Assembly (NCBI RefSeq): GCF_940670685.1
Contig: NZ_OW711693.1
Coordinates: forward strand, 1,426,001-1,490,000
DNA length: 64,000 nt
Direction of reading: 5' to 3'
Source of the DNA: Anaeropeptidivorans aminofermentans
Lineage (GTDB): Bacteria; Bacillota; Clostridia; Lachnospirales; UBA5962
This document shows, piece by piece, positions 1-64,000 of the stretch. The stretch's first letter is position 1. Every line of letters starts with the position of its first letter. The notes under the pieces were generated by a model, which made no database searches, was not told the origin of the DNA, and saw only the letters and a list, made by a program, of their open reading frames with translations. The translations under genes were made by a program, and so were the position numbers.

Positions 1-1
1 A

Positions 2-3000
2 AACAATGACACTCCTCTGCAGCTGGTCGCGGATACAACCATTAAGCTGGAAGGCACGAACTATTTGACCAACACAAATACAACAAACGGCACGGTAGGG
101 ATTCGTGCAAGCGGGACTGACGGCGCTTCTCACTCAGTTACCTTCCAAGGCGGTAATGACGATTCGCTGTACGTTTCCGCATGGCAATGCACCTCAGGCA
201 TTGAGGAGATGACTATTTCCGGCGGAAAAGTCACTGTGTACGGCAGCTGCTATGGAATAACTGACACCGGGAATGTGCTGCTGGAAAACGGCGCACAGGT
301 ATCCGTTACAGGCGGAGAAGACGGCGATGCGCTTTCGCTTGGTTTTCTTGAAGATGACGAATATGAGAGTGCCGCAAGGAACCTCACCATCAGCGGTGGA
401 AGCTCCCTTGCCGCCTACGGCTATGTCATGATTCCCGGCAATTTAATAATGAGCGGCGAAAGCTCATCATATACCGCCGAAGAGGAACGTAGCGTTGTTT
501 TAGGCGACCTGACAATTGGCAACGGAAGCACTTTGACCGTTCAGTCGGGCAGTGAGTTTAATGTGCGAAATTCCTCCTCCGCTGTTACCAACGAGGGAAC
601 CCTCATCAACAACGGCATACTTCTGCTGCCTTACGAATACAACGCCGCTAAAGTCGCGGCATTGAACATCACCGGTAGCGGCGTTGTCAAGCTGTACTCC
701 ATGGGCGAATTCCCTGAGGACGACCGCTACAAGGTCTATGTAAACGGCGAATTTTACGCGGACGGCGGAGAGCTGAATGCTCAAGGCTCATTGAATCTTA
801 TCGACCCGCCTGAGGAAGCCACCTATTATAAATCGTCGGCAGACGACGCATATATCATTTACACCCCGTCATCCGGCAGTGCAGACGCCGTTGTGACGTT
901 GCACGGCATGAATAATACAGGTTATCTGCAAGGCGGCATTGTTCTGCCAAATGCACCGGTTACCATTCGTGTGGAGGGAAATAATGAAATAATCTGGATA
1001 AGCGTTTCGGAAGCTGTTCACATTACCGGAAGCGGACACATTACCGGAAGAATTGAAAACGCTTCCTCCTCCGCCGAGCTGACCATCGACAGCGGCGTGA
1101 TTGCGAACGTCATGTATTCGACAACGACAGGCGGCGTTATCACGAATACAGTGTACGGCAATTATTTGACTAATGATGTTTATGTAACTGCAACCGATAA
1201 GCTGGTACTGATGCCCGGCACGGTTTTGACCGTGAATGCCGGATATGGGGAACTTGCTTTCAGCGAGGGAGCCAGCCTTTCTGATATGGGCATCGGAACA
1301 GGCGCGTCCATCGTGAATAATAACTACATCACTCTGCCTAAGGGTACAACAGCGGCGCAGATTGCGGTACTGCCCCTTTCCGGCAGCGGCGTTGTGCGGG
1401 TTGCGACGGCATATGATGATGGTTCGCCTTCCGCATGGGACACCTACACCAACGACGGCGTAGCCGTGAAACAAATCGGCGATGGGGGTTCTGGTCTTGA
1501 CCTGACAAGCGGCGACCACAGCGGCAAAACCGTAGCAAACGACGGCTATGCTTGGAACACCGACAGCAAAACATTAACCCTTGGTAACGCCTACATTGCC
1601 GGAAATCTGACGCTGCCTGCCGGAGCAATTGTCAACACGACTGCCGCTGCAATAATAAGCGAACGGCTTGAGGGCGAGTCCGGCGTGGCGATGAACATAA
1701 CCCTTGGCGGCACGGCGCCTTTGACCGTCGGCGGAGGCATCAGCGGGGGAGCAAATGGAGATCTTGTAACCGTTCAGGGCGGCGCGCAGGTTACGGTGGG
1801 CGGTTCCGTGTTTTTAGGAGCCTCCGGCGGAACAGACGGCACATTGACTGTCACCGGCGCGGGAACCCGACTGAGCGTTTCATCCCGTTACGGCTACGCG
1901 GTGATGTGCGATACGGTGAATGTGGGAAGCGGCGCGTCCATGACCGCCAACGGCGATTCCATCGGCGTGGAAGCACTGACCGGCGTGAACGTCACCGGCG
2001 GCTCCACGCTGACCACCAACTGCGAATACGGCGTATACATCATCGGCGGCAAGCTGACGGTGGACGATATAAGCAAGCTGATTACCAACGCCACAATCGC
2101 GCCCTTCTGCATTGTGGACAGCACCTCTAACAAATCACAGAGCGATGTGCTTGGATTGGCAGGCGTTCCCTCCGGCACAGCGGTTGCATCTGTTGCGGGT
2201 ACTCAGGCAAAATATTGGAGCCTTGTTGCTACCGGCGGCACCCTGTCCGTGACGGATGAAGGCAACACGCCGGTAACCCTGTCCGGTGCCAAAACCGGAA
2301 CGCTTACCTTTGTCAAGGCTGCGACACCCGGCGGGAACGATGATAACGAAGGTGGGAATAACAATAACGGCGGTAACGACAACGGCGGCAGTTCCTCCGG
2401 TGGTTCTTCCTCCGACGACAGTTCTTCCGCTGTGACAACATCAGAAAAGAAGCCCGACCAGCCTGTCATCGGCAGCGTCAATGCCAGCGGCAAGGTTTCG
2501 GATAATCATGCGGTTATCATCATTACCGACAGCATGGTGAAAACGGCTATTGAAAAGGCACAGGCTGACGCAAAAGCACAAGGAAAAACGGCGAACGGCA
2601 TTGGCGCAGAGGTTTCCCTTTCTGTTCCCGGCGCAAAAAGCTTCACAATCATAACAGAACGCGCCGCATTAAACAGATTGGTCAGCACAAATGTAAAACT
2701 GATTCAGATTGCCGGTCTGCCGGTTAATATCTCCTTTGATCTGGCTTCCCTAAAACAGCAGCAGGCGCAGGGCAGCGGTGATATTACAATGATGCTGAAA
2801 CCTGTCACGTTCAAAAATATCCGCAACGCTTATGACATTGCGCTAAGTACGGTAAAAGGCGGAAAAACCGTGAACATCACTTCGATGGGCAATGGAACCG
2901 CAATCATATCTATCCCTTACACACTGGGCAAGGGCGAAGCAATCGGCGGCCTGTACGCGGTTTCTGTAGACACAAAGGGCAACGCCACCCGTATTACAGG

Positions 3001-4018
3001 CTCGACCTATGATGCAAACAGCAAGAGCGTGATTTTTACTATCAATCATTTCTCGCAGTATGGCATCGGCTACACCGCACCGGCAGCGAAGTTCACGGAC
3101 ATTAAAGCCCATTGGGGCAAGGAATCCATTGACTACGTGGTCGGCAGAGGATTGCTTTCCGGCCCCTCGGAAACCACCTTTGCACCCGATACTGCCATGA
3201 CCCGGGGAATGCTGGTGACAGCCCTCGGCAGACTGGCGAATGTGGATGTAAAAGCCTACACCACAAATAGCTTCACGGATGTGACCCTCGGTAGCACTTG
3301 CCAGCCCTACATTGAATGGGCGTACAAAAAAGGTATTGTTCAGGGTGCCGGCAACGGCAAGTTTGAACCCGACCGTGCCATCACCCGTGAGGAAATCGCG
3401 GTGATTTTCACAAATTACGCCAAGGCTACTGGTTACACCCTGCCTGTAACCCGAACCGCAATGACTTATGCGGATGCTTCCAGCATTGGCAGCGCCTATA
3501 AAACGGCGGTCACAGCCATGCAGCAGGCGGGTATCATGATGGGTGGCACAAGCAATAAGTTCAATCCGAAAGCTAGTGCCACTCGCGCGGAGGTTTCCTC
3601 CATGCTGAGCCGTTATATCAAGCTGACCATTGACCCCACTACAGCGCAGGGCTGGGCGCAGGGCGACGCCGGACAGTATGTCTATTACAAGGACGGCAAG
3701 GCCCTAACCGGTACGCAGACCATCAGCGGTGTGAAGTATTTCTTCAATACTGATGGCATACTGAAAACCGGCTGGGTCAAGGACGGCGACAACTGGAGAT
3801 TCTATTCCGGCAACATCATGCTGGTAGGCTTTTGGGATTTAGGTGCGAACGGCGACAACAAGACCTATTACTTCACCAAGGACGGCATTATGGTTGCTGG
3901 AAAATGGCTGGAGATCGACGGCAAATGGTACTATTTCTATACGGACGGCTCCCTTGCCAAAAGCACCAAAATCGACGATTACGAAGTCGATGCAAACGGC
4001 ATGAGAAAAACAAAGTAA
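2..4018 (+). CDS. Giant SLH / choline-binding-repeat surface protein, 5' end outside window (adhesin 1)
   Basis: The reading frame is open from base 2, so the gene starts before the window; a TTG at 65 is only an internal codon. The visible 1338 residues begin with beta-helix-like repeats rich in short 'SGG', 'GNL' and 'VTGG' turns, then a Gly/Asn/Ser linker (about residues 770-820), then a module of roughly 200 residues shared with the other three giant proteins (starting near KPDQPV). Three SLH domains follow at about 1028, 1090 and 1155 (FTDIxxHW, AMTRGMLVTALGRLA and AITREEIAVIF are typical). The last 120 residues are Trp/Tyr-rich choline-binding-type repeats (GWVKDGDNWRFY, GKWLEIDGKWYYFYTDGS). 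SLH domains normally bind secondary wall polymers, so this is a wall-anchored surface protein, probably an adhesin. It lacks the riboswitch cassette found after the other three. Confidence 0.85.
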   Translation, partial: NNDTPLQLVADTTIKLEGTNYLTNTNTTNGTVGIRASGTDGASHSVTFQGGNDDSLYVSAWQCTSGIEEMTISGGKVTVYGSCYGITDTGNVLLENGAQVSVTGGEDGDALSLGFLEDDEYESAARNLTISGGSSLAAYGYVMIPGNLIMSGESSSYTAEEERSVVLGDLTIGNGSTLTVQSGSEFNVRNSSSAVTNEGTLINNGILLLPYEYNAAKVAALNITGSGVVKLYSMGEFPEDDRYKVYVNGEFYADGGELNAQGSLNLIDPPEEATYYKSSADDAYIIYTPSSGSADAVVTLHGMNNTGYLQGGIVLPNAPVTIRVEGNNEIIWISVSEAVHITGSGHITGRIENASSSAELTIDSGVIANVMYSTTTGGVITNTVYGNYLTNDVYVTATDKLVLMPGTVLTVNAGYGELAFSEGASLSDMGIGTGASIVNNNYITLPKGTTAAQIAVLPLSGSGVVRVATAYDDGSPSAWDTYTNDGVAVKQIGDGGSGLDLTSGDHSGKTVANDGYAWNTDSKTLTLGNAYIAGNLTLPAGAIVNTTAAAIISERLEGESGVAMNITLGGTAPLTVGGGISGGANGDLVTVQGGAQVTVGGSVFLGASGGTDGTLTVTGAGTRLSVSSRYGYAVMCDTVNVGSGASMTANGDSIGVEALTGVNVTGGSTLTTNCEYGVYIIGGKLTVDDISKLITNATIAPFCIVDSTSNKSQSDVLGLAGVPSGTAVASVAGTQAKYWSLVATGGTLSVTDEGNTPVTLSGAKTGTLTFVKAATPGGNDDNEGGNNNNGGNDNGGSSSGGSSSDDSSSAVTTSEKKPDQPVIGSVNASGKVSDNHAVIIITDSMVKTAIEKAQADAKAQGKTANGIGAEVSLSVPGAKSFTIITERAALNRLVSTNVKLIQIAGLPVNISFDLASLKQQQAQGSGDITMMLKPVTFKNIRNAYDIALSTVKGGKTVNITSMGNGTAIISIPYTLGKGEAIGGLYAVSVDTKGNATRITGSTYDANSKSVIFTINHFSQYGIGYTAPAAKFTDIKAHWGKESIDYVVGRGLLSGPSETTFAPDTAMTRGMLVTALGRLANVDVKAYTTNSFTDVTLGSTCQPYIEWAYKKGIVQGAGNGKFEPDRAITREEIAVIFTNYAKATGYTLPVTRTAMTYADASSIGSAYKTAVTAMQQAGIMMGGTSNKFNPKASATRAEVSSMLSRYIKLTIDPTTAQGWAQGDAGQYVYYKDGKALTGTQTISGVKYFFNTDGILKTGWVKDGDNWRFYSGNIMLVGFWDLGANGDNKTYYFTKDGIMVAGKWLEIDGKWYYFYTDGSLAKSTKIDDYEVDANGMRKTK

Positions 4019-4050
4019 AACAGCCTATTTTACTGATGGTCAATAACCCT

Positions 4051-4083
4051 GCAGGAGTCTGCCCTCTTTATGGGGCAGGCTCC
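4051..4083 (+). terminator. Hairpin after adhesin 1
   Basis: GGAGTCTGCCC (4054-4064) pairs with GGGCAGGCTCC (4073-4083) with one G-T-type wobble. It resembles the hairpins that follow the riboswitches of the later cassettes, so it may be what is left of such a cassette. There is no good T-tract. Confidence 0.45.
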
Positions 4084-4193
4084 CGCAACCGTTTAGCACT
4101 ATGAAATCAAGTGAATTTATAACCGCTTGTGCAGATTTTCGACCGCTTGATCATAACCCATTGAAAAACACTTGACAAAATGATACCCTAATA

Positions 4194-4237
4194 AAAACTA
4201 TCATACTTCTTCGGTGGAAGAGGTGTGGTAGTTTTTT
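4194..4237 (+). terminator. Intrinsic terminator before the pseudo-receiver pair
   Basis: AAAACTATCATACTTCTT pairs with AAGAGGTGTGGTAGTTTT (several G-U pairs), followed by a run of T. It lies 30 bases before the GTG start of the next gene, so it could also act as an attenuator. Confidence 0.6.
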
Positions 4238-4266
4238 ATTTGCATTTTAAGGAAGGAGGAGGTTGC

Positions 4267-4647
4267 GTGAATGTCGCATTGTGCGCGGCGTTCTTGGAAG
4301 GGGACGTCTGGGAAAACCGTCTGGTAACGGCGGCTCTCCCACAAAGGATTGAAATTACGGAGTGTAATAGCGCAGGGGCACTTCTAAAGATACTGGAATT
4401 AAAGCCGTTTTCGCTGCTCATTGTCGTGTTAAACGGCGTGGCGGGACTGGAAGCGGTACGTCATCTCAGGGAAAAAGCACCGGATGTTCCTCTTCTGTGG
4501 ATTTCCGATGAGGATTACAGCCTGTTCGGCTATCAGTACCGTGTAACCTGTTTTCTGCGCCGGACGGTATCCGATGTTCAGCTTCGGGAAGCAGTGGCAG
4601 GATGTTTGAAGATTTCGGGAAAAGGAGAGGAGGAAACCGCAAAATGA
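4267..4647 (+). CDS. Pseudo-receiver (CheY-like) small protein A
   Basis: The protein has 126 residues. I chose the GTG at 4267 because AAGGAGGAGG lies at the right distance before it; the longer upstream frame has no ribosome-binding site. The pattern of hydrophobic strands (VNVALCAAFL, FSLLIVVLNG, PLLWISDED, VTCFLRR) followed by helices fits a CheY-like receiver fold. The conserved phospho-acceptor Asp at the end of strand 3 is absent (VVLNG) and the strand-5 Lys is Arg (FLRRTVSD). It is therefore predicted not to be phosphorylated. It overlaps the next gene by ATGA, so both are cotranslated, and both precede the second giant surface protein. Family assignment is inference from fold pattern only. 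Confidence 0.6.
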   Translation: MNVALCAAFLEGDVWENRLVTAALPQRIEITECNSAGALLKILELKPFSLLIVVLNGVAGLEAVRHLREKAPDVPLLWISDEDYSLFGYQYRVTCFLRRTVSDVQLREAVAGCLKISGKGEEETAK

Positions 4648-5039
4648 CAAAAAGCATTGCGCTGTGCGGGATAGAGGAAGAACTTGTCAGTACACTGGAA
4701 CACTGCGGCGAATACCGTCTCTTACGCTTTTGTGACGAACCGGAGCGACGCGGTGATGTAAAGCTGGCCTACTTTCTGCGGGACGGTCCGCCTGTGGCGC
4801 TTGCCGTCGTGGGCTATCCCGGAGCAAAGGGACTTGCCGCCTGCGATTATCTGCGGACACAGAACCGCGCGTTACCCATCCTTTGGCTGTGCAGCCGCAG
4901 GGAATTTGAACCGGAAGCGAAACGGATTGGTGTAACCTTTTACGGCACCGGTCCACCCGGCACGGAGCTACTTGCCACGAGGTTGCTCAGTGCCATTTCC
5001 AAGGTGGATGCAGGAACAGTTGCTTGTCGCAGTGGATAA
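4644..5039 (+). CDS. Pseudo-receiver-like small protein B
   Basis: The protein has 131 residues and starts at the ATG overlapping the previous stop codon, with GGAGAGGAGG upstream. Like its neighbour it shows alternating strands and helices of a receiver fold (KSIALCGIEEEL, VALAVVGYPG, PILWLCSRREF, VTFYGTGPPG). The strand-3 Asp and the strand-5 Lys-Pro are both missing. The two genes look like an ancient duplication of a response-regulator domain that lost phosphotransfer chemistry. They stand alone between two giant adhesins, so a role in controlling or assisting those proteins is plausible but not shown. I do not recognise a named family. Confidence 0.55.
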   Translation: MTKSIALCGIEEELVSTLEHCGEYRLLRFCDEPERRGDVKLAYFLRDGPPVALAVVGYPGAKGLAACDYLRTQNRALPILWLCSRREFEPEAKRIGVTFYGTGPPGTELLATRLLSAISKVDAGTVACRSG

Positions 5040-5115
5040 GTGAAAGGATATCAGTAAGACAAATAATAAGGCAATGCCGCTTTAAAAAGAAGGGCATTGA
5101 GCAATGGAGGGCATT

Positions 5116-8100
5116 ATGAAAATAAAACAAATGGCAGAACGCCTAAACAGCGTTCCTGTCAGAAAAAAAGCAAAGAGGTTATTGGCACTGACGATGGCTG
5201 TGCTGATGGTGAACCCGGTCACAGGCTATGGCGTTTCTGCCCATGCACAGGAAGCGGAAACCATTACCGCTTTTGCAAAGTTGTCCAGTGAGATTGCCAC
5301 TCAGCAGCTTGCAATGGGCGCAGAGGAATCAGACATTAATTTACCGGATACATTGAGCGTAACACTCAGTGTTTATGAGGCGGATATAACGGAAAGCATT
5401 GTGAAAGATTCGCAACCCGAGGAAATCCCTGCCGAAGAAGCAAAACCTGACGAGAGCACTTCGGAAGAACCAGCGGCTGACGAATCCCCTATTGATAATT
5501 CTACTGTTTCGGATAACGACGCGGAAGAACCACAGGAGGATGCAAACGCCGCAGAGGATAACACCGCCACGGCCAGCGAAGCTACCGTGGTATTGGACAG
5601 TGGCGAAGTGTCTTTAGCCGCAAGTACCACCGGTTCCGCCATCAGCGCAGATTCAGGCGATGCGGATGCCGAGCAGACAGAGACGGAAATAATCACCTCG
5701 GAAGAACGGACGCTGACGGGCATCACATGGGAAATCAACGCGGAGCGCAGCGGTTCGGATACCTTTGATTCCGCTAATGCTGGTGCGGTATTTTTCTATG
5801 AGCCGGTTTTGCCGGAGGGCTATACCCTTGCCGATGGCGTGAGCCTGCCGCAGATTAGGGTTCAGATTGAAGACAGCGGCAAGTGGGCGTTCAGCCAAAG
5901 CACCACCATAGACGGCGCCCGAATCACCGTTAAGGCGGAAAAGGATGTTTTCCCGGAGGGAGCTGTCCTTCATGTCGAGAAAGTAACCAATGCAGAGGAC
6001 AAGGAAAAAATCCAAAGTGCTGTCAGCGAAGAAGTCAAAGCGGAGGATGCCGCTAAAAACGTAACGAAACTGGTTTCCTTCGACATTACCATCACGGATG
6101 CGGAGGGCAACGAGCTTCAGCCCGATACCAGTAAGGGCGAGGTAAAGGTTTCTTTCGCACAGCTGCCTATGGTGACGGAGGATGCCACACCCACGCAGGA
6201 GCTGAAGGTCTTTCATATGGATGATTCTTTAAGCGAAGCAAAGGGTCTGGACACCACTGTAAATCAAGAGGCAGAATCTGTGGAAGCGCCCGCCGAGCAT
6301 TTTTCGCTGTATACGGTGGCACTGCTGACCGCCACGGCGGAGGACGGCGAAGCCAGCGTCACCGATTCGGAGGGTGCTGTAACCTATTATGATACCATTG
6401 AAGAAGCATTTGCTGCGGCACAGAGCATGAGCGGTAGCACGGTTACATTGCTGAAAGATGTCGCTACGGAGGATACGGTGAATATTACTTCCGGCACCGT
6501 TATCCTTGACTTGAATGGCAAGGCATGGACAAATACTTTTTCTGTGGGTTCCGGAGTATTGCAGTTAGTCGGAAGTAGCGGCAATACAGCTTCTCTCACT
6601 GTAAAAGACAGTGCAGGCGGGGGTAGTATTACAACAACAGATTCAGGAGTATATTCTATATTCGGATACACCGATTATTCGCTGTCGCTGGAGGGGGGCA
6701 GTTATACAGGCATTTGGGCAAGAGGAAGCGAAGTAGGGAACGTGCTTGCAGACGGCTATGCCTATAAAAATAATGAGAGCGGCGAATGGATCACCGACAT
6801 GAGCGATTGTGAGATTTCTAATGTCACTGTTCGAGCAATTCCTGTCAAAATCACCGCGCAGCCGGAGGATACGCTTGCTGCGTCAGGATATAGCGAAGCA
6901 CCGACATTCAATGTGACGGCGGAAACCATACCTGCCGATTCCGGGGAAACCATCACCTATCAGTGGTATAAGGACAGCGCAGCCATGAGCGGAGCGACAA
7001 GCGCAAGCTATACGGCTGAAACCGGTCTTGCGGATGGCACTTATACTTATTACTGCGCCGTAACCTGCGATGGCTATACGGTAAATTCGGATAACGCAAC
7101 GCTTTATGTTACATCTGCCGAGGGCAATTATGAAGTGAAATTTTCCAGTGGACTGACCTTGAAGTACCCCACGCTGGAAACAGCCATCACTGCGGCAAAG
7201 AGCAAGCCTAACAGCACGGTCAAGCTGCTTGCCGATGCGACTACGGCGAGTAAAGTAGAGGTCAGTTCCGGTACGTTTACCATTGATTTAAATGGAAAAA
7301 CATGGACCAGTACAGCAAGTGATGCCGCATTATATCTCGAAAAAGGCAGTCATGTAACACTAATGGACAGTGCCACCGGCGGCAAGCTGACCACGAGTAC
7401 TGCTCAAAATACAATTTTTGTCAAACGCGCTGATTTAACCATCAAAAGCGGCATCTATGAAAATGAGAACAGCAACTATACAAGTTATGTGCTGGTCGCA
7501 TATTTCTCGGGTACAATTACCATTCAAGGCGGTACAATTCAAACAAGCAAAAGTATCATGAATCTCGTCTATTTGCAAAGCGTGGATGTGGTGATTTCCG
7601 GCGGCACGTTCAGCGGCCCCAAAACTGCTTTTGACGCTTGTGTCAGCGTTGCTCTTTCCGGTGGGGAATATAGTTATATTAGTACAAATAACACAACCAT
7701 TGTCGCCAACCTGCTGGAAAGCGGCTATGGTTTTAAGAACAAGTCGGATAATACCTGGGTGAACAATCTGGGCAGAGACAAAGATTATTATAACGACTTG
7801 GCAAACTATTCTCTAACAAAAGCTGTCACCGTCCAGCAGGTGCCTGCGCAAATCACCGCACAGCCGCAGGCCACATCCGCGACCTACGGATATACCACCG
7901 CTACCATGAGCGTCACGGCGGCCAAAACCTCCGCCGCACCGGAGGGCAGCAGTATTTCGTACCAATGGTATCGCGTAAAGAGCGGCGATGAAACCAACGA
8001 CACGGCTTTGGGAACCTCCGCCACGCAGACGCTGCCAACCGGCCTTGACGCGGACACGCACAGCTTTTACTGCGTGGTCACCTGCGACGGCTATATCCTG

Positions 8101-10302
8101 AACAGCCAAAGCGCAACATTTACGGTGGAACCGAAAGACATTTCCGCCGGCACGCTGACGCTGGATATTCCCGAAGGCGGCTATACCTATGACGGAACGG
8201 ATAAAATGCCTACTATAACCTTTATACTGGATGGGCACACGTTAACAGTTCCCACGGAATATGTATATGATTTTTGGGATAATCAAAATGCCGGCACCGC
8301 CAGCGTTACCATCACCGGGCAAGGCAATTACACCGGAATGAAAAGCAGAGAATTTACCATTGCCAAAGCAGACCAGAGCGCATTCAACATTAATGAAGTC
8401 ACCGGTAAAAAATACGGTGACGCACCGTTCACGTTGGAAACAACCGGCAGCAGCGGTACGGGTGAGGTAACCTATTCCGTGCCGGAGGGCAACGGTGTGC
8501 TTTCCGTCAGCGGCAACACCGCTACCATTATCGGCGCAGGAACAGTTGTTGTGACAGCGAACAAGGCTGAGGATAGCAACTATAATGCTGCGACTGCAAC
8601 ACAGTCAATTACAATTAACAAAGCTACACCTACTATTACAATAAATGATCTTTCAGAACATACCTATAATGGCAAAGCGATTGTAAATCCGACGGAGTCG
8701 CAGGTGACAGTTACAGGAGCCAGCTATGCGGATATCGAGTTTTTGTATAGCAGCCTCATGGCAGGTCCTTTTGTAGAGCAAGCACCAAAGGATGCAGGCT
8801 CCTACTATGTCCAGGCAAGAATACCGGAAACGAAAAACACCAATTTGTGCTTCAGTCAAGCAAAGGAACTTTTAATTAGAAAGCAGATTCTCCAGATTAC
8901 CGACGGCACGGCAGCACCAAAGAAATATGATGGTATGACCGGTGCAAGCGTGACCGATCTGAACTTTAGTGGACTTCAAAATGGAGAAACCCTTGCACTT
9001 GGAACGGATTATACAATTGGTTCTCCTGTCTATGACAATGAAAATGTCGGCACGGGAAAAAGAATTAGCGGCTCCGTAGCGCTTATAACAAATGAAAAAA
9101 CCAAAAACTACTACTTTCTTTGGGGTGGCAACAAATTTACCTTGAACAATGGTGTTATCACCCTTGGGGATGGTCCCGCCGCGCCAACGGGCGGTGTCGT
9201 TGATGATGTAAATAAGACTTTCACATTCGACAGCGTAAATGGCGCGGTTTATGAGTACAAAATCGGGACTGATAACTGGGTTGATATTACTGCCAGTGGT
9301 ACGACAACAACGATTACGATTGGAAATAAGGCTCTTGCAATTGGGGATTTGCAGGTTCGTATTAAAGAAACTGCAAATTATCAGGCAGGCGCAGTGCTGA
9401 CCAATGCAAGCGCCTTTACTGCAAGCCTAGAGGGCAGTGTTTCCATCACAGGCACAGCTGCTTACGGCGAAACGCTTACGGCAAATGTCTCAGGGCAGCA
9501 GTCTAATGCCGTGCTTTCTTATCAGTGGATGGCAAACGGAATAGCAATACCGGATGCCACCGCAAGCACCCTCGCTATTCCCGGCTCTCTGGTGGGCAAA
9601 ACAATTACAGTAGAAGTAACGGCTACGAACTATAGCGGCAAACTCACAAGCACAACCACACCAAGTGTCGGTAAAAAAGCAGTTACTGGAGTGGCAGGCA
9701 GTATCAGCAAGGTTTATGACGGAAATAAGTGGGTTAATGTTCCTCTTTCCATCACCAAGGTAAATGCGAGTGATGATATTACTGTAGTAGCCGAAGGAAT
9801 CTATAACAGTGCGGACGCAGGAACAGGCAAAGCCGTTAGCCTAAGCGGATTAACTATTACCGGAGCGGCGGCGGACTGGTACGAAGTTGCCATGCCGACA
9901 GGCGTGACCGGAGCGATCACCGCAAAACCGCTGACCACCGCCACCGTTACTATAAACGGCAGCTATATCTATACCGGCAGTGCGATTGTTCCTGCGGCGG
10001 ACGATGTGCTTGTCAAGGATGGGACAACCACTCTTACAAATGGCACAGACTATAGCTTTACTGCAAATAACAACGTTAATGCTGGAACAGCAACAGTGAC
10101 GGTTACGCTAAAGGGCAATTACAGTGGCAGTGCAAGCAGCAGCTTTACCATTGCACCTAAGGCAATTACACCGACCATTGATGCCATAGGAAACAGAATG
10201 TTTACAGGAACACAGCTAATGCCTGTTCCTGCGGTTAAAGATGGCACTACAACGCTGACCAAAGACTCCGACTATACCGTAAGCTACGGTTATAAATATT
10301 AA
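5116..10302 (+). CDS. Giant secreted surface protein, N-terminal fragment (adhesin 2, frameshifted)
   Basis: I chose ATG 5116 because GGAGG sits five bases upstream; ATG 5104 lacks a site. A long signal peptide (Lys/Arg-rich, then LLALTMAVLMVNPVTGYG, ending near AHA) is followed by a short motif shared with adhesins 3 and 4 (ITAFAKLSSE ... INLPDTLSVTL). Next comes a strongly acidic Glu/Asp-rich stretch (about residues 90-160). The rest is Ig-like domains (QWYKDSAAMSGA, YYCAVTCDGY), beta-helix-like segments, and repeated MBG/YDG-type modules (YDGTDKMPT, KKYDGMTGASV, GNYTG). The frame stops at TAA 10300-10302 after SYGYKY, in the middle of a repeat module. The missing half continues one frame over from 10301, so a one-base loss near the AAA at 10294-10296 has split one long gene. 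It could be real phase variation or a sequencing error. Confidence 0.85.
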   Translation: MKIKQMAERLNSVPVRKKAKRLLALTMAVLMVNPVTGYGVSAHAQEAETITAFAKLSSEIATQQLAMGAEESDINLPDTLSVTLSVYEADITESIVKDSQPEEIPAEEAKPDESTSEEPAADESPIDNSTVSDNDAEEPQEDANAAEDNTATASEATVVLDSGEVSLAASTTGSAISADSGDADAEQTETEIITSEERTLTGITWEINAERSGSDTFDSANAGAVFFYEPVLPEGYTLADGVSLPQIRVQIEDSGKWAFSQSTTIDGARITVKAEKDVFPEGAVLHVEKVTNAEDKEKIQSAVSEEVKAEDAAKNVTKLVSFDITITDAEGNELQPDTSKGEVKVSFAQLPMVTEDATPTQELKVFHMDDSLSEAKGLDTTVNQEAESVEAPAEHFSLYTVALLTATAEDGEASVTDSEGAVTYYDTIEEAFAAAQSMSGSTVTLLKDVATEDTVNITSGTVILDLNGKAWTNTFSVGSGVLQLVGSSGNTASLTVKDSAGGGSITTTDSGVYSIFGYTDYSLSLEGGSYTGIWARGSEVGNVLADGYAYKNNESGEWITDMSDCEISNVTVRAIPVKITAQPEDTLAASGYSEAPTFNVTAETIPADSGETITYQWYKDSAAMSGATSASYTAETGLADGTYTYYCAVTCDGYTVNSDNATLYVTSAEGNYEVKFSSGLTLKYPTLETAITAAKSKPNSTVKLLADATTASKVEVSSGTFTIDLNGKTWTSTASDAALYLEKGSHVTLMDSATGGKLTTSTAQNTIFVKRADLTIKSGIYENENSNYTSYVLVAYFSGTITIQGGTIQTSKSIMNLVYLQSVDVVISGGTFSGPKTAFDACVSVALSGGEYSYISTNNTTIVANLLESGYGFKNKSDNTWVNNLGRDKDYYNDLANYSLTKAVTVQQVPAQITAQPQATSATYGYTTATMSVTAAKTSAAPEGSSISYQWYRVKSGDETNDTALGTSATQTLPTGLDADTHSFYCVVTCDGYILNSQSATFTVEPKDISAGTLTLDIPEGGYTYDGTDKMPTITFILDGHTLTVPTEYVYDFWDNQNAGTASVTITGQGNYTGMKSREFTIAKADQSAFNINEVTGKKYGDAPFTLETTGSSGTGEVTYSVPEGNGVLSVSGNTATIIGAGTVVVTANKAEDSNYNAATATQSITINKATPTITINDLSEHTYNGKAIVNPTESQVTVTGASYADIEFLYSSLMAGPFVEQAPKDAGSYYVQARIPETKNTNLCFSQAKELLIRKQILQITDGTAAPKKYDGMTGASVTDLNFSGLQNGETLALGTDYTIGSPVYDNENVGTGKRISGSVALITNEKTKNYYFLWGGNKFTLNNGVITLGDGPAAPTGGVVDDVNKTFTFDSVNGAVYEYKIGTDNWVDITASGTTTTITIGNKALAIGDLQVRIKETANYQAGAVLTNASAFTASLEGSVSITGTAAYGETLTANVSGQQSNAVLSYQWMANGIAIPDATASTLAIPGSLVGKTITVEVTATNYSGKLTSTTTPSVGKKAVTGVAGSISKVYDGNKWVNVPLSITKVNASDDITVVAEGIYNSADAGTGKAVSLSGLTITGAAADWYEVAMPTGVTGAITAKPLTTATVTINGSYIYTGSAIVPAADDVLVKDGTTTLTNGTDYSFTANNNVNAGTATVTVTLKGNYSGSASSSFTIAPKAITPTIDAIGNRMFTGTQLMPVPAVKDGTTTLTKDSDYTVSYGYKY

Positions 10303-13135
10303 TGCTGGAGCAGATGCGGGTAGCATCACTGTCGCCCTCAAGGGCAACTATAGCGGAACAGCTACGGAGAAATTCACAATAAGCAAGGCATTAGCTCCCA
10401 CAGTGGCGACTCCTGCCAACATTGCCATGGTAAAAGGACAGGAAAGAGCCTATACCTTTGACCTCTCCACTCTTACCGTGCCGCAGAATGCAGGTGTGAA
10501 GACCTACGTGGTGGCATCTCCAAGCAATGCAGGTCTGTTCAAAGTAAATCCCACTGTTGACGGCAGTACGCTTAAATTTACTTCTGCAAATGTTGGGACA
10601 GCAGGCGGTACAGCCACGGCAGTCGTGACCATTAGAAGTGATAATTATCAAAACGCTACCGTTAGCTTGACCTTTAAGATCGTAGACAAATCGCCTGTAA
10701 CCATCAGTGGCATTGCCGTGGCAAGTAAGAGCTATGACGGCACAGCGGCAGTATATACAGGGACGCCTATTTCCCAAGACGTTGGAAGGACAGTCGCTGT
10801 TTCCGGCTATGACTATACATGGAGCAAGGCAGACGGCACACCGCTTTTAGAAGCACCTAAATCAGTGGGTAACTATAAGCTTTCGGTATCCGTCAAGGCA
10901 GATGATCCTAACTATATCGGCAGTATTAATGTGCCGTTTGAAATCGTCAAGGCTAACCTTATTATTAAAGCCGATGACAAGCATATATTGATTGGCGGAG
11001 CAAAGCCTGACTACACTGCAACGGTTACAGGACTGGTAAACGGCGAAACAATCAGTGGCATTAGCTTTACGGACAATGCTCCTAATACCAATACCAAGGG
11101 CAGCTTTACCATTACTCCTTCAAACGGCACAATCACCGGCGGCGGTAACGGCAACTACAATATCACCTACGAAACAGGCACGCTGACGATAGGTATTGAT
11201 GTGTCCGTCATTGATTCGGCAATCGCAGCGGCAAATACCGCAAAGAGCGGTGTTTCAGTGGACGATAGAGCGGCAAACCAAGTATCCAGTGGCACAAGAT
11301 TTGTTACCACGGCAGAAATGAACGCACTGACCGCTGCAATTCAAACGGCAACAGAGGCAAAAGTCACGGTAAACACAGCAGGAGAAGTACAGGCAGCAGC
11401 AAAGGCAATGGATGATGCGTTGACAGGTTTCAAAGCTGCAATCAAAACAGGAACCTATACCGCACCGAGCGGCGGTGGTTCTTCTGGCGGCGGCACATCC
11501 TCAGGAGGAGGTACGACTCCTGCTCCTGTCGCAACACCGGAAAAGATGCCAAATCAGCCGGTAACAGCAACGGCTCCTGTCACGGCAACAGCAGGGACAA
11601 ACGGTGCGGCAAGTTCATCTATCCCGGATAAAGCGGTAACCGATGCCATTGCAAAAGCACAGGCGGATGCAAAGGCACAGGGCAAAACAGCAAACGGCAT
11701 CACCGTTGCGCTGGATGTAACCATGCCAAAGGGCGCAGCTTCCTTGACAGCAACCCTTACCCGCAGCTCTTTGGATATCCTTGTAAGCGCCGGAGTCAGC
11801 AGCCTTGAAATCAACGGCTCCCTTGTACAGGTTAGCTTTGATAAAAAGGCGCTGGCAGAAATCCAGAAGCAAAGCACCGGTAATATCAATATTGCCATTG
11901 CACCAAAAACAAACCTTTCCAATGCGGCCAAAAAGATGATCGGCACAAGACCGGTCTATGACATTACGGTAGGCTATGGAAGCGGAAAAACAGTATCCAA
12001 CTTTGGCGGTGGGATTGCAACGGTATCTATTCCATATACGCTGGGCAAGAATGAAGCAGTCGGTGGTCTGTATGCGGTCTATGTAGACGCAAAGGGCAAT
12101 GCCACTCGTATTGCAGGCTCTGCCTATGATGCAAACAGCGGCTGTGTTATTTTCACAACCACGCACTTTTCGCAGTACGGCATTGGCTACACTGCACCGA
12201 CAGCAAAGTTTACAGATATCAGCACCCATTGGGCAAAGGAATCCATTGACTATGTGGTGGGCAGAGGGCTGATGTCCGGAAGTTCGGAAACAGCATTTAC
12301 ACCAAATTCTGCTATGACACGGGGAATGTTGGTAACAGCCCTTGGCAGACTAGCAGGAGTGGATACAAAAGCCTATACAAAGAACAGCTTCACAGATGTA
12401 AAAGCAGACAGCGCATATCATCCGTATATTGAGTGGGCGTACAGCAAGGGCATCATTCAGGGCATCGGAAACAGCCAGTTTGCTCCAGACAGGGCGATTA
12501 CCCGTGAGGAAATTGCGGTAATCTTTGCAAACTATGCAAAGGCAACCGGCTATACGCTGCCAATCACCCGTGAAGCAAACATGTATGCTGATGCTTCCGG
12601 TATTGGAAGTGCGTACAAAGACGCTGTAAAAGCCATGCAGCAGGCAGGAATTATGATGGGCGGCAGTGACAATAAGTTCAATCCAAAGGGAAATGCCACC
12701 CGCGCCGAGGTTTCCTCCATGTTAGGCCGTTATATCAAGCTGACCATCAACCCTGCCACAGCGCAGGGCTGGGCGCAAAACGATGCCGGACAGTACCTGT
12801 ACTACAAGGATGGCAAAGCTCTAACCGGCACACAGACCATCGACGGTGTGAAGTATTTCTTCAACACCGATGGTACGCTGAAAACCGGCTGGGTCAAGGA
12901 CGGCGATAACTGGCGTTTTTATTCCGGTAAGACAATGTTAGTCGGCTTTTGGGATCTTGGTGCAAACGGAAACAATAAGACCTATTACTTTACTAAGGAC
13001 GGTCTGATGATATCCGGGAAGTGGCTTGAGATTGACGGCAAATGGTACTATTTCTATACCGACGGCTCCCTTGCCAGAAGCACCAAAATCGACGGCTATG
13101 AGGTCGATAAAAACGGAGTGAGAAAAACAAAGTAA
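10301..13135 (+). CDS. C-terminal fragment of adhesin 2 with three SLH domains and choline-binding repeats
   Basis: This is the continuation of the preceding frame: NAGADAGSITVALKGNYSG completes the repeat that was cut. A GTG at 10403 could serve as a start, but there is no signal peptide and no convincing ribosome-binding site, so it is best read as the second half of one gene (5116-13135, about 2,670 residues). Order: MBG-type repeats, a FIVAR-like helical stretch (VIDSAIAAANTAKSGV ... AKAMDDALTGFKAA), a Gly/Ser-rich linker, the conserved pre-SLH module (KMPNQPV ... HFSQYGIGYT), three SLH domains from about residue 635, and choline-binding-type repeats from about residue 823. A GEMM-I riboswitch begins about 25 bases after the stop. 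Confidence 0.8.
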   Translation, partial: NAGADAGSITVALKGNYSGTATEKFTISKALAPTVATPANIAMVKGQERAYTFDLSTLTVPQNAGVKTYVVASPSNAGLFKVNPTVDGSTLKFTSANVGTAGGTATAVVTIRSDNYQNATVSLTFKIVDKSPVTISGIAVASKSYDGTAAVYTGTPISQDVGRTVAVSGYDYTWSKADGTPLLEAPKSVGNYKLSVSVKADDPNYIGSINVPFEIVKANLIIKADDKHILIGGAKPDYTATVTGLVNGETISGISFTDNAPNTNTKGSFTITPSNGTITGGGNGNYNITYETGTLTIGIDVSVIDSAIAAANTAKSGVSVDDRAANQVSSGTRFVTTAEMNALTAAIQTATEAKVTVNTAGEVQAAAKAMDDALTGFKAAIKTGTYTAPSGGGSSGGGTSSGGGTTPAPVATPEKMPNQPVTATAPVTATAGTNGAASSSIPDKAVTDAIAKAQADAKAQGKTANGITVALDVTMPKGAASLTATLTRSSLDILVSAGVSSLEINGSLVQVSFDKKALAEIQKQSTGNINIAIAPKTNLSNAAKKMIGTRPVYDITVGYGSGKTVSNFGGGIATVSIPYTLGKNEAVGGLYAVYVDAKGNATRIAGSAYDANSGCVIFTTTHFSQYGIGYTAPTAKFTDISTHWAKESIDYVVGRGLMSGSSETAFTPNSAMTRGMLVTALGRLAGVDTKAYTKNSFTDVKADSAYHPYIEWAYSKGIIQGIGNSQFAPDRAITREEIAVIFANYAKATGYTLPITREANMYADASGIGSAYKDAVKAMQQAGIMMGGSDNKFNPKGNATRAEVSSMLGRYIKLTINPATAQGWAQNDAGQYLYYKDGKALTGTQTIDGVKYFFNTDGTLKTGWVKDGDNWRFYSGKTMLVGFWDLGANGNNKTYYFTKDGLMISGKWLEIDGKWYYFYTDGSLARSTKIDGYEVDKNGVRKTK

Positions 13136-13159
13136 ACGACATTTCTAAGAAACAGAATT

Positions 13160-13243
13160 GAATTAAGGGCAAACCCATCAAAAGATGGGGACGCAAAGCC
13201 GAGGGTCTAAGGCGCACATTGTGCTATGATAGTCTGGCTGCAA
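13160..13243 (+). ncRNA. GEMM-I (cyclic-di-GMP-I) riboswitch, copy 1
   Basis: The sequence carries the diagnostic parts of the GEMM-I aptamer in order: GGGCAAACC, a stem CCCATC/GATGGG with loop AAAA, GGGACGCAAAGCC, GAGGGTCTAAGG, a second arm, then GCTATGATAGTCTGGCTGC. The stem differs from copies 2 and 3 (CCCGGC/GCCGGG) by compensating changes, which supports RNA structure. The loop is AAAA rather than the usual GNRA. It is placed downstream of a surface-protein gene and upstream of a 13-codon ORF and a sigma-like gene. Ligand (c-di-GMP, or the cGAMP variant) cannot be told by eye. Confidence 0.88.
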
Positions 13244-13252
13244 AAAACTGCA

Positions 13253-13290
13253 AAGAGCCTGCTCTCTATTCTAAGGGCAGGCTCTTGTCA
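13253..13290 (+). terminator. Hairpin after riboswitch copy 1
   Basis: AAGAGCCTGC (13253-13262) pairs with GCAGGCTCTT (13277-13286). The T-tract is weak. Its position directly after the aptamer suggests it is the expression platform. Confidence 0.6.
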
Positions 13291-13323
13291 TAAGCAGTTT
13301 TAGCTGAATTATTTGAAGTACAG

Positions 13324-13356
13324 ACCTCTTTCGCTGTGCGCCATAGCGAAAGGGGT
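13324..13356 (+). promoter_or_regulatory. Hairpin covering the SD of the 13-codon ORF, copy 1
   Basis: CCTCTTTCGCT pairs with AGCGAAAGGGG around a short loop. The 3' arm contains the AAAGGGG that would be the ribosome-binding site of the ATG at 13363. Copies 2 and 3 have an equivalent hairpin. Confidence 0.5.
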
Positions 13357-13362
13357 AACCAC

Positions 13363-13404
13363 ATGAGCATTCCAAACTTCCATCCTTTTCGGGGTTGGAA
13401 ATAA
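13363..13404 (+). CDS. 13-residue conserved micropeptide ORF, copy 1
   Basis: ATG to TAA encodes MSIPNFHPFRGWK. The other two cassettes encode MKIYRFYPFSRCK and MKIFRFYPFSRCK at the same place, all exactly 13 residues, each with a ribosome-binding site held in a hairpin. The shared pattern is M-x-I-x-x-F-[YH]-P-F-x-x-x-K. The same bases can also fold as a small hairpin (TTCCA/TGGAA here, TTTA/TAAA in copies 2 and 3), so conservation may be for RNA, peptide or both. Expression is not shown. Confidence 0.4.
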   Translation: MSIPNFHPFRGWK

Positions 13405-13431
13405 AGACGGCGCACGACAAATTCATATAGG

Positions 13432-13489
13432 CAAATACAAAAAGACAGCATTTTGCTTTTACAGGCAGAGTGCTGTCTTTTTGTATTTG
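13432..13489 (+). terminator. Strong terminator after the 13-codon ORF, copy 1
   Basis: A 19-bp perfect stem (CAAATACAAAAAGACAGCA with its complement at 13471-13489) closes the riboswitch/micropeptide transcript. The 3' arm includes TTTTT. Confidence 0.75.
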
Positions 13490-13514
13490 ACAAAGTTCCT
13501 GTGGATACGACATT
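13487..13514 (+). promoter_or_regulatory. Promoter of sigma-like gene, copy 1
   Basis: TTGACA (13487-13492), 16 bases, GACATT (13509-13514). Copies 2 and 3 have TCGACA/TACAAT and TTGATA/TACAAA at the same spacing and place, directly after the terminator. Confidence 0.55.
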
Positions 13515-13541
13515 TTTCAGCTATCTATTGCCGTGGTCCTC

Positions 13542-13581
13542 CCTCTGATTTGTTTCGCATTTTAGCAAAACAGATCGGAGG
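13542..13581 (+). promoter_or_regulatory. SD-sequestering hairpin before sigma-like gene, copy 1
   Basis: CCTCTGATTTGTTT pairs with AAAACAGATCGGAGG. The 3' arm ends in the GGAGG ribosome-binding site of the gene at 13590. The stem is imperfect here but perfect in copy 2, which suggests translational control. Confidence 0.6.
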
Positions 13582-13589
13582 AAAGGAAT

Positions 13590-14084
13590 ATGAAGAATTA
13601 TAAAGATAGTGATTATGCACTGAATAAGTTCAGTGAGGGAATTGTGTACCGCTTTGCCGACCGTATCGTGGAGATTACATTGGAGGACTACCTTGCGGAG
13701 AATCCCGGCAAAACCGCAGAGGACTTTATGGAACTAAAAGCCCTGTCGGACGAAATCTATCATCAGCAGGTGATAGACGAAAATCGGACAAGCCGTTTGG
13801 ATGTCAGTATCAATGGCTTAGAGGATACGGAGGCGCTTGCTACGGCTTCTCTCGATACGGAGCTGATACATAAAAAAGATACTGAAAAGGCTATAGAAGC
13901 CGCCAGACAGCTTCTTGACAGTGGTGGATTAACAGAAGTTCAACGGCGGCGGTTCCTGTTGCATTTCTTTCAAGGGCTATCCATTCGCCAGATTGCAAGC
14001 TGCGAAGGAGTGCATTTTACTTCTGTACATGAAAGTATAAAAGCAGCTACGGCAAAGTTGCAAAGGTTTTTTGACATTGGGTAA
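13590..14084 (+). CDS. Sigma-70-like (region 4) regulator, copy 1
   Basis: The protein has 164 residues, starting at ATG after GGAGGAAAGGAAT. The N-terminal half (NYKDSDYALNKFSEGIVYRFADRIVEITLEDYLAENPGKT) is the signature of small sigma-factor-like proteins common on Clostridial integrative elements. The C-terminal part (LTEVQRRRFLLHFFQGLSIRQIA ... VHFTSVHESIKAATAKLQRFF) is a sigma region 4 helix-turn-helix; there is no region 2, so it is unlikely to be a complete sigma factor. Two paralogues lie at 30264 and 38836. This copy ends in FDIG, its 3' end being fused to sequence (TTTTTTGACATTGGGT) that is noncoding after copy 3, which suggests a deletion between T-tracts. Its partner and targets are unknown. 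Confidence 0.8.
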   Translation: MKNYKDSDYALNKFSEGIVYRFADRIVEITLEDYLAENPGKTAEDFMELKALSDEIYHQQVIDENRTSRLDVSINGLEDTEALATASLDTELIHKKDTEKAIEAARQLLDSGGLTEVQRRRFLLHFFQGLSIRQIASCEGVHFTSVHESIKAATAKLQRFFDIG

Positions 14085-14135
14085 CCTAAACGGTAAACAG
14101 CGAATAATTGTTGTCTGTTGATACATGTTGCCCAC

Positions 14136-14222
14136 TTCACCACGGTTTAAAAAATGCCCTTATGATACCGTGGACAAAGTCGGGGGGGTAAGGTCATTAG
14201 GAGGCTATGGTAGTCTAACTAC
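14136..14222 (+). ncRNA. Decayed GEMM-I riboswitch-like sequence
   Basis: A stem CCACGGT/ACCGTGG, then GGACAAAGTC, GGGGTAAGG, ATTAGGAGGCTATGGTAGTCTAACT match the 3' two thirds of the intact riboswitches in order, but the GGGCAAACC part is not recognisable. It is followed by a hairpin like theirs at 14232. It looks like the relic of a fourth cassette. Confidence 0.5.
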
Positions 14223-14231
14223 AAAAATCAC

Positions 14232-14266
14232 AAGAGCCTGATCTCAAAATAGAGAGCAGGTTCTTG
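14232..14266. terminator. Hairpin between sigma-like gene 1 and the histidine kinase
   Basis: AAGAGCCTGATCTC pairs with GAGAGCAGGTTCTT. It resembles the post-riboswitch hairpin of copy 1 and lies between converging genes. Confidence 0.5.
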
Positions 14267-14362
14267 CTGCATTTTACAAATATCTTTGATATCAGGCAGA
14301 GCTTTTGCTATGAACGATGACCAAAAAGCACAGTGTGAGGACTTAATAGATAAAACAATCTC

Positions 14363-15634
14363 CTATGCAGTAGCTTGAAATATAAACCAGCTATCCTTGA
14401 CTGAAAACTGGAATACACCGCCATGCTTTTCCACGATATGAGCTATGCTTTTTGTGCCAAAGCCATGCCCCTGCTCTTGTGATATTGGAAGCCCTTGTTG
14501 AAATATCGGCTCTACCTGATAGCTGTTGTGCAGATCAATGCACAGCTTATTATTTTTGGAATACATACGCAGCCGGATGATGCGTTTGTTGCTGTCAGGT
14601 ATCTGTTCACAGGCATGGATGGCATTTTCCAAGGCGTTTGACAAGAGCGAGCAAAGCTCAGTATCGCTAAAGGGAAGCAAATCAGGCAGTTTCGCATCCA
14701 CCGTCAGCATGATTGACCCTTGTTTTGCTTTCGTAGCGAAAGCGGACAAAATTAGGTTGACGGTTTCGTTTTCGCAAAAGCGTATGGGCGTGATGGCATC
14801 CATGTCGGACTGGGCTGTTCGCAGGTACTCTTTAATCCCCTCGATGTGTTCCTTGGAGGCCAACCCCTGTAAAAGGGCAAAATGATGGCGAATATCATGC
14901 CGATAGGATGCGGCGTTCTGTTGTAACTGCCGCAGAGAAGCAAACTCTGTCTGCGCCAATCTAAACTGTGCATCCAACATATCCTTTTCTCTTTGGAGGG
15001 TCGCTTGTTTTTGTGTCTCAGCGTAGTAAAGGATAACAAACACAAAATAAAAAATGGATATTATTGAAGGCATGAACTGCACCGCCCATTCGGTACCGCT
15101 GTAAAGCACATCGGTGTAGATGGCGGTTATGTAGTCGAACAGATAGTAAAAAAGCGGAACTCCGCCTAAAAATAAGCAAGATTTAGTGGACACTTCCATA
15201 AGATGCCGGACGGAAGCCGCCACATACTTTTTCAGGAAATAGTAGAACAGAAAGATCGCCCCAACATAAAAAACGTGATCCGCAAGTCTGCTGTCCAAAG
15301 CGGCGCCTGCAATGAAACCGAACCAGCGTGGTGCTTGACAGCAAAGATAACCGGAAAGCACGCTGACGGCGGAGATGAGCCACGGTCGCTTATAGTATAA
15401 AGAGAATATCACGATCAGCGGCAGATGTATAATCAGCGGATACAGCTTTGATGTCAAATCCAAGCCCAAAAGCCACCAACTGGCGGTTTGAACGAAAAGG
15501 AAAATGACACAGAGCAAACCGGTAGTGAACCTGTTTTTCTTTGTAAGTTCTATTCCCGCAAAGAGAGCAGTCACCGTGATGCCAAAGACCAGAGAAGCCC
15601 CAAATCGCAAGAGTCCTATCACTGTTACTGCCAC
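14363..15634 (-). CDS. AgrC-type sensor histidine kinase
   Basis: The protein has 423 residues and a GTG start preceded by GGAGGTG. The first 200 residues hold six or so hydrophobic membrane segments (GLLCVIFLFVQTASWWLL, LPLIVIFSLYY, FYVGAIFLFYYFL, IISIFYFVFVILYY). The cytosolic half has the H-box YRHDIRHHFALL, the N-box NALENAIHACE and the G-box GHGFGTKSI of GHKL kinases in the AgrC/VirS group. These usually sense secreted peptides and phosphorylate LytTR regulators. It is the last gene of a minus-strand set: XRE regulator, LytTR regulator, kinase. No AgrB/AgrD pair is visible here, so the signal is unknown. Confidence 0.88.
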   Translation of the reverse strand: MAVTVIGLLRFGASLVFGITVTALFAGIELTKKNRFTTGLLCVIFLFVQTASWWLLGLDLTSKLYPLIIHLPLIVIFSLYYKRPWLISAVSVLSGYLCCQAPRWFGFIAGAALDSRLADHVFYVGAIFLFYYFLKKYVAASVRHLMEVSTKSCLFLGGVPLFYYLFDYITAIYTDVLYSGTEWAVQFMPSIISIFYFVFVILYYAETQKQATLQREKDMLDAQFRLAQTEFASLRQLQQNAASYRHDIRHHFALLQGLASKEHIEGIKEYLRTAQSDMDAITPIRFCENETVNLILSAFATKAKQGSIMLTVDAKLPDLLPFSDTELCSLLSNALENAIHACEQIPDSNKRIIRLRMYSKNNKLCIDLHNSYQVEPIFQQGLPISQEQGHGFGTKSIAHIVEKHGGVFQFSVKDSWFIFQATA

Positions 15635-15658
15635 TTTAAAGCACCTCCCTCCATTTTC

Positions 15659-16384
15659 TTATTCCCCTTCCATTTGATAATTCAGATATTGCTGCTTAAT
15701 CTCCTTTGCCTTGCCCTGTGCGACAGGAACAGCGGAAAGGGTCTGTAAGGTGATCTGATGGTTTTCGATGGTATCCACATACTGCATATTCACAAGAAAA
15801 GAGCGGTGAGGTTTGATAAAACACCCATATTTCAGCAAGCTATCGCAGACAGAGGAAAAAGGCTCCGTACATTCGACCACCTTGCCGGAGCGCAGATGAT
15901 AGAGGACGTTTCTGCCGATGACCTCGGCAAAAGCCAAATTGGAGATCAGTATTTTTTGAATCCCCTCATTGCTCTTTACGATGACCGCATCCTCTTCTTC
16001 TTTCGCTTTGATTTGCTCCAGCAGCTCATCAAAGGTGAAGAATAGCTTCTCCTTTGAAATTGGCTTGAGTACATAGTTGATGGCTTTCACCGAATAGCTT
16101 TCCAAAGCAAACTCAGGAGATGAGGTGAAGAATAAAATCGGTGCGGTTTTGTCAAAGGTGCGAATTTCTTTTGCCGCATCAATGCCGGTAAAGCCCGGCA
16201 TCATAATATCCAGACAGTATATATCAAACCGCTTTCCTTTTTCCAAGGCCGAAATCAATTCAAATCCGTTTGGAAATACGGCGTGTTCACAGTTTAGATG
16301 TCTTGATGTTCGATACAGGTCTATAAGCTGTACCATATTGGATAGCTCGTCAATATTGTCGTCGCAGATCGCAATTTGCAGCAT
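15659..16384 (-). CDS. LytTR-family response regulator (AgrA-like)
   Basis: The protein has 241 residues. I chose ATG 16384 since GGAGGGG stands five bases upstream; GTG 16390 is less well placed. The receiver domain has the acidic pair CDDN, the phospho-acceptor in YCLDIMMPG, FFTSS and the Lys in VLKPIS. From about residue 135 comes a LytTR DNA-binding domain (VIVKSNEGIQKI ... FIKPHRSFLVNMQYVDTIE). LytTR regulators typically bind paired direct repeats about 21 bp apart. Exactly such repeats lie upstream of the nearby genes at 16994 and 19170, so these are its likely targets. It stands 24 bases before its kinase. Confidence 0.9.
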   Translation of the reverse strand: MLQIAICDDNIDELSNMVQLIDLYRTSRHLNCEHAVFPNGFELISALEKGKRFDIYCLDIMMPGFTGIDAAKEIRTFDKTAPILFFTSSPEFALESYSVKAINYVLKPISKEKLFFTFDELLEQIKAKEEEDAVIVKSNEGIQKILISNLAFAEVIGRNVLYHLRSGKVVECTEPFSSVCDSLLKYGCFIKPHRSFLVNMQYVDTIENHQITLQTLSAVPVAQGKAKEIKQQYLNYQMEGE

Positions 16385-16404
16385 AAGCACCCCTCCATGT
16401 TCTA

Positions 16405-16695
16405 TTAGACTTCTTCGGAAACTCTCGCAGGCTCTCCCTCCTGCAAATCGGGTCGTTGCCGATTACCGGGTTTAGATTTTATAACGGCATTTTCATCAGG
16501 AACATACTCCATAATGTCGCCGAAGTCGCAGCCCAAAACACTACAAATCCGAACCAAAATATCAACGTATATGTTTTCATCCTTCGATATTTTCAGAAGC
16601 GAACCGCTGCTGATGCCCGCCGCCCTGCACAGTTCGCCTTTTCTTATTTTTTTGTCGATCATCAGTTTGAATAGTTTGTTATAACTGACACCCAT
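16405..16695 (-). CDS. XRE-family (Cro/C1) transcription regulator
   Basis: The protein has 96 residues from ATG 16695, which has GAGG six bases before it; a GTG at 16707 is an alternative. Residues 1-65 form a Cro/C1 helix-turn-helix of the small DNA-binding kind found beside many Clostridial two-component genes (YNKLFKLMIDKKIRKGELCRAAGISSGSLLKISK ... ILVRICSVLGCDFGDIMEY). It leads the operon with the LytTR regulator and kinase. Two inverted copies of CGAAAATCG flank its promoter region, about 80 bp apart, and may be its operators. Confidence 0.82.
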   Translation of the reverse strand: MGVSYNKLFKLMIDKKIRKGELCRAAGISSGSLLKISKDENIYVDILVRICSVLGCDFGDIMEYVPDENAVIKSKPGNRQRPDLQEGEPARVSEEV

Positions 16696-16719
16696 AACAC
16701 GCCTCACGTCCTTCTAAAA

Positions 16720-16811
16720 GTCGAAAATCGTTTATACAAGTAATGGATTACAGTATATCATCAAATTATGACAAAAACAAGATAAAACTCGCGCGTACTC
16801 GTCGATTTTCG
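16720..16811. promoter_or_regulatory. Control region of the XRE/LytTR/kinase operon with inverted CGAAAATCG boxes
   Basis: CGAAAATCG (16722-16730) and its complement CGATTTTCG (16803-16811) bracket the AT-rich region upstream of the XRE gene. Two inverted boxes at this spacing suggest a repressor site pair. Confidence 0.4.
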
Positions 16812-16864
16812 TGTGATATTGTGTTTCTTTACATCTAAAAGCAAAAAAGACAGGAGCCTACTTT

Positions 16865-16920
16865 CCTCCAAAATCATAGTTCATGTCGAAAAAATCATGT
16901 TTCATGCAGCGGACGGTTTT
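16865..16920 (+). promoter_or_regulatory. LytTR-type direct-repeat box, copy 1
   Basis: AATCATAGTTCATG (16872) and AATCATGTTTCATG (16893) are direct repeats with a 21-bp period inside a 56-bp segment that recurs almost unchanged at 19038. About 15 bases further downstream both copies have a TGATAGA -10-like element. The period matches that of LytTR regulator sites, and the regulator gene is next door. Confidence 0.6.
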
Positions 16921-16993
16921 GCAGAAAGATTTCTGATAGATTTAACGTGGATAAATAAATGTTATTTCGTTCAATCAAAAAGGAGGAAAAACT

Positions 16994-18997
16994 ATGAAAA
17001 AGCAATTTATGGGCATACTGCTCACTCTGTGTATGGCGCTTACCTTACTGCCGACAACGGCGTTTGCGGCGGAAGCTGTGACCATACTGTCTTACCCCGC
17101 AAAGACCGAATATACGGTTGGCGAGGGATTTGACCGAACCGGAATTAAAGCGACGGCTATTGTAGGCGGCGAAAAAAAGGACATCTCTGACGAAATCAGT
17201 TTCAGAAACTCCGGCAATGTGACGCTCAATCAAGGTACGGTATTTGCGTACATCGCAGGAAAGCAGGAGATTACCCTGCGGTGGACTGCTCCGGGCGAAA
17301 AAACAAGCCAAATCGTGGGAAAATATACCGTCACCGTCACCGGCGAATATGTTGCCCCTGAGAAGACGGCGCCCGCACCAACTGAGACTACTCATAAACT
17401 GTATGATGCGATAGACAACGGCTGGTACAGCATCCGCCTTGGCTCCATAGCCTCTGGTGCCGCCGGTTTGTGGTATGGCGCTGGGGATGACACTTTTATC
17501 AATATCGACGCCGCAGGCAACGCGGTGCTGCGCACAGTAGGCAGAGACACGAAATTCTATGTTGAAAAAAAGCGCATTGTAGACGCTAACACGGCTGAAA
17601 TAACCATAAAGATGGCGGATGGACGTTATCTGGGAGTTGCGGGCGAAATTGATGACAGAGCGATGTATAAGGTCGGTACGAACCCAGTCTACCGATCAAA
17701 GCCGGATGGCGACATTGTCGGGGAGCTTCCGACAGGCACCATTCTGGAAGTGACCGAGCTCAAGGGCGACTGGGCAAAGGTAAACTATGAAGGTAAGGCG
17801 TATTATATGTGGGCTGCCAGACTGACAAAAGTGAGTGCGGGCGAGACACAGGTGGCGGCTGTGGATAAGCCTTATTTATGGCAGATAGAAATCAAGGATA
17901 GCGCTGTGGCGGCTAATGTTGTAATGCGCCCCTCCGAGAACCCCAAAATGATGGTGTTCACTCCTGAAAAAAGCTATAAGGACGGTGCGAGGGTTACCCT
18001 AACTCAACTTGTTGCGAATGTTTCTAACGTGCGTTTTGAGGACTGGGGAGTACCCGTTAGCAACACGGAAATGGCACAACTCTTCTCTGGTGTGTTCAAT
18101 AATTTAAGTAAATACTATCCTGAAGAGAGCCAGGTGAAATGGACTAACGAAAGAATCACAACCCACGGACAAGCCGCTATAGATCAGTGTTACGGCTGGC
18201 GGGTCTTTACCAATCCCAATATGAATTGGAGCACGAATCCCACCTATGGGGAATTTACATCGTACCTGATCAAACTCATGGACTATAACAAAGGCCAGGT
18301 TAGCCGCAAGGTGGCTCCCTTTACCAAGGACACCATCAGGAGCTTTGCCATCGGTGGCGACACGAGCGCCAACGCAAAAATTACATGGGAGCAGGCAGCG
18401 ACCCTCCAATATAAAACCATCTGGTGGGAAGAAAAAGAAAATGTGAGGTTAGGTGAAGTAAGCGGCGTGAGAGACAAAGTAGAGATTCTTCGGTTGGCCG
18501 TGCCGCCGCGGAACCTGAAGTCTTCTGGGGGGACGCCCGGACAGACACCTGCTCCGGCACCGACACCCATCAACACCGTTACGGCAACGCCTACCAATAC
18601 TAAGTTTATGTTAAACGGTGCGGAGGCTGCGCTGCCCGCATACAGCATCGGCGGCAACAACTACGTTAAACTCCGGGATGTGGGCGCACTCCTGAAAACA
18701 CGCTTTGAAGTGCGCTGGGAGGACGGCAAGGCGAAGCTGTATAACCATGCGGCGTACACCAAGACGAGCGGCGAGCTTACTGCAATCGGCAAAGGCGGTA
18801 AAAGTGCGACACTAAGCACCACAGACTTCGTATGGGGTGACACCGGCGCAGCAGTGACGGGGCTGACCGCCTACACCATCGGGGGTAACAACTATATCAA
18901 ACTGCGGGACATCGCAAAGCTGTTTGACTTCGATGTAGACTGGCGCGACGGAAAGGCGTGGATCGAGCCTGACGTGTCGCCCTACACCGAGGACTAA
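16994..18997 (+). CDS. Secreted protein with Ig-like, SH3-like and copper-amine-oxidase-N-like domains
   Basis: The protein has 667 residues. AAAAGGAGG precedes the ATG. A clear signal peptide (KKQFMGILLTLCMALTLLPTTAFAAE) is followed by a bacterial Ig-like domain (YPAKTEYTVGEGFDRTGIKATAIVGG), an SH3-like domain at about residues 224-283 (VYRSKPDGDIVGELPTGTILEVTELKGDWAKV), a middle region of unknown function, a Pro/Thr linker, and two copies of a short motif typical of copper-amine-oxidase N-terminal-like wall domains (SIGGNNYVKLRDVG, TIGGNNYIKLRDIA). It is probably secreted and held in the wall. The LytTR-type box 74 bases upstream suggests it responds to the adjacent two-component system. 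Confidence 0.8.
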   Translation: MKKQFMGILLTLCMALTLLPTTAFAAEAVTILSYPAKTEYTVGEGFDRTGIKATAIVGGEKKDISDEISFRNSGNVTLNQGTVFAYIAGKQEITLRWTAPGEKTSQIVGKYTVTVTGEYVAPEKTAPAPTETTHKLYDAIDNGWYSIRLGSIASGAAGLWYGAGDDTFINIDAAGNAVLRTVGRDTKFYVEKKRIVDANTAEITIKMADGRYLGVAGEIDDRAMYKVGTNPVYRSKPDGDIVGELPTGTILEVTELKGDWAKVNYEGKAYYMWAARLTKVSAGETQVAAVDKPYLWQIEIKDSAVAANVVMRPSENPKMMVFTPEKSYKDGARVTLTQLVANVSNVRFEDWGVPVSNTEMAQLFSGVFNNLSKYYPEESQVKWTNERITTHGQAAIDQCYGWRVFTNPNMNWSTNPTYGEFTSYLIKLMDYNKGQVSRKVAPFTKDTIRSFAIGGDTSANAKITWEQAATLQYKTIWWEEKENVRLGEVSGVRDKVEILRLAVPPRNLKSSGGTPGQTPAPAPTPINTVTATPTNTKFMLNGAEAALPAYSIGGNNYVKLRDVGALLKTRFEVRWEDGKAKLYNHAAYTKTSGELTAIGKGGKSATLSTTDFVWGDTGAAVTGLTAYTIGGNNYIKLRDIAKLFDFDVDWRDGKAWIEPDVSPYTED

Positions 18998-19037
18998 TTG
19001 CACCGCCTACACTTTACACTTACACTTTACAAACCAA

Positions 19038-19093
19038 CCTCCAAAATCATGTTTCATGTCGAAAAAATCATGTTTCATGCAGCAGACGGTTTT
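19038..19093 (+). promoter_or_regulatory. LytTR-type direct-repeat box, copy 2
   Basis: AATCATGTTTCATG occurs at 19045 and 19066, 21 bp apart, in the same 56-bp context as copy 1 (differences at only a few positions). TGATAGAGTGAACG follows 15 bases on, as in copy 1. It precedes the lipoprotein genes. Confidence 0.62.
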
Positions 19094-19169
19094 CTGTGGC
19101 AGGGTTTTGATAGAGTGAACGCATGGGACTTTGCCCGATACAACCCAACAGAAAACGGAGGATTTAGAA

Positions 19170-19574
19170 ATGAAAAGGTTACTGGTACTTATCATGGCGC
19201 TTGCCATGACGCTGAGCCTTGCAGCCTGCGGAGGAAACAATGCTGCTCCCGCAGAGTCTCCTTCCACACCCACACAAGTAGAGAAAACGGAATTTACAGC
19301 AGAGCAGCAAGCACTTGCGCAGGATTTTATGAGCATGGCAGAGGAATTTGATGCAATTGCTGACAGGGTAAATGCAAGCCCTGAACTTTTGGAAAATGAA
19401 GAGCTTGTCACTGCTATGAATGACCTTTCCAGTGAAATTATCAAGGCGGACGAATACTTTGCCAGTCCTGAAACGCTCACGCCTGAGATTATGGGCGCCT
19501 TGACAGTAGCCATTGAGGTAGGCCGTTCATTCATCGCTGAAGCCGGTGCCGCTTTAGAAGAAATCGGCCATTGA
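19170..19574 (+). CDS. Small lipoprotein A
   Basis: The protein has 134 residues from ATG 19170, chosen because CGGAGG is correctly placed and the lipoprotein signal begins here. The signal peptide MKRLLVLIMALAMTLSLAAC ends in a lipobox (LAAC), so the mature protein is anchored to the outer face of the membrane by its Cys. The rest is a helical, acidic domain without a family I recognise. The next gene begins with an almost identical signal peptide, so the two are paralogues. The LytTR-type box upstream places both under likely control of the nearby two-component system. Confidence 0.75.
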   Translation: MKRLLVLIMALAMTLSLAACGGNNAAPAESPSTPTQVEKTEFTAEQQALAQDFMSMAEEFDAIADRVNASPELLENEELVTAMNDLSSEIIKADEYFASPETLTPEIMGALTVAIEVGRSFIAEAGAALEEIGH

Positions 19575-19624
19575 TATTCCCTGAACACCACAAAATTAAA
19601 CGAAAGAAAATGGAGGAATTTATA

Positions 19625-20047
19625 ATGAAAAAGTTACTGGTACTTATGATGGCGCTTGCCATGACACTGAGCCTTGCAGCCTGCGGCGGCAATGCCGAAC
19701 CCCCTGCATCCACACCGGAATCCACCCCCGCCGCTGCGGAACGGAAAGACAATGTAACCCCCGAGCAGGCAGCGGCAATTGTAGACATCATGGCGAAGAT
19801 GGGCCCGCTGTACGAAGAAGCGGCGGCAGCGGCCACGGCAAACGGCTGGGATCAAGACGAGCTGGCGGTGCAGGAGCTGAACGCGGTATATGCTATTATG
19901 GACTCTGCAAGGGTTGGACTTGGAGAACTTGACGGATACGGAGACACCAGCACAGAGGATATTGACGCCGTTATAGAACAGTATCAGGCAATGCTGGACG
20001 AAATGCCCAACTTAGTCACTAAGTACAGCGAGCCCTACAGCAACTAA
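19625..20047 (+). CDS. Small lipoprotein B
   Basis: The protein has 140 residues from ATG 19625 after TGGAGG. The signal peptide MKKLLVLMMALAMTLSLAAC with lipobox LAAC is nearly the same as that of the preceding gene, and at DNA level the first 60 bases are nearly identical. The mature part starts with a Pro/Ser/Thr spacer and continues as an acidic helical domain (VDIMAKMGPLYEEAAAAA) of unknown function. It follows lipoprotein A by 50 bases and is closed by a hairpin at 20097. Confidence 0.75.
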   Translation: MKKLLVLMMALAMTLSLAACGGNAEPPASTPESTPAAAERKDNVTPEQAAAIVDIMAKMGPLYEEAAAAATANGWDQDELAVQELNAVYAIMDSARVGLGELDGYGDTSTEDIDAVIEQYQAMLDEMPNLVTKYSEPYSN

Positions 20048-20096
20048 TCATTGCGTTTTATCAAATGGATAAAACATAAAAAAATAATCTCATGAC

Positions 20097-20129
20097 AAAA
20101 GCGGATGCGGAACACCCGCATCCGCTTTT
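20097..20129 (+). terminator. Terminator or attenuator before lemA-like gene
   Basis: AAAAGCGGATGCGG pairs perfectly with CCGCATCCGCTTTT around AACAC. It ends six bases before the next ribosome-binding site, so read-through could be regulated. Confidence 0.7.
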
Positions 20130-20149
20130 GCAAAAAGGAGGAAATGACT

Positions 20150-20704
20150 ATGCTGCCAACTTTCATCACAATCGCCGTAATTGCTGCGGTCATTGTTCTA
20201 TGGATCATATCCACCCAGCGCAGACTGGTGGTGCTGGATGAGAATATCAGCAATGCCATGAGCCAAATCGGGGTGCAGCTTTCCAGTCGTTTTGATGCGC
20301 TGACGGCCCTTTTGGATTTGACAAAGGGCTACGCCAAGCACGAAAGCGAAACGTTGATTGAGACAATCAAATCCAGAAGAAGCGTCATCACGGCAAAATC
20401 CACGCCGGATGAAGTCATGCGTCAAGAAGGGGTTATTTCCGAAGCCCTTGGCAGGATTGCCATGGTAACGGAGCAGTATCCCGACCTGAAAGCCAATCAA
20501 AATTACATCAAAACCATGGATGCGGTGCAGACCTTTGAAAATATGGTGCGCACCAGCCGTCTGATCTACAACGACAGTGTTACAAAGCTGAACCGTGAAA
20601 TCCGAATGTTTCCGGTCTCCATGGTCGCTGGGATGCTGGGTTTTGGCCAAAGAGAGTATCTTGTGGAGCAGGCTGATAAGACGGATATGCCCAGCATGAA
20701 ATGA
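20150..20704 (+). CDS. lemA: LemA family protein
   Basis: The protein has 184 residues. AAGGAGG at 20135 fits the ATG at 20150 (MLPTF) better than the one at 20144. One N-terminal membrane helix (FITIAVIAAVIVLWIIS) is followed by the long helical LemA domain: the motif LVVLDENISNAMSQIGVQLSSRFDALTALLDL and the ENMVRTSRLIYND segment near the C-terminus are typical. LemA proteins are membrane-anchored with the helical bundle on one face; function is poorly known, but they often lie next to DUF2207 membrane proteins, as here. Confidence 0.88.
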   Translation: MLPTFITIAVIAAVIVLWIISTQRRLVVLDENISNAMSQIGVQLSSRFDALTALLDLTKGYAKHESETLIETIKSRRSVITAKSTPDEVMRQEGVISEALGRIAMVTEQYPDLKANQNYIKTMDAVQTFENMVRTSRLIYNDSVTKLNREIRMFPVSMVAGMLGFGQREYLVEQADKTDMPSMK

Positions 20705-20712
20705 GGTGCCCG

Positions 20713-22398
20713 ATGCACAAAAAAGTAAGCGGACTGATTCTATGCTTTGCCTTATTATTTACCCTCCCTCTCCCAGCTTTTGCGGCAAATCAGGTCAATA
20801 CCATGGATATACAGGCGGTCATTTACGAGGATGGCTCCATGTATGTGACTCAAGGTTGGGAGGGAGATTTTAACGAGGGAACCGAAAGCTACATTCCCAT
20901 GAACGCACCTGATTATCTGACTATCAGCCAGCTTACAGTCTCCGACCAAAACGGTGCTTATGAAACCGTGCCGGATTGGAATGTGGACTGGAGCTTTGAA
21001 GAAAAGGCGAGAAAATGCGGCATCCATGATACGGACAGCGGGTATGAAATCTGCTTCGGCATTAGTAATTACGGACAAAACCGTTATGCCATTGAATATA
21101 AGCTGGACAATGCGGTGGGCGGCTACAGCGACAGGGACGGGGTCAATTTCCGATTTGTAAATGATGGAATGAACACCACCCCCACCGATGTGAAGGTGGA
21201 AATCCGGTTGGCGGACGGCACGCCCATCACCGAGAAAAACGCCGCTGTATGGGGATTCGGCTATGACGGACAGGTGGAATTTGCAGATGGCGCAATTCTT
21301 GCCTACACGGAAAGTCCCATCCGTCCCGAAAACCATGTGACAGTGCTGTTTTCGCTGGAGAAGGGTATCTTATCCCCCTTACGGCAGGAATCGGGCAGCT
21401 TTGAAGAAGTAAAGGAAAAAGCCTTTGAGGGCAGCGACTACAATAGCACCGGCGAGGAAATATCCACATTTGAAGCGATTGTCACGATACTGCTGTCCAT
21501 CGGACCTCCCATTGGACTGATTATCTGGCTTCGCAGGCTGAAAAGGAAACACGCAGAGAAAAAACGGCAACGGTTTACAGAGGGGTTCGGGTATTTCAGG
21601 GACATTCCAAACGACGGAAATCTGAGCGCCACCTATGCGCTGGGACGGCTGTTTGATGTGTGTGAGGACGGTGCGATTCTCTCCACAGGAATACTACGGC
21701 TGATTCAGCTTGGCTGCCTGTCCCCAATAGAAACCCAAGAAGTCGGATTTATGGGCAAAACCAAAGAAACGGTCAGTCTGCGGCTCATGGGCAGCAATCA
21801 TAGCAATATGAACGAGTATGACGAGTACCTCTATACGGTATTGGAGGGCGCGGCCGGTTCGGATGCCGTCTTGCAGCCAAAGGAGCTGGAACGCTTTGTA
21901 AGTCAAAACGACAAGCTGCTGCGTACCTACATACAGAAATGCGACAGCGCGGGCAAAGCGTATTTGAGTGGGAAGCACTGCCTGAAACGGTGGAACGCAT
22001 CCGCCAAGCTCACCGACCTGACCCCTACCGGGGAACAGGAGCTGGGCGAGCTGATGGGGCTGAAACGGTATCTGACGGATTTTTCATTGATTGCCGAACG
22101 AGGTGTCAAGGAAATGCCGATTTGGCGGGAGCTTTTGACCTATGCCATGCTCTTTGGTATCGCCGATCAGGTGGCGGAGCAGATGAAAGAACTATACCCG
22201 CAAATTTCTGCCGAGCTGACCGATTACAGTGGGAGCATGGCAACCGCCTATTCCTACCACTACCTACTTTACACCAATATGAAGAAAGCCGAGGAACGGC
22301 GCATACAGGAAAAGCGAAGCGGCGGAGGCGGTGGATTTGCTTCCCTTGGAGGGGGCGGCGGCTCCATCGGCGGCGGTTCGGGCGGCGGAACGAGATAA
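20713..22398 (+). CDS. DUF2207 domain membrane protein
   Basis: The protein has 561 residues from ATG 20713, which has GAGGTG upstream; ATG 20701 overlaps the LemA stop but lacks a site. A signal peptide (KVSGLILCFALLFTLPLPAFA) leads into the extracellular DUF2207 domain (VNTMDIQAVIYEDGSMYVTQGWEGDF). A single membrane segment (AIVTILLSIGPPIGLIIWL, about residue 260) is followed by a basic stretch and a cytosolic domain. The C-terminus is a Gly/Ser-rich tail (GGGGSIGGGSGGG), a usual end of this family. Pairing with LemA is a common arrangement, suggesting they act together at the envelope. Confidence 0.85.
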   Translation: MHKKVSGLILCFALLFTLPLPAFAANQVNTMDIQAVIYEDGSMYVTQGWEGDFNEGTESYIPMNAPDYLTISQLTVSDQNGAYETVPDWNVDWSFEEKARKCGIHDTDSGYEICFGISNYGQNRYAIEYKLDNAVGGYSDRDGVNFRFVNDGMNTTPTDVKVEIRLADGTPITEKNAAVWGFGYDGQVEFADGAILAYTESPIRPENHVTVLFSLEKGILSPLRQESGSFEEVKEKAFEGSDYNSTGEEISTFEAIVTILLSIGPPIGLIIWLRRLKRKHAEKKRQRFTEGFGYFRDIPNDGNLSATYALGRLFDVCEDGAILSTGILRLIQLGCLSPIETQEVGFMGKTKETVSLRLMGSNHSNMNEYDEYLYTVLEGAAGSDAVLQPKELERFVSQNDKLLRTYIQKCDSAGKAYLSGKHCLKRWNASAKLTDLTPTGEQELGELMGLKRYLTDFSLIAERGVKEMPIWRELLTYAMLFGIADQVAEQMKELYPQISAELTDYSGSMATAYSYHYLLYTNMKKAEERRIQEKRSGGGGGFASLGGGGGSIGGGSGGGTR

Positions 22399-22428
22399 TC
22401 ACTTACTACATATACGGAGGAAATACAT

Positions 22429-23337
22429 ATGGGCTTATTTTCTAAAAAACCCCCTTGCCCCATCTGCGGCGGCAAGATTTCATGGTTTCTGCCAACGAAA
22501 ATCGAGGGTGAATATATTTGTGATACCTGTCACGGCAAACTTGATATACAGACCGAGAAAGAACTGAATTTGACCATGCAGGACTTCAAGGAATATTTGA
22601 TGTTTTACGACCAAAACAAGCTGCTAAAAGATCAGTTTGTGATTTCGGAACAGATAGACTTCGGCCTTTGGGATACCAAAATCATCTTTGATTACCAGAA
22701 CAAGTGGTTTTGCATGAGCAAACAGCCGGACAAGACCGTGTTTGAAGGCAAACAGCTAAAATCCTTTACCATCAAAGAGGACAACACTCCTCTGTTTGAG
22801 GGATCGGCAGCGGGTATCCGCCGTTATGCCAGCACTGTAACCGAGCGGGTGATGGCGATGGCGCCGCAAATCGCACAGTTTGCGGCGAGCAAGCGGATGG
22901 CACGAACCCTTGACCGGTTGGACGACGGCAAAGTAAACAACTCCGCTTCGGTACCGTATTTTGATATTCCCGAACCTTTTCAGGCGTTTCACATGGAGCT
23001 GCATTTTGACCACCCCTACTGGACAGTGCTCAAATGTGATATGGACGGCCCTCGGTTTAACAACACCCTCCCGGATGTGAACAACTACCTCCGCTCCTAT
23101 CAGCAAAGCATAGAAGAAATTGAAAAGTTGGCGGCGGCACTTAGGACGGTGGCCTTCCCCGGCGCAGCCGAGCAGTCTATTGGCCCCGGCATGATGGGAA
23201 TGGGGACGTTACATACCAACATGGCCCCGCCTGCCGATGCCATCGAAGAAATCAAAAAATACAAGGTGCTCATGGAGGACGGCGTGATTTCCCAGCAGGA
23301 GTTTGAGGCAAAGAAAAAGCAGCTCCTTGGGATTTGA
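22429..23337 (+). CDS. Zinc-ribbon and SHOCT domain protein (DUF4428-like)
   Basis: The protein has 302 residues and starts after GGAGGAAATACAT. The N-terminus has paired CxxC motifs of a zinc ribbon (CPICGG, CDTCHG), as in DUF4428 proteins. A central region of unknown function follows. The last 30 residues (DAIEEIKKYKVLMEDGVISQQEFEAKKKQLL) form a SHOCT domain, a short helical motif common at the ends of such proteins. It stands in the LemA/DUF2207 operon, so it is probably a cytosolic partner of that membrane system. Confidence 0.78.
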   Translation: MGLFSKKPPCPICGGKISWFLPTKIEGEYICDTCHGKLDIQTEKELNLTMQDFKEYLMFYDQNKLLKDQFVISEQIDFGLWDTKIIFDYQNKWFCMSKQPDKTVFEGKQLKSFTIKEDNTPLFEGSAAGIRRYASTVTERVMAMAPQIAQFAASKRMARTLDRLDDGKVNNSASVPYFDIPEPFQAFHMELHFDHPYWTVLKCDMDGPRFNNTLPDVNNYLRSYQQSIEEIEKLAAALRTVAFPGAAEQSIGPGMMGMGTLHTNMAPPADAIEEIKKYKVLMEDGVISQQEFEAKKKQLLGI

Positions 23338-23374
23338 AGAAAATTGCTGTGTCTATGCGGAAGGGGGGCATGAC

Positions 23375-23530
23375 ATGACCTACGCCTGCGAGGACTGCGG
23401 CTTTTTATTCTGCCGGGTGGGAGCGGTAAAGGAATGCCCTTCCTGCGAGAAACCCCATATTCGCCTCGCCACTGAGGAAGAAGCCGATAGGCTACAGAAA
23501 CTTTTGGAACAAGGAAATACAAATTTATAA
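23375..23530 (+). CDS. 51-residue zinc-ribbon protein
   Basis: Start at ATG 23375 follows AAGGGGGG. Two Cys pairs (CEDCGFLFC, CPSCEKPHI) suggest a small rubredoxin-like zinc or iron ribbon. It lies 37 bases after the SHOCT protein gene and 20 bases before the giant adhesin 3, in the same orientation. I do not recognise a named family. Confidence 0.65.
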   Translation: MTYACEDCGFLFCRVGAVKECPSCEKPHIRLATEEEADRLQKLLEQGNTNL

Positions 23531-23550
23531 ATCAAGGAGGAACAGACCAT

Positions 23551-26500
23551 ATGAACAAACGACTATTAAGTATGTTTCTTGCGCTGTGCATGATAGTGTC
23601 CATGCTGCCGGTTTCGGCAATGGCGGAAGAAATACATACACCAATTGGTACAAGCGGAGAAATCACCAACTTTGCACCGCTTGCAGAAACAGAAAAAACA
23701 GTATTACTGGGCACATCCAGCGAGAATTTGGAATTGCCCGAAACGCTGACCGCCACAGTGCGGACAGCCGTGCCTATCGAGGAGGATTACGTGCAGGACT
23801 CCGGCAGCCCGGAAACGGCGACCCCCACAACGGCTGCCGAGCCTGAATGGGAAGAAACCACTGTGAATATTCCGGTGACATGGGATTCGCCCGACTATGA
23901 CATGGACGCCAAGGGCGTTTATGTCTTTACGCCGGTGATAGAGGGTTACACGGTCTCTGCCCCGCTACCGGAGCTTACCGTGACGGTGGACGAAACGCTG
24001 CCAATTGCGGCGGCGCGGGGGATGGCAAGCCCCCTGCCTGCCACAACCTACAATATATGGGTGGGCGGCGTGCAGGTGACCGACGCCAACAAGGACGATG
24101 TGCTAGACGCAGCGAATTATGAGGGCGCAACCATCACCTATGACCCTGACACAAACACACTTACTCTTGACAATGCGACCATCAACGCAGCGCATAATGG
24201 GACATGGATTGACAGCGCTACAACCGCCTATTACGGCATTTATGCCGAAACTGCTCTGAAGATTGAGATGGTGGGAAGCAACACCGTCATAGGCAAAAGC
24301 CAGAGCGGCAGCGCCAGCATCGGTATCTATACCGGTGGCACGCTGAACCTTTCCGGCAGCGGCAGTCTGTATGTCAGCGGCGGCACAGGAAAATTTAGCA
24401 TCGGCATATACAGTACAGGAAGTATCGCAATTGAAGGCGGAAGGGTTACGGCTGCCGGCGTAGCAGCAACCCAGACCTCCATGGCCATAGCCTCCAATGG
24501 CGATATAACGATTTCCAATGAAGGAGTAGAAGCGTCAGCGGACACATCTGCGCCTAATTCCTATGGAATGATAGCAACCAACGGTTTCGCGATTAACAAT
24601 GGCGAGGTAACTGCAAGCGGGAAAACAGGATTGCACACAAACGCAGCAGAAGGCCCCGTCACAGTCTCCGACGGCCGGCTAACGGCAAATGGCTCTTTGG
24701 TAGGCATAGCCGGTGCGCTAACCGTCACAGGCGGCACGGTGACTGTCAAAAGTGATACGAAAGCGCTGGACGGAAGCTTGACGACCTCGGGCTATACGGG
24801 ATGCACCGTAACCGCGGGCGCCAACAAAAACGGAGATGGTGGGGGTACGTATAATGCGTCGAGCCTTGCCAGCTACAAATACATCAAGGTGGAGCCTGCC
24901 GCCACACCGCCTGTGATTTTGATTGCCGACCGTACGGCTCTCCAATCAGCCATAGACGGTGCGACAGGCGATTTGAATTTGAAGCTTTCCGACAGTTATA
25001 GCGGCACTGGAATGGTCAAGATTCCCGACTCTTGGAACTACAACATCACTATTGACTTAAACGGCAAAACGCTTGACGGTAATTATGATAATGCCATCTT
25101 ACATGGAGGCGGCGGTGTGTTGTCCATTACCGACGGTAAGGGCGGCGGCATAGTGACAAGTAAAACGACAATTGGGACGATTCGTGCAAATGATGGCAGC
25201 AAAGTGAACATTTCCGGCGGAACGGTGAGCACGACAGGTGTTAACGGTTATGCGATTTTTAGTGCTAACGCAATCTTAAATATTTCCGGCGGAACGGTGA
25301 GCGCGACAGGTAGTAACGGATATGCGATTTATAGCGCTAACACTTACGCCCAATTGAACATATTGGGCGGCACGATAAGCGCCGTCAACGGCACTGCTAT
25401 TTACTTCACAAACACTACTATTTCAACTGGAGGAACTGTTGTTATTCAAGGCGGCACTAAAGCAATGGTATTTAAGCCGTTGTTGAGCAAGGACTTGCAG
25501 AGTGCGGCAAGCACTAATTATGACGGGAGCAGTTCTGTCGACTACAATTCGGAGGATATCGCAACCTACAAATACTTAAAGTTTGGGCTTGACATCACAC
25601 CGCCAGCGCTTTCGGCGGGGAGCGTAAACCGCACAAGCGACACAGAGGCTACAATCGGCTTTACCACCGACAAGGCGGGTACGGCGTATTACCTTGTTGT
25701 GAACAGCGGCGCGTCCGCTCCAACGAGTGTGGCGGTAAAAGCGGGTACTTCTCTCGGTTTTGTAAGCGGAACAGTGATGGGCAAAAGCGTTACGTTGACG
25801 GCGGGGGCGAAAGATATTTATGTGGTGGTGGAGGATTCAGCGGATAATATCAGCACCCCGTTAAAAATTGAGGCGGCGTATGTCGCACCTGACACCACCG
25901 CCCCCACGGTTACTTCGGTATCGGCGCCGCCAGAGGGAGACTATTCGAACGGAAATAATTTGCATTTCATGGTAAGTTTTGACGAGAATGTGAATGTAAG
26001 CACAGCAGGCGGCACCCCCTATATTCAGCTTACAATCGGGGGAGTAACAAAGCAGGCTGTTTATTTCTCCGGCACCGGTACTCAAAATCTAGTCTTTCGC
26101 TATACGGTAAGTGCAGGCGACAGCGGAGCAGTCAGCATTAACTCCCTTGTCCTTGGCGGCGGAAGCCTTCAAGATGAGACGGGAAACAATGCGAATTTGA
26201 CGCTCAATGACGTAAAAAGCACGGCCGGGATACGGGTAAATCCTCCGGTAGCGCCTACCATCACTAGCCAGCCATCCCCTCAGACGGTGAACGAAGGGCA
26301 GTCGGCTACTTTCTCGGTTACGGCGACCGGAACGGGTTTAACCTACCAGTGGCAGGTTAACACCGGCTACGGCTTTATAAACATCTCGAACGGTGGCGTA
26401 TACAGCGGTGCCGCGACGACAACGCTGACTATCACAGGGGTAACCGCAGGGATGAACGGATATCAATACCGCGCCGTCGTCAGTGGCACTGTATTGCCTG

Positions 26501-29500
26501 CTGCTACCTCAAATTCAGCCACGCTAACGGTTACGGACACAAGGACGGAGTTGACCTCTGTATTCATCAGCGACACCACGCCCACATTCGGAGATATTCT
26601 TTCCGCAACAATCAATCCAAGCACAGCGACCGTCACATACAGCTGGAAAGCGGACGGTTCACAAGTAGGGACCAGTGCGACTTATGAGGTCAAGGCTGCC
26701 GACATTGGCAAAACAATCACCCTAACCGTAACAGGAACAGGCGCATATAAAGGCACAGTCACAAGCTCTGTGACCTCTGCGGTTGCTGCAAGGGATTACA
26801 GCGTTACGGTGGATTCCACCAAGAGCGTGGTGCAGGGGTCGGGATTATCCGCCCTTCCCACAGCAAACGCAGGAGCGGTAAACGGCACGCTGACATGGTA
26901 TTCGGACAGCGGATTCACAAAGGCGGTCACTGACCAAAACGTCCGCGCGTTAGTCGTTGACAGTGTCGTCACGGTGTATTGGAGCTTTACCCCAACCACA
27001 GCAGGCTATGTTACAACACCCAAGACAGGGGAGTGCGTGGTGACAATCGTCAGCGGCGCGGCGCAAACACTCTCCTTTGCGGAAAGTACAGTCACAAAAA
27101 CAGTGGGAGATCCCATATTTACAAACGCACTCACCCACAGCGTTGGAACAGGCATGGTAATCTATTCAAGCAGCAATACGAGCGTTGCCACGGTGCATCC
27201 CACAACCGGCGAAGTGGCGATTGTCGGTGCGGGAACCACAACCATTACGGCAAATGCGGCAATGGTTCCGGGGGTGTATGCTCCGGGCAGTGCGTCGTTC
27301 ACCTTGACTGTCAATAATGCACCCATAAAAACCGTGTCTGTCGGCTCACAAAGCGGCACAGCTACTGCTGGAACGGCGGGGAGCTTAGCCTATGCTGTGA
27401 CGACGGCGAATATCTCAGGCGGAACATACGCCGTAAGCGTGGCAAATCTGCCGACAGGCGTAACCGTCGGCAACAGCGGCAATGTGACAATTTCGGGCAA
27501 CAGCGGAACGCTGACTTTGACCGTCGCAGATACGGCGGCAGCGGGAACGACCGGCACACTGGTGCTGACGCTTGACGGCGCAACCTCTGCGGCGTTCAGT
27601 ATCGTAATTGGTGAAACCACACCTAACCTTTCCGCCACCGATGTCACCCTTGACGCCGTTACCGTAGGTTATATGTCGTCCAACTACAAATCTGTCGTCA
27701 TCACCAACAGCGGCGATTCGCAGGCGACTATTAGCAATGTGACAACTGACCGCCCATCCGTGTTTTCGATACATTCTGGCCAATCCTTTGTTGCTGCCAA
27801 CGGCAGCATCAACTCATGGCAAATAAGGGCTGCAACGGGTCTTTCGGTGGGCATACATACCGCCACCATCACCGTCACTTATGACAGCGGACGCACCGCA
27901 ACGGCAACAGTTTCCATCACCGTAAACGCAGTAGGCAACTACACCGTCACCTTCAACCCGAATGGAGGCACGGTCAGTGAAACATCACGCTCGGTTGCAC
28001 CCGGTACGGCGGTAGGGGCACTCCCGACACCGACACGTTCTGGCAGTTACAGCTTTGACGGCTGGTATACGGCGGCCAGCGGCGGAACTCAAATATCTGC
28101 AAGCACAACCGTCAGTGCAAATGTGATCTACTATGCCCATTGGACTTACACCGGCGGCGGTGGCTCTGGAAGCGGCGGCGGAAGCTCCTCAAACGACAAC
28201 AGCAGTCCTGTCACCGTCACCCCACCCGCACCGGACAAGCCAAATTCCCCTACACAGGGGGAAATCAAGGTTTCCGGCACAGTGGACAGTAAGGGCAATG
28301 TCACAGTGAACATTTCCGATAAAACTGTGATCGATGCCTTTGAGAAGGCTCTGGCGGACGCCAAGAAAAACGGCAACGAGCAAAATGGAATCACGGTGAT
28401 CCTCCGTGTTGATACCGGCAGCAAGACCGGCTCTCATGTTACGGTCAATCTGCCTAAGACCGTGCAGGACACTATCATTAAAAAGAAAATCGTCAACACC
28501 ATTGTGGTAGTAGATAACCCCGACATCCGAATCGGCATGGATTTGGCTACCGTGCAGGAAATCAACAAGCAGGCAAAATCGGATGTCAACATCACCGCCA
28601 CCCGTGGGGACAGTAGCAAGCTGACCGGTGATGCGAAAAAAGCCATCGGTAGCCGCCCGGTATTCGACCTCAAGGTGAACTACGGTAACGGCAAGGTAGT
28701 TAGCAGCTTCGGCGCAGGCAGCGTATCGGTAACTATCCCATATACCCTGGGCGCAAATGAAAAGGCTGGGAATGTGCAGGCTGTGTATGTAGACAGCAAG
28801 GGCAAGGTGCATTGGCTCACAAACTCAGTCTATGACAGTGTGGCACAGGTACTGCGTTTCAGCACCGATCATTTTTCCACCTACGGCATCGGCTATAAAC
28901 AGGCCAACACGGCATTTACGGACATTGCGGCTCATTGGGCAAAGGAAGATATTGAGTTTGTGGTGAGCCGTGGATTGTTTAGTGGCACTTCCAACACTAC
29001 CTTCAGCCCGAACACCGCCATGACAAGAGGAATGTTCGTCACAGCGCTGGGACGGCTGGCAAACACCGATGTGAGCGGCTACGCAAAGAGCAGCTTCACC
29101 GATGTGAAGAACGATGCTTACTATATGGGCTACATTGAGTGGGCAAGCAAAAATAACATTGTAAACGGGGTTGGCAATGGAAGGTTTGCCCCGGATCAGT
29201 CCATCACCCGTGAGCAGATGGCGGTCATTATGAGCAACTATGCCAAGACCATCGGTTATACTCTGCCGAAGGTTCATATCGAAAATATCTTTACAGATAA
29301 TGCTAAAATCAGCACCTACGCCAAGGAAGCCGTGAAGCAGATGCAAATGGCAGGCGTAATCAGCGGGAAAAACGGCAATCTCTTTGACCCGCAGGGTACA
29401 GCCACAAGAGCCGAGGTGTCTGCTGTACTGCGCCGCTTTGTGGAGCTGGCAATTTCCAGCGACACGGCGCAGGGCTGGTCCATGAACGATTCCGGTAAAT

Positions 29501-29760
29501 GGATGTACTTCAAGGATGGCAAACCCCTCACCGGCAAGCAGGACATCGACGGGGCGACCTATACCTTTGACCAGTACGGAGTGACAGCGGATGTTCCGAA
29601 AAATCTGCGGTACACCACCTACACCGTGCAAAAGGGCGACAGCTTCTGGAGCATCTCCCGCAAGCTGGGCTGCCCCATGAGCGAGCTGGAACGACTGAAC
29701 AACAAGAGCCGGTTTTTTCTCATCCTCCCCGGCGATGTACTCAGAGTACCAGAGAAGTAA
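23551..29760 (+). CDS. Giant SLH surface protein ending in a LysM domain (adhesin 3)
   Basis: The protein has 2069 residues; AAGGAGG precedes the ATG. The signal peptide (KRLLSMFLALCMIVSMLPVSAMA) is followed by the short motif shared with adhesins 2 and 4 (EITNFAPLAETE ... LELPETLTATV). Then come beta-helix-like turns (ISGGTVSATGSNGYAIYSAN), several Ig-like domains (SQPSPQTVNEGQSATFSV), and an InlB-type repeat at about residues 1463-1532 (YTVTFNPNGGTV ... YSFDGWYTAASGGT). A Gly/Ser linker, the pre-SLH module and three SLH domains (about 1788, 1848, 1912) follow. Only one degenerate choline-binding-type repeat remains, and the C-terminus is a LysM domain (YTVQKGDSFWSISRKLGC ... LPGDVLRVP) that binds peptidoglycan. 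This gives a different wall-anchoring end from the other three. Confidence 0.9.
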   Translation: MNKRLLSMFLALCMIVSMLPVSAMAEEIHTPIGTSGEITNFAPLAETEKTVLLGTSSENLELPETLTATVRTAVPIEEDYVQDSGSPETATPTTAAEPEWEETTVNIPVTWDSPDYDMDAKGVYVFTPVIEGYTVSAPLPELTVTVDETLPIAAARGMASPLPATTYNIWVGGVQVTDANKDDVLDAANYEGATITYDPDTNTLTLDNATINAAHNGTWIDSATTAYYGIYAETALKIEMVGSNTVIGKSQSGSASIGIYTGGTLNLSGSGSLYVSGGTGKFSIGIYSTGSIAIEGGRVTAAGVAATQTSMAIASNGDITISNEGVEASADTSAPNSYGMIATNGFAINNGEVTASGKTGLHTNAAEGPVTVSDGRLTANGSLVGIAGALTVTGGTVTVKSDTKALDGSLTTSGYTGCTVTAGANKNGDGGGTYNASSLASYKYIKVEPAATPPVILIADRTALQSAIDGATGDLNLKLSDSYSGTGMVKIPDSWNYNITIDLNGKTLDGNYDNAILHGGGGVLSITDGKGGGIVTSKTTIGTIRANDGSKVNISGGTVSTTGVNGYAIFSANAILNISGGTVSATGSNGYAIYSANTYAQLNILGGTISAVNGTAIYFTNTTISTGGTVVIQGGTKAMVFKPLLSKDLQSAASTNYDGSSSVDYNSEDIATYKYLKFGLDITPPALSAGSVNRTSDTEATIGFTTDKAGTAYYLVVNSGASAPTSVAVKAGTSLGFVSGTVMGKSVTLTAGAKDIYVVVEDSADNISTPLKIEAAYVAPDTTAPTVTSVSAPPEGDYSNGNNLHFMVSFDENVNVSTAGGTPYIQLTIGGVTKQAVYFSGTGTQNLVFRYTVSAGDSGAVSINSLVLGGGSLQDETGNNANLTLNDVKSTAGIRVNPPVAPTITSQPSPQTVNEGQSATFSVTATGTGLTYQWQVNTGYGFINISNGGVYSGAATTTLTITGVTAGMNGYQYRAVVSGTVLPAATSNSATLTVTDTRTELTSVFISDTTPTFGDILSATINPSTATVTYSWKADGSQVGTSATYEVKAADIGKTITLTVTGTGAYKGTVTSSVTSAVAARDYSVTVDSTKSVVQGSGLSALPTANAGAVNGTLTWYSDSGFTKAVTDQNVRALVVDSVVTVYWSFTPTTAGYVTTPKTGECVVTIVSGAAQTLSFAESTVTKTVGDPIFTNALTHSVGTGMVIYSSSNTSVATVHPTTGEVAIVGAGTTTITANAAMVPGVYAPGSASFTLTVNNAPIKTVSVGSQSGTATAGTAGSLAYAVTTANISGGTYAVSVANLPTGVTVGNSGNVTISGNSGTLTLTVADTAAAGTTGTLVLTLDGATSAAFSIVIGETTPNLSATDVTLDAVTVGYMSSNYKSVVITNSGDSQATISNVTTDRPSVFSIHSGQSFVAANGSINSWQIRAATGLSVGIHTATITVTYDSGRTATATVSITVNAVGNYTVTFNPNGGTVSETSRSVAPGTAVGALPTPTRSGSYSFDGWYTAASGGTQISASTTVSANVIYYAHWTYTGGGGSGSGGGSSSNDNSSPVTVTPPAPDKPNSPTQGEIKVSGTVDSKGNVTVNISDKTVIDAFEKALADAKKNGNEQNGITVILRVDTGSKTGSHVTVNLPKTVQDTIIKKKIVNTIVVVDNPDIRIGMDLATVQEINKQAKSDVNITATRGDSSKLTGDAKKAIGSRPVFDLKVNYGNGKVVSSFGAGSVSVTIPYTLGANEKAGNVQAVYVDSKGKVHWLTNSVYDSVAQVLRFSTDHFSTYGIGYKQANTAFTDIAAHWAKEDIEFVVSRGLFSGTSNTTFSPNTAMTRGMFVTALGRLANTDVSGYAKSSFTDVKNDAYYMGYIEWASKNNIVNGVGNGRFAPDQSITREQMAVIMSNYAKTIGYTLPKVHIENIFTDNAKISTYAKEAVKQMQMAGVISGKNGNLFDPQGTATRAEVSAVLRRFVELAISSDTAQGWSMNDSGKWMYFKDGKPLTGKQDIDGATYTFDQYGVTADVPKNLRYTTYTVQKGDSFWSISRKLGCPMSELERLNNKSRFFLILPGDVLRVPEK

Positions 29761-29782
29761 ACTGGAACAACAAATCAATAAA

Positions 29783-29866
29783 GCTATGGGCAAACCCGGC
29801 TAAAGCCGGGGACGCAAAGCCGAGGGTCTAAGGTATCTTAGGATGCTATGATAGTCTGGCTGCTGA
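29783..29866 (+). ncRNA. GEMM-I (cyclic-di-GMP-I) riboswitch, copy 2
   Basis: All conserved parts are present: GGGCAAACC, stem CCCGGC/GCCGGG with loop TAAA, GGGACGCAAAGCC, GAGGGTCTAAGG, GCTATGATAGTCTGGCTGC. It begins about 25 bases after the adhesin 3 stop codon. The 30 bases before it are almost identical to those before copy 3. I see no promoter between stop codon and aptamer, so it may be part of the adhesin's 3' untranslated RNA. Confidence 0.9.
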
Positions 29867-29876
29867 CAGTTAAGCA

Positions 29877-29915
29877 AAGCCTGCCTTCATACTCGGAGGG
29901 CAGGCTTTTGCGGTT
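29877..29915 (+). terminator. Terminator after riboswitch copy 2
   Basis: AAGCCTGCC pairs with GGCAGGCTT, followed by TTGCGGTTTTT. It lies ten bases after the aptamer and is the likely expression platform. Confidence 0.72.
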
Positions 29916-29940
29916 TTTAACGGATGCTTTAGGTATCAGG

Positions 29941-29979
29941 GTACCGGCTTTCGCTATGGCTATGGCGAGAGAGGTATCC
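29941..29979 (+). promoter_or_regulatory. Hairpin covering the SD of the 13-codon ORF, copy 2
   Basis: GGTACCGGCTTTCGC can pair with GCGAGAGAGGTATCC; the 3' arm includes the GAGAGAGG ribosome-binding site of the ATG at 29982. Copy 3 keeps the outer GGATACC/GGTATCC pairing. Confidence 0.5.
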
Positions 29980-29981
29980 AT

Positions 29982-30023
29982 ATGAAAATATACCGCTTTT
30001 ATCCCTTTTCGAGGTGTAAATAG
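29982..30023 (+). CDS. 13-residue conserved micropeptide ORF, copy 2
   Basis: Encodes MKIYRFYPFSRCK, then TAG. It differs from copy 3 in a single residue (Y4 to F). It lies between the riboswitch terminator and a second terminator, so it is the only coding unit that the riboswitch could directly control on that short transcript. The bases also form a small hairpin (TTTA/TAAA), so an RNA role is possible instead. Confidence 0.42.
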   Translation: MKIYRFYPFSRCK

Positions 30024-30084
30024 AGCAAGAACATCCGATACATATTCCTATTCAAACCTGCAATTTAATAGTGTATACCTAAAA

Positions 30085-30127
30085 AAGTCAGTATTTTGCC
30101 ATGGGCATAGTGCTGACTTATTTTTTT
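30085..30127 (+). terminator. Terminator after the 13-codon ORF, copy 2
   Basis: AAGTCAGTA pairs with TGCTGACTT with an inner ATTTTGCC/GGCATAG arm; a run of seven T follows. Confidence 0.78.
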
Positions 30128-30154
30128 CGACAAAATTTCTGCTTGTTTTACAAT
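30127..30154 (+). promoter_or_regulatory. Promoter of sigma-like gene, copy 2
   Basis: TCGACA (30127-30132), 16 bases, TACAAT (30149-30154). Equivalent to 13487 and 38700, so the sigma-like genes have their own start of transcription. Confidence 0.58.
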
Positions 30155-30214
30155 ATATCCCATTTGAAGGCTCTTACAGTAGCCTTTCTGCACAACCACG
30201 ATGCCGTTCCCCAC

Positions 30215-30255
30215 CCTCCGATCTGTTTTCGCATTTCAGCAAAACAGATCGGAGG
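30215..30255 (+). promoter_or_regulatory. SD-sequestering hairpin before sigma-like gene, copy 2
   Basis: CCTCCGATCTGTTTT pairs perfectly over 15 bp with AAAACAGATCGGAGG around an 11-base loop. The whole GGAGG ribosome-binding site is inside the stem, nine bases before the TTG start. Translation should be blocked unless the stem is opened. Confidence 0.72.
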
Positions 30256-30263
30256 AAAGGAAT

Positions 30264-30758
30264 TTGAAAAATTATAAAGACAGTGATTATGCCTTAAATA
30301 AATTTAGCGATGGCATTGTCTACCGTTTCGCAGATCGCATTGTAGAAATCACGCTGGAGGATTACCTTGCGGAGAACCCCGGCAAGACGGCACAGGACTT
30401 TTTGGAGCTGAAAGACTTGTCGGATGAAATCTATCATGAGCAAGTCACACATGAAAATCGGACAAGCCGCTTGGATGTGAGCATCAACGGGCTGGAGGAA
30501 ACAGAGCAGCTTGCCGCACCACCCCTTGATTTGGACTTGATACATAAAAACGATACCCAAAAAGCCAAGGAAGCCGCAAGGCGGCTGCTGGACAGTGGAG
30601 AATTGACCGAAATCCAGCGGCGCCGGTTTATTCTGCATTTCGTAGAGGGCTTATCCTACCGGCAGATTGCCCATCGTGAAGGAGTACATTTCACCTCTGT
30701 CCACGGAAGCATAGAGGCAGCTACGGCAAAGCTACAAAAGTTTTTTGAAAGAAATTAA
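30264..30758 (+). CDS. Sigma-70-like (region 4) regulator, copy 2
   Basis: The protein has 164 residues. The start is TTG 30264: it aligns with the ATG of the other two copies and has GGAGGAAAGGAA before it, while upstream codons cover the hairpin. The sequence is close to copy 3 (NYKDSDYALNKFSDGIVYRFADRIVEITLEDYLAENPGKTAQ; LTEIQRRRFILHFVEGLSYRQIAHREGVHFTSVHGS). The C-terminal half is a sigma region 4 helix-turn-helix. A promoter at 30127 and a hairpin over the ribosome-binding site suggest control at two levels. The HTH/kinase/regulator operon follows. Confidence 0.82.
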   Translation: MKNYKDSDYALNKFSDGIVYRFADRIVEITLEDYLAENPGKTAQDFLELKDLSDEIYHEQVTHENRTSRLDVSINGLEETEQLAAPPLDLDLIHKNDTQKAKEAARRLLDSGELTEIQRRRFILHFVEGLSYRQIAHREGVHFTSVHGSIEAATAKLQKFFERN

Positions 30759-30852
30759 ACTTGTGTGTAGGAATATGACAAATATCAGAGAATGTTTGAC
30801 AAAGGGAAATTCCCTCTTTTGTCGCTGCCCATTCATCCTCTATCTTCCGTTA

Positions 30853-30881
30853 TTGTATTCTTCCGTAAAAAGAAGTATAAT
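30853..30881 (+). promoter_or_regulatory. Promoter of the HTH / kinase / OmpR operon
   Basis: TTGTAT (30853-30858), 17 bases, TATAAT (30876-30881), 39 bases before the ATG at 30920. Confidence 0.65.
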
Positions 30882-30919
30882 AAATCTATCAGCTATTTCA
30901 ATGAAAACAGGTGAAGCAT

Positions 30920-31120
30920 ATGGATTACATAACGGTCAGAGAAGCGGCAGAAAAGTGGGGTGTTTCTACCCGCTCTATTACTTATCATCTTGTGGATGGG
31001 CGAATCTCGGGTGCTGTGAAAAAGGGAAACCTCTGGCTTATTCCCATATCCGCCGAAAAGCCTACGGATTTGCGCAGGGGAAAGAAAAAGTGTGGACATT
31101 CGCTGTCTTCTGCAAGATAA
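30920..31120 (+). CDS. Small helix-turn-helix DNA-binding protein (excisionase/MerR-like)
   Basis: The protein has 66 residues from ATG 30920, with AGGTGA upstream. MDYITVREAAEKWGVSTRSITYHLVDGRISGAVKKGNLWLIP is the winged-helix pattern of small MerR/excisionase-type proteins (WGVSxRxIxY ... GRIxGA ... WxIP). It leads an operon with a histidine kinase (20 bases on) and an OmpR regulator. It may regulate this operon or act as a recombination directionality factor for the element; the context favours regulation. Confidence 0.75.
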   Translation: MDYITVREAAEKWGVSTRSITYHLVDGRISGAVKKGNLWLIPISAEKPTDLRRGKKKCGHSLSSAR

Positions 31121-31140
31121 AATTTATGACAGGTGAGAAT

Positions 31141-32433
31141 ATGAAAAATCGACTGACACAATTTATCAGCATATATTTTGGTCCTGCTCTTGACTTTCGG
31201 GTGCGGCTGTTCAATGTGCTGGCCATGGGCGGCACGGTCATCAGTCTGGCGATGGCACTGGTTGGAATTGCGGCAGGGGCCGGACTTGGGAATATTGCGG
31301 TGAACTTCATTTCAGCCGCTCTATCCTATGCCCTGCTTTGCTATTCCCAGCGTACTGGTAGATACCAGTTGTGTTACCTCATCACCATTGCCGCCATTTT
31401 TCTGTGTCTTTTCCCGGTCATGTTCTTCACAGCGGGCGGATACCACAGCGGGATGCCCAGCTTTTTCGTATTCGCCGTAGCCTTCACCATCCTAATGTTG
31501 GAGGGGAAAAAGGCCATTGTCATGTCCCTTATAGAAATGACACTATATCTTGCCATCTGCCTGATTGCCTTTCACTATCCCCAGATGGTTAAGGGATGGG
31601 ATTCCGAGGGTGATCTGCTCATGGATATCATCGTGGGCTTTGTATCAGTCAGCGCTGTGCTTGGCACAATGCTCTATCTCCACTTTAGGCTCTATAACGA
31701 ACAGCAGAAAAAGCTGGACGAGCAGAACCATATCCTTGAGAGAACCAGCCGTGCAAAAACAGAATTTCTATCCAACACCTCCCACGAAATGCGCACGCCC
31801 CTCACCGTCATCTCGGTCAATATACAGACGGTGGCGGAAATTTTAGAGGACATGGGCGAAGCGGTGCAGGATGGGGAAGCGATGGAGCTGCTCCAGAACG
31901 CCCAGCAGGAGATCATGCGGCTGGCCCGTATGGTAGGCGGGACGCTGACCCTGGCCGCCATGAGCGAAAACACCGACAAGCAGGCGGTGAACCTCTCCAC
32001 TCTCCTGCGCAGCAGTACGGAGATGTTTTCCCTGCATCTGCAAAAGCGGGGCAATATCCTGAATACGGACATTGCCGGGGGATTGAACGTATTCGGCAAT
32101 GCGGATCTGTTGGCACAGGTGGCGGCAAACCTCCTGCAAAACGCAGGGGCCCATACCCAGCAGGGCGATGTTACGCTAAAAGCGGAGAAATCAGGGCATG
32201 AGGTGCGTGTTACGGTAACGGACACCGGCGCGGGCATTTCCGCAGAGCTGCTGCCCCGTGTGTTTGAGCGGGGCGTTTCCACCGGAGGCACGGGCTTCGG
32301 CCTGTACCTGTGCAAAACCGTTGTGGAATCCCACGGCGGCCGGATTTGGATTGAGAGCACGCCGGGAAACGGCACGGCGGTAACCTTTGCCCTTCCCACC
32401 TATGAAGGGCAGTTTGGAGGGGAACGGGTATGA
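31141..32433 (+). CDS. Sensor histidine kinase (HisKA type)
   Basis: The protein has 430 residues from ATG 31141, which follows AGGTGAGAAT; the frame is open further upstream over the HTH gene but that part is not coding. Residues 15-190 hold about six membrane helices (VRLFNVLAMGGTVISLAMALVGIAAG, LCYLITIAAIFLCLFPVMFF). The H-box is SHEMRTPLTVI (about residue 215), the N-box LLQNAGAHT (about 330), and the ATP lid boxes are DTGAGI and GTGFGLYL. It overlaps its response regulator by ATGA. The signal is unknown, and no other enzyme in the operon points to one. Confidence 0.9.
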   Translation: MKNRLTQFISIYFGPALDFRVRLFNVLAMGGTVISLAMALVGIAAGAGLGNIAVNFISAALSYALLCYSQRTGRYQLCYLITIAAIFLCLFPVMFFTAGGYHSGMPSFFVFAVAFTILMLEGKKAIVMSLIEMTLYLAICLIAFHYPQMVKGWDSEGDLLMDIIVGFVSVSAVLGTMLYLHFRLYNEQQKKLDEQNHILERTSRAKTEFLSNTSHEMRTPLTVISVNIQTVAEILEDMGEAVQDGEAMELLQNAQQEIMRLARMVGGTLTLAAMSENTDKQAVNLSTLLRSSTEMFSLHLQKRGNILNTDIAGGLNVFGNADLLAQVAANLLQNAGAHTQQGDVTLKAEKSGHEVRVTVTDTGAGISAELLPRVFERGVSTGGTGFGLYLCKTVVESHGGRIWIESTPGNGTAVTFALPTYEGQFGGERV

Positions 32434-33098
32434 GCGCAAAACAGATTTTACTGGTGGAGGACAATGAGCAGATCATGCAGGGTAATGAGCGTCTGCTGAA
32501 ACGGCGGGGCTATGAGGTTGTCACGGCGCTGACCCTTTCGGATGCCCGCAAAGCGGTGGGAGCACAGATGCCCGACCTCTTTGTTCTGGACATTATGCTG
32601 CCCGACGGCAGCGGGCTGGACTTTATGCAGGAGCTGCGGCAGTATTCGCAGACGCCGGTTCTTCTGCTGACCGGGCTGACCACATCGGAGGATATTGTGC
32701 GGGGTCTCACAGCGGGAGGTGACGACTATCTCCCCAAGCCTTATGACTTCGGGGTGCTGCTGGCCAGAGTGGAAGCCCTGCTGCGCCGTGCGCAGCAGGT
32801 GCCGGAGCGCATTCAAAAGGGGCGGCTCTGCCTTGATGTGACGGCTGATGTGGCAACCCTTGACGGCGCAGACCTGCTGCTGACCCAAAAGGAATTTGTC
32901 CTGCTGCTGATCTTTGTGCAGAATGAGAAGCGTTTTATCCATTCGGAATATCTGTATGAAAAGGCATGGAAACAGCCCATGGCGGGCGATAGTCAGGCAC
33001 TTAAAAAGACCGTTTACCGCCTGCGGGAAAAAATCGAGGGCAGCGGATGGCACATTGACTGGTCCCGTGGCGAGGGGTACTGTTTCGAGAAGGAATAG
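32430..33098 (+). CDS. OmpR-family response regulator
   Basis: The protein has 222 residues. The receiver has the acidic pair VEDNE, phospho-acceptor in FVLDIMLPDGSG (about residue 54), LLTGL and the Lys in PKPYD. The C-terminal half is a winged-helix DNA-binding domain (LTQKEFVLLLIFVQNEKRFIHSEYLYEKAW ... LKKTVYRLREKI ... YCFEKE). It pairs with the upstream kinase. A strong terminator at 33120 ends the operon before the adhesin 4 genes. Confidence 0.92.
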   Translation: MSAKQILLVEDNEQIMQGNERLLKRRGYEVVTALTLSDARKAVGAQMPDLFVLDIMLPDGSGLDFMQELRQYSQTPVLLLTGLTTSEDIVRGLTAGGDDYLPKPYDFGVLLARVEALLRRAQQVPERIQKGRLCLDVTADVATLDGADLLLTQKEFVLLLIFVQNEKRFIHSEYLYEKAWKQPMAGDSQALKKTVYRLREKIEGSGWHIDWSRGEGYCFEKE

Positions 33099-33119
33099 CG
33101 GCTTTGAAAAAAAATATTT

Positions 33120-33165
33120 GTGGCGAGAGTGACAATTTTGGAACTCTCGCCACTTTTTATTTTAT
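33120..33165 (+). terminator. Intrinsic terminator of the two-component operon
   Basis: GTGGCGAGAGT pairs perfectly with ACTCTCGCCAC, followed by TTTTTATTTTAT. Confidence 0.85.
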
Positions 33166-33237
33166 CCCATATTAAACTAAAAGGGCAGGAAACAGACAGC
33201 TTTGGTCTGATGACTTGTGTTCAGACAGGAGGTGGTT

Positions 33238-33546
33238 ATGGAAATGCGGTATGAACAAACGGGAACCGGACAGCCCCAAATTATCCGGGTCGAGGCGTTT
33301 GACGGAGACACCTTTGGTATTACACTGGACAGCGGGCACGCCATCCTGCTGGAGCTGGGGCACAGGATTAGGGAACCGGCCTTTGCCGCCCTCATCGAAA
33401 GCGGAGGCTTCTGCAAACCCTATACCGACGGCAAGGCAATCTGCTGGCCCGGAGGGGTATCCATCGCACTGGAGGAGATTTTGTCGATGCTTCTCTCCCC
33501 CGGCGATGTAACACGAAACCAAAATCAAGAGGAGGATTTGAGATGA
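33238..33546 (+). CDS. Small protein before adhesin 4 (DUF2442-like)
   Basis: The protein has 102 residues from ATG 33238 after AGGAGGTGGTT. The pattern DGDTFGITLDSGHAILLELGHRI ... FAALIESGGFCKPYTDGKAICWPGGVSIALEEIL resembles small DUF2442-type proteins, where a strand-rich core is followed by WPNG-like and a helix. The match is by eye and weak. It overlaps the next gene by ATGA, so it is cotranslated with adhesin 4. Confidence 0.5.
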   Translation: MEMRYEQTGTGQPQIIRVEAFDGDTFGITLDSGHAILLELGHRIREPAFAALIESGGFCKPYTDGKAICWPGGVSIALEEILSMLLSPGDVTRNQNQEEDLR

Positions 33547-36500
33547 GACGAACATGGAAACAAATCGGCAGTCTGTTTTTGGCGTTCTGTATGGTGTTTA
33601 CTATGCTGCCAACGATGGCCTTTGCCGAAACAGGTGATGTGGATTCCGGCGCACCGCTTGGAATGAGCGGAACCATCACCGCCTTTGCGGAATTGGGCAC
33701 CGATGTGGCGAACCAGACGGTGGAAGCCGGTACAACCGAGGATGCATTAAATCTGCCGGATACGCTGACCGTTACTGTCACCACCGGCCCTGCTGTTGCT
33801 ACCGCAACGGACAGCGACGCACAGCAGCTCGAAACACGGGAAACAGAAACCGCCGTGGCGGTGTCTGGCTGGACTTCCGATCCGGCTTATGACGGTGATA
33901 CGGTGGGGGACTATGTGTTCACCCCCACGCTGGATTTGCCCGAGGGCTTGATGCTGGCGGGAGGTGCTACCTTGCCGACCGTTACCGTGACGGTGCGGGA
34001 AAAATCCGCCGCGCCGCAGGCACGGGGCATGGTCGGGGCATTGGGTGTCGGTACAATCACCGGAACCATGAGTGTCGGCGGTACAACGGTCTCCGACCTT
34101 ACACAAGACAGCAACGGCACAGGCTGGACGTGGGAGGCCGAGTCCGCCACCCTGACGTTGGGCAGCAGTTATCCAGGCGATTTCATAAAATTTGAATGCG
34201 ATGGCGCCGATACCATCAACCTGGTATGCAACGGCACTGTCACGGTTAACAAAGGCGATACCTACGCAATACAAAGCTGGGGTAGCCTCGTCATCAAAGG
34301 CGACGGCCCGCTTACGATTTCCGACGGCGGCATAACGGCGTCTAAGGATATCGTCATCTTGGGGGCGATGGGGAATATCAGCGGCGCCAGCGTCGGCATT
34401 TCTGCCGGCGGCAGTGTTACTATCTCCGGCACGGTGGGCGATATTACGTCCATGGCGTACACGATTTACGCAAATGGAGACATTACCATTTCAGACGGCG
34501 GCGTTGTGGGCAAGATCGGCGCGGGAGGCACCGGCTCCAAAAGCGGCACCCATGGAATTTACGCGGGCGGCAGCGTTACCATCAACGGCGTAGCAGGTGA
34601 TATTTCAGGCAAATCCTATGGAATCTACGCAAAGGGCGGCAACGTTTTCATCAACGGCGCAACAGGAGCGATTAGTAGTGCATACGGATCACTTTCAGGC
34701 GATTCCGCCATTCGCGCAAGCGTTGGCGTTGCCATCAACGGCACAACAGGCGCGATCAGCTCCAAGGGCGATTACGGTATCTACGCAGAATCAGGCGCGG
34801 TTTTAATTGCCGGTAAAACTGGCGATATCACCGGCATGAAAGCCTTCGGCATTTTAGCGGAAGCGGGCGGTATTACAATTCCACCTGGCGCTGTTGTGGG
34901 CAAGATCGCCGGAGCTCAAAGCGGCATCGAAGCAGGCGGCAGCGTCACAATCGGCGGCAAAACCGGCGATATTACAGGCATAGCCGGCAGCACCTTTGGC
35001 GGTGGTATTCAAACAACCGGCAGCATCACAATCACAGGCGAAACGGGAGCTATTACCAGCACGCACGCCAGCATCCCGGCAATTGGCGCAGGCGGTGATG
35101 TTACAATTGTCGGCAGTGTGGGTGAGATTGCAGTCATCACCTCCAGCAGTGGTGGCGGCTACGGTATTCTGGCGCTCGGCGGCATTCACATCATCAACTC
35201 TGTTACGGTAAGCAGCTTTAATGGCGCGTTCAATAAAGCCCCCGCCACCTTACCACCCTCTTCCTATACAGCCACCTGGAGCGACAACCCGAACGGCTCC
35301 GCCTCTTCCACTAGCAGTACCTATGTATGGAACGCCAGCCACAAGTATGTAAAAATTGAGAAGGACAGCGGGATGTCCGCCCCCACGGTGTCGGGCTTTC
35401 GTGCTGAGCGCACGGATGCGGATAAAGTCAGCTTTTTCTTCACACCCAGCACCACCGGGAAATATGGATGTCAGATTGAGAAAAAAGGAACACCCGCACC
35501 GACATTTTTAGGTATGTTCCATGATATCACTGCTATCGTAGAAATCTGTATCGACGCAAAAGAGGATGGCGTCACCGCCTCCGATATTCTCGTGGTGTAT
35601 CTGCAAATCGAGAATGCGGAAGGCGTAAAGAGCCAGATATACTCCCTTGAAGTTCCGGCATACACACCGGCGGTAGACGCCGCGGCGCCAAACATCACCG
35701 GCCAGCCTATTGGTGCAATCTATGATAAAAATGCGCCAGCCGCCGCCCTGTCTGTGGCGGCAAGCGTAACGGACGGCGGAACCCTCTCCTATCAGTGGTA
35801 TTACAATCTCAGCAACAACACGACCAGCGGGAGCATGATTGGCGGCGCAATCGGCAGCAGCTATACCCCGGACGTCTCTTCTGTTGGAACGGTCTATTAC
35901 TACTGCGTGGTGACCAACACTAACAGCAGCGCAACCGGAAATAAAACTGCCGCGGCGACCAGCAATACCGTCGCTATTACGGTGAATGCGCCGGGCGGCG
36001 CAACCACCATCTCCGAAGTCGCCGTCATCGATGTAGGCGAGCCTGTGGGCGGCGAACAGAACGATATCCGCGCCAATGTTCCGAATGATGCCAAGTATGG
36101 GTTGGGTGGGAAAGATTGGTTTGATGTGGCTACAGGCAACTATTTGACCGAAGGTGAAAAATTTGTAGCGGGCAAGCAATATTTATATGAGGTACGTGTG
36201 ATACTAGATGCAGGATATACCCTTGCCCCTGGTTTCACCGCAACTATCAACGGCAAAGCGGCGACAGTGTATGATACCAGCCCCAGCGGAAGCGAGAGTA
36301 ACATCTACTGTGCCTTCACAGCAAAGGATGCCTCCGGCGGCATGCTCGATGCCCAAACACCCAACATCACCGGCCAGCCTGTCGGCGCAACCTACACGCA
36401 GAATGCAGTGGCTGTACCTCTATCTGTGGCGGCAAGCGTAACGGACGGCGGCACACTGTCCTATCAGTGGCACGGCAATAGTAATCCAGAGAAGGGTGGC

Positions 36501-38330
36501 ATAATCCCCGGCGCGACTGGGAAGACCTATACGCCGTCTACATCGGCAGTGGGTACGATGTATTATTGGTGCATCGTGACCAATACAAACACCGCCGTAG
36601 GCGGAAACAAAACGGCAACGATCTACAGCAATCAGATTTCTGTTACCGTACAAAAAGGCGGAAGCTCCGACAACGGAAATGGCGGCAATTCCGGTGGTGG
36701 CGGTTACACACCCCCTGCCACAATGCCGACCACACCCCAAGCAAAGCCTAATCAGCCGGTAACGGCAGAGGCTCCTGTGGCGGCGACTGCGGGCGCAAAC
36801 GGCACAGCCAGCGCATCCATCCCGGAAAAATCAATCACTGACGCCATTGCCAAGGCACAGGCCGATGCAAAGGCGCAGGGCAAAACCGCAAACGGAACCT
36901 CTGTTGCGCTGAATGTCACCATGCCGCAGGGGGCAACTTCCCTGACAACAACCCTGACCCAAAGCTCTCTGAACAGCCTTGTGAATGCTGGAGTAACCAG
37001 CTTTGAGATAAACGGTGCGCCGGTTTCTCTCGGACTTGACCTGAATACCCTCAAGGAAATCCAGAAGCAGAGCGGCGGCAATATTACCATCAGCATCGCC
37101 CCGGCGACAGGGCTTTCCGGAGAAGCAAAGACCCTCCTTGGAAACAGGCCGGTATATAACATTACCATCAGCTATGTCAAGGACGGCAAACCCGTGAACA
37201 TCACCAGCCTTGGCAGCGGAACATCGACCCTTTCCATCCCCTATACACTGGGCAAAAATGAGGCTGTCGGCTACCTGTTCGGCGTGTATGTGGACGCAAA
37301 CGGCAAACCGGTCCGCATCGACGGTTCGGCCTATGATGCAAACAGCGGAAGCCTGCTGATCCCCACCGGCCACTTCTCGGTGTACGGCGTGGGCTACACG
37401 GCTCCAAGCGTTAAGTTTACCGACATCAGCACCCATTGGGGCAAGGAAGCCATTGATTATGTGGTCGGCAGAGGACTTCTCTCCGGTACATCGGAAACTA
37501 CCTTTGCGCCCGACACCGCTATGACGCGTGGGATGCTGGTAACGGCTCTCGGCAGACTGGCAAATGTGGATACCAAAGCGTACACCACCAACAGCTTCAC
37601 CGATGTGAAGGCAGACAGTGCGTTCCGTCCCTACATTGAGTGGGCATATAAAAAGGGCATCATTCAGGGAATTGGCAACCAGCAGTTTGTGCCTGACAGG
37701 GCGATTACTCGTGAGGAAATTGCGGTCATCTTCGCAAACTTCGCCAAGGCTACCGGCTACACCCTGCCCGTGACCTGTGAGGCAACCTCCTATGCGGACG
37801 TTTCCAGCATCGGCAGCGTGTACAAAACGGCAGTAACAGCCATGCAGCAGGCAGGCATCATGATGGGTGGCAGCGGCAACAGGTTCAACCCGAAAGCCAG
37901 TGCCACCCGCGCGGAGGTTTCCTCCATGCTCCACCGCTACATCAGGCTGACCATCGACCCCGCCACGGCGCAGGGCTGGGCGAAAAAAGACGCCGGACAG
38001 TATCTCTACTACAAGGACGGCAAAGCGCTCACTGGCACACAGACCATCGACGGCGTAACGTATTTCTTGGGTACCGATGGCACTCTGAAAACCGGTTGGG
38101 TGAAGGACGGCGGCAACTGGAGGTACTATTCCGGTAACAAGGCTGCCGTGGGTTGGCTGGACATCAGCAACAAACGCTACTACTTTACCAAGGACGGCAA
38201 CATGATCTCCGGCAAATGGCTTCAGATTGACGGCAAGTGGTATTACTTCAACGCCGACGGTACGCTTGCAAGAAGCACCAAAATCAACGGCTACGAGGTT
38301 GACAAAAATGGCGTAAGAAAAATGAAGTAA
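33543..38330 (+). CDS. Giant SLH / choline-binding-repeat surface protein (adhesin 4)
   Basis: The protein has 1595 residues; GAGGAGG precedes the ATG. A signal peptide (WKQIGSLFLAFCMVFTMLPTMAFA) leads to the shared motif ITAFAELG ... LNLPDTLTVTV. Residues about 200-570 are repeats of a beta-helix type built on 'IGGKTGDITG', 'IYAKGG' and 'SGGVSI'-like steps. Two Ig-like domains follow (ITGQPIGAIYD, SYQWYYNLSNN), then a Gly/Asn linker, the pre-SLH module, three SLH domains from about residue 1290 and choline-binding-type repeats from about 1478 (GWVKDGGNWRYYSG, GKWLQIDGKWYYFNADGT). It is wall-bound and probably adhesive. The riboswitch of cassette 3 starts 17 bases after its stop codon. Confidence 0.9.
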   Translation: MRRTWKQIGSLFLAFCMVFTMLPTMAFAETGDVDSGAPLGMSGTITAFAELGTDVANQTVEAGTTEDALNLPDTLTVTVTTGPAVATATDSDAQQLETRETETAVAVSGWTSDPAYDGDTVGDYVFTPTLDLPEGLMLAGGATLPTVTVTVREKSAAPQARGMVGALGVGTITGTMSVGGTTVSDLTQDSNGTGWTWEAESATLTLGSSYPGDFIKFECDGADTINLVCNGTVTVNKGDTYAIQSWGSLVIKGDGPLTISDGGITASKDIVILGAMGNISGASVGISAGGSVTISGTVGDITSMAYTIYANGDITISDGGVVGKIGAGGTGSKSGTHGIYAGGSVTINGVAGDISGKSYGIYAKGGNVFINGATGAISSAYGSLSGDSAIRASVGVAINGTTGAISSKGDYGIYAESGAVLIAGKTGDITGMKAFGILAEAGGITIPPGAVVGKIAGAQSGIEAGGSVTIGGKTGDITGIAGSTFGGGIQTTGSITITGETGAITSTHASIPAIGAGGDVTIVGSVGEIAVITSSSGGGYGILALGGIHIINSVTVSSFNGAFNKAPATLPPSSYTATWSDNPNGSASSTSSTYVWNASHKYVKIEKDSGMSAPTVSGFRAERTDADKVSFFFTPSTTGKYGCQIEKKGTPAPTFLGMFHDITAIVEICIDAKEDGVTASDILVVYLQIENAEGVKSQIYSLEVPAYTPAVDAAAPNITGQPIGAIYDKNAPAAALSVAASVTDGGTLSYQWYYNLSNNTTSGSMIGGAIGSSYTPDVSSVGTVYYYCVVTNTNSSATGNKTAAATSNTVAITVNAPGGATTISEVAVIDVGEPVGGEQNDIRANVPNDAKYGLGGKDWFDVATGNYLTEGEKFVAGKQYLYEVRVILDAGYTLAPGFTATINGKAATVYDTSPSGSESNIYCAFTAKDASGGMLDAQTPNITGQPVGATYTQNAVAVPLSVAASVTDGGTLSYQWHGNSNPEKGGIIPGATGKTYTPSTSAVGTMYYWCIVTNTNTAVGGNKTATIYSNQISVTVQKGGSSDNGNGGNSGGGGYTPPATMPTTPQAKPNQPVTAEAPVAATAGANGTASASIPEKSITDAIAKAQADAKAQGKTANGTSVALNVTMPQGATSLTTTLTQSSLNSLVNAGVTSFEINGAPVSLGLDLNTLKEIQKQSGGNITISIAPATGLSGEAKTLLGNRPVYNITISYVKDGKPVNITSLGSGTSTLSIPYTLGKNEAVGYLFGVYVDANGKPVRIDGSAYDANSGSLLIPTGHFSVYGVGYTAPSVKFTDISTHWGKEAIDYVVGRGLLSGTSETTFAPDTAMTRGMLVTALGRLANVDTKAYTTNSFTDVKADSAFRPYIEWAYKKGIIQGIGNQQFVPDRAITREEIAVIFANFAKATGYTLPVTCEATSYADVSSIGSVYKTAVTAMQQAGIMMGGSGNRFNPKASATRAEVSSMLHRYIRLTIDPATAQGWAKKDAGQYLYYKDGKALTGTQTIDGVTYFLGTDGTLKTGWVKDGGNWRYYSGNKAAVGWLDISNKRYYFTKDGNMISGKWLQIDGKWYYFNADGTLARSTKINGYEVDKNGVRKMK

Positions 38331-38346
38331 GAACAACAAATCAATA

Positions 38347-38430
38347 AAGCTATGGGCAAACCCGGCAAAAGCCGGGGACGTAAAGCTGAGGGTCTAAGGT
38401 GTCTTAGGACGCTATGATAGCCTGGCTGCC
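38347..38430 (+). ncRNA. GEMM-I (cyclic-di-GMP-I) riboswitch, copy 3
   Basis: GGGCAAACC, stem CCCGGC/GCCGGG with loop AAAA, GGGACGTAAAGCT, GAGGGTCTAAGG, GCTATGATAGCCTGGCTGCC. Two bases of the usually constant GACGCAAAGCC are changed (C to T twice), so ligand affinity may differ from copies 1 and 2. Confidence 0.88.
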
Positions 38431-38440
38431 AAAAACCGCA

Positions 38441-38485
38441 AAGGGTCTGCCCTCTCTCAAGAGGGCAGACCCTTGCCATTTCTTT
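38441..38485 (+). terminator. Terminator after riboswitch copy 3
   Basis: AAGGGTCTGCCCTCT pairs perfectly with AGAGGGCAGACCCTT around CTCA; GCCATTTCTTT follows. Confidence 0.75.
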
Positions 38486-38557
38486 ACGGCTTTTGACGGA
38501 TAATTTGGGGTATCAGGATACCGGCTCTCATTGGACTATGGCGAGAGAGGTATCCAT

Positions 38558-38599
38558 ATGAAGATATTCCGCTTTTATCCCTTTTCGAGGTGTAAATAG
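38558..38599 (+). CDS. 13-residue conserved micropeptide ORF, copy 3
   Basis: Encodes MKIFRFYPFSRCK, then TAG, with GAGAGAGG before the ATG. A hairpin GGATACC/GGTATCC encloses that ribosome-binding site (38514-38555). See copies 1 and 2: same length, place and flanking signals. Confidence 0.42.
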   Translation: MKIFRFYPFSRCK

Positions 38600-38658
38600 A
38601 GAAAGAACAAACTATACATATCCCAGTTCAAACTTACAATTTAATCATGTAAACCTAA

Positions 38659-38702
38659 AAAAGTTAGCATTTTGCCAAGGGCGAAGTGCTGACTTTTTTT
38701 TG
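38659..38702 (+). terminator. Terminator after the 13-codon ORF, copy 3
   Basis: AAGTTAGCATTTTGCC pairs with GGGCGAAGTGCTGACTT, followed by a T run. Confidence 0.78.
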
Positions 38703-38727
38703 ATAAATTTCCTGTTTGATTTACAAA
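38700..38727 (+). promoter_or_regulatory. Promoter of sigma-like gene, copy 3
   Basis: TTGATA (38700-38705), 16 bases, TACAAA (38722-38727), as in the other two cassettes. Confidence 0.52.
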
Positions 38728-38786
38728 TTACACCACATCCAGAGTTGTGTCGTGATATTTCTGCTAATCCACGGTGCCGTTCCCCA

Positions 38787-38827
38787 CCCCCGATCTGTTT
38801 TCGTATTTCAGCAAAACAGATCGGAGG
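38787..38827 (+). promoter_or_regulatory. SD-sequestering hairpin before sigma-like gene, copy 3
   Basis: CCGATCTGTTTT pairs perfectly with AAAACAGATCGG, the stem extending into the GGAGG site with one mismatch. Confidence 0.65.
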
Positions 38828-38835
38828 AATGGAGC

Positions 38836-39330
38836 ATGAAGAATTATAAAGACAGTGATTATGCCCTAAATAAATTCAGCGAGGGCATTGTTTACCGTTT
38901 CGCAGACCGCATTGTAGAAATTACATTGGAGGACTACCTTGCAGAGAACTCCGGCAAGACAGCACAGGACTTTTTGGAGCTGAAAGCCTTGTCGGATGAA
39001 ATTTATCATCAGCAAGTCACACATGAAAATCGGACAAGCCGTTTGGATGTGACCATCAACGGATTGGAGGAAACAGAGCAGCTTGCCGCACCACCCCTTG
39101 ATTTGGACTTGATATATAAAAACGATACCCAAAAAGCCAAGGAAGCCGCAAGGCGGCTGCGGGACAGTGGAGAATTGACAGAAATCCAGCGGCGCCGGTT
39201 TACTCTACATTTCGTAAAGGGCTTATCCTATCGGCAGATTGCCGGTCGTGAGGGAGTGTATTTCACCTCTGTCCACGAAAGCATAGAGGCAGCTACGGCA
39301 AAGCTGCAAAAATTTTTCAAAAAAATTTAA
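38836..39330 (+). CDS. Sigma-70-like (region 4) regulator, copy 3
   Basis: The protein has 164 residues from ATG 38836 after CGGAGGAATGGAGC. It is close to copy 2 over its whole length (NYKDSDYALNKFSEGIVYRFADRIVEITLEDYLAENSGKTAQ; LTEIQRRRFTLHFVKGLSYRQIAGREGVYFTSVHES) and more distant from copy 1. The C-terminal half is a sigma region 4 helix-turn-helix. Such genes are usual beside the helicase/recombinase end of Clostridial integrative elements, and here the DinG-like helicase follows after a 519-base noncoding stretch. Confidence 0.82.
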   Translation: MKNYKDSDYALNKFSEGIVYRFADRIVEITLEDYLAENSGKTAQDFLELKALSDEIYHQQVTHENRTSRLDVTINGLEETEQLAAPPLDLDLIYKNDTQKAKEAARRLRDSGELTEIQRRRFTLHFVKGLSYRQIAGREGVYFTSVHESIEAATAKLQKFFKKI

Positions 39331-39849
39331 TTTCATACCCCTACACCCCCCTGTTTTTTTGACATTGGGTGAAAGGACTTCCAAATATCCTTTCGCCTGA
39401 ACATTGAAAACAGAATATGGGTGTGATGGGTACATCACCGGCAGGGAGAGCGACACGCTGGGACACGCCAAGACGAGGGCAATGCCCTCTGAGCGATTAT
39501 GTCTGCGGCAGTTACGCCCTGTGGTGGGACGGATTGCGACGATCCCTGCCGGTTATCATGGTACTTCTACTTTGAACGCTTCACCGCATTGAGTAGCCCG
39601 GCAGACGGCCGGGAAAACGCATCACCCTCGTTTGAGATAGAATGAGGGGCGGCTTTTATGGAGTCCGGCAACACCAGCCGGATCGCCTGTCACACCTTTG
39701 CTTTGATATAAAAATCTATCGTGCTCTATCGGAGCGATAGAAACCATGCGGCGGAACAGGTCTTTTGAGTCATCAAACTTTCAAACCGTTTCCTGATTCC
39801 GCCGCATTCTTGTGTCGCTCCTTTAGGCAAGCAAAGGAGGCAAAACGAT
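39331..39849 (+). other. Structured intergenic region of the element
   Basis: No convincing gene. It begins with TTTTTTTGACATTGGGT, also found fused to the end of sigma-like copy 1. GGTGAAAGGA/TCCTTTCGCC (39368-39397) is a perfect hairpin. TCTATCG/CGATAGA and ATGCGGCGGAA/TTCCGCCGCAT (near 39750-39810) are further stems. The 62-codon frame at 39404 has no ribosome-binding site. Structure of this density could be a transfer origin or regulatory RNA, but nothing decides this. Confidence 0.4.
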
Positions 39850-40503
39850 ATGAACCAACCTGTCTTTATGGCAGATATTCAAAATAAGATTTGCGAAGCA
39901 GGCTTAATTCGGCAAGAGGAACGCATTGTACTGACAGCCGAAAATTGCGTGCTTTTGGAATACTACACCGGAAAAACATACAGCTACCGCATGGTGGAGC
40001 TTACCACCTTAAAGGCAAAGCGGCTCTTTTCCAAAGCGGCGCCGCTGAATGAAAGCGGATACCAAAAAGCAATGGAAAAAGTGCTTTCGCAGGCAGGATC
40101 GGAACCGGAAAACATATTTTCCATCAAGCCTGCCATTAGAGCAAAAAATCTTCTGGAACACATTTTTTCAAACATCCTGCCGGAACATGGTATGGACTTT
40201 CGGGAAAATCAGGCGGCTCTTGCGCTGGAAATGCTGGAGTCCTTGCAGGGAAACCGGCTGGCGCTCTGTGAGGCCGAGGTGGGTACAGGAAAAACTCATG
40301 CCTACATATTGGCAGTAACGGTCCATAACCTATTCAGCAACAATAAGCTGCCGACCATTATCTCTACTTCCACCATTGCGCTGCAAAAGGCATTGACGGA
40401 GGAATACATCCCTCAGATTTCCGATATTCTGATGGAACACCGTATCATTGACCAAGCCCCTGTCCTTTGTGGTTCGCAAGGGGAAATCCCATTATGCCTG
40501 TGA
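39850..40503 (+). CDS. DinG-like DNA helicase, N-terminal fragment (frameshifted)
   Basis: This and the next frame are one broken gene. The first 217 residues have the Walker A box (CEAEVGTGKTHAYIL, about residue 145) and the motif Ia region (TIISTSTIALQKALTEEYIPQI) of XPD/DinG superfamily 2 helicases. The protein then runs out of frame after QAPVLCGSQGEIP and stops at TGA 40503. The homologous sequence VVRKGKSHYACD continues in the next frame, so one base has been lost between about 40455 and 40485. Start ATG 39850 has AAAGGAGG upstream. The same helicase type accompanies sigma-like genes and recombinases on Clostridial elements. Confidence 0.75.
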   Translation: MNQPVFMADIQNKICEAGLIRQEERIVLTAENCVLLEYYTGKTYSYRMVELTTLKAKRLFSKAAPLNESGYQKAMEKVLSQAGSEPENIFSIKPAIRAKNLLEHIFSNILPEHGMDFRENQAALALEMLESLQGNRLALCEAEVGTGKTHAYILAVTVHNLFSNNKLPTIISTSTIALQKALTEEYIPQISDILMEHRIIDQAPVLCGSQGEIPLCL

Positions 40504-42112
40504 CAGCCGGGTAAAGGGGTATCGTTCCTCTATCGCACACAATGACCGCCATGAGGACGAGGAACTGCTTTCTGTCCTGACCGGACTTTTCACCGGAGCC
40601 TGCCCCCTTGATTTGGATAAGCTCCCTTTAACGGACTATGTGAAATCCTGTATCAATGTGGAGCGCTGCCATCTGAACTGCCCGCTGTCCTCGGTCTGCC
40701 GATACCGTGACTTTATACGCAAAGCGCAGACCCTTGTTTATGACTTTCAGATTGCCAATCACAACCTTGTGCTGGCTGATGTACTCGGCAGGAAGAACGG
40801 GAGAAGGTCCCTGTTCCCGCCCCGTGGAGTATTGATTTTCGACGAGGCTCACAAGCTCCTTGATGCCGCCCGGCAGATGTACGGCATGACATTGGAAAAC
40901 GTGGAGCTGGAACGGCTGGTGGCAAGCATTTACCATGCCATCGGCGCAGGCAATCCCGATAAAGCGGAGATTGTCAGGCTGTGCGAAACCATGCAGGAAC
41001 AAAATGCCCTGCTCTTTGAAGCCCTGCGCTATGCCGCAGGCACAGGCTATGAAAAAAACTGCTATGCCGTACAGATTGACTTAAACTGCATACGGGCTTT
41101 GAAAACGCTGATGGCTGCGCTGCGCAGGCTGTCAGTGCTTTTTTATACGACCTCCCGTGAGAAAAGGGATCGGTATGACCGGCTGGTGAACCGCATGGAA
41201 CAGCAGGAAACCAAGCTATCCATAATGTTTCATCATGCCGGTTCTATTCTTTGGCTGGAAATGACCGGGGCGGCGGCCTGCCGGGTCTGCGCGCTGCCAA
41301 AGCAGCTTAATTTTCTATTATCGGAGGATATTTGGCAGGAAGAAATTCCGTATATCCTGACCTCCGGTACGCTCTCTGTGGGGGGCGATTTTTCACATTT
41401 CAAGCGAAATAACGGAATTATACTGGCGGAGAAACGCCGCATCTTTGAAACCAGCAAGGCTTCTCCCTTTGATTATCCAAACCATGCCCTGTTGTATCTT
41501 CCGCAGGATATGCCGCTGCCTTCAGACAAAGACAGCAGTTATTTTCAGGCGGTGGTCAATCGGCTGGTAGAGCTTACCCGCGCGACCCATGGGCATACCC
41601 TCATTCTGTTTACTTCTTACCGCATGATGGAGCAGGCGTATGGCGAGTTGTGCGGACGGATCACTTCATTTCCCTTGTTCCGCATGGGCAAAGGCCGTCT
41701 GGACGCTATCGACGCTTTTCGTAAAAGCGGAAACGGTGTCCTCTGTGCCAGCGACAGTGCCGGAGAGGGCATTGACCTTGCCGGGGATATTTTATCTTCC
41801 CTCATTGTGGTACGGCTGCCGTTCCCTGCTCCTGATCCGGTGCTGGAATATGAAAAGACCCTGTACTCTGACTTCTATGGTTATCTGAACAAAGTCATCG
41901 TGCCGGGTATGCTCATCAAACTGCGCCAATGGTTTGGCCGGGGCATCCGCAGAGAAACGGATACCTGTGTTTTTTCTATCCTCGACAGTCGGGCGAGCAG
42001 ACGATACCGGAATGATATATTGGCGGCTTTGCCTGATATGCCTGTAACGCATCAGCTATCTGATGTGAACCGCTTTATTACGGTTAAGAAGTCGGGCGCC
42101 TACTTTGAATGA
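40448..42112 (+). CDS. DinG-like DNA helicase, C-terminal fragment (frameshifted)
   Basis: This frame continues the helicase: SFVVRKGKSHYACDSRVKG, then a cysteine cluster (SCINVERCHLNCPLSSVC) where XPD/DinG helicases bind an iron-sulfur cluster, the DEAH box (GVLIFDEAHKLLD, about residue 131), motif V-like ASDSAGEGIDLAGD and motif VI RQWFGRGIRRETD. All conserved motifs survive, so the loss of reading frame is recent. The TTG at 40448 is not a natural start: there is no ribosome-binding site. With the frame restored the protein would have about 760 residues, normal for the family. Confidence 0.78.
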   Translation: MTKPLSFVVRKGKSHYACDSRVKGYRSSIAHNDRHEDEELLSVLTGLFTGACPLDLDKLPLTDYVKSCINVERCHLNCPLSSVCRYRDFIRKAQTLVYDFQIANHNLVLADVLGRKNGRRSLFPPRGVLIFDEAHKLLDAARQMYGMTLENVELERLVASIYHAIGAGNPDKAEIVRLCETMQEQNALLFEALRYAAGTGYEKNCYAVQIDLNCIRALKTLMAALRRLSVLFYTTSREKRDRYDRLVNRMEQQETKLSIMFHHAGSILWLEMTGAAACRVCALPKQLNFLLSEDIWQEEIPYILTSGTLSVGGDFSHFKRNNGIILAEKRRIFETSKASPFDYPNHALLYLPQDMPLPSDKDSSYFQAVVNRLVELTRATHGHTLILFTSYRMMEQAYGELCGRITSFPLFRMGKGRLDAIDAFRKSGNGVLCASDSAGEGIDLAGDILSSLIVVRLPFPAPDPVLEYEKTLYSDFYGYLNKVIVPGMLIKLRQWFGRGIRRETDTCVFSILDSRASRRYRNDILAALPDMPVTHQLSDVNRFITVKKSGAYFE

Positions 42113-42264
42113 GCGGGCGCCCGTCTTTTTCTCAAGAAAAAGGACGGAGCCTATTCATTGCTTTTTTCGCTCGGCTGTCACCTGACAAGCTGAACCGGAA
42201 TACACTGTATCAGGGCGGTAAGGCAGGGAGCCTTATCGCCCTATGCCCCGAAAGGAGTGATTGG

Positions 42265-42522
42265 GTGGACTCTTTACCAAACATAGATTTTGAAGCGATG
42301 AAAAACATAGACATCCGAACGGTCAACCCGGATACTCTGGTTGACATTAACGATACGAAAGTCAATGCGAAATTGCCCAAGGAGGAACGAATACTGGATT
42401 TTATCCAGCAGATTAAAAATCCATATTGCTACAAGTGTGGAAAAGTAGTAGTCAAAATCAGCTTTAACGATACCGATGCCACGCTGGAGGACAGGATGGA
42501 AAGTTTTTTGAGGATGATGTGA
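42265..42522 (+). CDS. DUF6870-like small protein
   Basis: The protein has 85 residues from GTG 42265 with AAAGGAG seven bases before it; the frame upstream lacks a start signal. MDSLPNIDFEAMKNIDIRTVNPDTLVDINDTKVNAKLPKEERILDFIQQIKNPYCYKCGKVVVKISF is the pattern of DUF6870 proteins (IDIRTVDPDTLVDI, IKNPYCFKC). They are small proteins common on Clostridial integrative elements between helicase and recombinases, with unknown function. It has a CxxC, perhaps for metal. Confidence 0.78.
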   Translation: MDSLPNIDFEAMKNIDIRTVNPDTLVDINDTKVNAKLPKEERILDFIQQIKNPYCYKCGKVVVKISFNDTDATLEDRMESFLRMM

Positions 42523-42584
42523 TATGGGTGAGTTGCTTCGGGCAGAGCCTGACCGTGTGGGTTCGGATAAATGGTAATATTGTC

Positions 42585-42613
42585 TGGACGCATCCTGAGA
42601 GGGGTGCTATAAT
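42585..42613 (+). promoter_or_regulatory. Extended -10 promoter of the recombinase operon
   Basis: TGCTATAAT (extended -10, TATAAT at 42608-42613) with a weak TGGACG 17 bases upstream. It lies 81 bases before the first recombinase. Confidence 0.55.
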
Positions 42614-42694
42614 TATACATGGACTAATATTAGCGAACGCCCATTGATTAGGTCAGGTTTTGCTTCTTGACTTTTTCAATCGGGAGGTTTCGTT

Positions 42695-44362
42695 ATGCCA
42701 TTCAATAAGGAAATAACAATTTATAATGCTGTGGACTATTTGCGCCTGTCTAAAGAAGATGGCGATAAGGCAGAAAGCGACAGCATTGCCAATCAAAGAG
42801 ATTTAATAACCAATTTTGTGAAGTCAATGCCCGAAATCCGCCTCTGTTCCGAAAGAATAGATGACGGATTTAGTGGTGTTGACTTTAATCGTCCTGCCTT
42901 TAATTTAATGATGGAGGATGTAAGAGCTGGGCGGATCAACTGTATCATAGTCAAAGACCTGTCACGTTTCGGCAGAAACTACATCGAAGCAGGACGATAC
43001 ATTGAACGGATTTTTCCGTTTTTAGGTGTGCGTTTCATTGCTATCAACGACGGTTACGACAGTGCAAAGGAAAAATCACCGTCAGACGATATTATCATTC
43101 CGTTTAAGAACCTTGTCAACGATGCGTATTGCAGAGACATCTCCGTTAAAATCAGGAGCCAGCTTGATGTAAAGCGCAAAAATGGCGAGTTTATCGGTTC
43201 CTTTGCCGTTTACGGCTACATGAAATCAGCAGAGAACAAAAATAAACTGGCGATAGACCCCTATGCCGCAAAGATTGTGCGGGATATTTTTGCATGGAAG
43301 CTGGACGGACTCAGCCAGCAAGGGATAGCCGACAGGCTGAATGAGATCAGCGAGCCATCCCCCATGGAATATAAGCGGTTTTCGGGGCTTAACTTTGCTA
43401 CCAGCTTTCAGGTAAACCCCAAGGCAAAGTGGACTGCTGTGGCGATTGGCCGCATTTTGAAAAACCCTATTTATGCAGGGCATCTTGTGCAGGGCAAGGA
43501 AAGCACTCCAAACTACAAGATTAAACAGCGGATTATGAAACCGGAGGATAAATGGATTCGGGTGGAAAACACCCATGAGCCTATTATCCCGCAAGAAATT
43601 TTTGACACAGTAAACCGTGTGCTAGCACAGGATACCCGCATTGCTCCAGACGGAGAAGCTGTCTATCCGTTCTCCGGTCTGCTTTTTTGTGCTGACTGCA
43701 AAAGCGGTATGGTGCGAAAGATTGTACCCGCAGGCGGAAAGAAGTACGCCTACTATTATTGTTCAAAGAATAAGGCCGGGAATGGCTGTACCACACACTG
43801 CATCAGTGAAAAGGTATTGGAAAAAGCAGTTCTGCAAGCACTTCAAAATCACATCGCTTCTATTCTTGACATTGAACGGATTCTCTCGTTTATCGACACA
43901 CTTCCTATGCAGCAGGAGGAAATACGAAAGATTGATACTCAACTGCTGATGAAACAGGAGGAAATCGAAAAGTATAAAAACCTCAAGGTGTCTATCTATG
44001 GGGACTTAAAAAGCGGTGTCATTGATGCAGATGAGTACCGGGAATTTAAGGTCATATACGGAAAAAAGTGTGAGGAAGCGGAGAAAGCCGCCGAACGGCT
44101 AAAACAGGATATTGCCCTGATCCTTGCGGGTAAGGGAGCAAACAGCGTTTGGATTGAAGCCTTTAAGAAAAATCGGAATATCACCGAGCTGTCCCGAAAG
44201 ATAGTTGTTTCCCTGATTGAGTGGGTCAATATCTATTCCGGAAGCCGGGTGGAAATCCGATTCCGCTATCAGTATGAATATGAAAGAGCCTTGTTCTTTG
44301 CTCAAAACGCAAAAGAACTGATTGTTACAACTTCACCGGCTTCTATGCAGGGGGTGGTGTAA
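42695..44362 (+). CDS. Large serine recombinase 1
   Basis: The protein has 555 residues; GGGAGG precedes the ATG. The resolvase/invertase domain carries the catalytic serine in DYLRLSKEDGD (residue 19), the motif SIANQRDLI, and FSGVDFNRPAF ... CIIVKDLSRFGRNYIEAGRYIE. The recombinase domain (GFAVYGYMKSAENKN ... ILKNPIYAGHLVQGKE) and zinc ribbon (LLFCADCKSGMV ... YYYCSKNKAGNGC) follow, then a coiled-coil C-terminus. It belongs to the large serine integrases that mobilise Clostridial elements. Three such genes lie in a row, overlapping or nearly so. Confidence 0.9.
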   Translation: MPFNKEITIYNAVDYLRLSKEDGDKAESDSIANQRDLITNFVKSMPEIRLCSERIDDGFSGVDFNRPAFNLMMEDVRAGRINCIIVKDLSRFGRNYIEAGRYIERIFPFLGVRFIAINDGYDSAKEKSPSDDIIIPFKNLVNDAYCRDISVKIRSQLDVKRKNGEFIGSFAVYGYMKSAENKNKLAIDPYAAKIVRDIFAWKLDGLSQQGIADRLNEISEPSPMEYKRFSGLNFATSFQVNPKAKWTAVAIGRILKNPIYAGHLVQGKESTPNYKIKQRIMKPEDKWIRVENTHEPIIPQEIFDTVNRVLAQDTRIAPDGEAVYPFSGLLFCADCKSGMVRKIVPAGGKKYAYYYCSKNKAGNGCTTHCISEKVLEKAVLQALQNHIASILDIERILSFIDTLPMQQEEIRKIDTQLLMKQEEIEKYKNLKVSIYGDLKSGVIDADEYREFKVIYGKKCEEAEKAAERLKQDIALILAGKGANSVWIEAFKKNRNITELSRKIVVSLIEWVNIYSGSRVEIRFRYQYEYERALFFAQNAKELIVTTSPASMQGVV

Positions 44363-44363
44363 T

Positions 44364-46040
44364 ATGGCGAGGACGAGCAGAAAGCAAGCAGATAGTTTTG
44401 CCCAGGCCCCCCATGAAACGATATGGGATACCTGTATTTATGGGCGATTGTCCTTTGAAGATGAGAGGAAAAAAGAAAGCGATTCCATCGGCAATCAGAT
44501 TGCCATGCTGGAACGCTATATCGGGGAAAGGCCATACCTGAAGCTCGCATCTGTTTTTAAGGACATCAATCAGACAGGAACGAACTTCGACCGTCCCGGC
44601 TTCAATGAAATGATGGACGCCATCAAAAGTGGAAAAATCAATTGCATTGTGGTCAAAGACCTGTCCCGTTTCGGCAGAAATTACATTGAAACCGGAACCT
44701 ATCTTGAAAAAATACTGCCATTCTTTAACGTTCGTTTTATCTCCGTGAATGATGATTATGACAGCCTGAACCCTAATCAGCAGGATGAAGGATATGTTGT
44801 TCCCCTAAAAAACCTGATTCATGAAGTGTATGCCAGAGATATATCGCAAAAGATAAAATCAGGGCTTGCGGTTATGAGAAGTAAAGGAGAATTTACCGGT
44901 TGTGTCGCAGCTTATGGGTATCTAAAAGCAGACGGTAATAGGTTAGTAATCGACGAGGAAACCGCACCGGTTGTCAGAAATATTTTCAAATGGGCAGCGG
45001 ACGGCATGGGCGATGTTCGGATTGCACAAAGGCTCAACGAGCTGGGCATTCCCTCCCCAGGCCAGTATCGCTATGAAAAGGGCATCTTAAAAAGTGAGCG
45101 TTATGCCAATATACGGTATTGGTATAAAAGTGCCGTTCGCAGGATTTTAGTCAACCAGGTTTACCTCGGACATATGGTTCAAGGCAAAACAAAATCTGAC
45201 CTATGGGGCAAGGGTGGTTGCGTTGAGCAGCCACAGGATCAGTGGGTAGAAATCAAGAACACCCATGAACCCTTGGTTGATGAAGAAACCTTTTTGGCGA
45301 TACGGCAAATCAAGCAGGAACGGGAACCCAGTGAGAGAAAAGAAGTGGAGCAGAAAGGCTTAAATATCTTGAAAGGGCTTGTTTTCTGCGGTGACTGCAA
45401 GCGAAGTATGAACCGGCACAAAATGCCGAGGTCAAACGGCACAGTGCTTTACTACTTTACCTGTGCTACATACGAGAATGTTGCCAAAAATGACTGTGTT
45501 AGAAAGCGGATGGATGAACCGGAGCTGTTATCCATTCTCTATACGGCTATCCGCAAGCAGATTGACCTTGCTGTTGACATCGACCGAATGGTGTCTAAAC
45601 TGGGTGCAAGGGAAGGCTTCTGCCAGCAGCAAAATGATGTGGACACAGAGTTTTCCGAAACGGAAAAGAAGCTGTCCAGGCTGTCCATGCTCAGAAGCTC
45701 CTTGTATGAGGACTATCAGGAAAAACTCCTTGATGAAGCGGAATATCTCTTTACAAAAGCAAAGTATGAGAAAGATGTTATTGATTTACGGAAACGACTT
45801 GATGAACTATCCATGCAAAAACACCGTCTTGATACCATGCTGACACCTCAAAATCCATGGATAACAGCCTTGAAAAAATTCAAGAAGAACAAAGCTGTAA
45901 CGGGAGAAATGATTTCCGAGCTGATAGAACGGGTAGAAATATTAAGCGATCAAACAGTGTCCATCTGTTTTAGGTACAGGGATGAGTTTGAAAGTTTGCT
46001 CGGTTTTATCAAGGCGGAGGGTGAGGTGAGGGTTTCGTGA
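44364..46040 (+). CDS. Large serine recombinase 2
   Basis: The protein has 558 residues from ATG 44364, one base after the first recombinase stop, with GGGGTGGTG before it. Catalytic serine in CIYGRLSFEDE (residue 30), SIGNQIAML, and IVVKDLSRFGRNYIETGTYLEKI. The recombinase domain includes ILVNQVYLGHMVQGKTKSD; the zinc ribbon is LVFCGDCKRSMNRHK ... FTCATYENVAKNDC. It differs enough from its neighbours to show old duplication. It overlaps recombinase 3 by GTGA. Confidence 0.9.
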   Translation: MARTSRKQADSFAQAPHETIWDTCIYGRLSFEDERKKESDSIGNQIAMLERYIGERPYLKLASVFKDINQTGTNFDRPGFNEMMDAIKSGKINCIVVKDLSRFGRNYIETGTYLEKILPFFNVRFISVNDDYDSLNPNQQDEGYVVPLKNLIHEVYARDISQKIKSGLAVMRSKGEFTGCVAAYGYLKADGNRLVIDEETAPVVRNIFKWAADGMGDVRIAQRLNELGIPSPGQYRYEKGILKSERYANIRYWYKSAVRRILVNQVYLGHMVQGKTKSDLWGKGGCVEQPQDQWVEIKNTHEPLVDEETFLAIRQIKQEREPSERKEVEQKGLNILKGLVFCGDCKRSMNRHKMPRSNGTVLYYFTCATYENVAKNDCVRKRMDEPELLSILYTAIRKQIDLAVDIDRMVSKLGAREGFCQQQNDVDTEFSETEKKLSRLSMLRSSLYEDYQEKLLDEAEYLFTKAKYEKDVIDLRKRLDELSMQKHRLDTMLTPQNPWITALKKFKKNKAVTGEMISELIERVEILSDQTVSICFRYRDEFESLLGFIKAEGEVRVS

Positions 46041-47656
46041 GTATCAAGAAAATCCTTGCCGAGTATATCAGGCTATCTCAAGAGGACGAGAACGAGGGTG
46101 AAAGCAACAGTATAAGAAACCAGCGGGAGCTTCTGAATGCCTTTGTGGAAAGCTCCCCCGACCTCTCACAGTATGAAGTGGTTGAGTTTTGCGACGATGG
46201 TTACAGCGGTACAAATTTTGACCGTCCGGGCGTGAAAGCCCTGCTGGATGAAGTGCGTGCGGGAAACATACAGTGTATCATCGTAAAAGACCTGTCCCGT
46301 TTCGGAAGAAACTACATTGACATTGGAGATTATTTGGAGCAAATATTCCCCTTTTTAGGGGTGCGCTTTATCTCCGTCAACGACCATTTTGACAGCAATG
46401 ACTTTGACGGTACGACCGGCGGACTTGATGTGGGTTTCAGAAACCTGATTTACTCCCTTTACAGCAAAGACCTTTCACAAAAGGTACGGAGTGCAAAAAA
46501 GACCCGCATGGAGAAAGGAGAATTCATCGGCAGCCATGCTCCTTATGGCTATGCGAAATCGCCGGAAAACCGCAAGAAACTTGTGGTGGACGAAAAGGCT
46601 GCCGCCGTTGTCAGGCGTATCTTTGCCATGGCGGACGAAGGCAAAAATGCAGTCCAGATTGCCGCTGTTTTGAATTCGGAAAATGTACCTACGCCATATA
46701 TCTATAAGCGGCTTATGGGTTGTAACCGTAAATACAATGTGGTTGGAAATACGAATCACTGGCATAATACGACTATCCTGACCATTATCCGTGATGAGCG
46801 CTACACAGGGAAAATGGTAAATGGGAAAAATCGCAGTCCTTTTGTCGGGAGTAAGCATGGAAAACGCATCCCAAAAAGTGAGTGGATTGTCGTACCCAAT
46901 ACCCATGAGGCTATTGTTTCGGAGGAATTATTTGCTTCGGTTCAGGAGCGTTTCTCTGCCCCTGCGAGGATAAGGACAGAACCGGCCGAGATCAGACCAC
47001 TGATGGGTAAAGTGAAATGTGGGGTTTGCCAGCACGTTATGCGAAGAAGCAATAGCCCCTCGGCTACTGCATATTATTATTGTGAGAGCCATCAATATGT
47101 GGCTGACAGCACTTGCACAAAGGATAGGATTCCCGAAGTCAGTTTGATACAGACCGTCCTATCTGTGATACATAAACAGATAGAGACCATGCTTGATATG
47201 GAACAGTTTTTTGACAGAGTGAAAACGCAAAGCCATAATGATATAACCACTCTGACAGAGCAAATCAGGCAGCTCCAAGCCGTCCTCGCCAAGCTGAAGG
47301 CTTCCAAAGTTAAGGCATATGAAAAATACAAAGATGGGGCTTTGGACAGGGACAGCTATCGAAGCCAAAAGGCGGATATTGGTAAGGAAATTGCGGAAAC
47401 AGAATCCCAAATCGTTGGACTTGAAACGTCATTGCAAAGCCGTTATCTTGAAAACGGACAGCCAATCTCCATCATTGAGAGCTTCAAGCGATATGAGGGA
47501 TTTACGGAACTTTCAAAAGAAATGGCAGATGAACTAATTGACAGTATCTATATCTACGGAAATGAAGCGATTGAAATTGTGTGGAACCATAAGGATGAGT
47601 ATATGAGGCTTGTCCAGTATGTCGAAAAAGGAGTATGCGCAGATGAAAACAGATAA
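46037..47656 (+). CDS. Large serine recombinase 3
   Basis: The protein has 539 residues from GTG 46037, overlapping the previous stop. Catalytic serine in EYIRLSQEDENE (residue 14), SIRNQRELL, and FSGTNFDRPGVKALL ... IIVKDLSRFGRNYIDIGDYLEQIF. The zinc ribbon is VKCGVCQHVMRRS ... YYCESHQYVADSTC, and the C-terminus is coiled coil. All three appear intact. Triple serine recombinase sets are known at the ends of some Firmicute integrative elements, so the right end of this element should be close downstream. Confidence 0.9.
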   Translation: MSIKKILAEYIRLSQEDENEGESNSIRNQRELLNAFVESSPDLSQYEVVEFCDDGYSGTNFDRPGVKALLDEVRAGNIQCIIVKDLSRFGRNYIDIGDYLEQIFPFLGVRFISVNDHFDSNDFDGTTGGLDVGFRNLIYSLYSKDLSQKVRSAKKTRMEKGEFIGSHAPYGYAKSPENRKKLVVDEKAAAVVRRIFAMADEGKNAVQIAAVLNSENVPTPYIYKRLMGCNRKYNVVGNTNHWHNTTILTIIRDERYTGKMVNGKNRSPFVGSKHGKRIPKSEWIVVPNTHEAIVSEELFASVQERFSAPARIRTEPAEIRPLMGKVKCGVCQHVMRRSNSPSATAYYYCESHQYVADSTCTKDRIPEVSLIQTVLSVIHKQIETMLDMEQFFDRVKTQSHNDITTLTEQIRQLQAVLAKLKASKVKAYEKYKDGALDRDSYRSQKADIGKEIAETESQIVGLETSLQSRYLENGQPISIIESFKRYEGFTELSKEMADELIDSIYIYGNEAIEIVWNHKDEYMRLVQYVEKGVCADENR

Positions 47657-47711
47657 TAAAAAGAGCGTTTCGAGGAACGCTTGGACTATTTTGGGCATAT
47701 AACGAACAAGG

Positions 47712-47743
47712 AGCCGTTGCATCAGAGTAGAGGTGCAACGGCT
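47712..47743 (+). terminator. Hairpin after the recombinase operon
   Basis: AGCCGTTGCA pairs with TGCAACGGCT. No strong T-tract. The element's right attachment site may lie in this stretch (47657-47873), but I cannot place it. Confidence 0.55.
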
Positions 47744-47873
47744 TAATTTCATAATTAGTGAGTTTTTCTCTGGTGGACGAATTAAATCAGTTTCGGAGGA
47801 TATCCTCGTTTGGATCGTTCAGAACATGCATTAAACAAAACAGGCAATAATGTTTTATGCTATTCTGTTCCTG

Positions 47874-48596
47874 TCAAAACAACCTTCTACCATCTAAAAT
47901 ATTTATATCCAGCTCTTTCGCTATACTGGTCTGCTTAAATGGATTTATTTTTTCCACTACACCGTCACGTTTGAAAAGTGAGCCTGTATTCTTGAACCAA
48001 AAAGTTACATCTGCTTTTACGCATTGTTCACGAATATTAAGAACCCAATCATGATCACACATACGAGCTTCTCGTCCTGTTTCACCGCCAACGGTAACAT
48101 GCTCTACGCCATGAAGATATGGTGTTAAATCTATCGCTTCTAAAAGTGGGGCGCAGGCAATAAAGCGTCGCTTTATCGGATAAGATAAAAAAAGTGGCAG
48201 TCTGTAATCAGCTAATGCTTGATTTTCGACAGTACAGCCAATATTCACATTGTCATAGCCTGCACCCCAATCGGGTGGAAGTGATACGAGAAAACGGTCA
48301 ATTCGCTTTGTTAAAATCAAGAAATCAATATCAGTTCTTTCCTTGATGATAGCCCAAGTGTCTTTACGCCACTCGTCTGCTTCTGGCAAGAAAAAGTCCG
48401 TCGCAAAACAGGTTGGAAGAATTTTGTTGCCTTTGATATTGTATTCGCCCTTTGCATTTTTCCTTGCGGGCCAATCAAATTTATCTGTTTTTTGTATTGT
48501 GCTTTGGCCATAGCGTTTTGCATACGGCCCATAAAAATAGCAATTTGTACAGCCATCACTTATTTTATAACAGCCTGTCCATGGCTCCCAGTTCAT
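47874..48596 (-). CDS. DUF5131 (phage Gp37/Gp68-like) protein
   Basis: The protein has 240 residues; GAGGAGG precedes the ATG. It opens with MNWEPWTGCYKISDGCTNCYFYGPYAKRYG, whose three Cys are the first motif of the DUF5131/Gp37-Gp68 family, followed by the family pattern LPTCFATDFFLPEADEWR, DIDFLILTKRIDRF, NVNIGCTVENQALADYRLP, VGGETGREARMCDHDWV. Family members are thought to be radical-SAM-like or related, often phage- or element-borne, with unproven function. It is the last of four minus-strand genes. Confidence 0.82.
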   Translation of the reverse strand: MNWEPWTGCYKISDGCTNCYFYGPYAKRYGQSTIQKTDKFDWPARKNAKGEYNIKGNKILPTCFATDFFLPEADEWRKDTWAIIKERTDIDFLILTKRIDRFLVSLPPDWGAGYDNVNIGCTVENQALADYRLPLFLSYPIKRRFIACAPLLEAIDLTPYLHGVEHVTVGGETGREARMCDHDWVLNIREQCVKADVTFWFKNTGSLFKRDGVVEKINPFKQTSIAKELDINILDGRRLF

Positions 48597-48651
48597 AGTG
48601 TTCCTCCTCTTGGATGGGTGAAGCCGATGATAGCAGAAACGCAGCCGCTTG

Positions 48652-48858
48652 TCAAACGTAGCGTTTGAACGTCACCGTCTGTGCCTTCATGGAGATCTTA
48701 TCCACCTCGTAGCCGTAGGCGGGCAGTTCCTTCTTGAAGGTTAAAAAGGCGTGGTCGATGGGAAAGCCCAGAATCTGTTCAATCTCGGCATAGGTCAGCG
48801 CGAAGCTGTTCTCCGTGCGTTGACCTATCGCCTTCCAAAGCGGCTCATATTTACTCAT
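48652..48858 (-). CDS. DUF7662-like small protein
   Basis: The protein has 68 residues from ATG 48858 after AGGAGGAGACGGACA; a longer frame to 48897 lacks a site. SKYEPLWKAIGQ ... FALTYAEIEQILGFPI ... YEVDKISMKAQTVTFKR follows the pattern of DUF7662 domains (LTFAEIEEIIG ... ETVTFRR). These are found in small proteins linked with defence or element genes; the function is unknown. Confidence 0.6.
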   Translation of the reverse strand: MSKYEPLWKAIGQRTENSFALTYAEIEQILGFPIDHAFLTFKKELPAYGYEVDKISMKAQTVTFKRYV

Positions 48859-48871
48859 TGTCCGTCTCCTC

Positions 48872-49357
48872 CTAAAATAGCGGCTTTGATTTACCAAAGC
48901 CTAACGCATACTGTTTTACAACCTCAAGAGGGAACATTGTGCGTGTAGCAACTTCTTCTGCCGACATGCCTTGATTAAAAAAGCGTTTGATAACCGTGGT
49001 CATATCCTCTGCAATTTCTACAATGTGCTTGTCGGGGTCATATACCCGAATATCACGCTGCCCCCACGGGTATTCTTTGATTTCGTGTACCCACTGCAAA
49101 CTGGATATGCTTTTTAGTTCGGCGTATACCTTGTCTAAATCTTCCACTTCAAAATAAACTTGAAAGTTGTGCGATTGCTCTTTCACGCTATCGACTGATA
49201 TGCCAACGAGTTCGGCATATCCTTGTTGCAGAGAAAAGCCCTCAAATGTCACATGCACGCCAATATCCATTACTGCATTTTGATGAAGCACATTTTCATA
49301 AAAGTGCTTAGAAGCGGATATATCCTTAACCGCCAAAAGACAACCTTGATATTTCAT
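48872..49357 (-). CDS. VOC family (glyoxalase-like) protein
   Basis: The protein has 161 residues; AAAGGAGG precedes the ATG. Two beta-alpha-beta-beta-beta halves are visible: CLLAVKDISASKHFYENVLHQNAVMDIGVHVTFEGFSLQQGY and FQVYFEVEDLDKVYAELK ... WGQRDIRVYDPDKHIVEIAE. This is the vicinal-oxygen-chelate fold of glyoxalase, bleomycin-binding and dioxygenase proteins. The C-terminal 35 residues (VIKRFFNQGMSAEEVATRTMFPLEVVKQYA) look like an added helix-turn-helix-type tail. It follows an AraC regulator gene by three bases, so it is its likely target or partner. Confidence 0.82.
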   Translation of the reverse strand: MKYQGCLLAVKDISASKHFYENVLHQNAVMDIGVHVTFEGFSLQQGYAELVGISVDSVKEQSHNFQVYFEVEDLDKVYAELKSISSLQWVHEIKEYPWGQRDIRVYDPDKHIVEIAEDMTTVIKRFFNQGMSAEEVATRTMFPLEVVKQYALGFGKSKPLF

Positions 49358-49360
49358 TTT

Positions 49361-50182
49361 TCAATCCTCCTTTGAGGATAGTGTATCGTATATCTCTGTG
49401 CCGTCATAGTAAAAATCCGACATTGTTTTCAAGTAATTTTGGGGTGACACACCACTGATAGCCTTGAAATCTTTATCAAAATGGGCTTGGTCGAAATAGC
49501 CGGCTTGTTGTGACAATGCCGCAAAAAAGCAAGGCGATTTTTGAATGTGCTTTAATACATAATTAAAGCGGGTTAAACGTGCAAATTCCTTAACATTCAT
49601 TCCAATTTGTGTGCGGAACAAGCGGTTTAGCTGCCGTTCACTATAACAAGATAGTCTGGCAATCTCTTTCACTTGTAACTGTCCATGATTATCAGAAATC
49701 GCTTTGGTTGCCAATAGCAAAGCATCTGAAACAACATGCTTTTCCATACGTTTGTATAAAATTTCCTCGCAAGCGTTCGCTAAGTCGGTTACAGTTTTTG
49801 ATACTGCAAAAGCATGATGCAATAAACGGAACAACTCGTTGTCGATGTCCACAAGCGAAAGGCGTTTATCTGCAAATTCCGCTTGGTTTTGGCGTGTGAT
49901 TTGATACAACCCATAGGGCGAAAGCTGGATAAGCATTAAAACATTATAACTATTTGGCTCCGTGCCTAACAATATGGGGGTGAGGGACGCTCCCCATAGT
50001 TCAGCAATGACTGTATTTCCATTAAAAGCAAGCGACAATGTTCCGCAAGCGTTAGGCATAAGCATATAATGCTCTGTAAACACATCCTTAGATGGAAATA
50101 CGATGTTGTAATATTGAATATATTTTCTCAGCCCCACATGTGAGGGAAACATATTGAATTGCTTGTTATCTTTTATAATCAA
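49361..50182 (-). CDS. AraC-family transcription regulator
   Basis: The protein has 273 residues from a TTG start, with GGGGGA upstream. The C-terminal AraC helix-turn-helix pair is clear: LQVKEIARLSCYSERQLNRLFRTQIGMNVKEFARLTRFNYVLKHI ... LSQQAGYFDQAHFDKDFKAISGVSPQNYL. The N-terminal part resembles DUF6597-like sensor domains (YIQYYNIVFPSKD ... LMPNACGTLSLAFNG). It is the first gene of a minus-strand operon with the VOC protein, so it probably controls it. Confidence 0.85.
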   Translation of the reverse strand: MIIKDNKQFNMFPSHVGLRKYIQYYNIVFPSKDVFTEHYMLMPNACGTLSLAFNGNTVIAELWGASLTPILLGTEPNSYNVLMLIQLSPYGLYQITRQNQAEFADKRLSLVDIDNELFRLLHHAFAVSKTVTDLANACEEILYKRMEKHVVSDALLLATKAISDNHGQLQVKEIARLSCYSERQLNRLFRTQIGMNVKEFARLTRFNYVLKHIQKSPCFFAALSQQAGYFDQAHFDKDFKAISGVSPQNYLKTMSDFYYDGTEIYDTLSSKED

Positions 50183-50714
50183 ATTATTCCCCCTTGCTTT
50201 TCAAAGAAAGACTTTCATTATGCGTATTAAAAATTTTACCATAGTTGAGAATTAACTTCAACCACGGCAGAAAGGATTGAAACAAGATGAAAACCAGAAA
50301 CCGCTCACCATCTATTTGCAAGAATACTCTGGACAATCTTGGGGATGTAAAAACAAGAAACAGGCTGACTTCCTTATTGTAGAGTCAGTCTGTTCCTTGA
50401 ACTGATTGAGGGTATTATCCAATTTGCTACTGCGTACGGGTTCAATGTCGCCGTGAGTTCCCAGGATATTGGCAGCGGTCATGAATTTTTCCGAAAAGGT
50501 TTGTCTGAAACCAAGCCAGCCACCTGCCCAAAGAAAGCAAATGTTGCTTTGGTTTTCAATGTATCTCGCATTGATCGGGATACATTGAAAACTATGCTTA
50601 CATGAAAAAGGTCAATACGTTGGATGCAGAAGTTTTTCCTTGACAGACGGCAAAATGGACATGGATTTATTAGAAGATGCCATTGTAAATAGCTACATAA
50701 AAGGATTATTTTAA
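50183..50714. other. Remnant region between AraC operon and collagen-like gene
   Basis: No intact gene. A hairpin AACAGGCTGACT/AGTCAGTCTGTT lies at 50359-50394. A plus-strand stretch at about 50420-50714 looks like broken coding sequence (FATAYGFNVAVSSQDIGSGHE, then a shifted frame ending DMDLLEDAIVNSYIKGLF and stop), converging with the collagen-like gene. I do not recognise the parent family. Confidence 0.35.
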
Positions 50715-51350
50715 TCAAATATTTTTTAGTCCTGACTTGACACCAGCAGGTCCAGTCGGTCCAGTAGCTCCGGCGGGCCCATCAGCTCCAGTGTTACCCG
50801 TGGGTCCAGTAGGCCCAGTAGCTCCGGCGGATCCAGTCGGTCCAGTGGGTCCAGTCGGTCCCGCCGGCCCAGTGGGTCCGGTTAAAGAGGAGGTTTCGAT
50901 GTCAACAATGGCCGATCCCTGCATCACGGTAATATCGAGTGTTTGCGATTGAAATGTGAGTGTATCGCCTACCGTCATTGTTGCCGAGCCTACCGGCCCA
51001 ATGACATTAAAGAGTACATCTCCGGGGTTAAAGGCCCCTGTGGGGCCGGTAGGACCGGTTGCCCCTGTGGGCCCGGCAGGGCCCTGCATGCCTTGGGCAC
51101 CATCAGCGCCAGTGGGGCCTATCGGTCCCTGAGGGCCCTGTGGTCCCATTGGCCCTTGAGGCCCCTGTGGTCCCTGAGGACCCTGCGGCCCTTGAGGCCC
51201 TTGAGGACCCTGTGGACCCTGAGGGCCTGTATCACCAGTCGGTCCTTGTGGTCCTTGGGGGCCTGGAATACAACAATAATAGCCTGCATTGCAGCAACAG
51301 CTCCCGCGGCAAGCATTACATCGATTACATCTATAGTTCTTAGTATGCAT
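50715..51350 (-). CDS. Collagen-like (BclA-type) surface or spore protein, C-terminus abrupt
   Basis: The protein has 211 residues from ATG 51350 with GGAGG before it. The N-terminus is Cys-rich ([22 protein letters not shown]), then about 20 Gly-Pro-Gln triplets, a short non-repeat insert ([27 protein letters not shown] ... [10 protein letters not shown]), and more Gly-Pro-Thr triplets. It ends in [10 protein letters not shown] just after the last triplets. BclA-type exosporium proteins normally finish with a globular domain of about 100 residues or more, which is missing here. The stop abuts a remnant region, so the 3' end was probably lost by a rearrangement. Collagen triplets form triple helices; the location is likely the spore surface or cell surface. 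Confidence 0.78.
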
Positions 51351-51904
51351 ATGAACCTCCGTTCTGAGTAGAAATACATCATGATAAATGCACTTTATAG
51401 TATATGTCTTATCACATAGAATGTGTTTCTGCTCTTCTTGCAGAGCATGGCAAATGCTGTTTTTTTGCAAACTGGCTTAAAAATATATTTGCCAATCCCA
51501 ATATTCCACGGTTTGATTGGAAGATGTTTGGAGAAGAGATGCTTTATTCCCAATCATGAATCATTTAATAGAAAGTACAAACTCTGAGAGCTTTGTTTCA
51601 CCATTGACCGCAGGATTTATTTGATTTTTGGTGCTTAAGCCTAGTAAACCATCAGCTACACTGACGGAAAGAAATACTTATAGCAGTAAAAATCTCCTTT
51701 AATAAGATAAAAGCTGTTTTCAACTGCTAAAAAATGAAAAAGGGTTGCCTTCTGGATAGAACGGGAAAATATGCATAATAATTACAAGGCTATGTAGTGA
51801 ATTATGAAAAGTATGGTTTAAGCAATAAAATAAGGAGAAGGCATAATGATTATACAGATAAAGTATATAAATATCCTAATATAGGTAAAAGATATCACAA
51901 TAGG
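51351..51904. other. AT-rich noncoding region
   Basis: No gene supported. A short segment near 51627 (TTGGTGCTTAAGCCTAGTAA) resembles one near 59352; otherwise only decayed sequence is seen. Confidence 0.5.
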
Positions 51905-52345
51905 AAGAAAGCAATAACATGGTGCTTTACGGTTACAGACTGAAAAAACTGCCTTGGGGATCTGATAAAATAGATAATCAGTATGTTTATTTAAAAGAAT
52001 AGATAAAAATAGAAGAAGAAGCAACAGAGAAAGGATATACAAACTTCATATCAGGCATGGCATTAGGCTATGATATTTATTTTGGGAGACTATTTTAGAA
52101 TTAAAGAAGGCACACTCAGAAATTAAATTAGAATGTGCCATTCCATATGAAATACGAGCCAAAGCTTGGAATGTAGAATAAAGAGAAAGATATTCTAATA
52201 TCCTTAGTCAATGTGATGAAGAAAAATTATTAAGTAAAAATACACTCCATTTTGTTTAATAGGCATAATCGTTATATGGTAGATAAATCCTGTCTGTTAA
52301 TTGCAGTATATTCTGAAAATATAAAAGATAGCCCTTATAGCACAA
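51905..52345 (+). pseudogene. SLOG / DUF1273 (YpsA-like) protein, broken
   Basis: Translating with frame changes gives CFT-GYRLKKLPWGSDKID, then FISGMALGYDIYFG, LECAIPYEIRAKAW, RERYSNIL, and RHNRYMVDKSCLLIAVYSEN in order. These are the ordered motifs of the SLOG/DUF1273 family, which may bind nucleotide-derived ligands. At least three stops and two frameshifts interrupt it, including TAG after YVYLKE. It is certainly a relic. Confidence 0.75.
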
Positions 52346-52450
52346 TGCCTTATACCAAGAAAAGGAGATGGAGATTGTGGTAAATTTGATTTAATTGATG
52401 TTCTTATTTTTCTATATTTGCCGGAGTAGATGACAGATACTGTGAGGGCA

Positions 52451-52477
52451 CACTGACTTTATGCAGTAAAGTCAGTG
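52451..52477. terminator. Hairpin between two broken genes
   Basis: CACTGACTTTA pairs perfectly with TAAAGTCAGTG around TGCAG. It lies between the converging SLOG and reverse-transcriptase relics. Confidence 0.55.
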
Positions 52478-52479
52478 CA

Positions 52480-53000
52480 TTAGACCTTAGAAAAGGAATA
52501 CGGATAATTACTGCCGAAAGTAATGATTTCTAAGTATTTAAATATATTAGGTTCAATACTTCTAGCTGATATGTATTTTCCTTTTAATTTTAGGTAGATA
52601 ACTTTTTTTTGATTTTCATCAGATAAAATATATTCTCTACTTAATGCTATAATTGATGCCCTATGGCGGTTAGGAACTTTTAATGAATTTCTTTTATCTA
52701 TAACTACACCTGTAATTAAACTACACTTATTCTTACTATAATATTTGGTTTTTTTTCTTTAATAGCAATCCAATTTTACTTAATTTAAGTGATGCTTCTT
52801 TTTAAGTATTTCAGGGATTGATACACCGGATGAAAAAGTCATATCATCTACATATAAAGAAAAAGTGCAGTTATTCTTTAATAATATCGATGAATGTAGT
52901 ATTAATTTTGCTTCTGAAAACATGTCATTGTAATAAAAACTCTTTATGTGAAAGGGGATTCTTAAATAAACATAGCATGAAATTATTAAAAAAAGCATAT
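52480..53000 (-). pseudogene. Retron-type reverse transcriptase, broken
   Basis: On the minus strand the palm motif FSLYVDDMTFSS (near 52843-52857) is followed by KIGLLLKKKN, ITGVVIDKRNSLKVPNRHRASIIALSREY and KYISARSIEPNIFKYL. The YVDD box, the later lysine-rich loop and the TGxxI/VPN(R/K) segment are the ordered motifs of retron-type reverse transcriptases. The frame is interrupted by stops and shifts, and the N-terminal third is not visible. No msr-msd RNA could be recognised upstream (53010-53160). Confidence 0.72.
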
Positions 53001-53170
53001 CTTAAAAAATTTCTTGCTAAACCCTAAATTTTAAAAAGTATAATTATAATTTAATAAGCAGCGTAGTGACCAGATATAGGCAGTGTATAAAATAGGGCAG
53101 GAAAGCAATATTTTTATAATGGTCTTTATATTGGCGACATCTCAATAAGATTTATTACGAATGGACTTTA

Positions 53171-54352
53171 TTAATTTAGTTTTTCAATTAAATATGTATA
53201 AAATATGCATGCGTCTTTTATTTTTATTATTTCACAATTTTCATTTAACATATGGGCAAGCTTGTATTCTCCGGGTCCAAAACCTATGGTTGGTATACCC
53301 ATGCTGACAGGGGTTACGGCATTTGTTCCAAAATCCCAAAAATCATATTCTTTCGGTTTGTAGCCGAAGGCTTCTTTGTATGCTGAAATGCAGGCAGTTA
53401 CGAGGGGATGTTCCATTTCTATTTTCCATGGTTCGTGCAGGGGCTCATATATAAAATCTTTGCCTGTCCAGCTAGTACGCCTCAATGTACCGATTTTCCA
53501 GGATGCATTTTTTCCGGCTATAAGACTATTCATTTCTTTTTTAATATCTTCTTCTGTTTCACCAAGAGCCATACGGCGGTCCAGATATATACTGCACTCA
53601 CTCGGAACAGCATTGAGAGAGGCGCTTATGCAAGATATATCAGATAATACAACCGTTCCGTGGGGGTCACTTGACGCCATAAGCTTTTTATTTAAGTCAT
53701 CTACTCTTGTAATAATCTCAGCCATTTCATATACAGCATTTATACCCTTTTCAGGAGCTGAGCCGTGAGCAGATACGCCGTGTGTAGTAATTAAAACCTG
53801 AGCCTTTCCCTTATGGCCAAGAGTTATTATATTATCAGAAGGTTCACATATAACAACAAAATCAGGTCTTAAATCATGGTCTTCATATAGCATTTTTATG
53901 CTTTCGCCGTCACAGAATTCCTCGCATACAGAGCCTGTTACATAAATCGTTCTATTCTTTGTAAGCCCTAATTCTTTGGCAATGGCCGCTGCGTATACTG
54001 AAGCTGCCAACGCAGACTTCATATCTACACTGCCTCTTCCATATATTCTGCCATCTTTAATTTCAGCAGAAAACGGAGGCAATATCCAATCCATTTCATC
54101 ATTTACTTCAACTGTATCCATATGAGAGTCAAAATGTATTATTTTGCCGCTGCTGCCTATTTTGCCTACTATATTTCCTATATTATCGATGAAAACTTCA
54201 TCATAATTTAGTTTTTCCATTTTCTTTTTAACACATTTAGCTATATGTGCTTCATTATCGGAATAGCTCTTTATCCTAACTAACTCCTGAGTGAATGTAA
54301 CTACATCATTTTCATACTTTTTGAATATTTCCTTGTATTGTTTGCTTGACAT
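53171..54352 (-). CDS. ygeY: YgeY-like M20 family hydrolase (selenium-metabolism-linked)
   Basis: The protein has 393 residues. It is an M20 metallopeptidase of the ArgE/DapE type: HFDSHMDTVE (first metal ligands), IYGRGSVDMKSALAASVYA (bridging Asp), VTGSVCEEFCDG (general base Glu), HGSAPEKGINA. The sequence DFWDFGTNAVTPVSMGIPTIGFGPG is typical of YgeY. YgeY genes lie with YgeX (diaminopropionate ammonia-lyase) in E. coli and many Clostridia, and a YgeX homologue is here at 57534. The likely role is hydrolysis of an amino-acid-derived amide in amino-acid or purine fermentation; the substrate is not proven. Confidence 0.85.
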   Translation of the reverse strand: MSSKQYKEIFKKYENDVVTFTQELVRIKSYSDNEAHIAKCVKKKMEKLNYDEVFIDNIGNIVGKIGSSGKIIHFDSHMDTVEVNDEMDWILPPFSAEIKDGRIYGRGSVDMKSALAASVYAAAIAKELGLTKNRTIYVTGSVCEEFCDGESIKMLYEDHDLRPDFVVICEPSDNIITLGHKGKAQVLITTHGVSAHGSAPEKGINAVYEMAEIITRVDDLNKKLMASSDPHGTVVLSDISCISASLNAVPSECSIYLDRRMALGETEEDIKKEMNSLIAGKNASWKIGTLRRTSWTGKDFIYEPLHEPWKIEMEHPLVTACISAYKEAFGYKPKEYDFWDFGTNAVTPVSMGIPTIGFGPGEYKLAHMLNENCEIIKIKDACIFYTYLIEKLN

Positions 54353-54520
54353 AATCTAACCCTCCGATTACTTATAATGTTGAAAATTAACGATAAATCT
54401 ATTATAAAAAGCAGATAAATAAGTGTTATAAGAGATTACGCTTATTTAGAGAAAGTTTATTTGAATTTAAAAATAAAAAACTATTTTTAAACTGAATAAG
54501 CATCCATAATGTTTTTTGAT

Positions 54521-54568
54521 TTGACACAAGATGTTTCAAACAATACAATTATATTGCATTGTTTGAAA
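54521..54568 (+). promoter_or_regulatory. Promoter and palindromic operator of the AraC gene
   Basis: TTGACA (54521-54526), 17 bases, TACAAT (54544-54549) is close to consensus. A palindrome with 16-base arms and one mismatch (TTTCAAACAATACAAT / ATTGCATTGTTTGAAA, 54534-54568) covers the -10. A protein binding there would block transcription. Confidence 0.75.
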
Positions 54569-54621
54569 ATAAAATATAATTATATTGCTTGTTTATATAA
54601 GGATATTGACGAGGTGATAAT

Positions 54622-55530
54622 ATGCAAGTGTATGATATACCGATAGGTGAAAATAAAAAAGAAGAAACTCTGCATGGCAGCTATGAATTCCCTATGGAAA
54701 TATATGAAACTAAGTTATGCAAAAACATATTGGGATTTGTAAATTGGCATTGGCATGATGAGCTACAATTCTGTTTTATCACTGAAGGAAGAGTTTCATT
54801 TTATGTTAATTCGGAAAACTTTACTCTAAATAAGGGCGAAGGAATTTATATAAATAAAGGTATATTGCATATGGCAAAACCTTTAAGCGGAAATGATAGT
54901 TCCTATATATGTATTGATACAGACGCACGGCTATTTTCTTTATTTAGCGGTAGTATTATTGAATTAAAATATGTGAATCCCTTTATAGGGCCTGCGGGCA
55001 TTCCGGGCATGGTATTAAGAAATGAAGAAAAGTGGCAGATCAATATACTTAAAAAGCTTAAAACAATACATAAGTACTATATAAAAAGAGAATATGGATA
55101 TGAAATTAAGATTTGTACGGAGCTTTTATCTATTTGGAGACTTTTAATATTAAATTCTTCTGCGGAAATACAAAATAAAAGCCTGAAAATGAATACAGAT
55201 TATATCAGAATGAAAGATATTATGGACTATATTCACTTAAATTATTTCAAAAAAATAACTCTTGAAATGATAGCTGATACAGTACATTTAAGTAAGCATG
55301 AGTGCTGTCGATTTTTTAAGAGAATGTCTAATACAACTATTTTTGATTATTTAATAGATTATCGGATTACCAGAGCTATAGAACTGCTTCATTTTTCAAA
55401 TTTTAATATCAGCCAGATTGCTTATGAAGTTGGGTTTAGCAGTACAAGTTTCTTTATATATACTTTTAAAAGAAAAACTTCTTGTACTCCGGCAGAATAT
55501 AGGGTAAAGAATGTTAAAAACAAAAAATAA
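54622..55530 (+). CDS. AraC-family regulator with cupin sensor domain
   Basis: The protein has 302 residues. The N-terminal half is a cupin-like sensor (WHWHDELQFCFITEGRVSFYVNSENFTLNKGEGIYINKGILHMAKPL). The C-terminal AraC domain (ITLEMIADTVHLSKHECCRFFKRMSNTTIFDYLIDYRITRAIELL ... IAYEVGFSSTSFFIYTFKRKTSCTPAEYR) has both helix-turn-helices. It lies between YgeY and a GntR gene and has its own strong promoter and palindromic operator. It is plausibly the regulator of the YgeY/YgeX catabolic genes. Confidence 0.87.
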   Translation: MQVYDIPIGENKKEETLHGSYEFPMEIYETKLCKNILGFVNWHWHDELQFCFITEGRVSFYVNSENFTLNKGEGIYINKGILHMAKPLSGNDSSYICIDTDARLFSLFSGSIIELKYVNPFIGPAGIPGMVLRNEEKWQINILKKLKTIHKYYIKREYGYEIKICTELLSIWRLLILNSSAEIQNKSLKMNTDYIRMKDIMDYIHLNYFKKITLEMIADTVHLSKHECCRFFKRMSNTTIFDYLIDYRITRAIELLHFSNFNISQIAYEVGFSSTSFFIYTFKRKTSCTPAEYRVKNVKNKK

Positions 55531-55557
55531 TGCACAGGGTATAGTTTACAGGACAGG

Positions 55558-55619
55558 AAATCATAATTACTATTACAGGCAACTGCTTTAGCAGTTGCCT
55601 GTAATAGTAATTATGATTT
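55558..55619. terminator. 30-bp perfect bidirectional terminator
   Basis: A perfect inverted repeat with 30-base arms and a two-base loop separates the converging AraC and GntR genes. The arms start AAATCATAATTACTATTACA. T-rich ends on both sides make it a terminator in both directions. The length is exceptional. Confidence 0.82.
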
Positions 55620-55666
55620 TGTTATATTAAAAGATATTAAAAACTTTATTTACTGTATTAAAGCAA

Positions 55667-56344
55667 TTATGCATTCTTGTTTTCTTTAAAATATCTATAC
55701 ATATCAGTACCGGTAACCCAATTTTTACGGATTGCTTTTTCTGCTGCGTAAAAATCGTGCAAAGCAAGCTTATTGATAATTTCTTCGTGCTCAGAAAAAG
55801 ACTCCTTTCGACGGGGGCTGATACTGAAGTATAGGTTCTCAATACGCTGGGCAGAAATTGACAATTGTTCAATATATTGAGCTATATAGTGGTTATTGGC
55901 AAGATGAACAAGATAATTATGAAAAACTTTGTCATATGCAGACTGTTTATGAATATCACTGCTTTCCAAAGCATCTGCGAATTCTCTATTAATTCTCTTT
56001 AGTTCCTTTATATGTTCGGAATTAATTTTATCAATAACCAATCTAATCACAACACAGTTCAATTCTTTTAAGGCTTCATAATTTTGGCGCACATCTTCCC
56101 AGTCAATTTCCGTTACACGGGTTCCGTTGGAAGGAATAACTTCAACTAGACCTTGCTTATTTAATAATTGCAAGGCCTCACGAACAGGGGTACGGCTTAC
56201 TGAAAAATATTCGGCTAATTGCGTGTCGATAATTTTTTCTCCAGGTTCTAAGATACCTTTAACAATCCATTCCTGTACCGTTGAATATACGATTAATTTT
56301 GCGCTTGCAGGCGGAGAAAATTTGACTGATTGCGGAATAGGCAT
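55667..56344 (-). CDS. GntR-family regulator (FadR subfamily)
   Basis: The protein has 225 residues from ATG 56344, which has GGAAGTGA upstream; the ATG 56359 lacks a site. The N-terminal winged helix is of GntR type (WIVKGILEPGEKIIDTQLAEYFSVSRTPVREALQLLNKQGLVEVIPSNGTRV). The C-terminal part is an all-helical FCD-type ligand-binding domain (NYEALKELNCVVIRLVIDKI ... YDKVFHNYLVHLANNHYIAQYIEQL). It diverges from a broken PLP gene with two palindromes in between, so it probably represses a catabolic gene set here. Confidence 0.87.
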   Translation of the reverse strand: MPIPQSVKFSPPASAKLIVYSTVQEWIVKGILEPGEKIIDTQLAEYFSVSRTPVREALQLLNKQGLVEVIPSNGTRVTEIDWEDVRQNYEALKELNCVVIRLVIDKINSEHIKELKRINREFADALESSDIHKQSAYDKVFHNYLVHLANNHYIAQYIEQLSISAQRIENLYFSISPRRKESFSEHEEIINKLALHDFYAAEKAIRKNWVTGTDMYRYFKENKNA

Positions 56345-56500
56345 GTAATTCACTTCCATAATTTGTAATAATCAATTGTACTTTACCATAAAAAAGGCAA
56401 ATATGCAATATACTGCGGGTATGTGAAATTTAAAATTCAGCAAAGTGAAGAATTATCTAAAAACTAAAATAATACAGTAATTTTATGCACTGTATTTCTG

Positions 56501-56529
56501 TTGACATATTGATTAGCATATGGTATCCT
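56501..56529 (+). promoter_or_regulatory. Promoter of the broken PLP gene
   Basis: TTGACA (56501-56506), 17 bases, TATCCT (56524-56529). Confidence 0.55.
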
Positions 56530-56557
56530 GTTTACAAATTTTGCCAATATATTGCAT

Positions 56558-56583
56558 ATTACATGATACGTATCATGTAGTAT
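56558..56583 (+). promoter_or_regulatory. Palindromic operator
   Basis: ACATGATAC/GTATCATGT is a perfect 18-base palindrome (56561-56578), extending to 13-base arms with one mismatch. It lies just downstream of the promoter at 56501 and between it and the broken PLP gene, a usual position for a GntR-type repressor. Confidence 0.6.
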
Positions 56584-56661
56584 GGCATGTCATTACATAA
56601 AAATATTATCAAATAGCTTAAAAATTAGAATATTTGGAGATTCAAAAAAGATACTGTTACA

Positions 56662-57335
56662 TTAAAGAAGAAATTTGAAAATTAGTATAAGCTCTGTAAA
56701 ATTTATGTCCCCATAATTAACGTTCCAGACAAAATCAAAGAGAGAGTGAAGGACGCCGGCAAGTGGGATGGTAACCCGTTAAATTTATTTCGCATAACAT
56801 GGAAAAATGAGCCGAAAAAATTCGGAGGCCTGTATCATTCCCCTGATTTTATTGAATTGCCTGAAAACTTACTGGTATAGGTATGTGCATAGCCTGTATG
56901 ACTGATAAATATTTTCTAATTGGATCCCATAAAGTCGGAGTCCCTTTTGGATATCTTATGCCTTGCCTTGTAACCAGTCAATTTGATGCCTTCAGGCAGA
57001 AAGCCGTAGGGTCCTCTATAGGCAATTATTGCAGAGGCGATGCCTTTAACTCAAAGTTTCTGGCTTATGAATCCATTGCAATATTACCTAAAGGAATAAG
57101 CCGTGAACGCTTTGACTGGTGATCTGAAATAGCCGGTAAGGTTATTGCAACGAAGAGACGCAAAGCAATGGAAAGCAATGTGAGGGGAATATTTGATAAA
57201 ACCGATGAAATTCGCATTACAAGGCAAGAAGTTGCAAATTTTAATCAGTTTGCTCAAATGGGTAATTATATATGGCACTATAATATCACAGGCCAGCTAT
57301 TCAGGAAGCTTATCCTTCCAATTTCGCGGGCAAAA
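56662..57335 (+). pseudogene. PLP-dependent enzyme, broken
   Basis: Pieces in consecutive order give IYVP ... DKIKERVKDAGKWDGNPLNLFRITWKNEPKKFGGLY, then IGSHKVGVPFGYLMPCLVTSQFD, GNYCRGDAFNSKFLAYESIAILPKGISRERFDW, SEIAGKVIAT, and VANFNQFAQMGNYIWHYNITGQLF. The Lys in GSHKVG would bind PLP. This is the family annotated as PLP-dependent lyase/thiolase near YgeX in Clostridia. Stop codons (TAG after PENLLV, TGA after RFDW) and frame changes break it. The surviving gene at 57534 has the same cofactor. Confidence 0.68.
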
Positions 57336-57533
57336 TGGATTCCGACGCGGGCTTAGCAGCTTAATATGTGGATTTTTACCCTTAGCTGCTTGGGAATATT
57401 TTAAAACATCTCTTTTAAAAATAAGTTAAGAGCCATGCAACGTTTATCGCCGCTATGTCCTGTTATTATTCAGATTTTGAGATATTTCATTATAATTAAA
57501 GCAGAATACATAATGAATGGAGAGGAATTAAAA

Positions 57534-58748
57534 TTGAACATAAGTAAAGATTTAAAGTTTATCAATAACACTGTAACACAGCAAGCAAAAGCACCTGAGT
57601 ATCTAAGTATTGCTTCTACGGAAAATGTCAGGCGTTTGCACAGTTCCATACCTTCATATCATGAAACCCCGTTAGTTCCTTTAAATTCACTGGCAAAGAA
57701 ATTAGGTTTAAAAGGTATTTATGTTAAGGATGAATCCTATAGATTCGGGCTTAACGCATTTAAAGGATTAGGCGGGATATACGCTTTGAGTTGCATAGTC
57801 TGTGAAAAATTTGGGATGGATATGAATAAAGTTGATTTTTCAGATTTACAGAAATCCAGTATGAGAGACAGGTTATCTAACTGTATTTTTGTTACGGCAA
57901 CCGATGGAAATCATGGTAAAGGGGTTGTATGGGCGGCTACTCAGTTAGGCTGCAAAACTTATGTTTATATGCCGCAAGGTTCGTCGGAAAATCGGGCTCA
58001 GGCAATAAGGGATGCCGGTATGGCAGAAGTAGTTATTACGGATATGAACTATGACGATACGGTACGCTATGCATCGTATATGAGCGAGAAAAATAATTGG
58101 GCATTGCTTCAAGATACTTCATGGAAAGAATATGAAAAAGTACCTCGTTGGATTGTAGCAGGCTATACTACAATTGCCCATGAAGCAATAGAACAACTGC
58201 AAAAATATAATATAGATGCGCCAACCCATGTTTTTTTGCAAGCAGGCGTTGGAGCCATGGCAGGAAGCATAATAGGATATCTGGTCAATTATTACAAAAG
58301 CAATTACCCTGCATTTACAATAGTCGAACCGAAGCAGGTTTCAGGAATTTTTGAATCAGCCAGGCAAAACGATGGTCTGACACATTCAGCAGCAGGTAAC
58401 GGAAACACAATTATGGCCGGTTTGAACTGCGGTGAACCATGTACAATTACTTGGCCGATTATTTACAATTTTGCCCGTCATTATGCATCCTGCCATGATG
58501 ACGTAGCTAAAATCGGAATGAGATTACTGGCTTATCCCCAAGGGTCGGACAATAAAATAATTTCAGGAGAATCTGGGGCTGTTACCAGTGGGTTACTGGC
58601 CCTTCTTATGGAAAAAGATGAGCTTATTGAACAGCGAAAAGTCATGGGACTTAATGAAAATTCAATTGTTCTCCTTATTAACACAGAAGGGGATACGGAC
58701 CCTATTTCATATCAGGCTATTGTAAATAATGAAAGTTTTGAGGTTTAA
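57534..58748 (+). CDS. ygeX: Diaminopropionate ammonia-lyase (YgeX)
   Basis: The protein has 404 residues. I prefer TTG 57534, which has GGAGAGG eight bases before it; ATG 57513 gives seven more residues but no site. The fold-type II PLP motif DESYRFGLNAFKGLGG carries the cofactor Lys, with TATDGNHGKGVVWAATQLG, VFLQAGVGAMAGS, IISGESGAVTSGLLALL and NTEGDTDP following as in YgeX. It splits 2,3-diaminopropionate into pyruvate and two ammonia. Together with YgeY (53171) this is a remnant of an amino-acid-catabolic locus; genes between and after are broken. Length is close to the E. coli enzyme. Confidence 0.87.
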   Translation: MNISKDLKFINNTVTQQAKAPEYLSIASTENVRRLHSSIPSYHETPLVPLNSLAKKLGLKGIYVKDESYRFGLNAFKGLGGIYALSCIVCEKFGMDMNKVDFSDLQKSSMRDRLSNCIFVTATDGNHGKGVVWAATQLGCKTYVYMPQGSSENRAQAIRDAGMAEVVITDMNYDDTVRYASYMSEKNNWALLQDTSWKEYEKVPRWIVAGYTTIAHEAIEQLQKYNIDAPTHVFLQAGVGAMAGSIIGYLVNYYKSNYPAFTIVEPKQVSGIFESARQNDGLTHSAAGNGNTIMAGLNCGEPCTITWPIIYNFARHYASCHDDVAKIGMRLLAYPQGSDNKIISGESGAVTSGLLALLMEKDELIEQRKVMGLNENSIVLLINTEGDTDPISYQAIVNNESFEV

Positions 58749-58884
58749 AAAATTGTATAGAGTTATATAAGAGTAATGGTAATTTTAAGAATTGATTTGG
58801 AACGAATGTGTCGCTATAAATAAGTAATATGATAAAATTGATAGCTTCATAGAGGGAAAACAGAAATGAAATAATAGAAAAATG

Positions 58885-59215
58885 AAGAGACTTTGTAAAT
58901 TTAGAAGGCTATTACCATGAGAAGAAAAATGTCAAGAGGGTCAGGGCATGGCTTCAGACAGAGTTTGAAAAAGGAGGCTTTGATTGTTATATCCATGGAG
59001 TAATGCCCGAAAGGGCAGGAGTACGGGTAGGTATTTTAGGTAAGGACAAATTAAATATCCCTATTATTTTTTCAGACCATATAAATACGGTACATAAAAT
59101 AGGATTATTTGGAAAAAACAATCGCACAGGGTATAGGCGGGCATGCGGGAAACGAGTTAATAAAAGGAGAATATTGAGGGAACTACTGTTTTTTCTGCCG
59201 TTGGCAGCAATTTAG
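58885..59215 (+). pseudogene. M20 family peptidase, N-terminal fragment, broken
   Basis: The frame reads RDFVNLEGYYHEKKNVKRVRAWLQTEFEKGGFDCYIHGVMPERAGVRVGILGKDKLNIPIIFSDHINTVHKIGLFGKN, after a TGA. This is the start of an M20/carboxypeptidase-type hydrolase (GILGxxxxPIxFSxHxDTV). The metal-binding His and Asp region has changed (SDHINTV), and the catalytic second half is absent. It follows YgeX by about 140 bases. Confidence 0.6.
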
Positions 59216-59554
59216 CATGTATCTGCGTCAATTATACTGATTATTGCTAATGCCATTAATTACAGGCTTTTTTAATTAATATTGATTTTGAAAGACGGTA
59301 TGAGATCTGAACATTTTTTATGGAATGTGCAGATTTATACCGCCTTTTTTATTGGTGCTTAAGCTCAATAAACCAAACCATTGATCTAATCTCCACTGTA
59401 AGATATAACTAATACTGCGACAAATTAAAAAGAAAGTTGCCTTTTCCAAAGTAAATGTAATATCAACATACTGTTTGTTATGCTCATAATCAAATTTCCG
59501 CCTGAATAAGCATATAACTGTATCAATATGTTAAAAGAGGGGAGAGGGATCAAA
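59216..59554 (+). other. Noncoding stretch before ferritin-like gene
   Basis: Contains a terminator at 59292-59352 (GACGGTATGAGATCTGAACATT pairing with its near-complement, followed by TTTTTTATT) and a short segment at 59352 that resembles 51627. No other gene is seen. Confidence 0.55.
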
Positions 59555-60070
59555 ATGAGCAATAATCCAACTAACGAATGTAATTACAGAGTGAACCTTC
59601 CATATCCACCGGTGCGTGTGAACGGAAAAAATCCTGTTTATGCCGGTGAGATGCTTAGCAATATGGCTGAAGTTGTTTCCGAGATGAGTGATGTTTCCCG
59701 GTATTTCTATATCGCCATCGTAGCGCAGCAAAATCATAGTTCGATTTCAACATGCTTTCATCATATCAGTATTGTTGAGATGTATCATCTTAATATCTTT
59801 GCAGAACTTGCACATCTGCTGGGGGCAGACCCGAGGCTTTGGAGCGGGCGGGGGATCAAGCGCTGGTGGTCACCATCGTTTATCGGTTATCCTCATGAGT
59901 TGCATGAACTGATAGCTGAATCAATCAAAGCAGAGGAAGCAGCCATTAGCAAGTATTCCAGGCAGGCAAATATAATTAGAGACCCCAATATTGTGGCGAT
60001 ATTAAAGCGTATCATACTTGACGAAGAACGCCACCTTCAGATATTTAGAGAAATGTATAAACGGGTATAA
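59555..60070 (+). CDS. Ferritin-like four-helix protein
   Basis: The protein has 171 residues from ATG 59555 after GGAGAGGG; an upstream start at 59528 has no site. Helical segments with carboxylate/His motifs (SIVEMYHLNIFAELAHLLG, LIAESIKAEEAAISKYSRQ, RIILDEERHLQIFREMY) are typical of the ferritin-like/rubrerythrin family. The DEERH and EMYH boxes suggest a di-iron (or di-manganese) site. It lies before a rubrerythrin gene, so an oxidative-stress role (peroxide or iron handling) fits. No C-terminal rubredoxin domain is present. Confidence 0.72.
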   Translation: MSNNPTNECNYRVNLPYPPVRVNGKNPVYAGEMLSNMAEVVSEMSDVSRYFYIAIVAQQNHSSISTCFHHISIVEMYHLNIFAELAHLLGADPRLWSGRGIKRWWSPSFIGYPHELHELIAESIKAEEAAISKYSRQANIIRDPNIVAILKRIILDEERHLQIFREMYKRV

Positions 60071-60138
60071 GAATCCTGCGTTTACATAATTTCAAAGAGA
60101 TTAGGCAACACTAAAGAAAACAGGAAGGAGAAAATGAT

Positions 60139-60729
60139 ATGAATTTATCAGACAGCATTACCAAAGCGAATTTATTGCGGGCATTTGCCGGTGAATGCCA
60201 GGCATGGAGGAGATATGATTTTGCAGCCAACGTCGCCAAAACGCAAAAACTGCAAGTTCTTTATTATTTATTTAATTATACGGCAGAGCAAGAGAAAGAG
60301 CATGCGGAAGTATTTTACAATCATTTAAAAGAGTTTACGGGCCAAGAGATTTCCATCAATGCAAATTACCCCATCGATAATACCGATGATATAATGGAAC
60401 TCTTAAGGCTTTCGGCAGAACATGAGGCAGCAGAACATACAACTATATATAAGGAATTTGGTGATAAAGCACAGGAAGAAGGCTTTAGGGCAATTGCCAG
60501 CTCTTTTCATCAGATTGCTGCAATTGAGCAAACGCATGGCATACGCTTTCAGCATTATTTGACTTTAATGCAGAGCGGGAATCTGTTTGTAAGCGATTCC
60601 CCTGTAGATTTTATCTGCTTAAAATGCGGTCATATTCATCATGGAACGATAGCACCGCAAATTTGTCCTGTTTGCAGTCATGATCAGGGATACTTTATTC
60701 GCCGGGCATCTTCCCCATTTGAAAATTAG
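60139..60729 (+). CDS. Rubrerythrin
   Basis: The protein has 196 residues. AGGAAGGAG precedes the ATG. The four-helix domain has di-iron boxes (AFAGECQAWRRYDF, EQEKEHAEVFYNHL, EHEAAEHTTIYKEF, EQTHGIRFQHYL), and the C-terminus is a rubredoxin-like ribbon (FICLKCGHIHHG ... CPVCSHDQGYF). Rubrerythrin reduces hydrogen peroxide in anaerobes. It is 69 bases after the ferritin-like gene, so the two probably form an oxidative-stress operon. Confidence 0.88.
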   Translation: MNLSDSITKANLLRAFAGECQAWRRYDFAANVAKTQKLQVLYYLFNYTAEQEKEHAEVFYNHLKEFTGQEISINANYPIDNTDDIMELLRLSAEHEAAEHTTIYKEFGDKAQEEGFRAIASSFHQIAAIEQTHGIRFQHYLTLMQSGNLFVSDSPVDFICLKCGHIHHGTIAPQICPVCSHDQGYFIRRASSPFEN

Positions 60730-61956
60730 ACGAATCGTATGGTTATGTTTAACATTTGCATGTATAGCCCTTCAATCAGCGCTGATACGGTTAGAATATT
60801 GGATAATTTTTATGCTGAAATATCTTTTTACAGATATTAGACTTCTTGGAATTACTGGCTAGCCGGCAATGTCGTTAACTTAACGAAAACATAGAATCAT
60901 AAACTGAATGATTAAAAGCAAGAAATGCTGGAGACAGAAAAACAAGGCACAATAAAAAGCTGTTTTTATTAAGAAAAATAAAAACAGCTTTTTATTGTGC
61001 AAGCACCCCCCAGCTATGCTGGGAAAAGGAGAAAGATTCTTCAAGTATCTGTTATTTTGTTTATATTCTCCTTTAAGTTGCTATAATTACTCACAAAATT
61101 CATTCTACTTTTCTTCGACAATACTCCCTTTGATAATTGATTTAAAATCCGGATTCTTTCTTTTTCTAAAAGTTTTGACGGGGAACCATTTCATTAATGG
61201 TTGACTTTACAAGTCCAAAAGAGACAGAAGCTTTCAAGAAAGTTTACAAGACTACTTTCCCCAAAGCCTTTCTAAAAAGGCTTTTTCTAATGGATTTTGT
61301 TTGGCGGCAATCATAAGAGCTTGTCACTTTTTTATAGTATAAGGCAACCGTTTTATAGTTCTTGACTATGAATGACGCATCTTCAAAAGAAATCGTTTTA
61401 GACAAAAATTCCGATTTGATAATCGAGTGGGCAGCACATTTAGTGAAAAGGCCTTAGGCCTCGTTTTAGACTAGGACGGAAGAGGCATTACTATATATAT
61501 CGTTCATAATAGCGCAGTAAGCGCGGGGCCAAAGGCATTGAGAATCTACGAAAGTTTTAGCATTAAAAAAGAGCAGACCAAGTGGTTTTTCGGTATGAGT
61601 ATGCTTATCATATCTGAACCGTTAAATTTACCTCTCGAATTATTACTGTCGTAAAAATTTCTCCGATAAATTTTATTGTATGGTATAATTTATTTTAAAG
61701 ACAGGATGTTTTAAGGGCACTCCTTATGTATAGCGTAAATGGGGATAAATTTAATATTAAAAACTCAGAATAAAGCCAATGTCTTTGAAAGTATGTTCAA
61801 CGCTTGTTTCTGAGAAAATATAAAGTAAAGTGGATCTGATTTTTAAGAAAACGATAGTAACAGTAAATTAAAAGCAGGGCTCATTAAATTTAACTGTAAG
61901 TAGACCTGTTCATTTCAAGTAGATAGATTTTCTGCTAAGTTATGGAATCTTCTTTT
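60730..61956. other. Noncoding region
   Basis: No coding frame supported over more than a kilobase. It holds a perfect terminator at 60947-61000, a weaker one at 61263-61288 (AAAGCCTTT/AAAGGCTTT), and otherwise only AT-rich, probably decayed sequence. Confidence 0.55.
60947..61000. terminator. 24-bp perfect hairpin terminator
   Basis: The arm at 60947-60970 (beginning GCACAATAAAAAGCTG) pairs perfectly over 24 bp with 60977-61000, loop of six. Runs of A and T in both arms suit termination in both directions. Confidence 0.72.
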
Positions 61957-61985
61957 TTGCCTTGACAGATTTTTGATGCTATAAT
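61957..61985 (+). promoter_or_regulatory. Promoter of the second AgrC/AgrA-type pair
   Basis: TTGCCT (61957-61962), 17 bases, extended -10 TGCTATAAT (TATAAT at 61980-61985). Confidence 0.6.
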
Positions 61986-62067
61986 TATTTTCTAAATATA
62001 TTATAAACGTTTAGAATTTATAGTAAATACTATGCTGCTATAATGCAAATAAGGTAGGAATGAAAGT

Positions 62068-63210
62068 ATGTATATAGATGATTTTGCAATATTTATATTG
62101 CATATTTGTATTGCTTTTTTAATAAACAGAAGTCTTTTTGATGACATTAGATATGTATTTTTTCCATATTTGTCATCAATTCTTCTTTTGTCCATTAATC
62201 AGCTTATCATCTTTTATCTTATTGCCTGCTTATTCCCAGATAAGGCCCTTTATAAAGCTATCCTTTTATTGATTCATCTACTTTGTTTAACAGGGGTTTT
62301 AAAATTTAAAATTAAAATTTTCTATTTTAAATGGTTTGAAACAGTAGAAGGAGGCTGCCAAAAGGAGACTATAATAAAAAAAGAAAAGGTATTTATTGCA
62401 ATATTATTTTCAATAACTTTATTGCTTTTTGCTACATTGGGTTATTTAAGATACTTCGGCAGTAATCCTATAGAAAAATATATTTTGACAATATTAAATA
62501 TATATATATATATTCTGGTATTATTTTATTTTGAAAAAAGCTTAAAGTTCAGCATGGTATCCATTGAAGCCATTACAGATAAAACCTACAGAAAAGAAAT
62601 AGAAAGCTACATGAAAGTGATACGCGCTCAAAGACATGATTTTAATTTCCACCTTCATGCAATACAGGGAATGATAGAAAACGGAAAAGTCAGCGAGTGC
62701 CACAAATATATACAGGAAATGGTTAAATCCTCTATAAGCCTTAATGATATTATAGGCGTATATGACCCTGCTATAGGGGCGATGCTTAATATTTTCAGAG
62801 AGAATGCTCTTATAAAGGGAATAAAGATAGATTTTGATATTAAGTATAATATGGAGCATATAGGCTGCTCCTCTTATGAAGCCAATAAAATAATAGGAAA
62901 CCTCCTTCAAAATGCCCTGGATGAAACTGAAAGACATAAAGATTTGTCTTATGGAATAAAGCTTTTAATATTTAAAAGAAGCGGAAATACGGTTATTGAC
63001 GTGTCTAATATTTTCAGCGGAAATGAGGGCGTATTGGCTGATATATTTCAATACGGCTATTCCACTAAACCGGACCATGACGGCATAGGCTTACCAAATG
63101 TATCAAATATATTAGAGCTTCGGGGAGGAATGATTTATACGGAGTTTGAGGAAAATATTATTCATTTTGTTGTTACTGTGCCAAACAGATATGCCAAAAG
63201 ACCAGCATAG
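62068..63210 (+). CDS. AgrC-type GHKL sensor histidine kinase
   Basis: The protein has 380 residues; GGTAGGAATGAAAGT precedes the ATG. Five or six membrane helices fill residues 1-165 (FAIFILHICIAFLINRSLF, LSINQLIIFYLIACLF, VFIAILFSITLLLFATLGYL). The H-box is RAQRHDFNFHLHAIQGM (about residue 188), the N-box IIGNLLQNALDE (about 277) and the G-box DGIGLPNVSNI (about 338). This is the AgrC/VirS or CitA-like DcuS-type set of GHKL kinases. It is followed by its LytTR regulator. Confidence 0.88.
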   Translation: MYIDDFAIFILHICIAFLINRSLFDDIRYVFFPYLSSILLLSINQLIIFYLIACLFPDKALYKAILLLIHLLCLTGVLKFKIKIFYFKWFETVEGGCQKETIIKKEKVFIAILFSITLLLFATLGYLRYFGSNPIEKYILTILNIYIYILVLFYFEKSLKFSMVSIEAITDKTYRKEIESYMKVIRAQRHDFNFHLHAIQGMIENGKVSECHKYIQEMVKSSISLNDIIGVYDPAIGAMLNIFRENALIKGIKIDFDIKYNMEHIGCSSYEANKIIGNLLQNALDETERHKDLSYGIKLLIFKRSGNTVIDVSNIFSGNEGVLADIFQYGYSTKPDHDGIGLPNVSNILELRGGMIYTEFEENIIHFVVTVPNRYAKRPA

Positions 63211-63239
63211 ACTTATATTATAGCGGGGGAGGGTAGCTT

Positions 63240-63980
63240 GTGATATATGCTTTAATAGTTGATGACGATAATTTATCCAGAGAGTCTTTAAAGTCTGTTC
63301 TTAAAGGTTATGATAATATCGAGGTGAAAAATGAGGTTTCGTGCAGCATGGACGCTGTTAACTATTTAAAATCAGACCCTGATATAGACCTGATTTTTTT
63401 GGATATAGAAATGGAGGGCGGTTCAGGTTTTGAGCTTGCGGAATATTTAAGCAAGGAGTATTCCGATATATTATATATTTTTCTTACAGGCCATGCAGAA
63501 TTTGCCTTGGACGGGTATAAATATAAACCTATAGACTTTCTTTCAAAGCCTATAAATACCTTTAGATTTGAACAAGCGATAAAAAGGGTTTTTGAAGCGA
63601 GGGCGGAAGAAAAGAAGCAAAGAAAAGCTCCAAGCCGAATAGGAATCAGGATTGAGGGCGGTTACGAAATAATAAATATAGAAGATATATACTATATTGA
63701 AAAGAAGCTTAGAAAAATATATCTTAAAACGAAAAGCGGAGAAAAAGTGTTTTCAAAATATTCTATGGACCAGCTTGAGATTATGTTTGAACCTCACGGA
63801 TTTATCAGGGTTTATCCCTCTTTTCTTGTGCCTTTTAAACATATAAAATCTATTTTTGAGCAAGGAGACAGGATATATTACATTCTTCTTGATAATACAC
63901 CTGATAAAATACCTCTCAGCAGAGGAAAATATGCTGAGGTAAAAGAATATTTATCTAAAGAAGGTGTTCGGTTTTACTAA
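63240..63980 (+). CDS. LytTR-family response regulator
   Basis: The protein has 246 residues from GTG with GGGGGAGGG upstream. Receiver: VDDDNLS, phospho-acceptor in LIFLDIEMEGGSG, FLTGHAEFA and the Lys in FLSKPI. The LytTR DNA-binding domain starts near residue 135 (IRIEGGYEIINIEDIYYIEKKLRKIYLKTKSGEKVF ... GFIRVYPSFLVPFKHIKSI). It pairs with the upstream kinase. It stops 20 bases before the window end. Confidence 0.9.
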   Translation: MIYALIVDDDNLSRESLKSVLKGYDNIEVKNEVSCSMDAVNYLKSDPDIDLIFLDIEMEGGSGFELAEYLSKEYSDILYIFLTGHAEFALDGYKYKPIDFLSKPINTFRFEQAIKRVFEARAEEKKQRKAPSRIGIRIEGGYEIINIEDIYYIEKKLRKIYLKTKSGEKVFSKYSMDQLEIMFEPHGFIRVYPSFLVPFKHIKSIFEQGDRIYYILLDNTPDKIPLSRGKYAEVKEYLSKEGVRFY

Positions 63981-64000
63981 TGCTTACGGAAAACATGACA

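Follow-up and report, generated by a model that had tools for sequence, protein, structure and literature searches.

Riboswitches are usually treated as leaders of the genes that they control. A canonical GEMM-I leader, Cdi-1-3, lies in the 5' UTR of the flgB operon, which it regulates (PMC6200980), and most type I c-di-GMP riboswitches of C. difficile terminate transcription at high c-di-GMP (PMC7699646). In Listeria monocytogenes a riboswitch that is the leader of downstream genes also ends the transcript of an upstream gene lacking a terminator of its own (reviewed in PMC7821165). The GEMM-I aptamers Cdi1_4 and Cdi1_5 of C. difficile lie in the prophages phiCD630-1 and phiCD630-2 before antitoxin RNAs, have their own mapped promoter P1 directly in front of the aptamer and give both terminated and read-through RNAs (PMC7699646). 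Finally, 023_CTn from C. difficile is a clostridial transposon with genes for a serine recombinase, PemK/MazF and a sigma-70-like protein (PMC6814731); a text search of that paper found no mention of a riboswitch.

The three GEMM-I aptamers described here belong to a group which, carried on mobile DNA, instead trails genes unrelated to one another. They are located on a stretch of 64,000 nt (positions 1,426,001–1,490,000, hereafter the window) of the single-contig 3.76-Mb genome of Anaeropeptidivorans aminofermentans. By covariance model they belong to the same aptamer family as Cdi-1-3 but they stand behind a stop codon. As in Listeria, the codirectional upstream gene has no terminator before the riboswitch, and both are predicted to be linked in one transcript. 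Unlike in Listeria, no promoter belonging to the aptamer was found, and the putative target is just an ORF of 10–13 codons, closed by a second terminator; moreover, the aptamer travels behind unrelated cargo genes. With Cdi1_4 and Cdi1_5 the new cassette shares the location on a mobile element and an output other than an ordinary gene, whereas a promoter directly before the aptamer is not apparent in the cassette. The likeness to 023_CTn is one of gene set: a sigma-70-like ORF, PemK, serine recombinases and surface-protein cargo. Judged by analogy of position, the cassette would work like the Listeria arrangement. The mechanism of a riboswitch ending an upstream transcript is therefore not new; the portable GEMM-I/mini-ORF cassette appears to be, and a search of a limited literature collection found no description of a GEMM-I aptamer that lacks a promoter, is coupled to a mini-ORF and stands where cargo and mobility genes meet, nor of one with this layout on conjugative elements.

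Position of the aptamers

A cmscan of the window with Rfam yielded three GEMM-I aptamers (RF01051, c-di-GMP-I), all on the forward strand, with 76–79 bits as compared to a gathering score of 35; the matches cover the full aptamer (model positions 1–87) in each of the copies 1–3 (Table 1). The cassette aptamer is thus GEMM-I by covariance model, and binding of c-di-GMP is predicted. Directly 5' of all three there are genes for SLH adhesins. From the last base of the upstream stop codon in the ORF list (the cargo gene ends in Table 1) to P1 the gap is 27 nt in copy 1, 23 nt in copy 2 and 19 nt in copy 3, and 16–27 nt separate stop and aptamer at five SLH adhesins (the three of the window and those of loci L069 and L072 elsewhere).

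The sequence GAACAACAAATCAATAAAGCTATGGGCAAACCCGGC is common to copies 2 and 3, the difference being four additional bases after the stop of copy 2, and the leader of copy 1 is unlike that of the two others. The original prediction, according to which the aptamers sit just after stop codons without a visible promoter and with a nearly identical intervening stretch in copies 2 and 3, is borne out on both points: the gaps contain neither a terminator nor a credible sigma-A promoter, and the two stretches are the same apart from the four bases. The likeness of copies 2 and 3 was rejected as functional evidence by itself, since it starts at the stop codon and spans the entire cassette and therefore reflects shared ancestry. 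A fourth GEMM-I aptamer of the same genome, outside the window, occupies an ordinary leader site approximately 185 nt 5' of an ORF of 276 codons.

Two separate ORFs (5104–10302 and 10403–13135) make up the adhesin that precedes copy 1. The frame shifts near 10300, which indicates either a frame-broken gene or an assembly error at this place.

Table 1. Coordinates of cassette elements, cargo genes and mobility genes within the window
Feature	Position	Strand	Basis
T1-like hairpin, 35 nt after stop of adhesin 65-4018	4054–4083	+	structure match
T2-like terminator behind adhesin 65-4018	about 4193–4239	+	
Cargo gene of copy 1: 3' part of split SLH surface-protein gene	10403–13135	+	ORF, domains
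GEMM-I aptamer copy 1; P2 loop AAAA, no AGCYA/UGGCU P1	13158–13245	+	cmscan 79.3 bits
Hairpin T1 copy 1, without U-tail	13254–13285	+	hairpin/terminator scan
13-codon mini-ORF copy 1, MSIPNFHPFRGWK	13363–13404	+	
Terminator T2 copy 1	13440–13487	+	terminator scan, covariance model R1 match
Cargo gene of copy 2: SLH + LysM surface protein, 2069 aa	23551–29760	+	ORF, Pfam SLH/LysM/Flg_new
Stop-to-P1 gap copy 2, without terminator or promoter	29761–29782	+	terminator and promoter scans
GEMM-I aptamer copy 2; P2 loop UAAA	29779–29867	+	cmscan 76.3 bits
Hairpin T1 copy 2 (upper stem), terminator-like tail TGCGGTTTTT	29876–29908	+	terminator scan, alignment
Hairpin with mini-ORF RBS, copy 2	29940–29979	+	alignment
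13-codon mini-ORF copy 2, MKIYRFYPFSRCK	29982–30023	+	frame retained across 10-, 12-, 13-codon cassettes
Terminator T2 copy 2	30081–30127	+	covarying helix; R1 match
Sigma-70 region-4-like ORF behind copy 2; likely start TTG 30264 (listed as 30201–30758)	30264–30758	+	ORF, Pfam
Cargo gene of copy 3: SLH + choline-binding-repeat surface protein	33543–38330	+	ORF, domains
GEMM-I aptamer copy 3; P2 loop AAAA	38345–38433	+	cmscan 77.4 bits
Hairpin T1 copy 3	38441–38474	+	terminator scan
RBS hairpin copy 3	38517–38556	+	alignment
13-codon mini-ORF copy 3, MKIFRFYPFSRCK	38558–38599	+	
Terminator T2 copy 3	38656–38703	+	R1 match
Three large serine recombinases, mobility end of copy-3 element	42695–47656	+	Pfam Resolvase/Recombinase/Zn_ribbon_recom

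Anatomy, cargo and distribution of the cassette

The aptamer is the first element of a cassette of approximately 340 nt, in which it is followed by hairpin T1, a hairpin with the RBS, an ORF of 10–13 codons (mini-ORF) and the strong terminator T2. The T1 of copies 2 and 3 is called terminator-like by the terminator scan and that of copy 1 is not; in several other cassettes the U-tail of T1 is displaced by ~10–17 nt. The helices of T1 and T2 show covariation, T2 being the best conserved terminator of the cassette. The RBS hairpin is present in every intact cassette of alignment A2, with 98–100% of the cells paired. The mini-ORF has 10, 12 or 13 codons and changes in length always by whole codons. 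Its C-terminus (R/G-C/W/S-K/R-stop) is retained in most cassettes and its middle is variable (e.g., MKIFRFYPFSRCK, MGFYTYKRWQ, MGNNSHPPARRCR and MLHSNNCVLRWR); a pN/pS of 0.48, obtained with one small group of 13-codon sequences, is weak and non-independent evidence of translation. The peptide as a conserved product was considered and dropped because of the variable middle, a peptide function being unsupported beyond the C-terminal residues.

The genes in front of the cassette are exchangeable. Besides the adhesins of the window, the cargo is a LysM-type SLH adhesin at L069 and L072, an arsenate-reductase-type protein at L049, L066, L068 and L071, an Erm-type rRNA adenine dimethylase at L065, MgtC at L067, an ArsP-type permease at L017/L096, a ZIP transporter at L093 and an ABC-2 exporter subunit at L094. 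Since the same cassette is found behind unrelated cargo genes, it belongs to the mobile element and not to the adhesins, and the position directly after a stop codon is explained by the cargo abutting the cassette. At L062 (Lacrimispora amygdalina) an intact cassette is immediately preceded by the last bases of a LysM-type adhesin frame, all that is left of this gene, which points to replacement of the cargo.

In total, 16 distinct intact cassettes were found across Clostridia. Scanning 84,980 species genomes with the RBS-hairpin pattern alone gave 11 loci, all 11 with a GEMM-I aptamer just upstream. A covariance model of the region from RBS hairpin to T2 (R1), run over approximately 780 genomes, added cassettes with intact aptamer in four genomes (G564, G585, G334 and G261), two decayed copies (L076/L078) with damaged aptamer and the mini-ORF ATG changed to ATA, and one copy without aptamer. 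Plasmid and phage collections searched with the downstream unit yielded no match.

Proposed function

Each aptamer probably opens an RNA cassette which has no promoter, is read as 3' UTR of the cargo mRNA and decides between ends at T1 and T2. Clostridial mobile elements would carry this cassette at the junction of cargo gene and mobility genes. RNA polymerase leaving the cargo gene, here that of an SLH adhesin, would meet no terminator and enter the cassette. The aptamer would thus form part of the untranslated 3' end of the cargo mRNA, where it would sense c-di-GMP, and its ligand state would determine whether the RNA ends at T1 or runs through RBS hairpin and mini-ORF to T2, which would insulate the downstream genes for the sigma-like protein and the recombinases. 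By analogy with most of the C. difficile type I riboswitches, high c-di-GMP would favour termination at T1, making the cassette an OFF switch for the mini-ORF, the direction being a guess. The sequences themselves show the anatomy and order of the cassette, the exchange of cargo, the lack of a conserved promoter and of a gap terminator, and the deletion that brings T2 behind the adhesin; co-transcription, ligand binding, conditional termination at T1 and translation of the mini-ORF are predictions.

Natural deletions bear on this reading. In genome G290, an adhesin of the copy-1 type with the same C-terminus and stop codon stands at two loci (L091 and L092) upstream of a deletion which has removed aptamer, T1, RBS hairpin and ATG and which has kept the tail of the mini-ORF and T2; T2 would therefore be the terminator of the adhesin there. 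The window also contains a fourth SLH adhesin (65-4018), whose stop codon is followed by a hairpin resembling T1 and a terminator resembling T2 but not by an aptamer. The region 4019–4240 is matched by R1 with 16.5 bits (E = 0.18) and is considered an aptamer-less sibling of the cassette. Both the G290 deletion and adhesin 65-4018 fit the view that adhesin transcripts normally enter this region and end at its terminators.

The original prediction had offered two origins for the aptamer RNA, the 3' untranslated part of the adhesin transcript, with a decision on whether transcription continues to the 13-codon unit, or a promoter inside the gene, and had called both unusual for GEMM-I. The location in the adhesin 3' UTR has the best support, given the lack of a terminator and of a conserved or strong promoter and the G290 deletion. 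A 3' UTR element specific for adhesins had to be discarded, however, because the same cassette occurs behind arsC-, Erm-, MgtC-, ZIP-, ArsP- and ABC-type genes. Control over whether transcription reaches the 13-codon unit is no more than plausible: the T1 of copies 2 and 3 resembles a usable terminator, that of copy 1 does not. The arrangement is indeed unusual for GEMM-I, although termination of an upstream gene's transcript by a riboswitch is already described for Listeria (PMC7821165).

The poor or displaced U-tails mean that T1 may not be a terminator. A serious rival, which we hold to be possible without favouring it, is a translational switch: c-di-GMP would alter the access to the mini-ORF RBS, and T1 would be a structural element. 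Such a switch is consistent with the RBS hairpin present throughout A2, with the lower helix of T1, which covaries, pairs with its own U-tract and overlaps two bases of the 3' strand of P1, and with the decayed copies L076/L078, in which aptamer and start codon have decayed together. However, no conserved pairing of aptamer or T1 with the RBS hairpin was found among the cassettes, nor was a conserved antiterminator pairing. Single-sequence MFE folds are inconsistent with one another and with the aptamer.

More generally, and only tentatively, the cassette may be a portable 3'-UTR module by which mobile elements append a GEMM-I aptamer and a regulated mini-ORF to any cargo gene, the outcome of c-di-GMP sensing controlling the mini-ORF or, beyond T2, the sigma-like and recombinase genes. 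If this is true, a second messenger is read at the 3' end of cargo mRNAs, and pipelines that automatically pair a GEMM-I aptamer with the gene annotated after it mistake the target in elements of this kind. The biofilm signal c-di-GMP may then also be tied to horizontal transfer or to the expression of surface adhesins.

Promoters and terminators before the aptamers

Terminator scans found no intrinsic terminator in the gap between stop and aptamer of copies 1–3, and none was seen in the gap sequences of the other loci, which were read by eye. Promoters were scored in the 150 nt upstream of the aptamer with a sigma-A position weight matrix (PWM) and a shuffle p; it should be noted that the matrix is our own approximation of the sigma-A consensus and that alternative sigma factors would be missed. 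The top score is 5.1 (p = 0.37) in copy 2, 7.5 (p = 0.13) in copy 3 and 9.6 (p = 0.02) in copy 1.

For comparison, 29 GEMM-I aptamers outside cassettes were used as controls (28 from other genomes of the order and the one from the same genome), with a median distance to the left-hand gene of ~156 nt. The median promoter score is 10.6 in these controls versus 6.75 in 12 cassette aptamers (Mann-Whitney p = 7e-5), and the median shuffle p is 0.07 versus 0.475 (Mann-Whitney p = 3e-3), a contrast to be taken as supporting evidence only, given the approximate matrix and the different GC content of the two sets. The stop-adjacent, promoter-poor arrangement is more than chance; it is rare for GEMM-I in this order, yet not unique, as there is a sole control sharing it (L026, 10 nt 3' of an ORF stop and without promoter). 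L026, from genome G023, is an unrelated GEMM-I aptamer after the stop of an ORF of ~500 codons that looks like the end of ileS. It has a terminator behind and no promoter in front, and its P2 loop is UAAA, not GAAA.

In 11 cassettes with different cargo, identity is 0.90 in the aptamer, 0.50–0.71 in the last 20 nt before the aptamer's GGCAAACC and 0.28–0.33 from −21 to −60, where 0.30 is expected by composition. Conservation beyond 20 nt is thus at background, from which it follows that the cassette carries no conserved promoter; any promoter borne by the cassette would have to sit in the unconserved stretch from −21 to −60. A promoter between stop and aptamer was rejected on the scans of copies 1–3, the PWM scores and the conservation profile. 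Directly upstream of the window copies there is no conserved or strong intergenic promoter of their own as in a canonical 5' leader, though an alternative sigma factor could still serve. At L017, L061, L065 and L067 the nearest ORF of 60 or more amino acids ends 140–340 nt upstream, which leaves room for a promoter.

A promoter in the 3' end of the upstream gene or in a cargo-specific gap, with the riboswitch as ordinary leader of a short mini-ORF transcript, is rather unlikely. Motifs do exist. In copy 3 there is TTGACA-18-TGAAGT, ending 21 nt before P1, in which TTGACA is part of the codons GTT-GAC-AAA and TGAAGT is poor; in copy 1 it is TTGACG-17-TATACC, its −10 element ending 102 nt before P1 within the gene; and L049 has a score of 10.5. 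Moreover, GEMM-I aptamers of the same order mostly have promoter-like motifs upstream. However, the TTGACA of copy 3, the only motif there, has no counterpart at these codons in the sibling adhesins, which read GTCGATAAA in copy 1 and GTCGATGCA in adhesin 65-4018. Furthermore, the similarity of the cassettes from −60 to −20 is no better than chance, and copy 2, L069 and L072 score just 4–5. The promoter inside the gene, the second origin considered by the original prediction, is therefore less likely than the 3' UTR.

Downstream mobility genes

The order cargo, GEMM-I, mini-ORF, T2 and sigma-70-region-4-like ORF is fixed. Then follow PemK or DinG-type genes and, wherever the reading was extended far enough (window, L093 and L096), large serine recombinases. 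In Tn916, read-through from tet(M) is thought to drive the regulators. By likeness to this, cargo transcription that passes both T1 and T2 could drive the sigma-like ORF and the recombinases, which would couple excision or transfer to c-di-GMP. We regard such a two-stage attenuator, with which the fixed gene order agrees, as unlikely: T2 is the best conserved terminator and nothing was seen that would open it; the sigma-like ORF probably has its own promoter, as T2 is followed by a promoter-like site (30127–30154 in copy 2) and a conserved CGAC repeat; and recombinases do not directly follow the inner copies 1 and 2.

The CGAC repeat is a direct repeat, CGAC-N16-CGAC, with a period of 20 nt (two helical turns). 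Most cassettes (e.g., L061, L065, L067, L075, L077, L087, L088 and copy 1) have it directly 3' of T2, ahead of the sigma-like ORF; it looks like an operator or a part of the promoter of this ORF. The leader of the sigma-like ORF contains, in the window (30218–30256 and 38790–38827) and at other loci, an inverted repeat overlapping the RBS, which in group A is CCGATCTGTTTT...AAAACAGATCGG. Approximately 1.2 kb behind the riboswitch, one group of elements has a dinG RNA (RF03082) and the other a pemK RNA (RF02913) at the same position (window 39557–39657; L061, L065, L067, L077, L087 and others).

Integrity of the aptamers and the ligand

A GNRA (GAAA) tetraloop on P2 is typical of the GEMM-I family, although not obligatory. 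In 13 of the 16 cassette aptamers, including all three of the window, the P2 loop is AAAA or UAAA instead, whereas nearly all of the 29 controls carry GAAA, which is lacking in one clear case. With the loss of the tetraloop, the affinity of the cassette aptamers for c-di-GMP may be altered. It is improbable that the aptamers, as passengers of duplicated mobile elements, are in decay and have no present function behind the adhesins. In favour of decay are the absence of GAAA from most copies, of an evident P1 and a T1 tail from copy 1 and of any aptamer from adhesin 65-4018 and the G290 adhesins; against it are the covariation in T1 and T2, the scores of 76–79 bits, the mini-ORF frame maintained over whole-codon length changes and, for one small group, the pN/pS of 0.48. 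The host genome has 13 GGDEF-domain matches and therefore very likely makes c-di-GMP.
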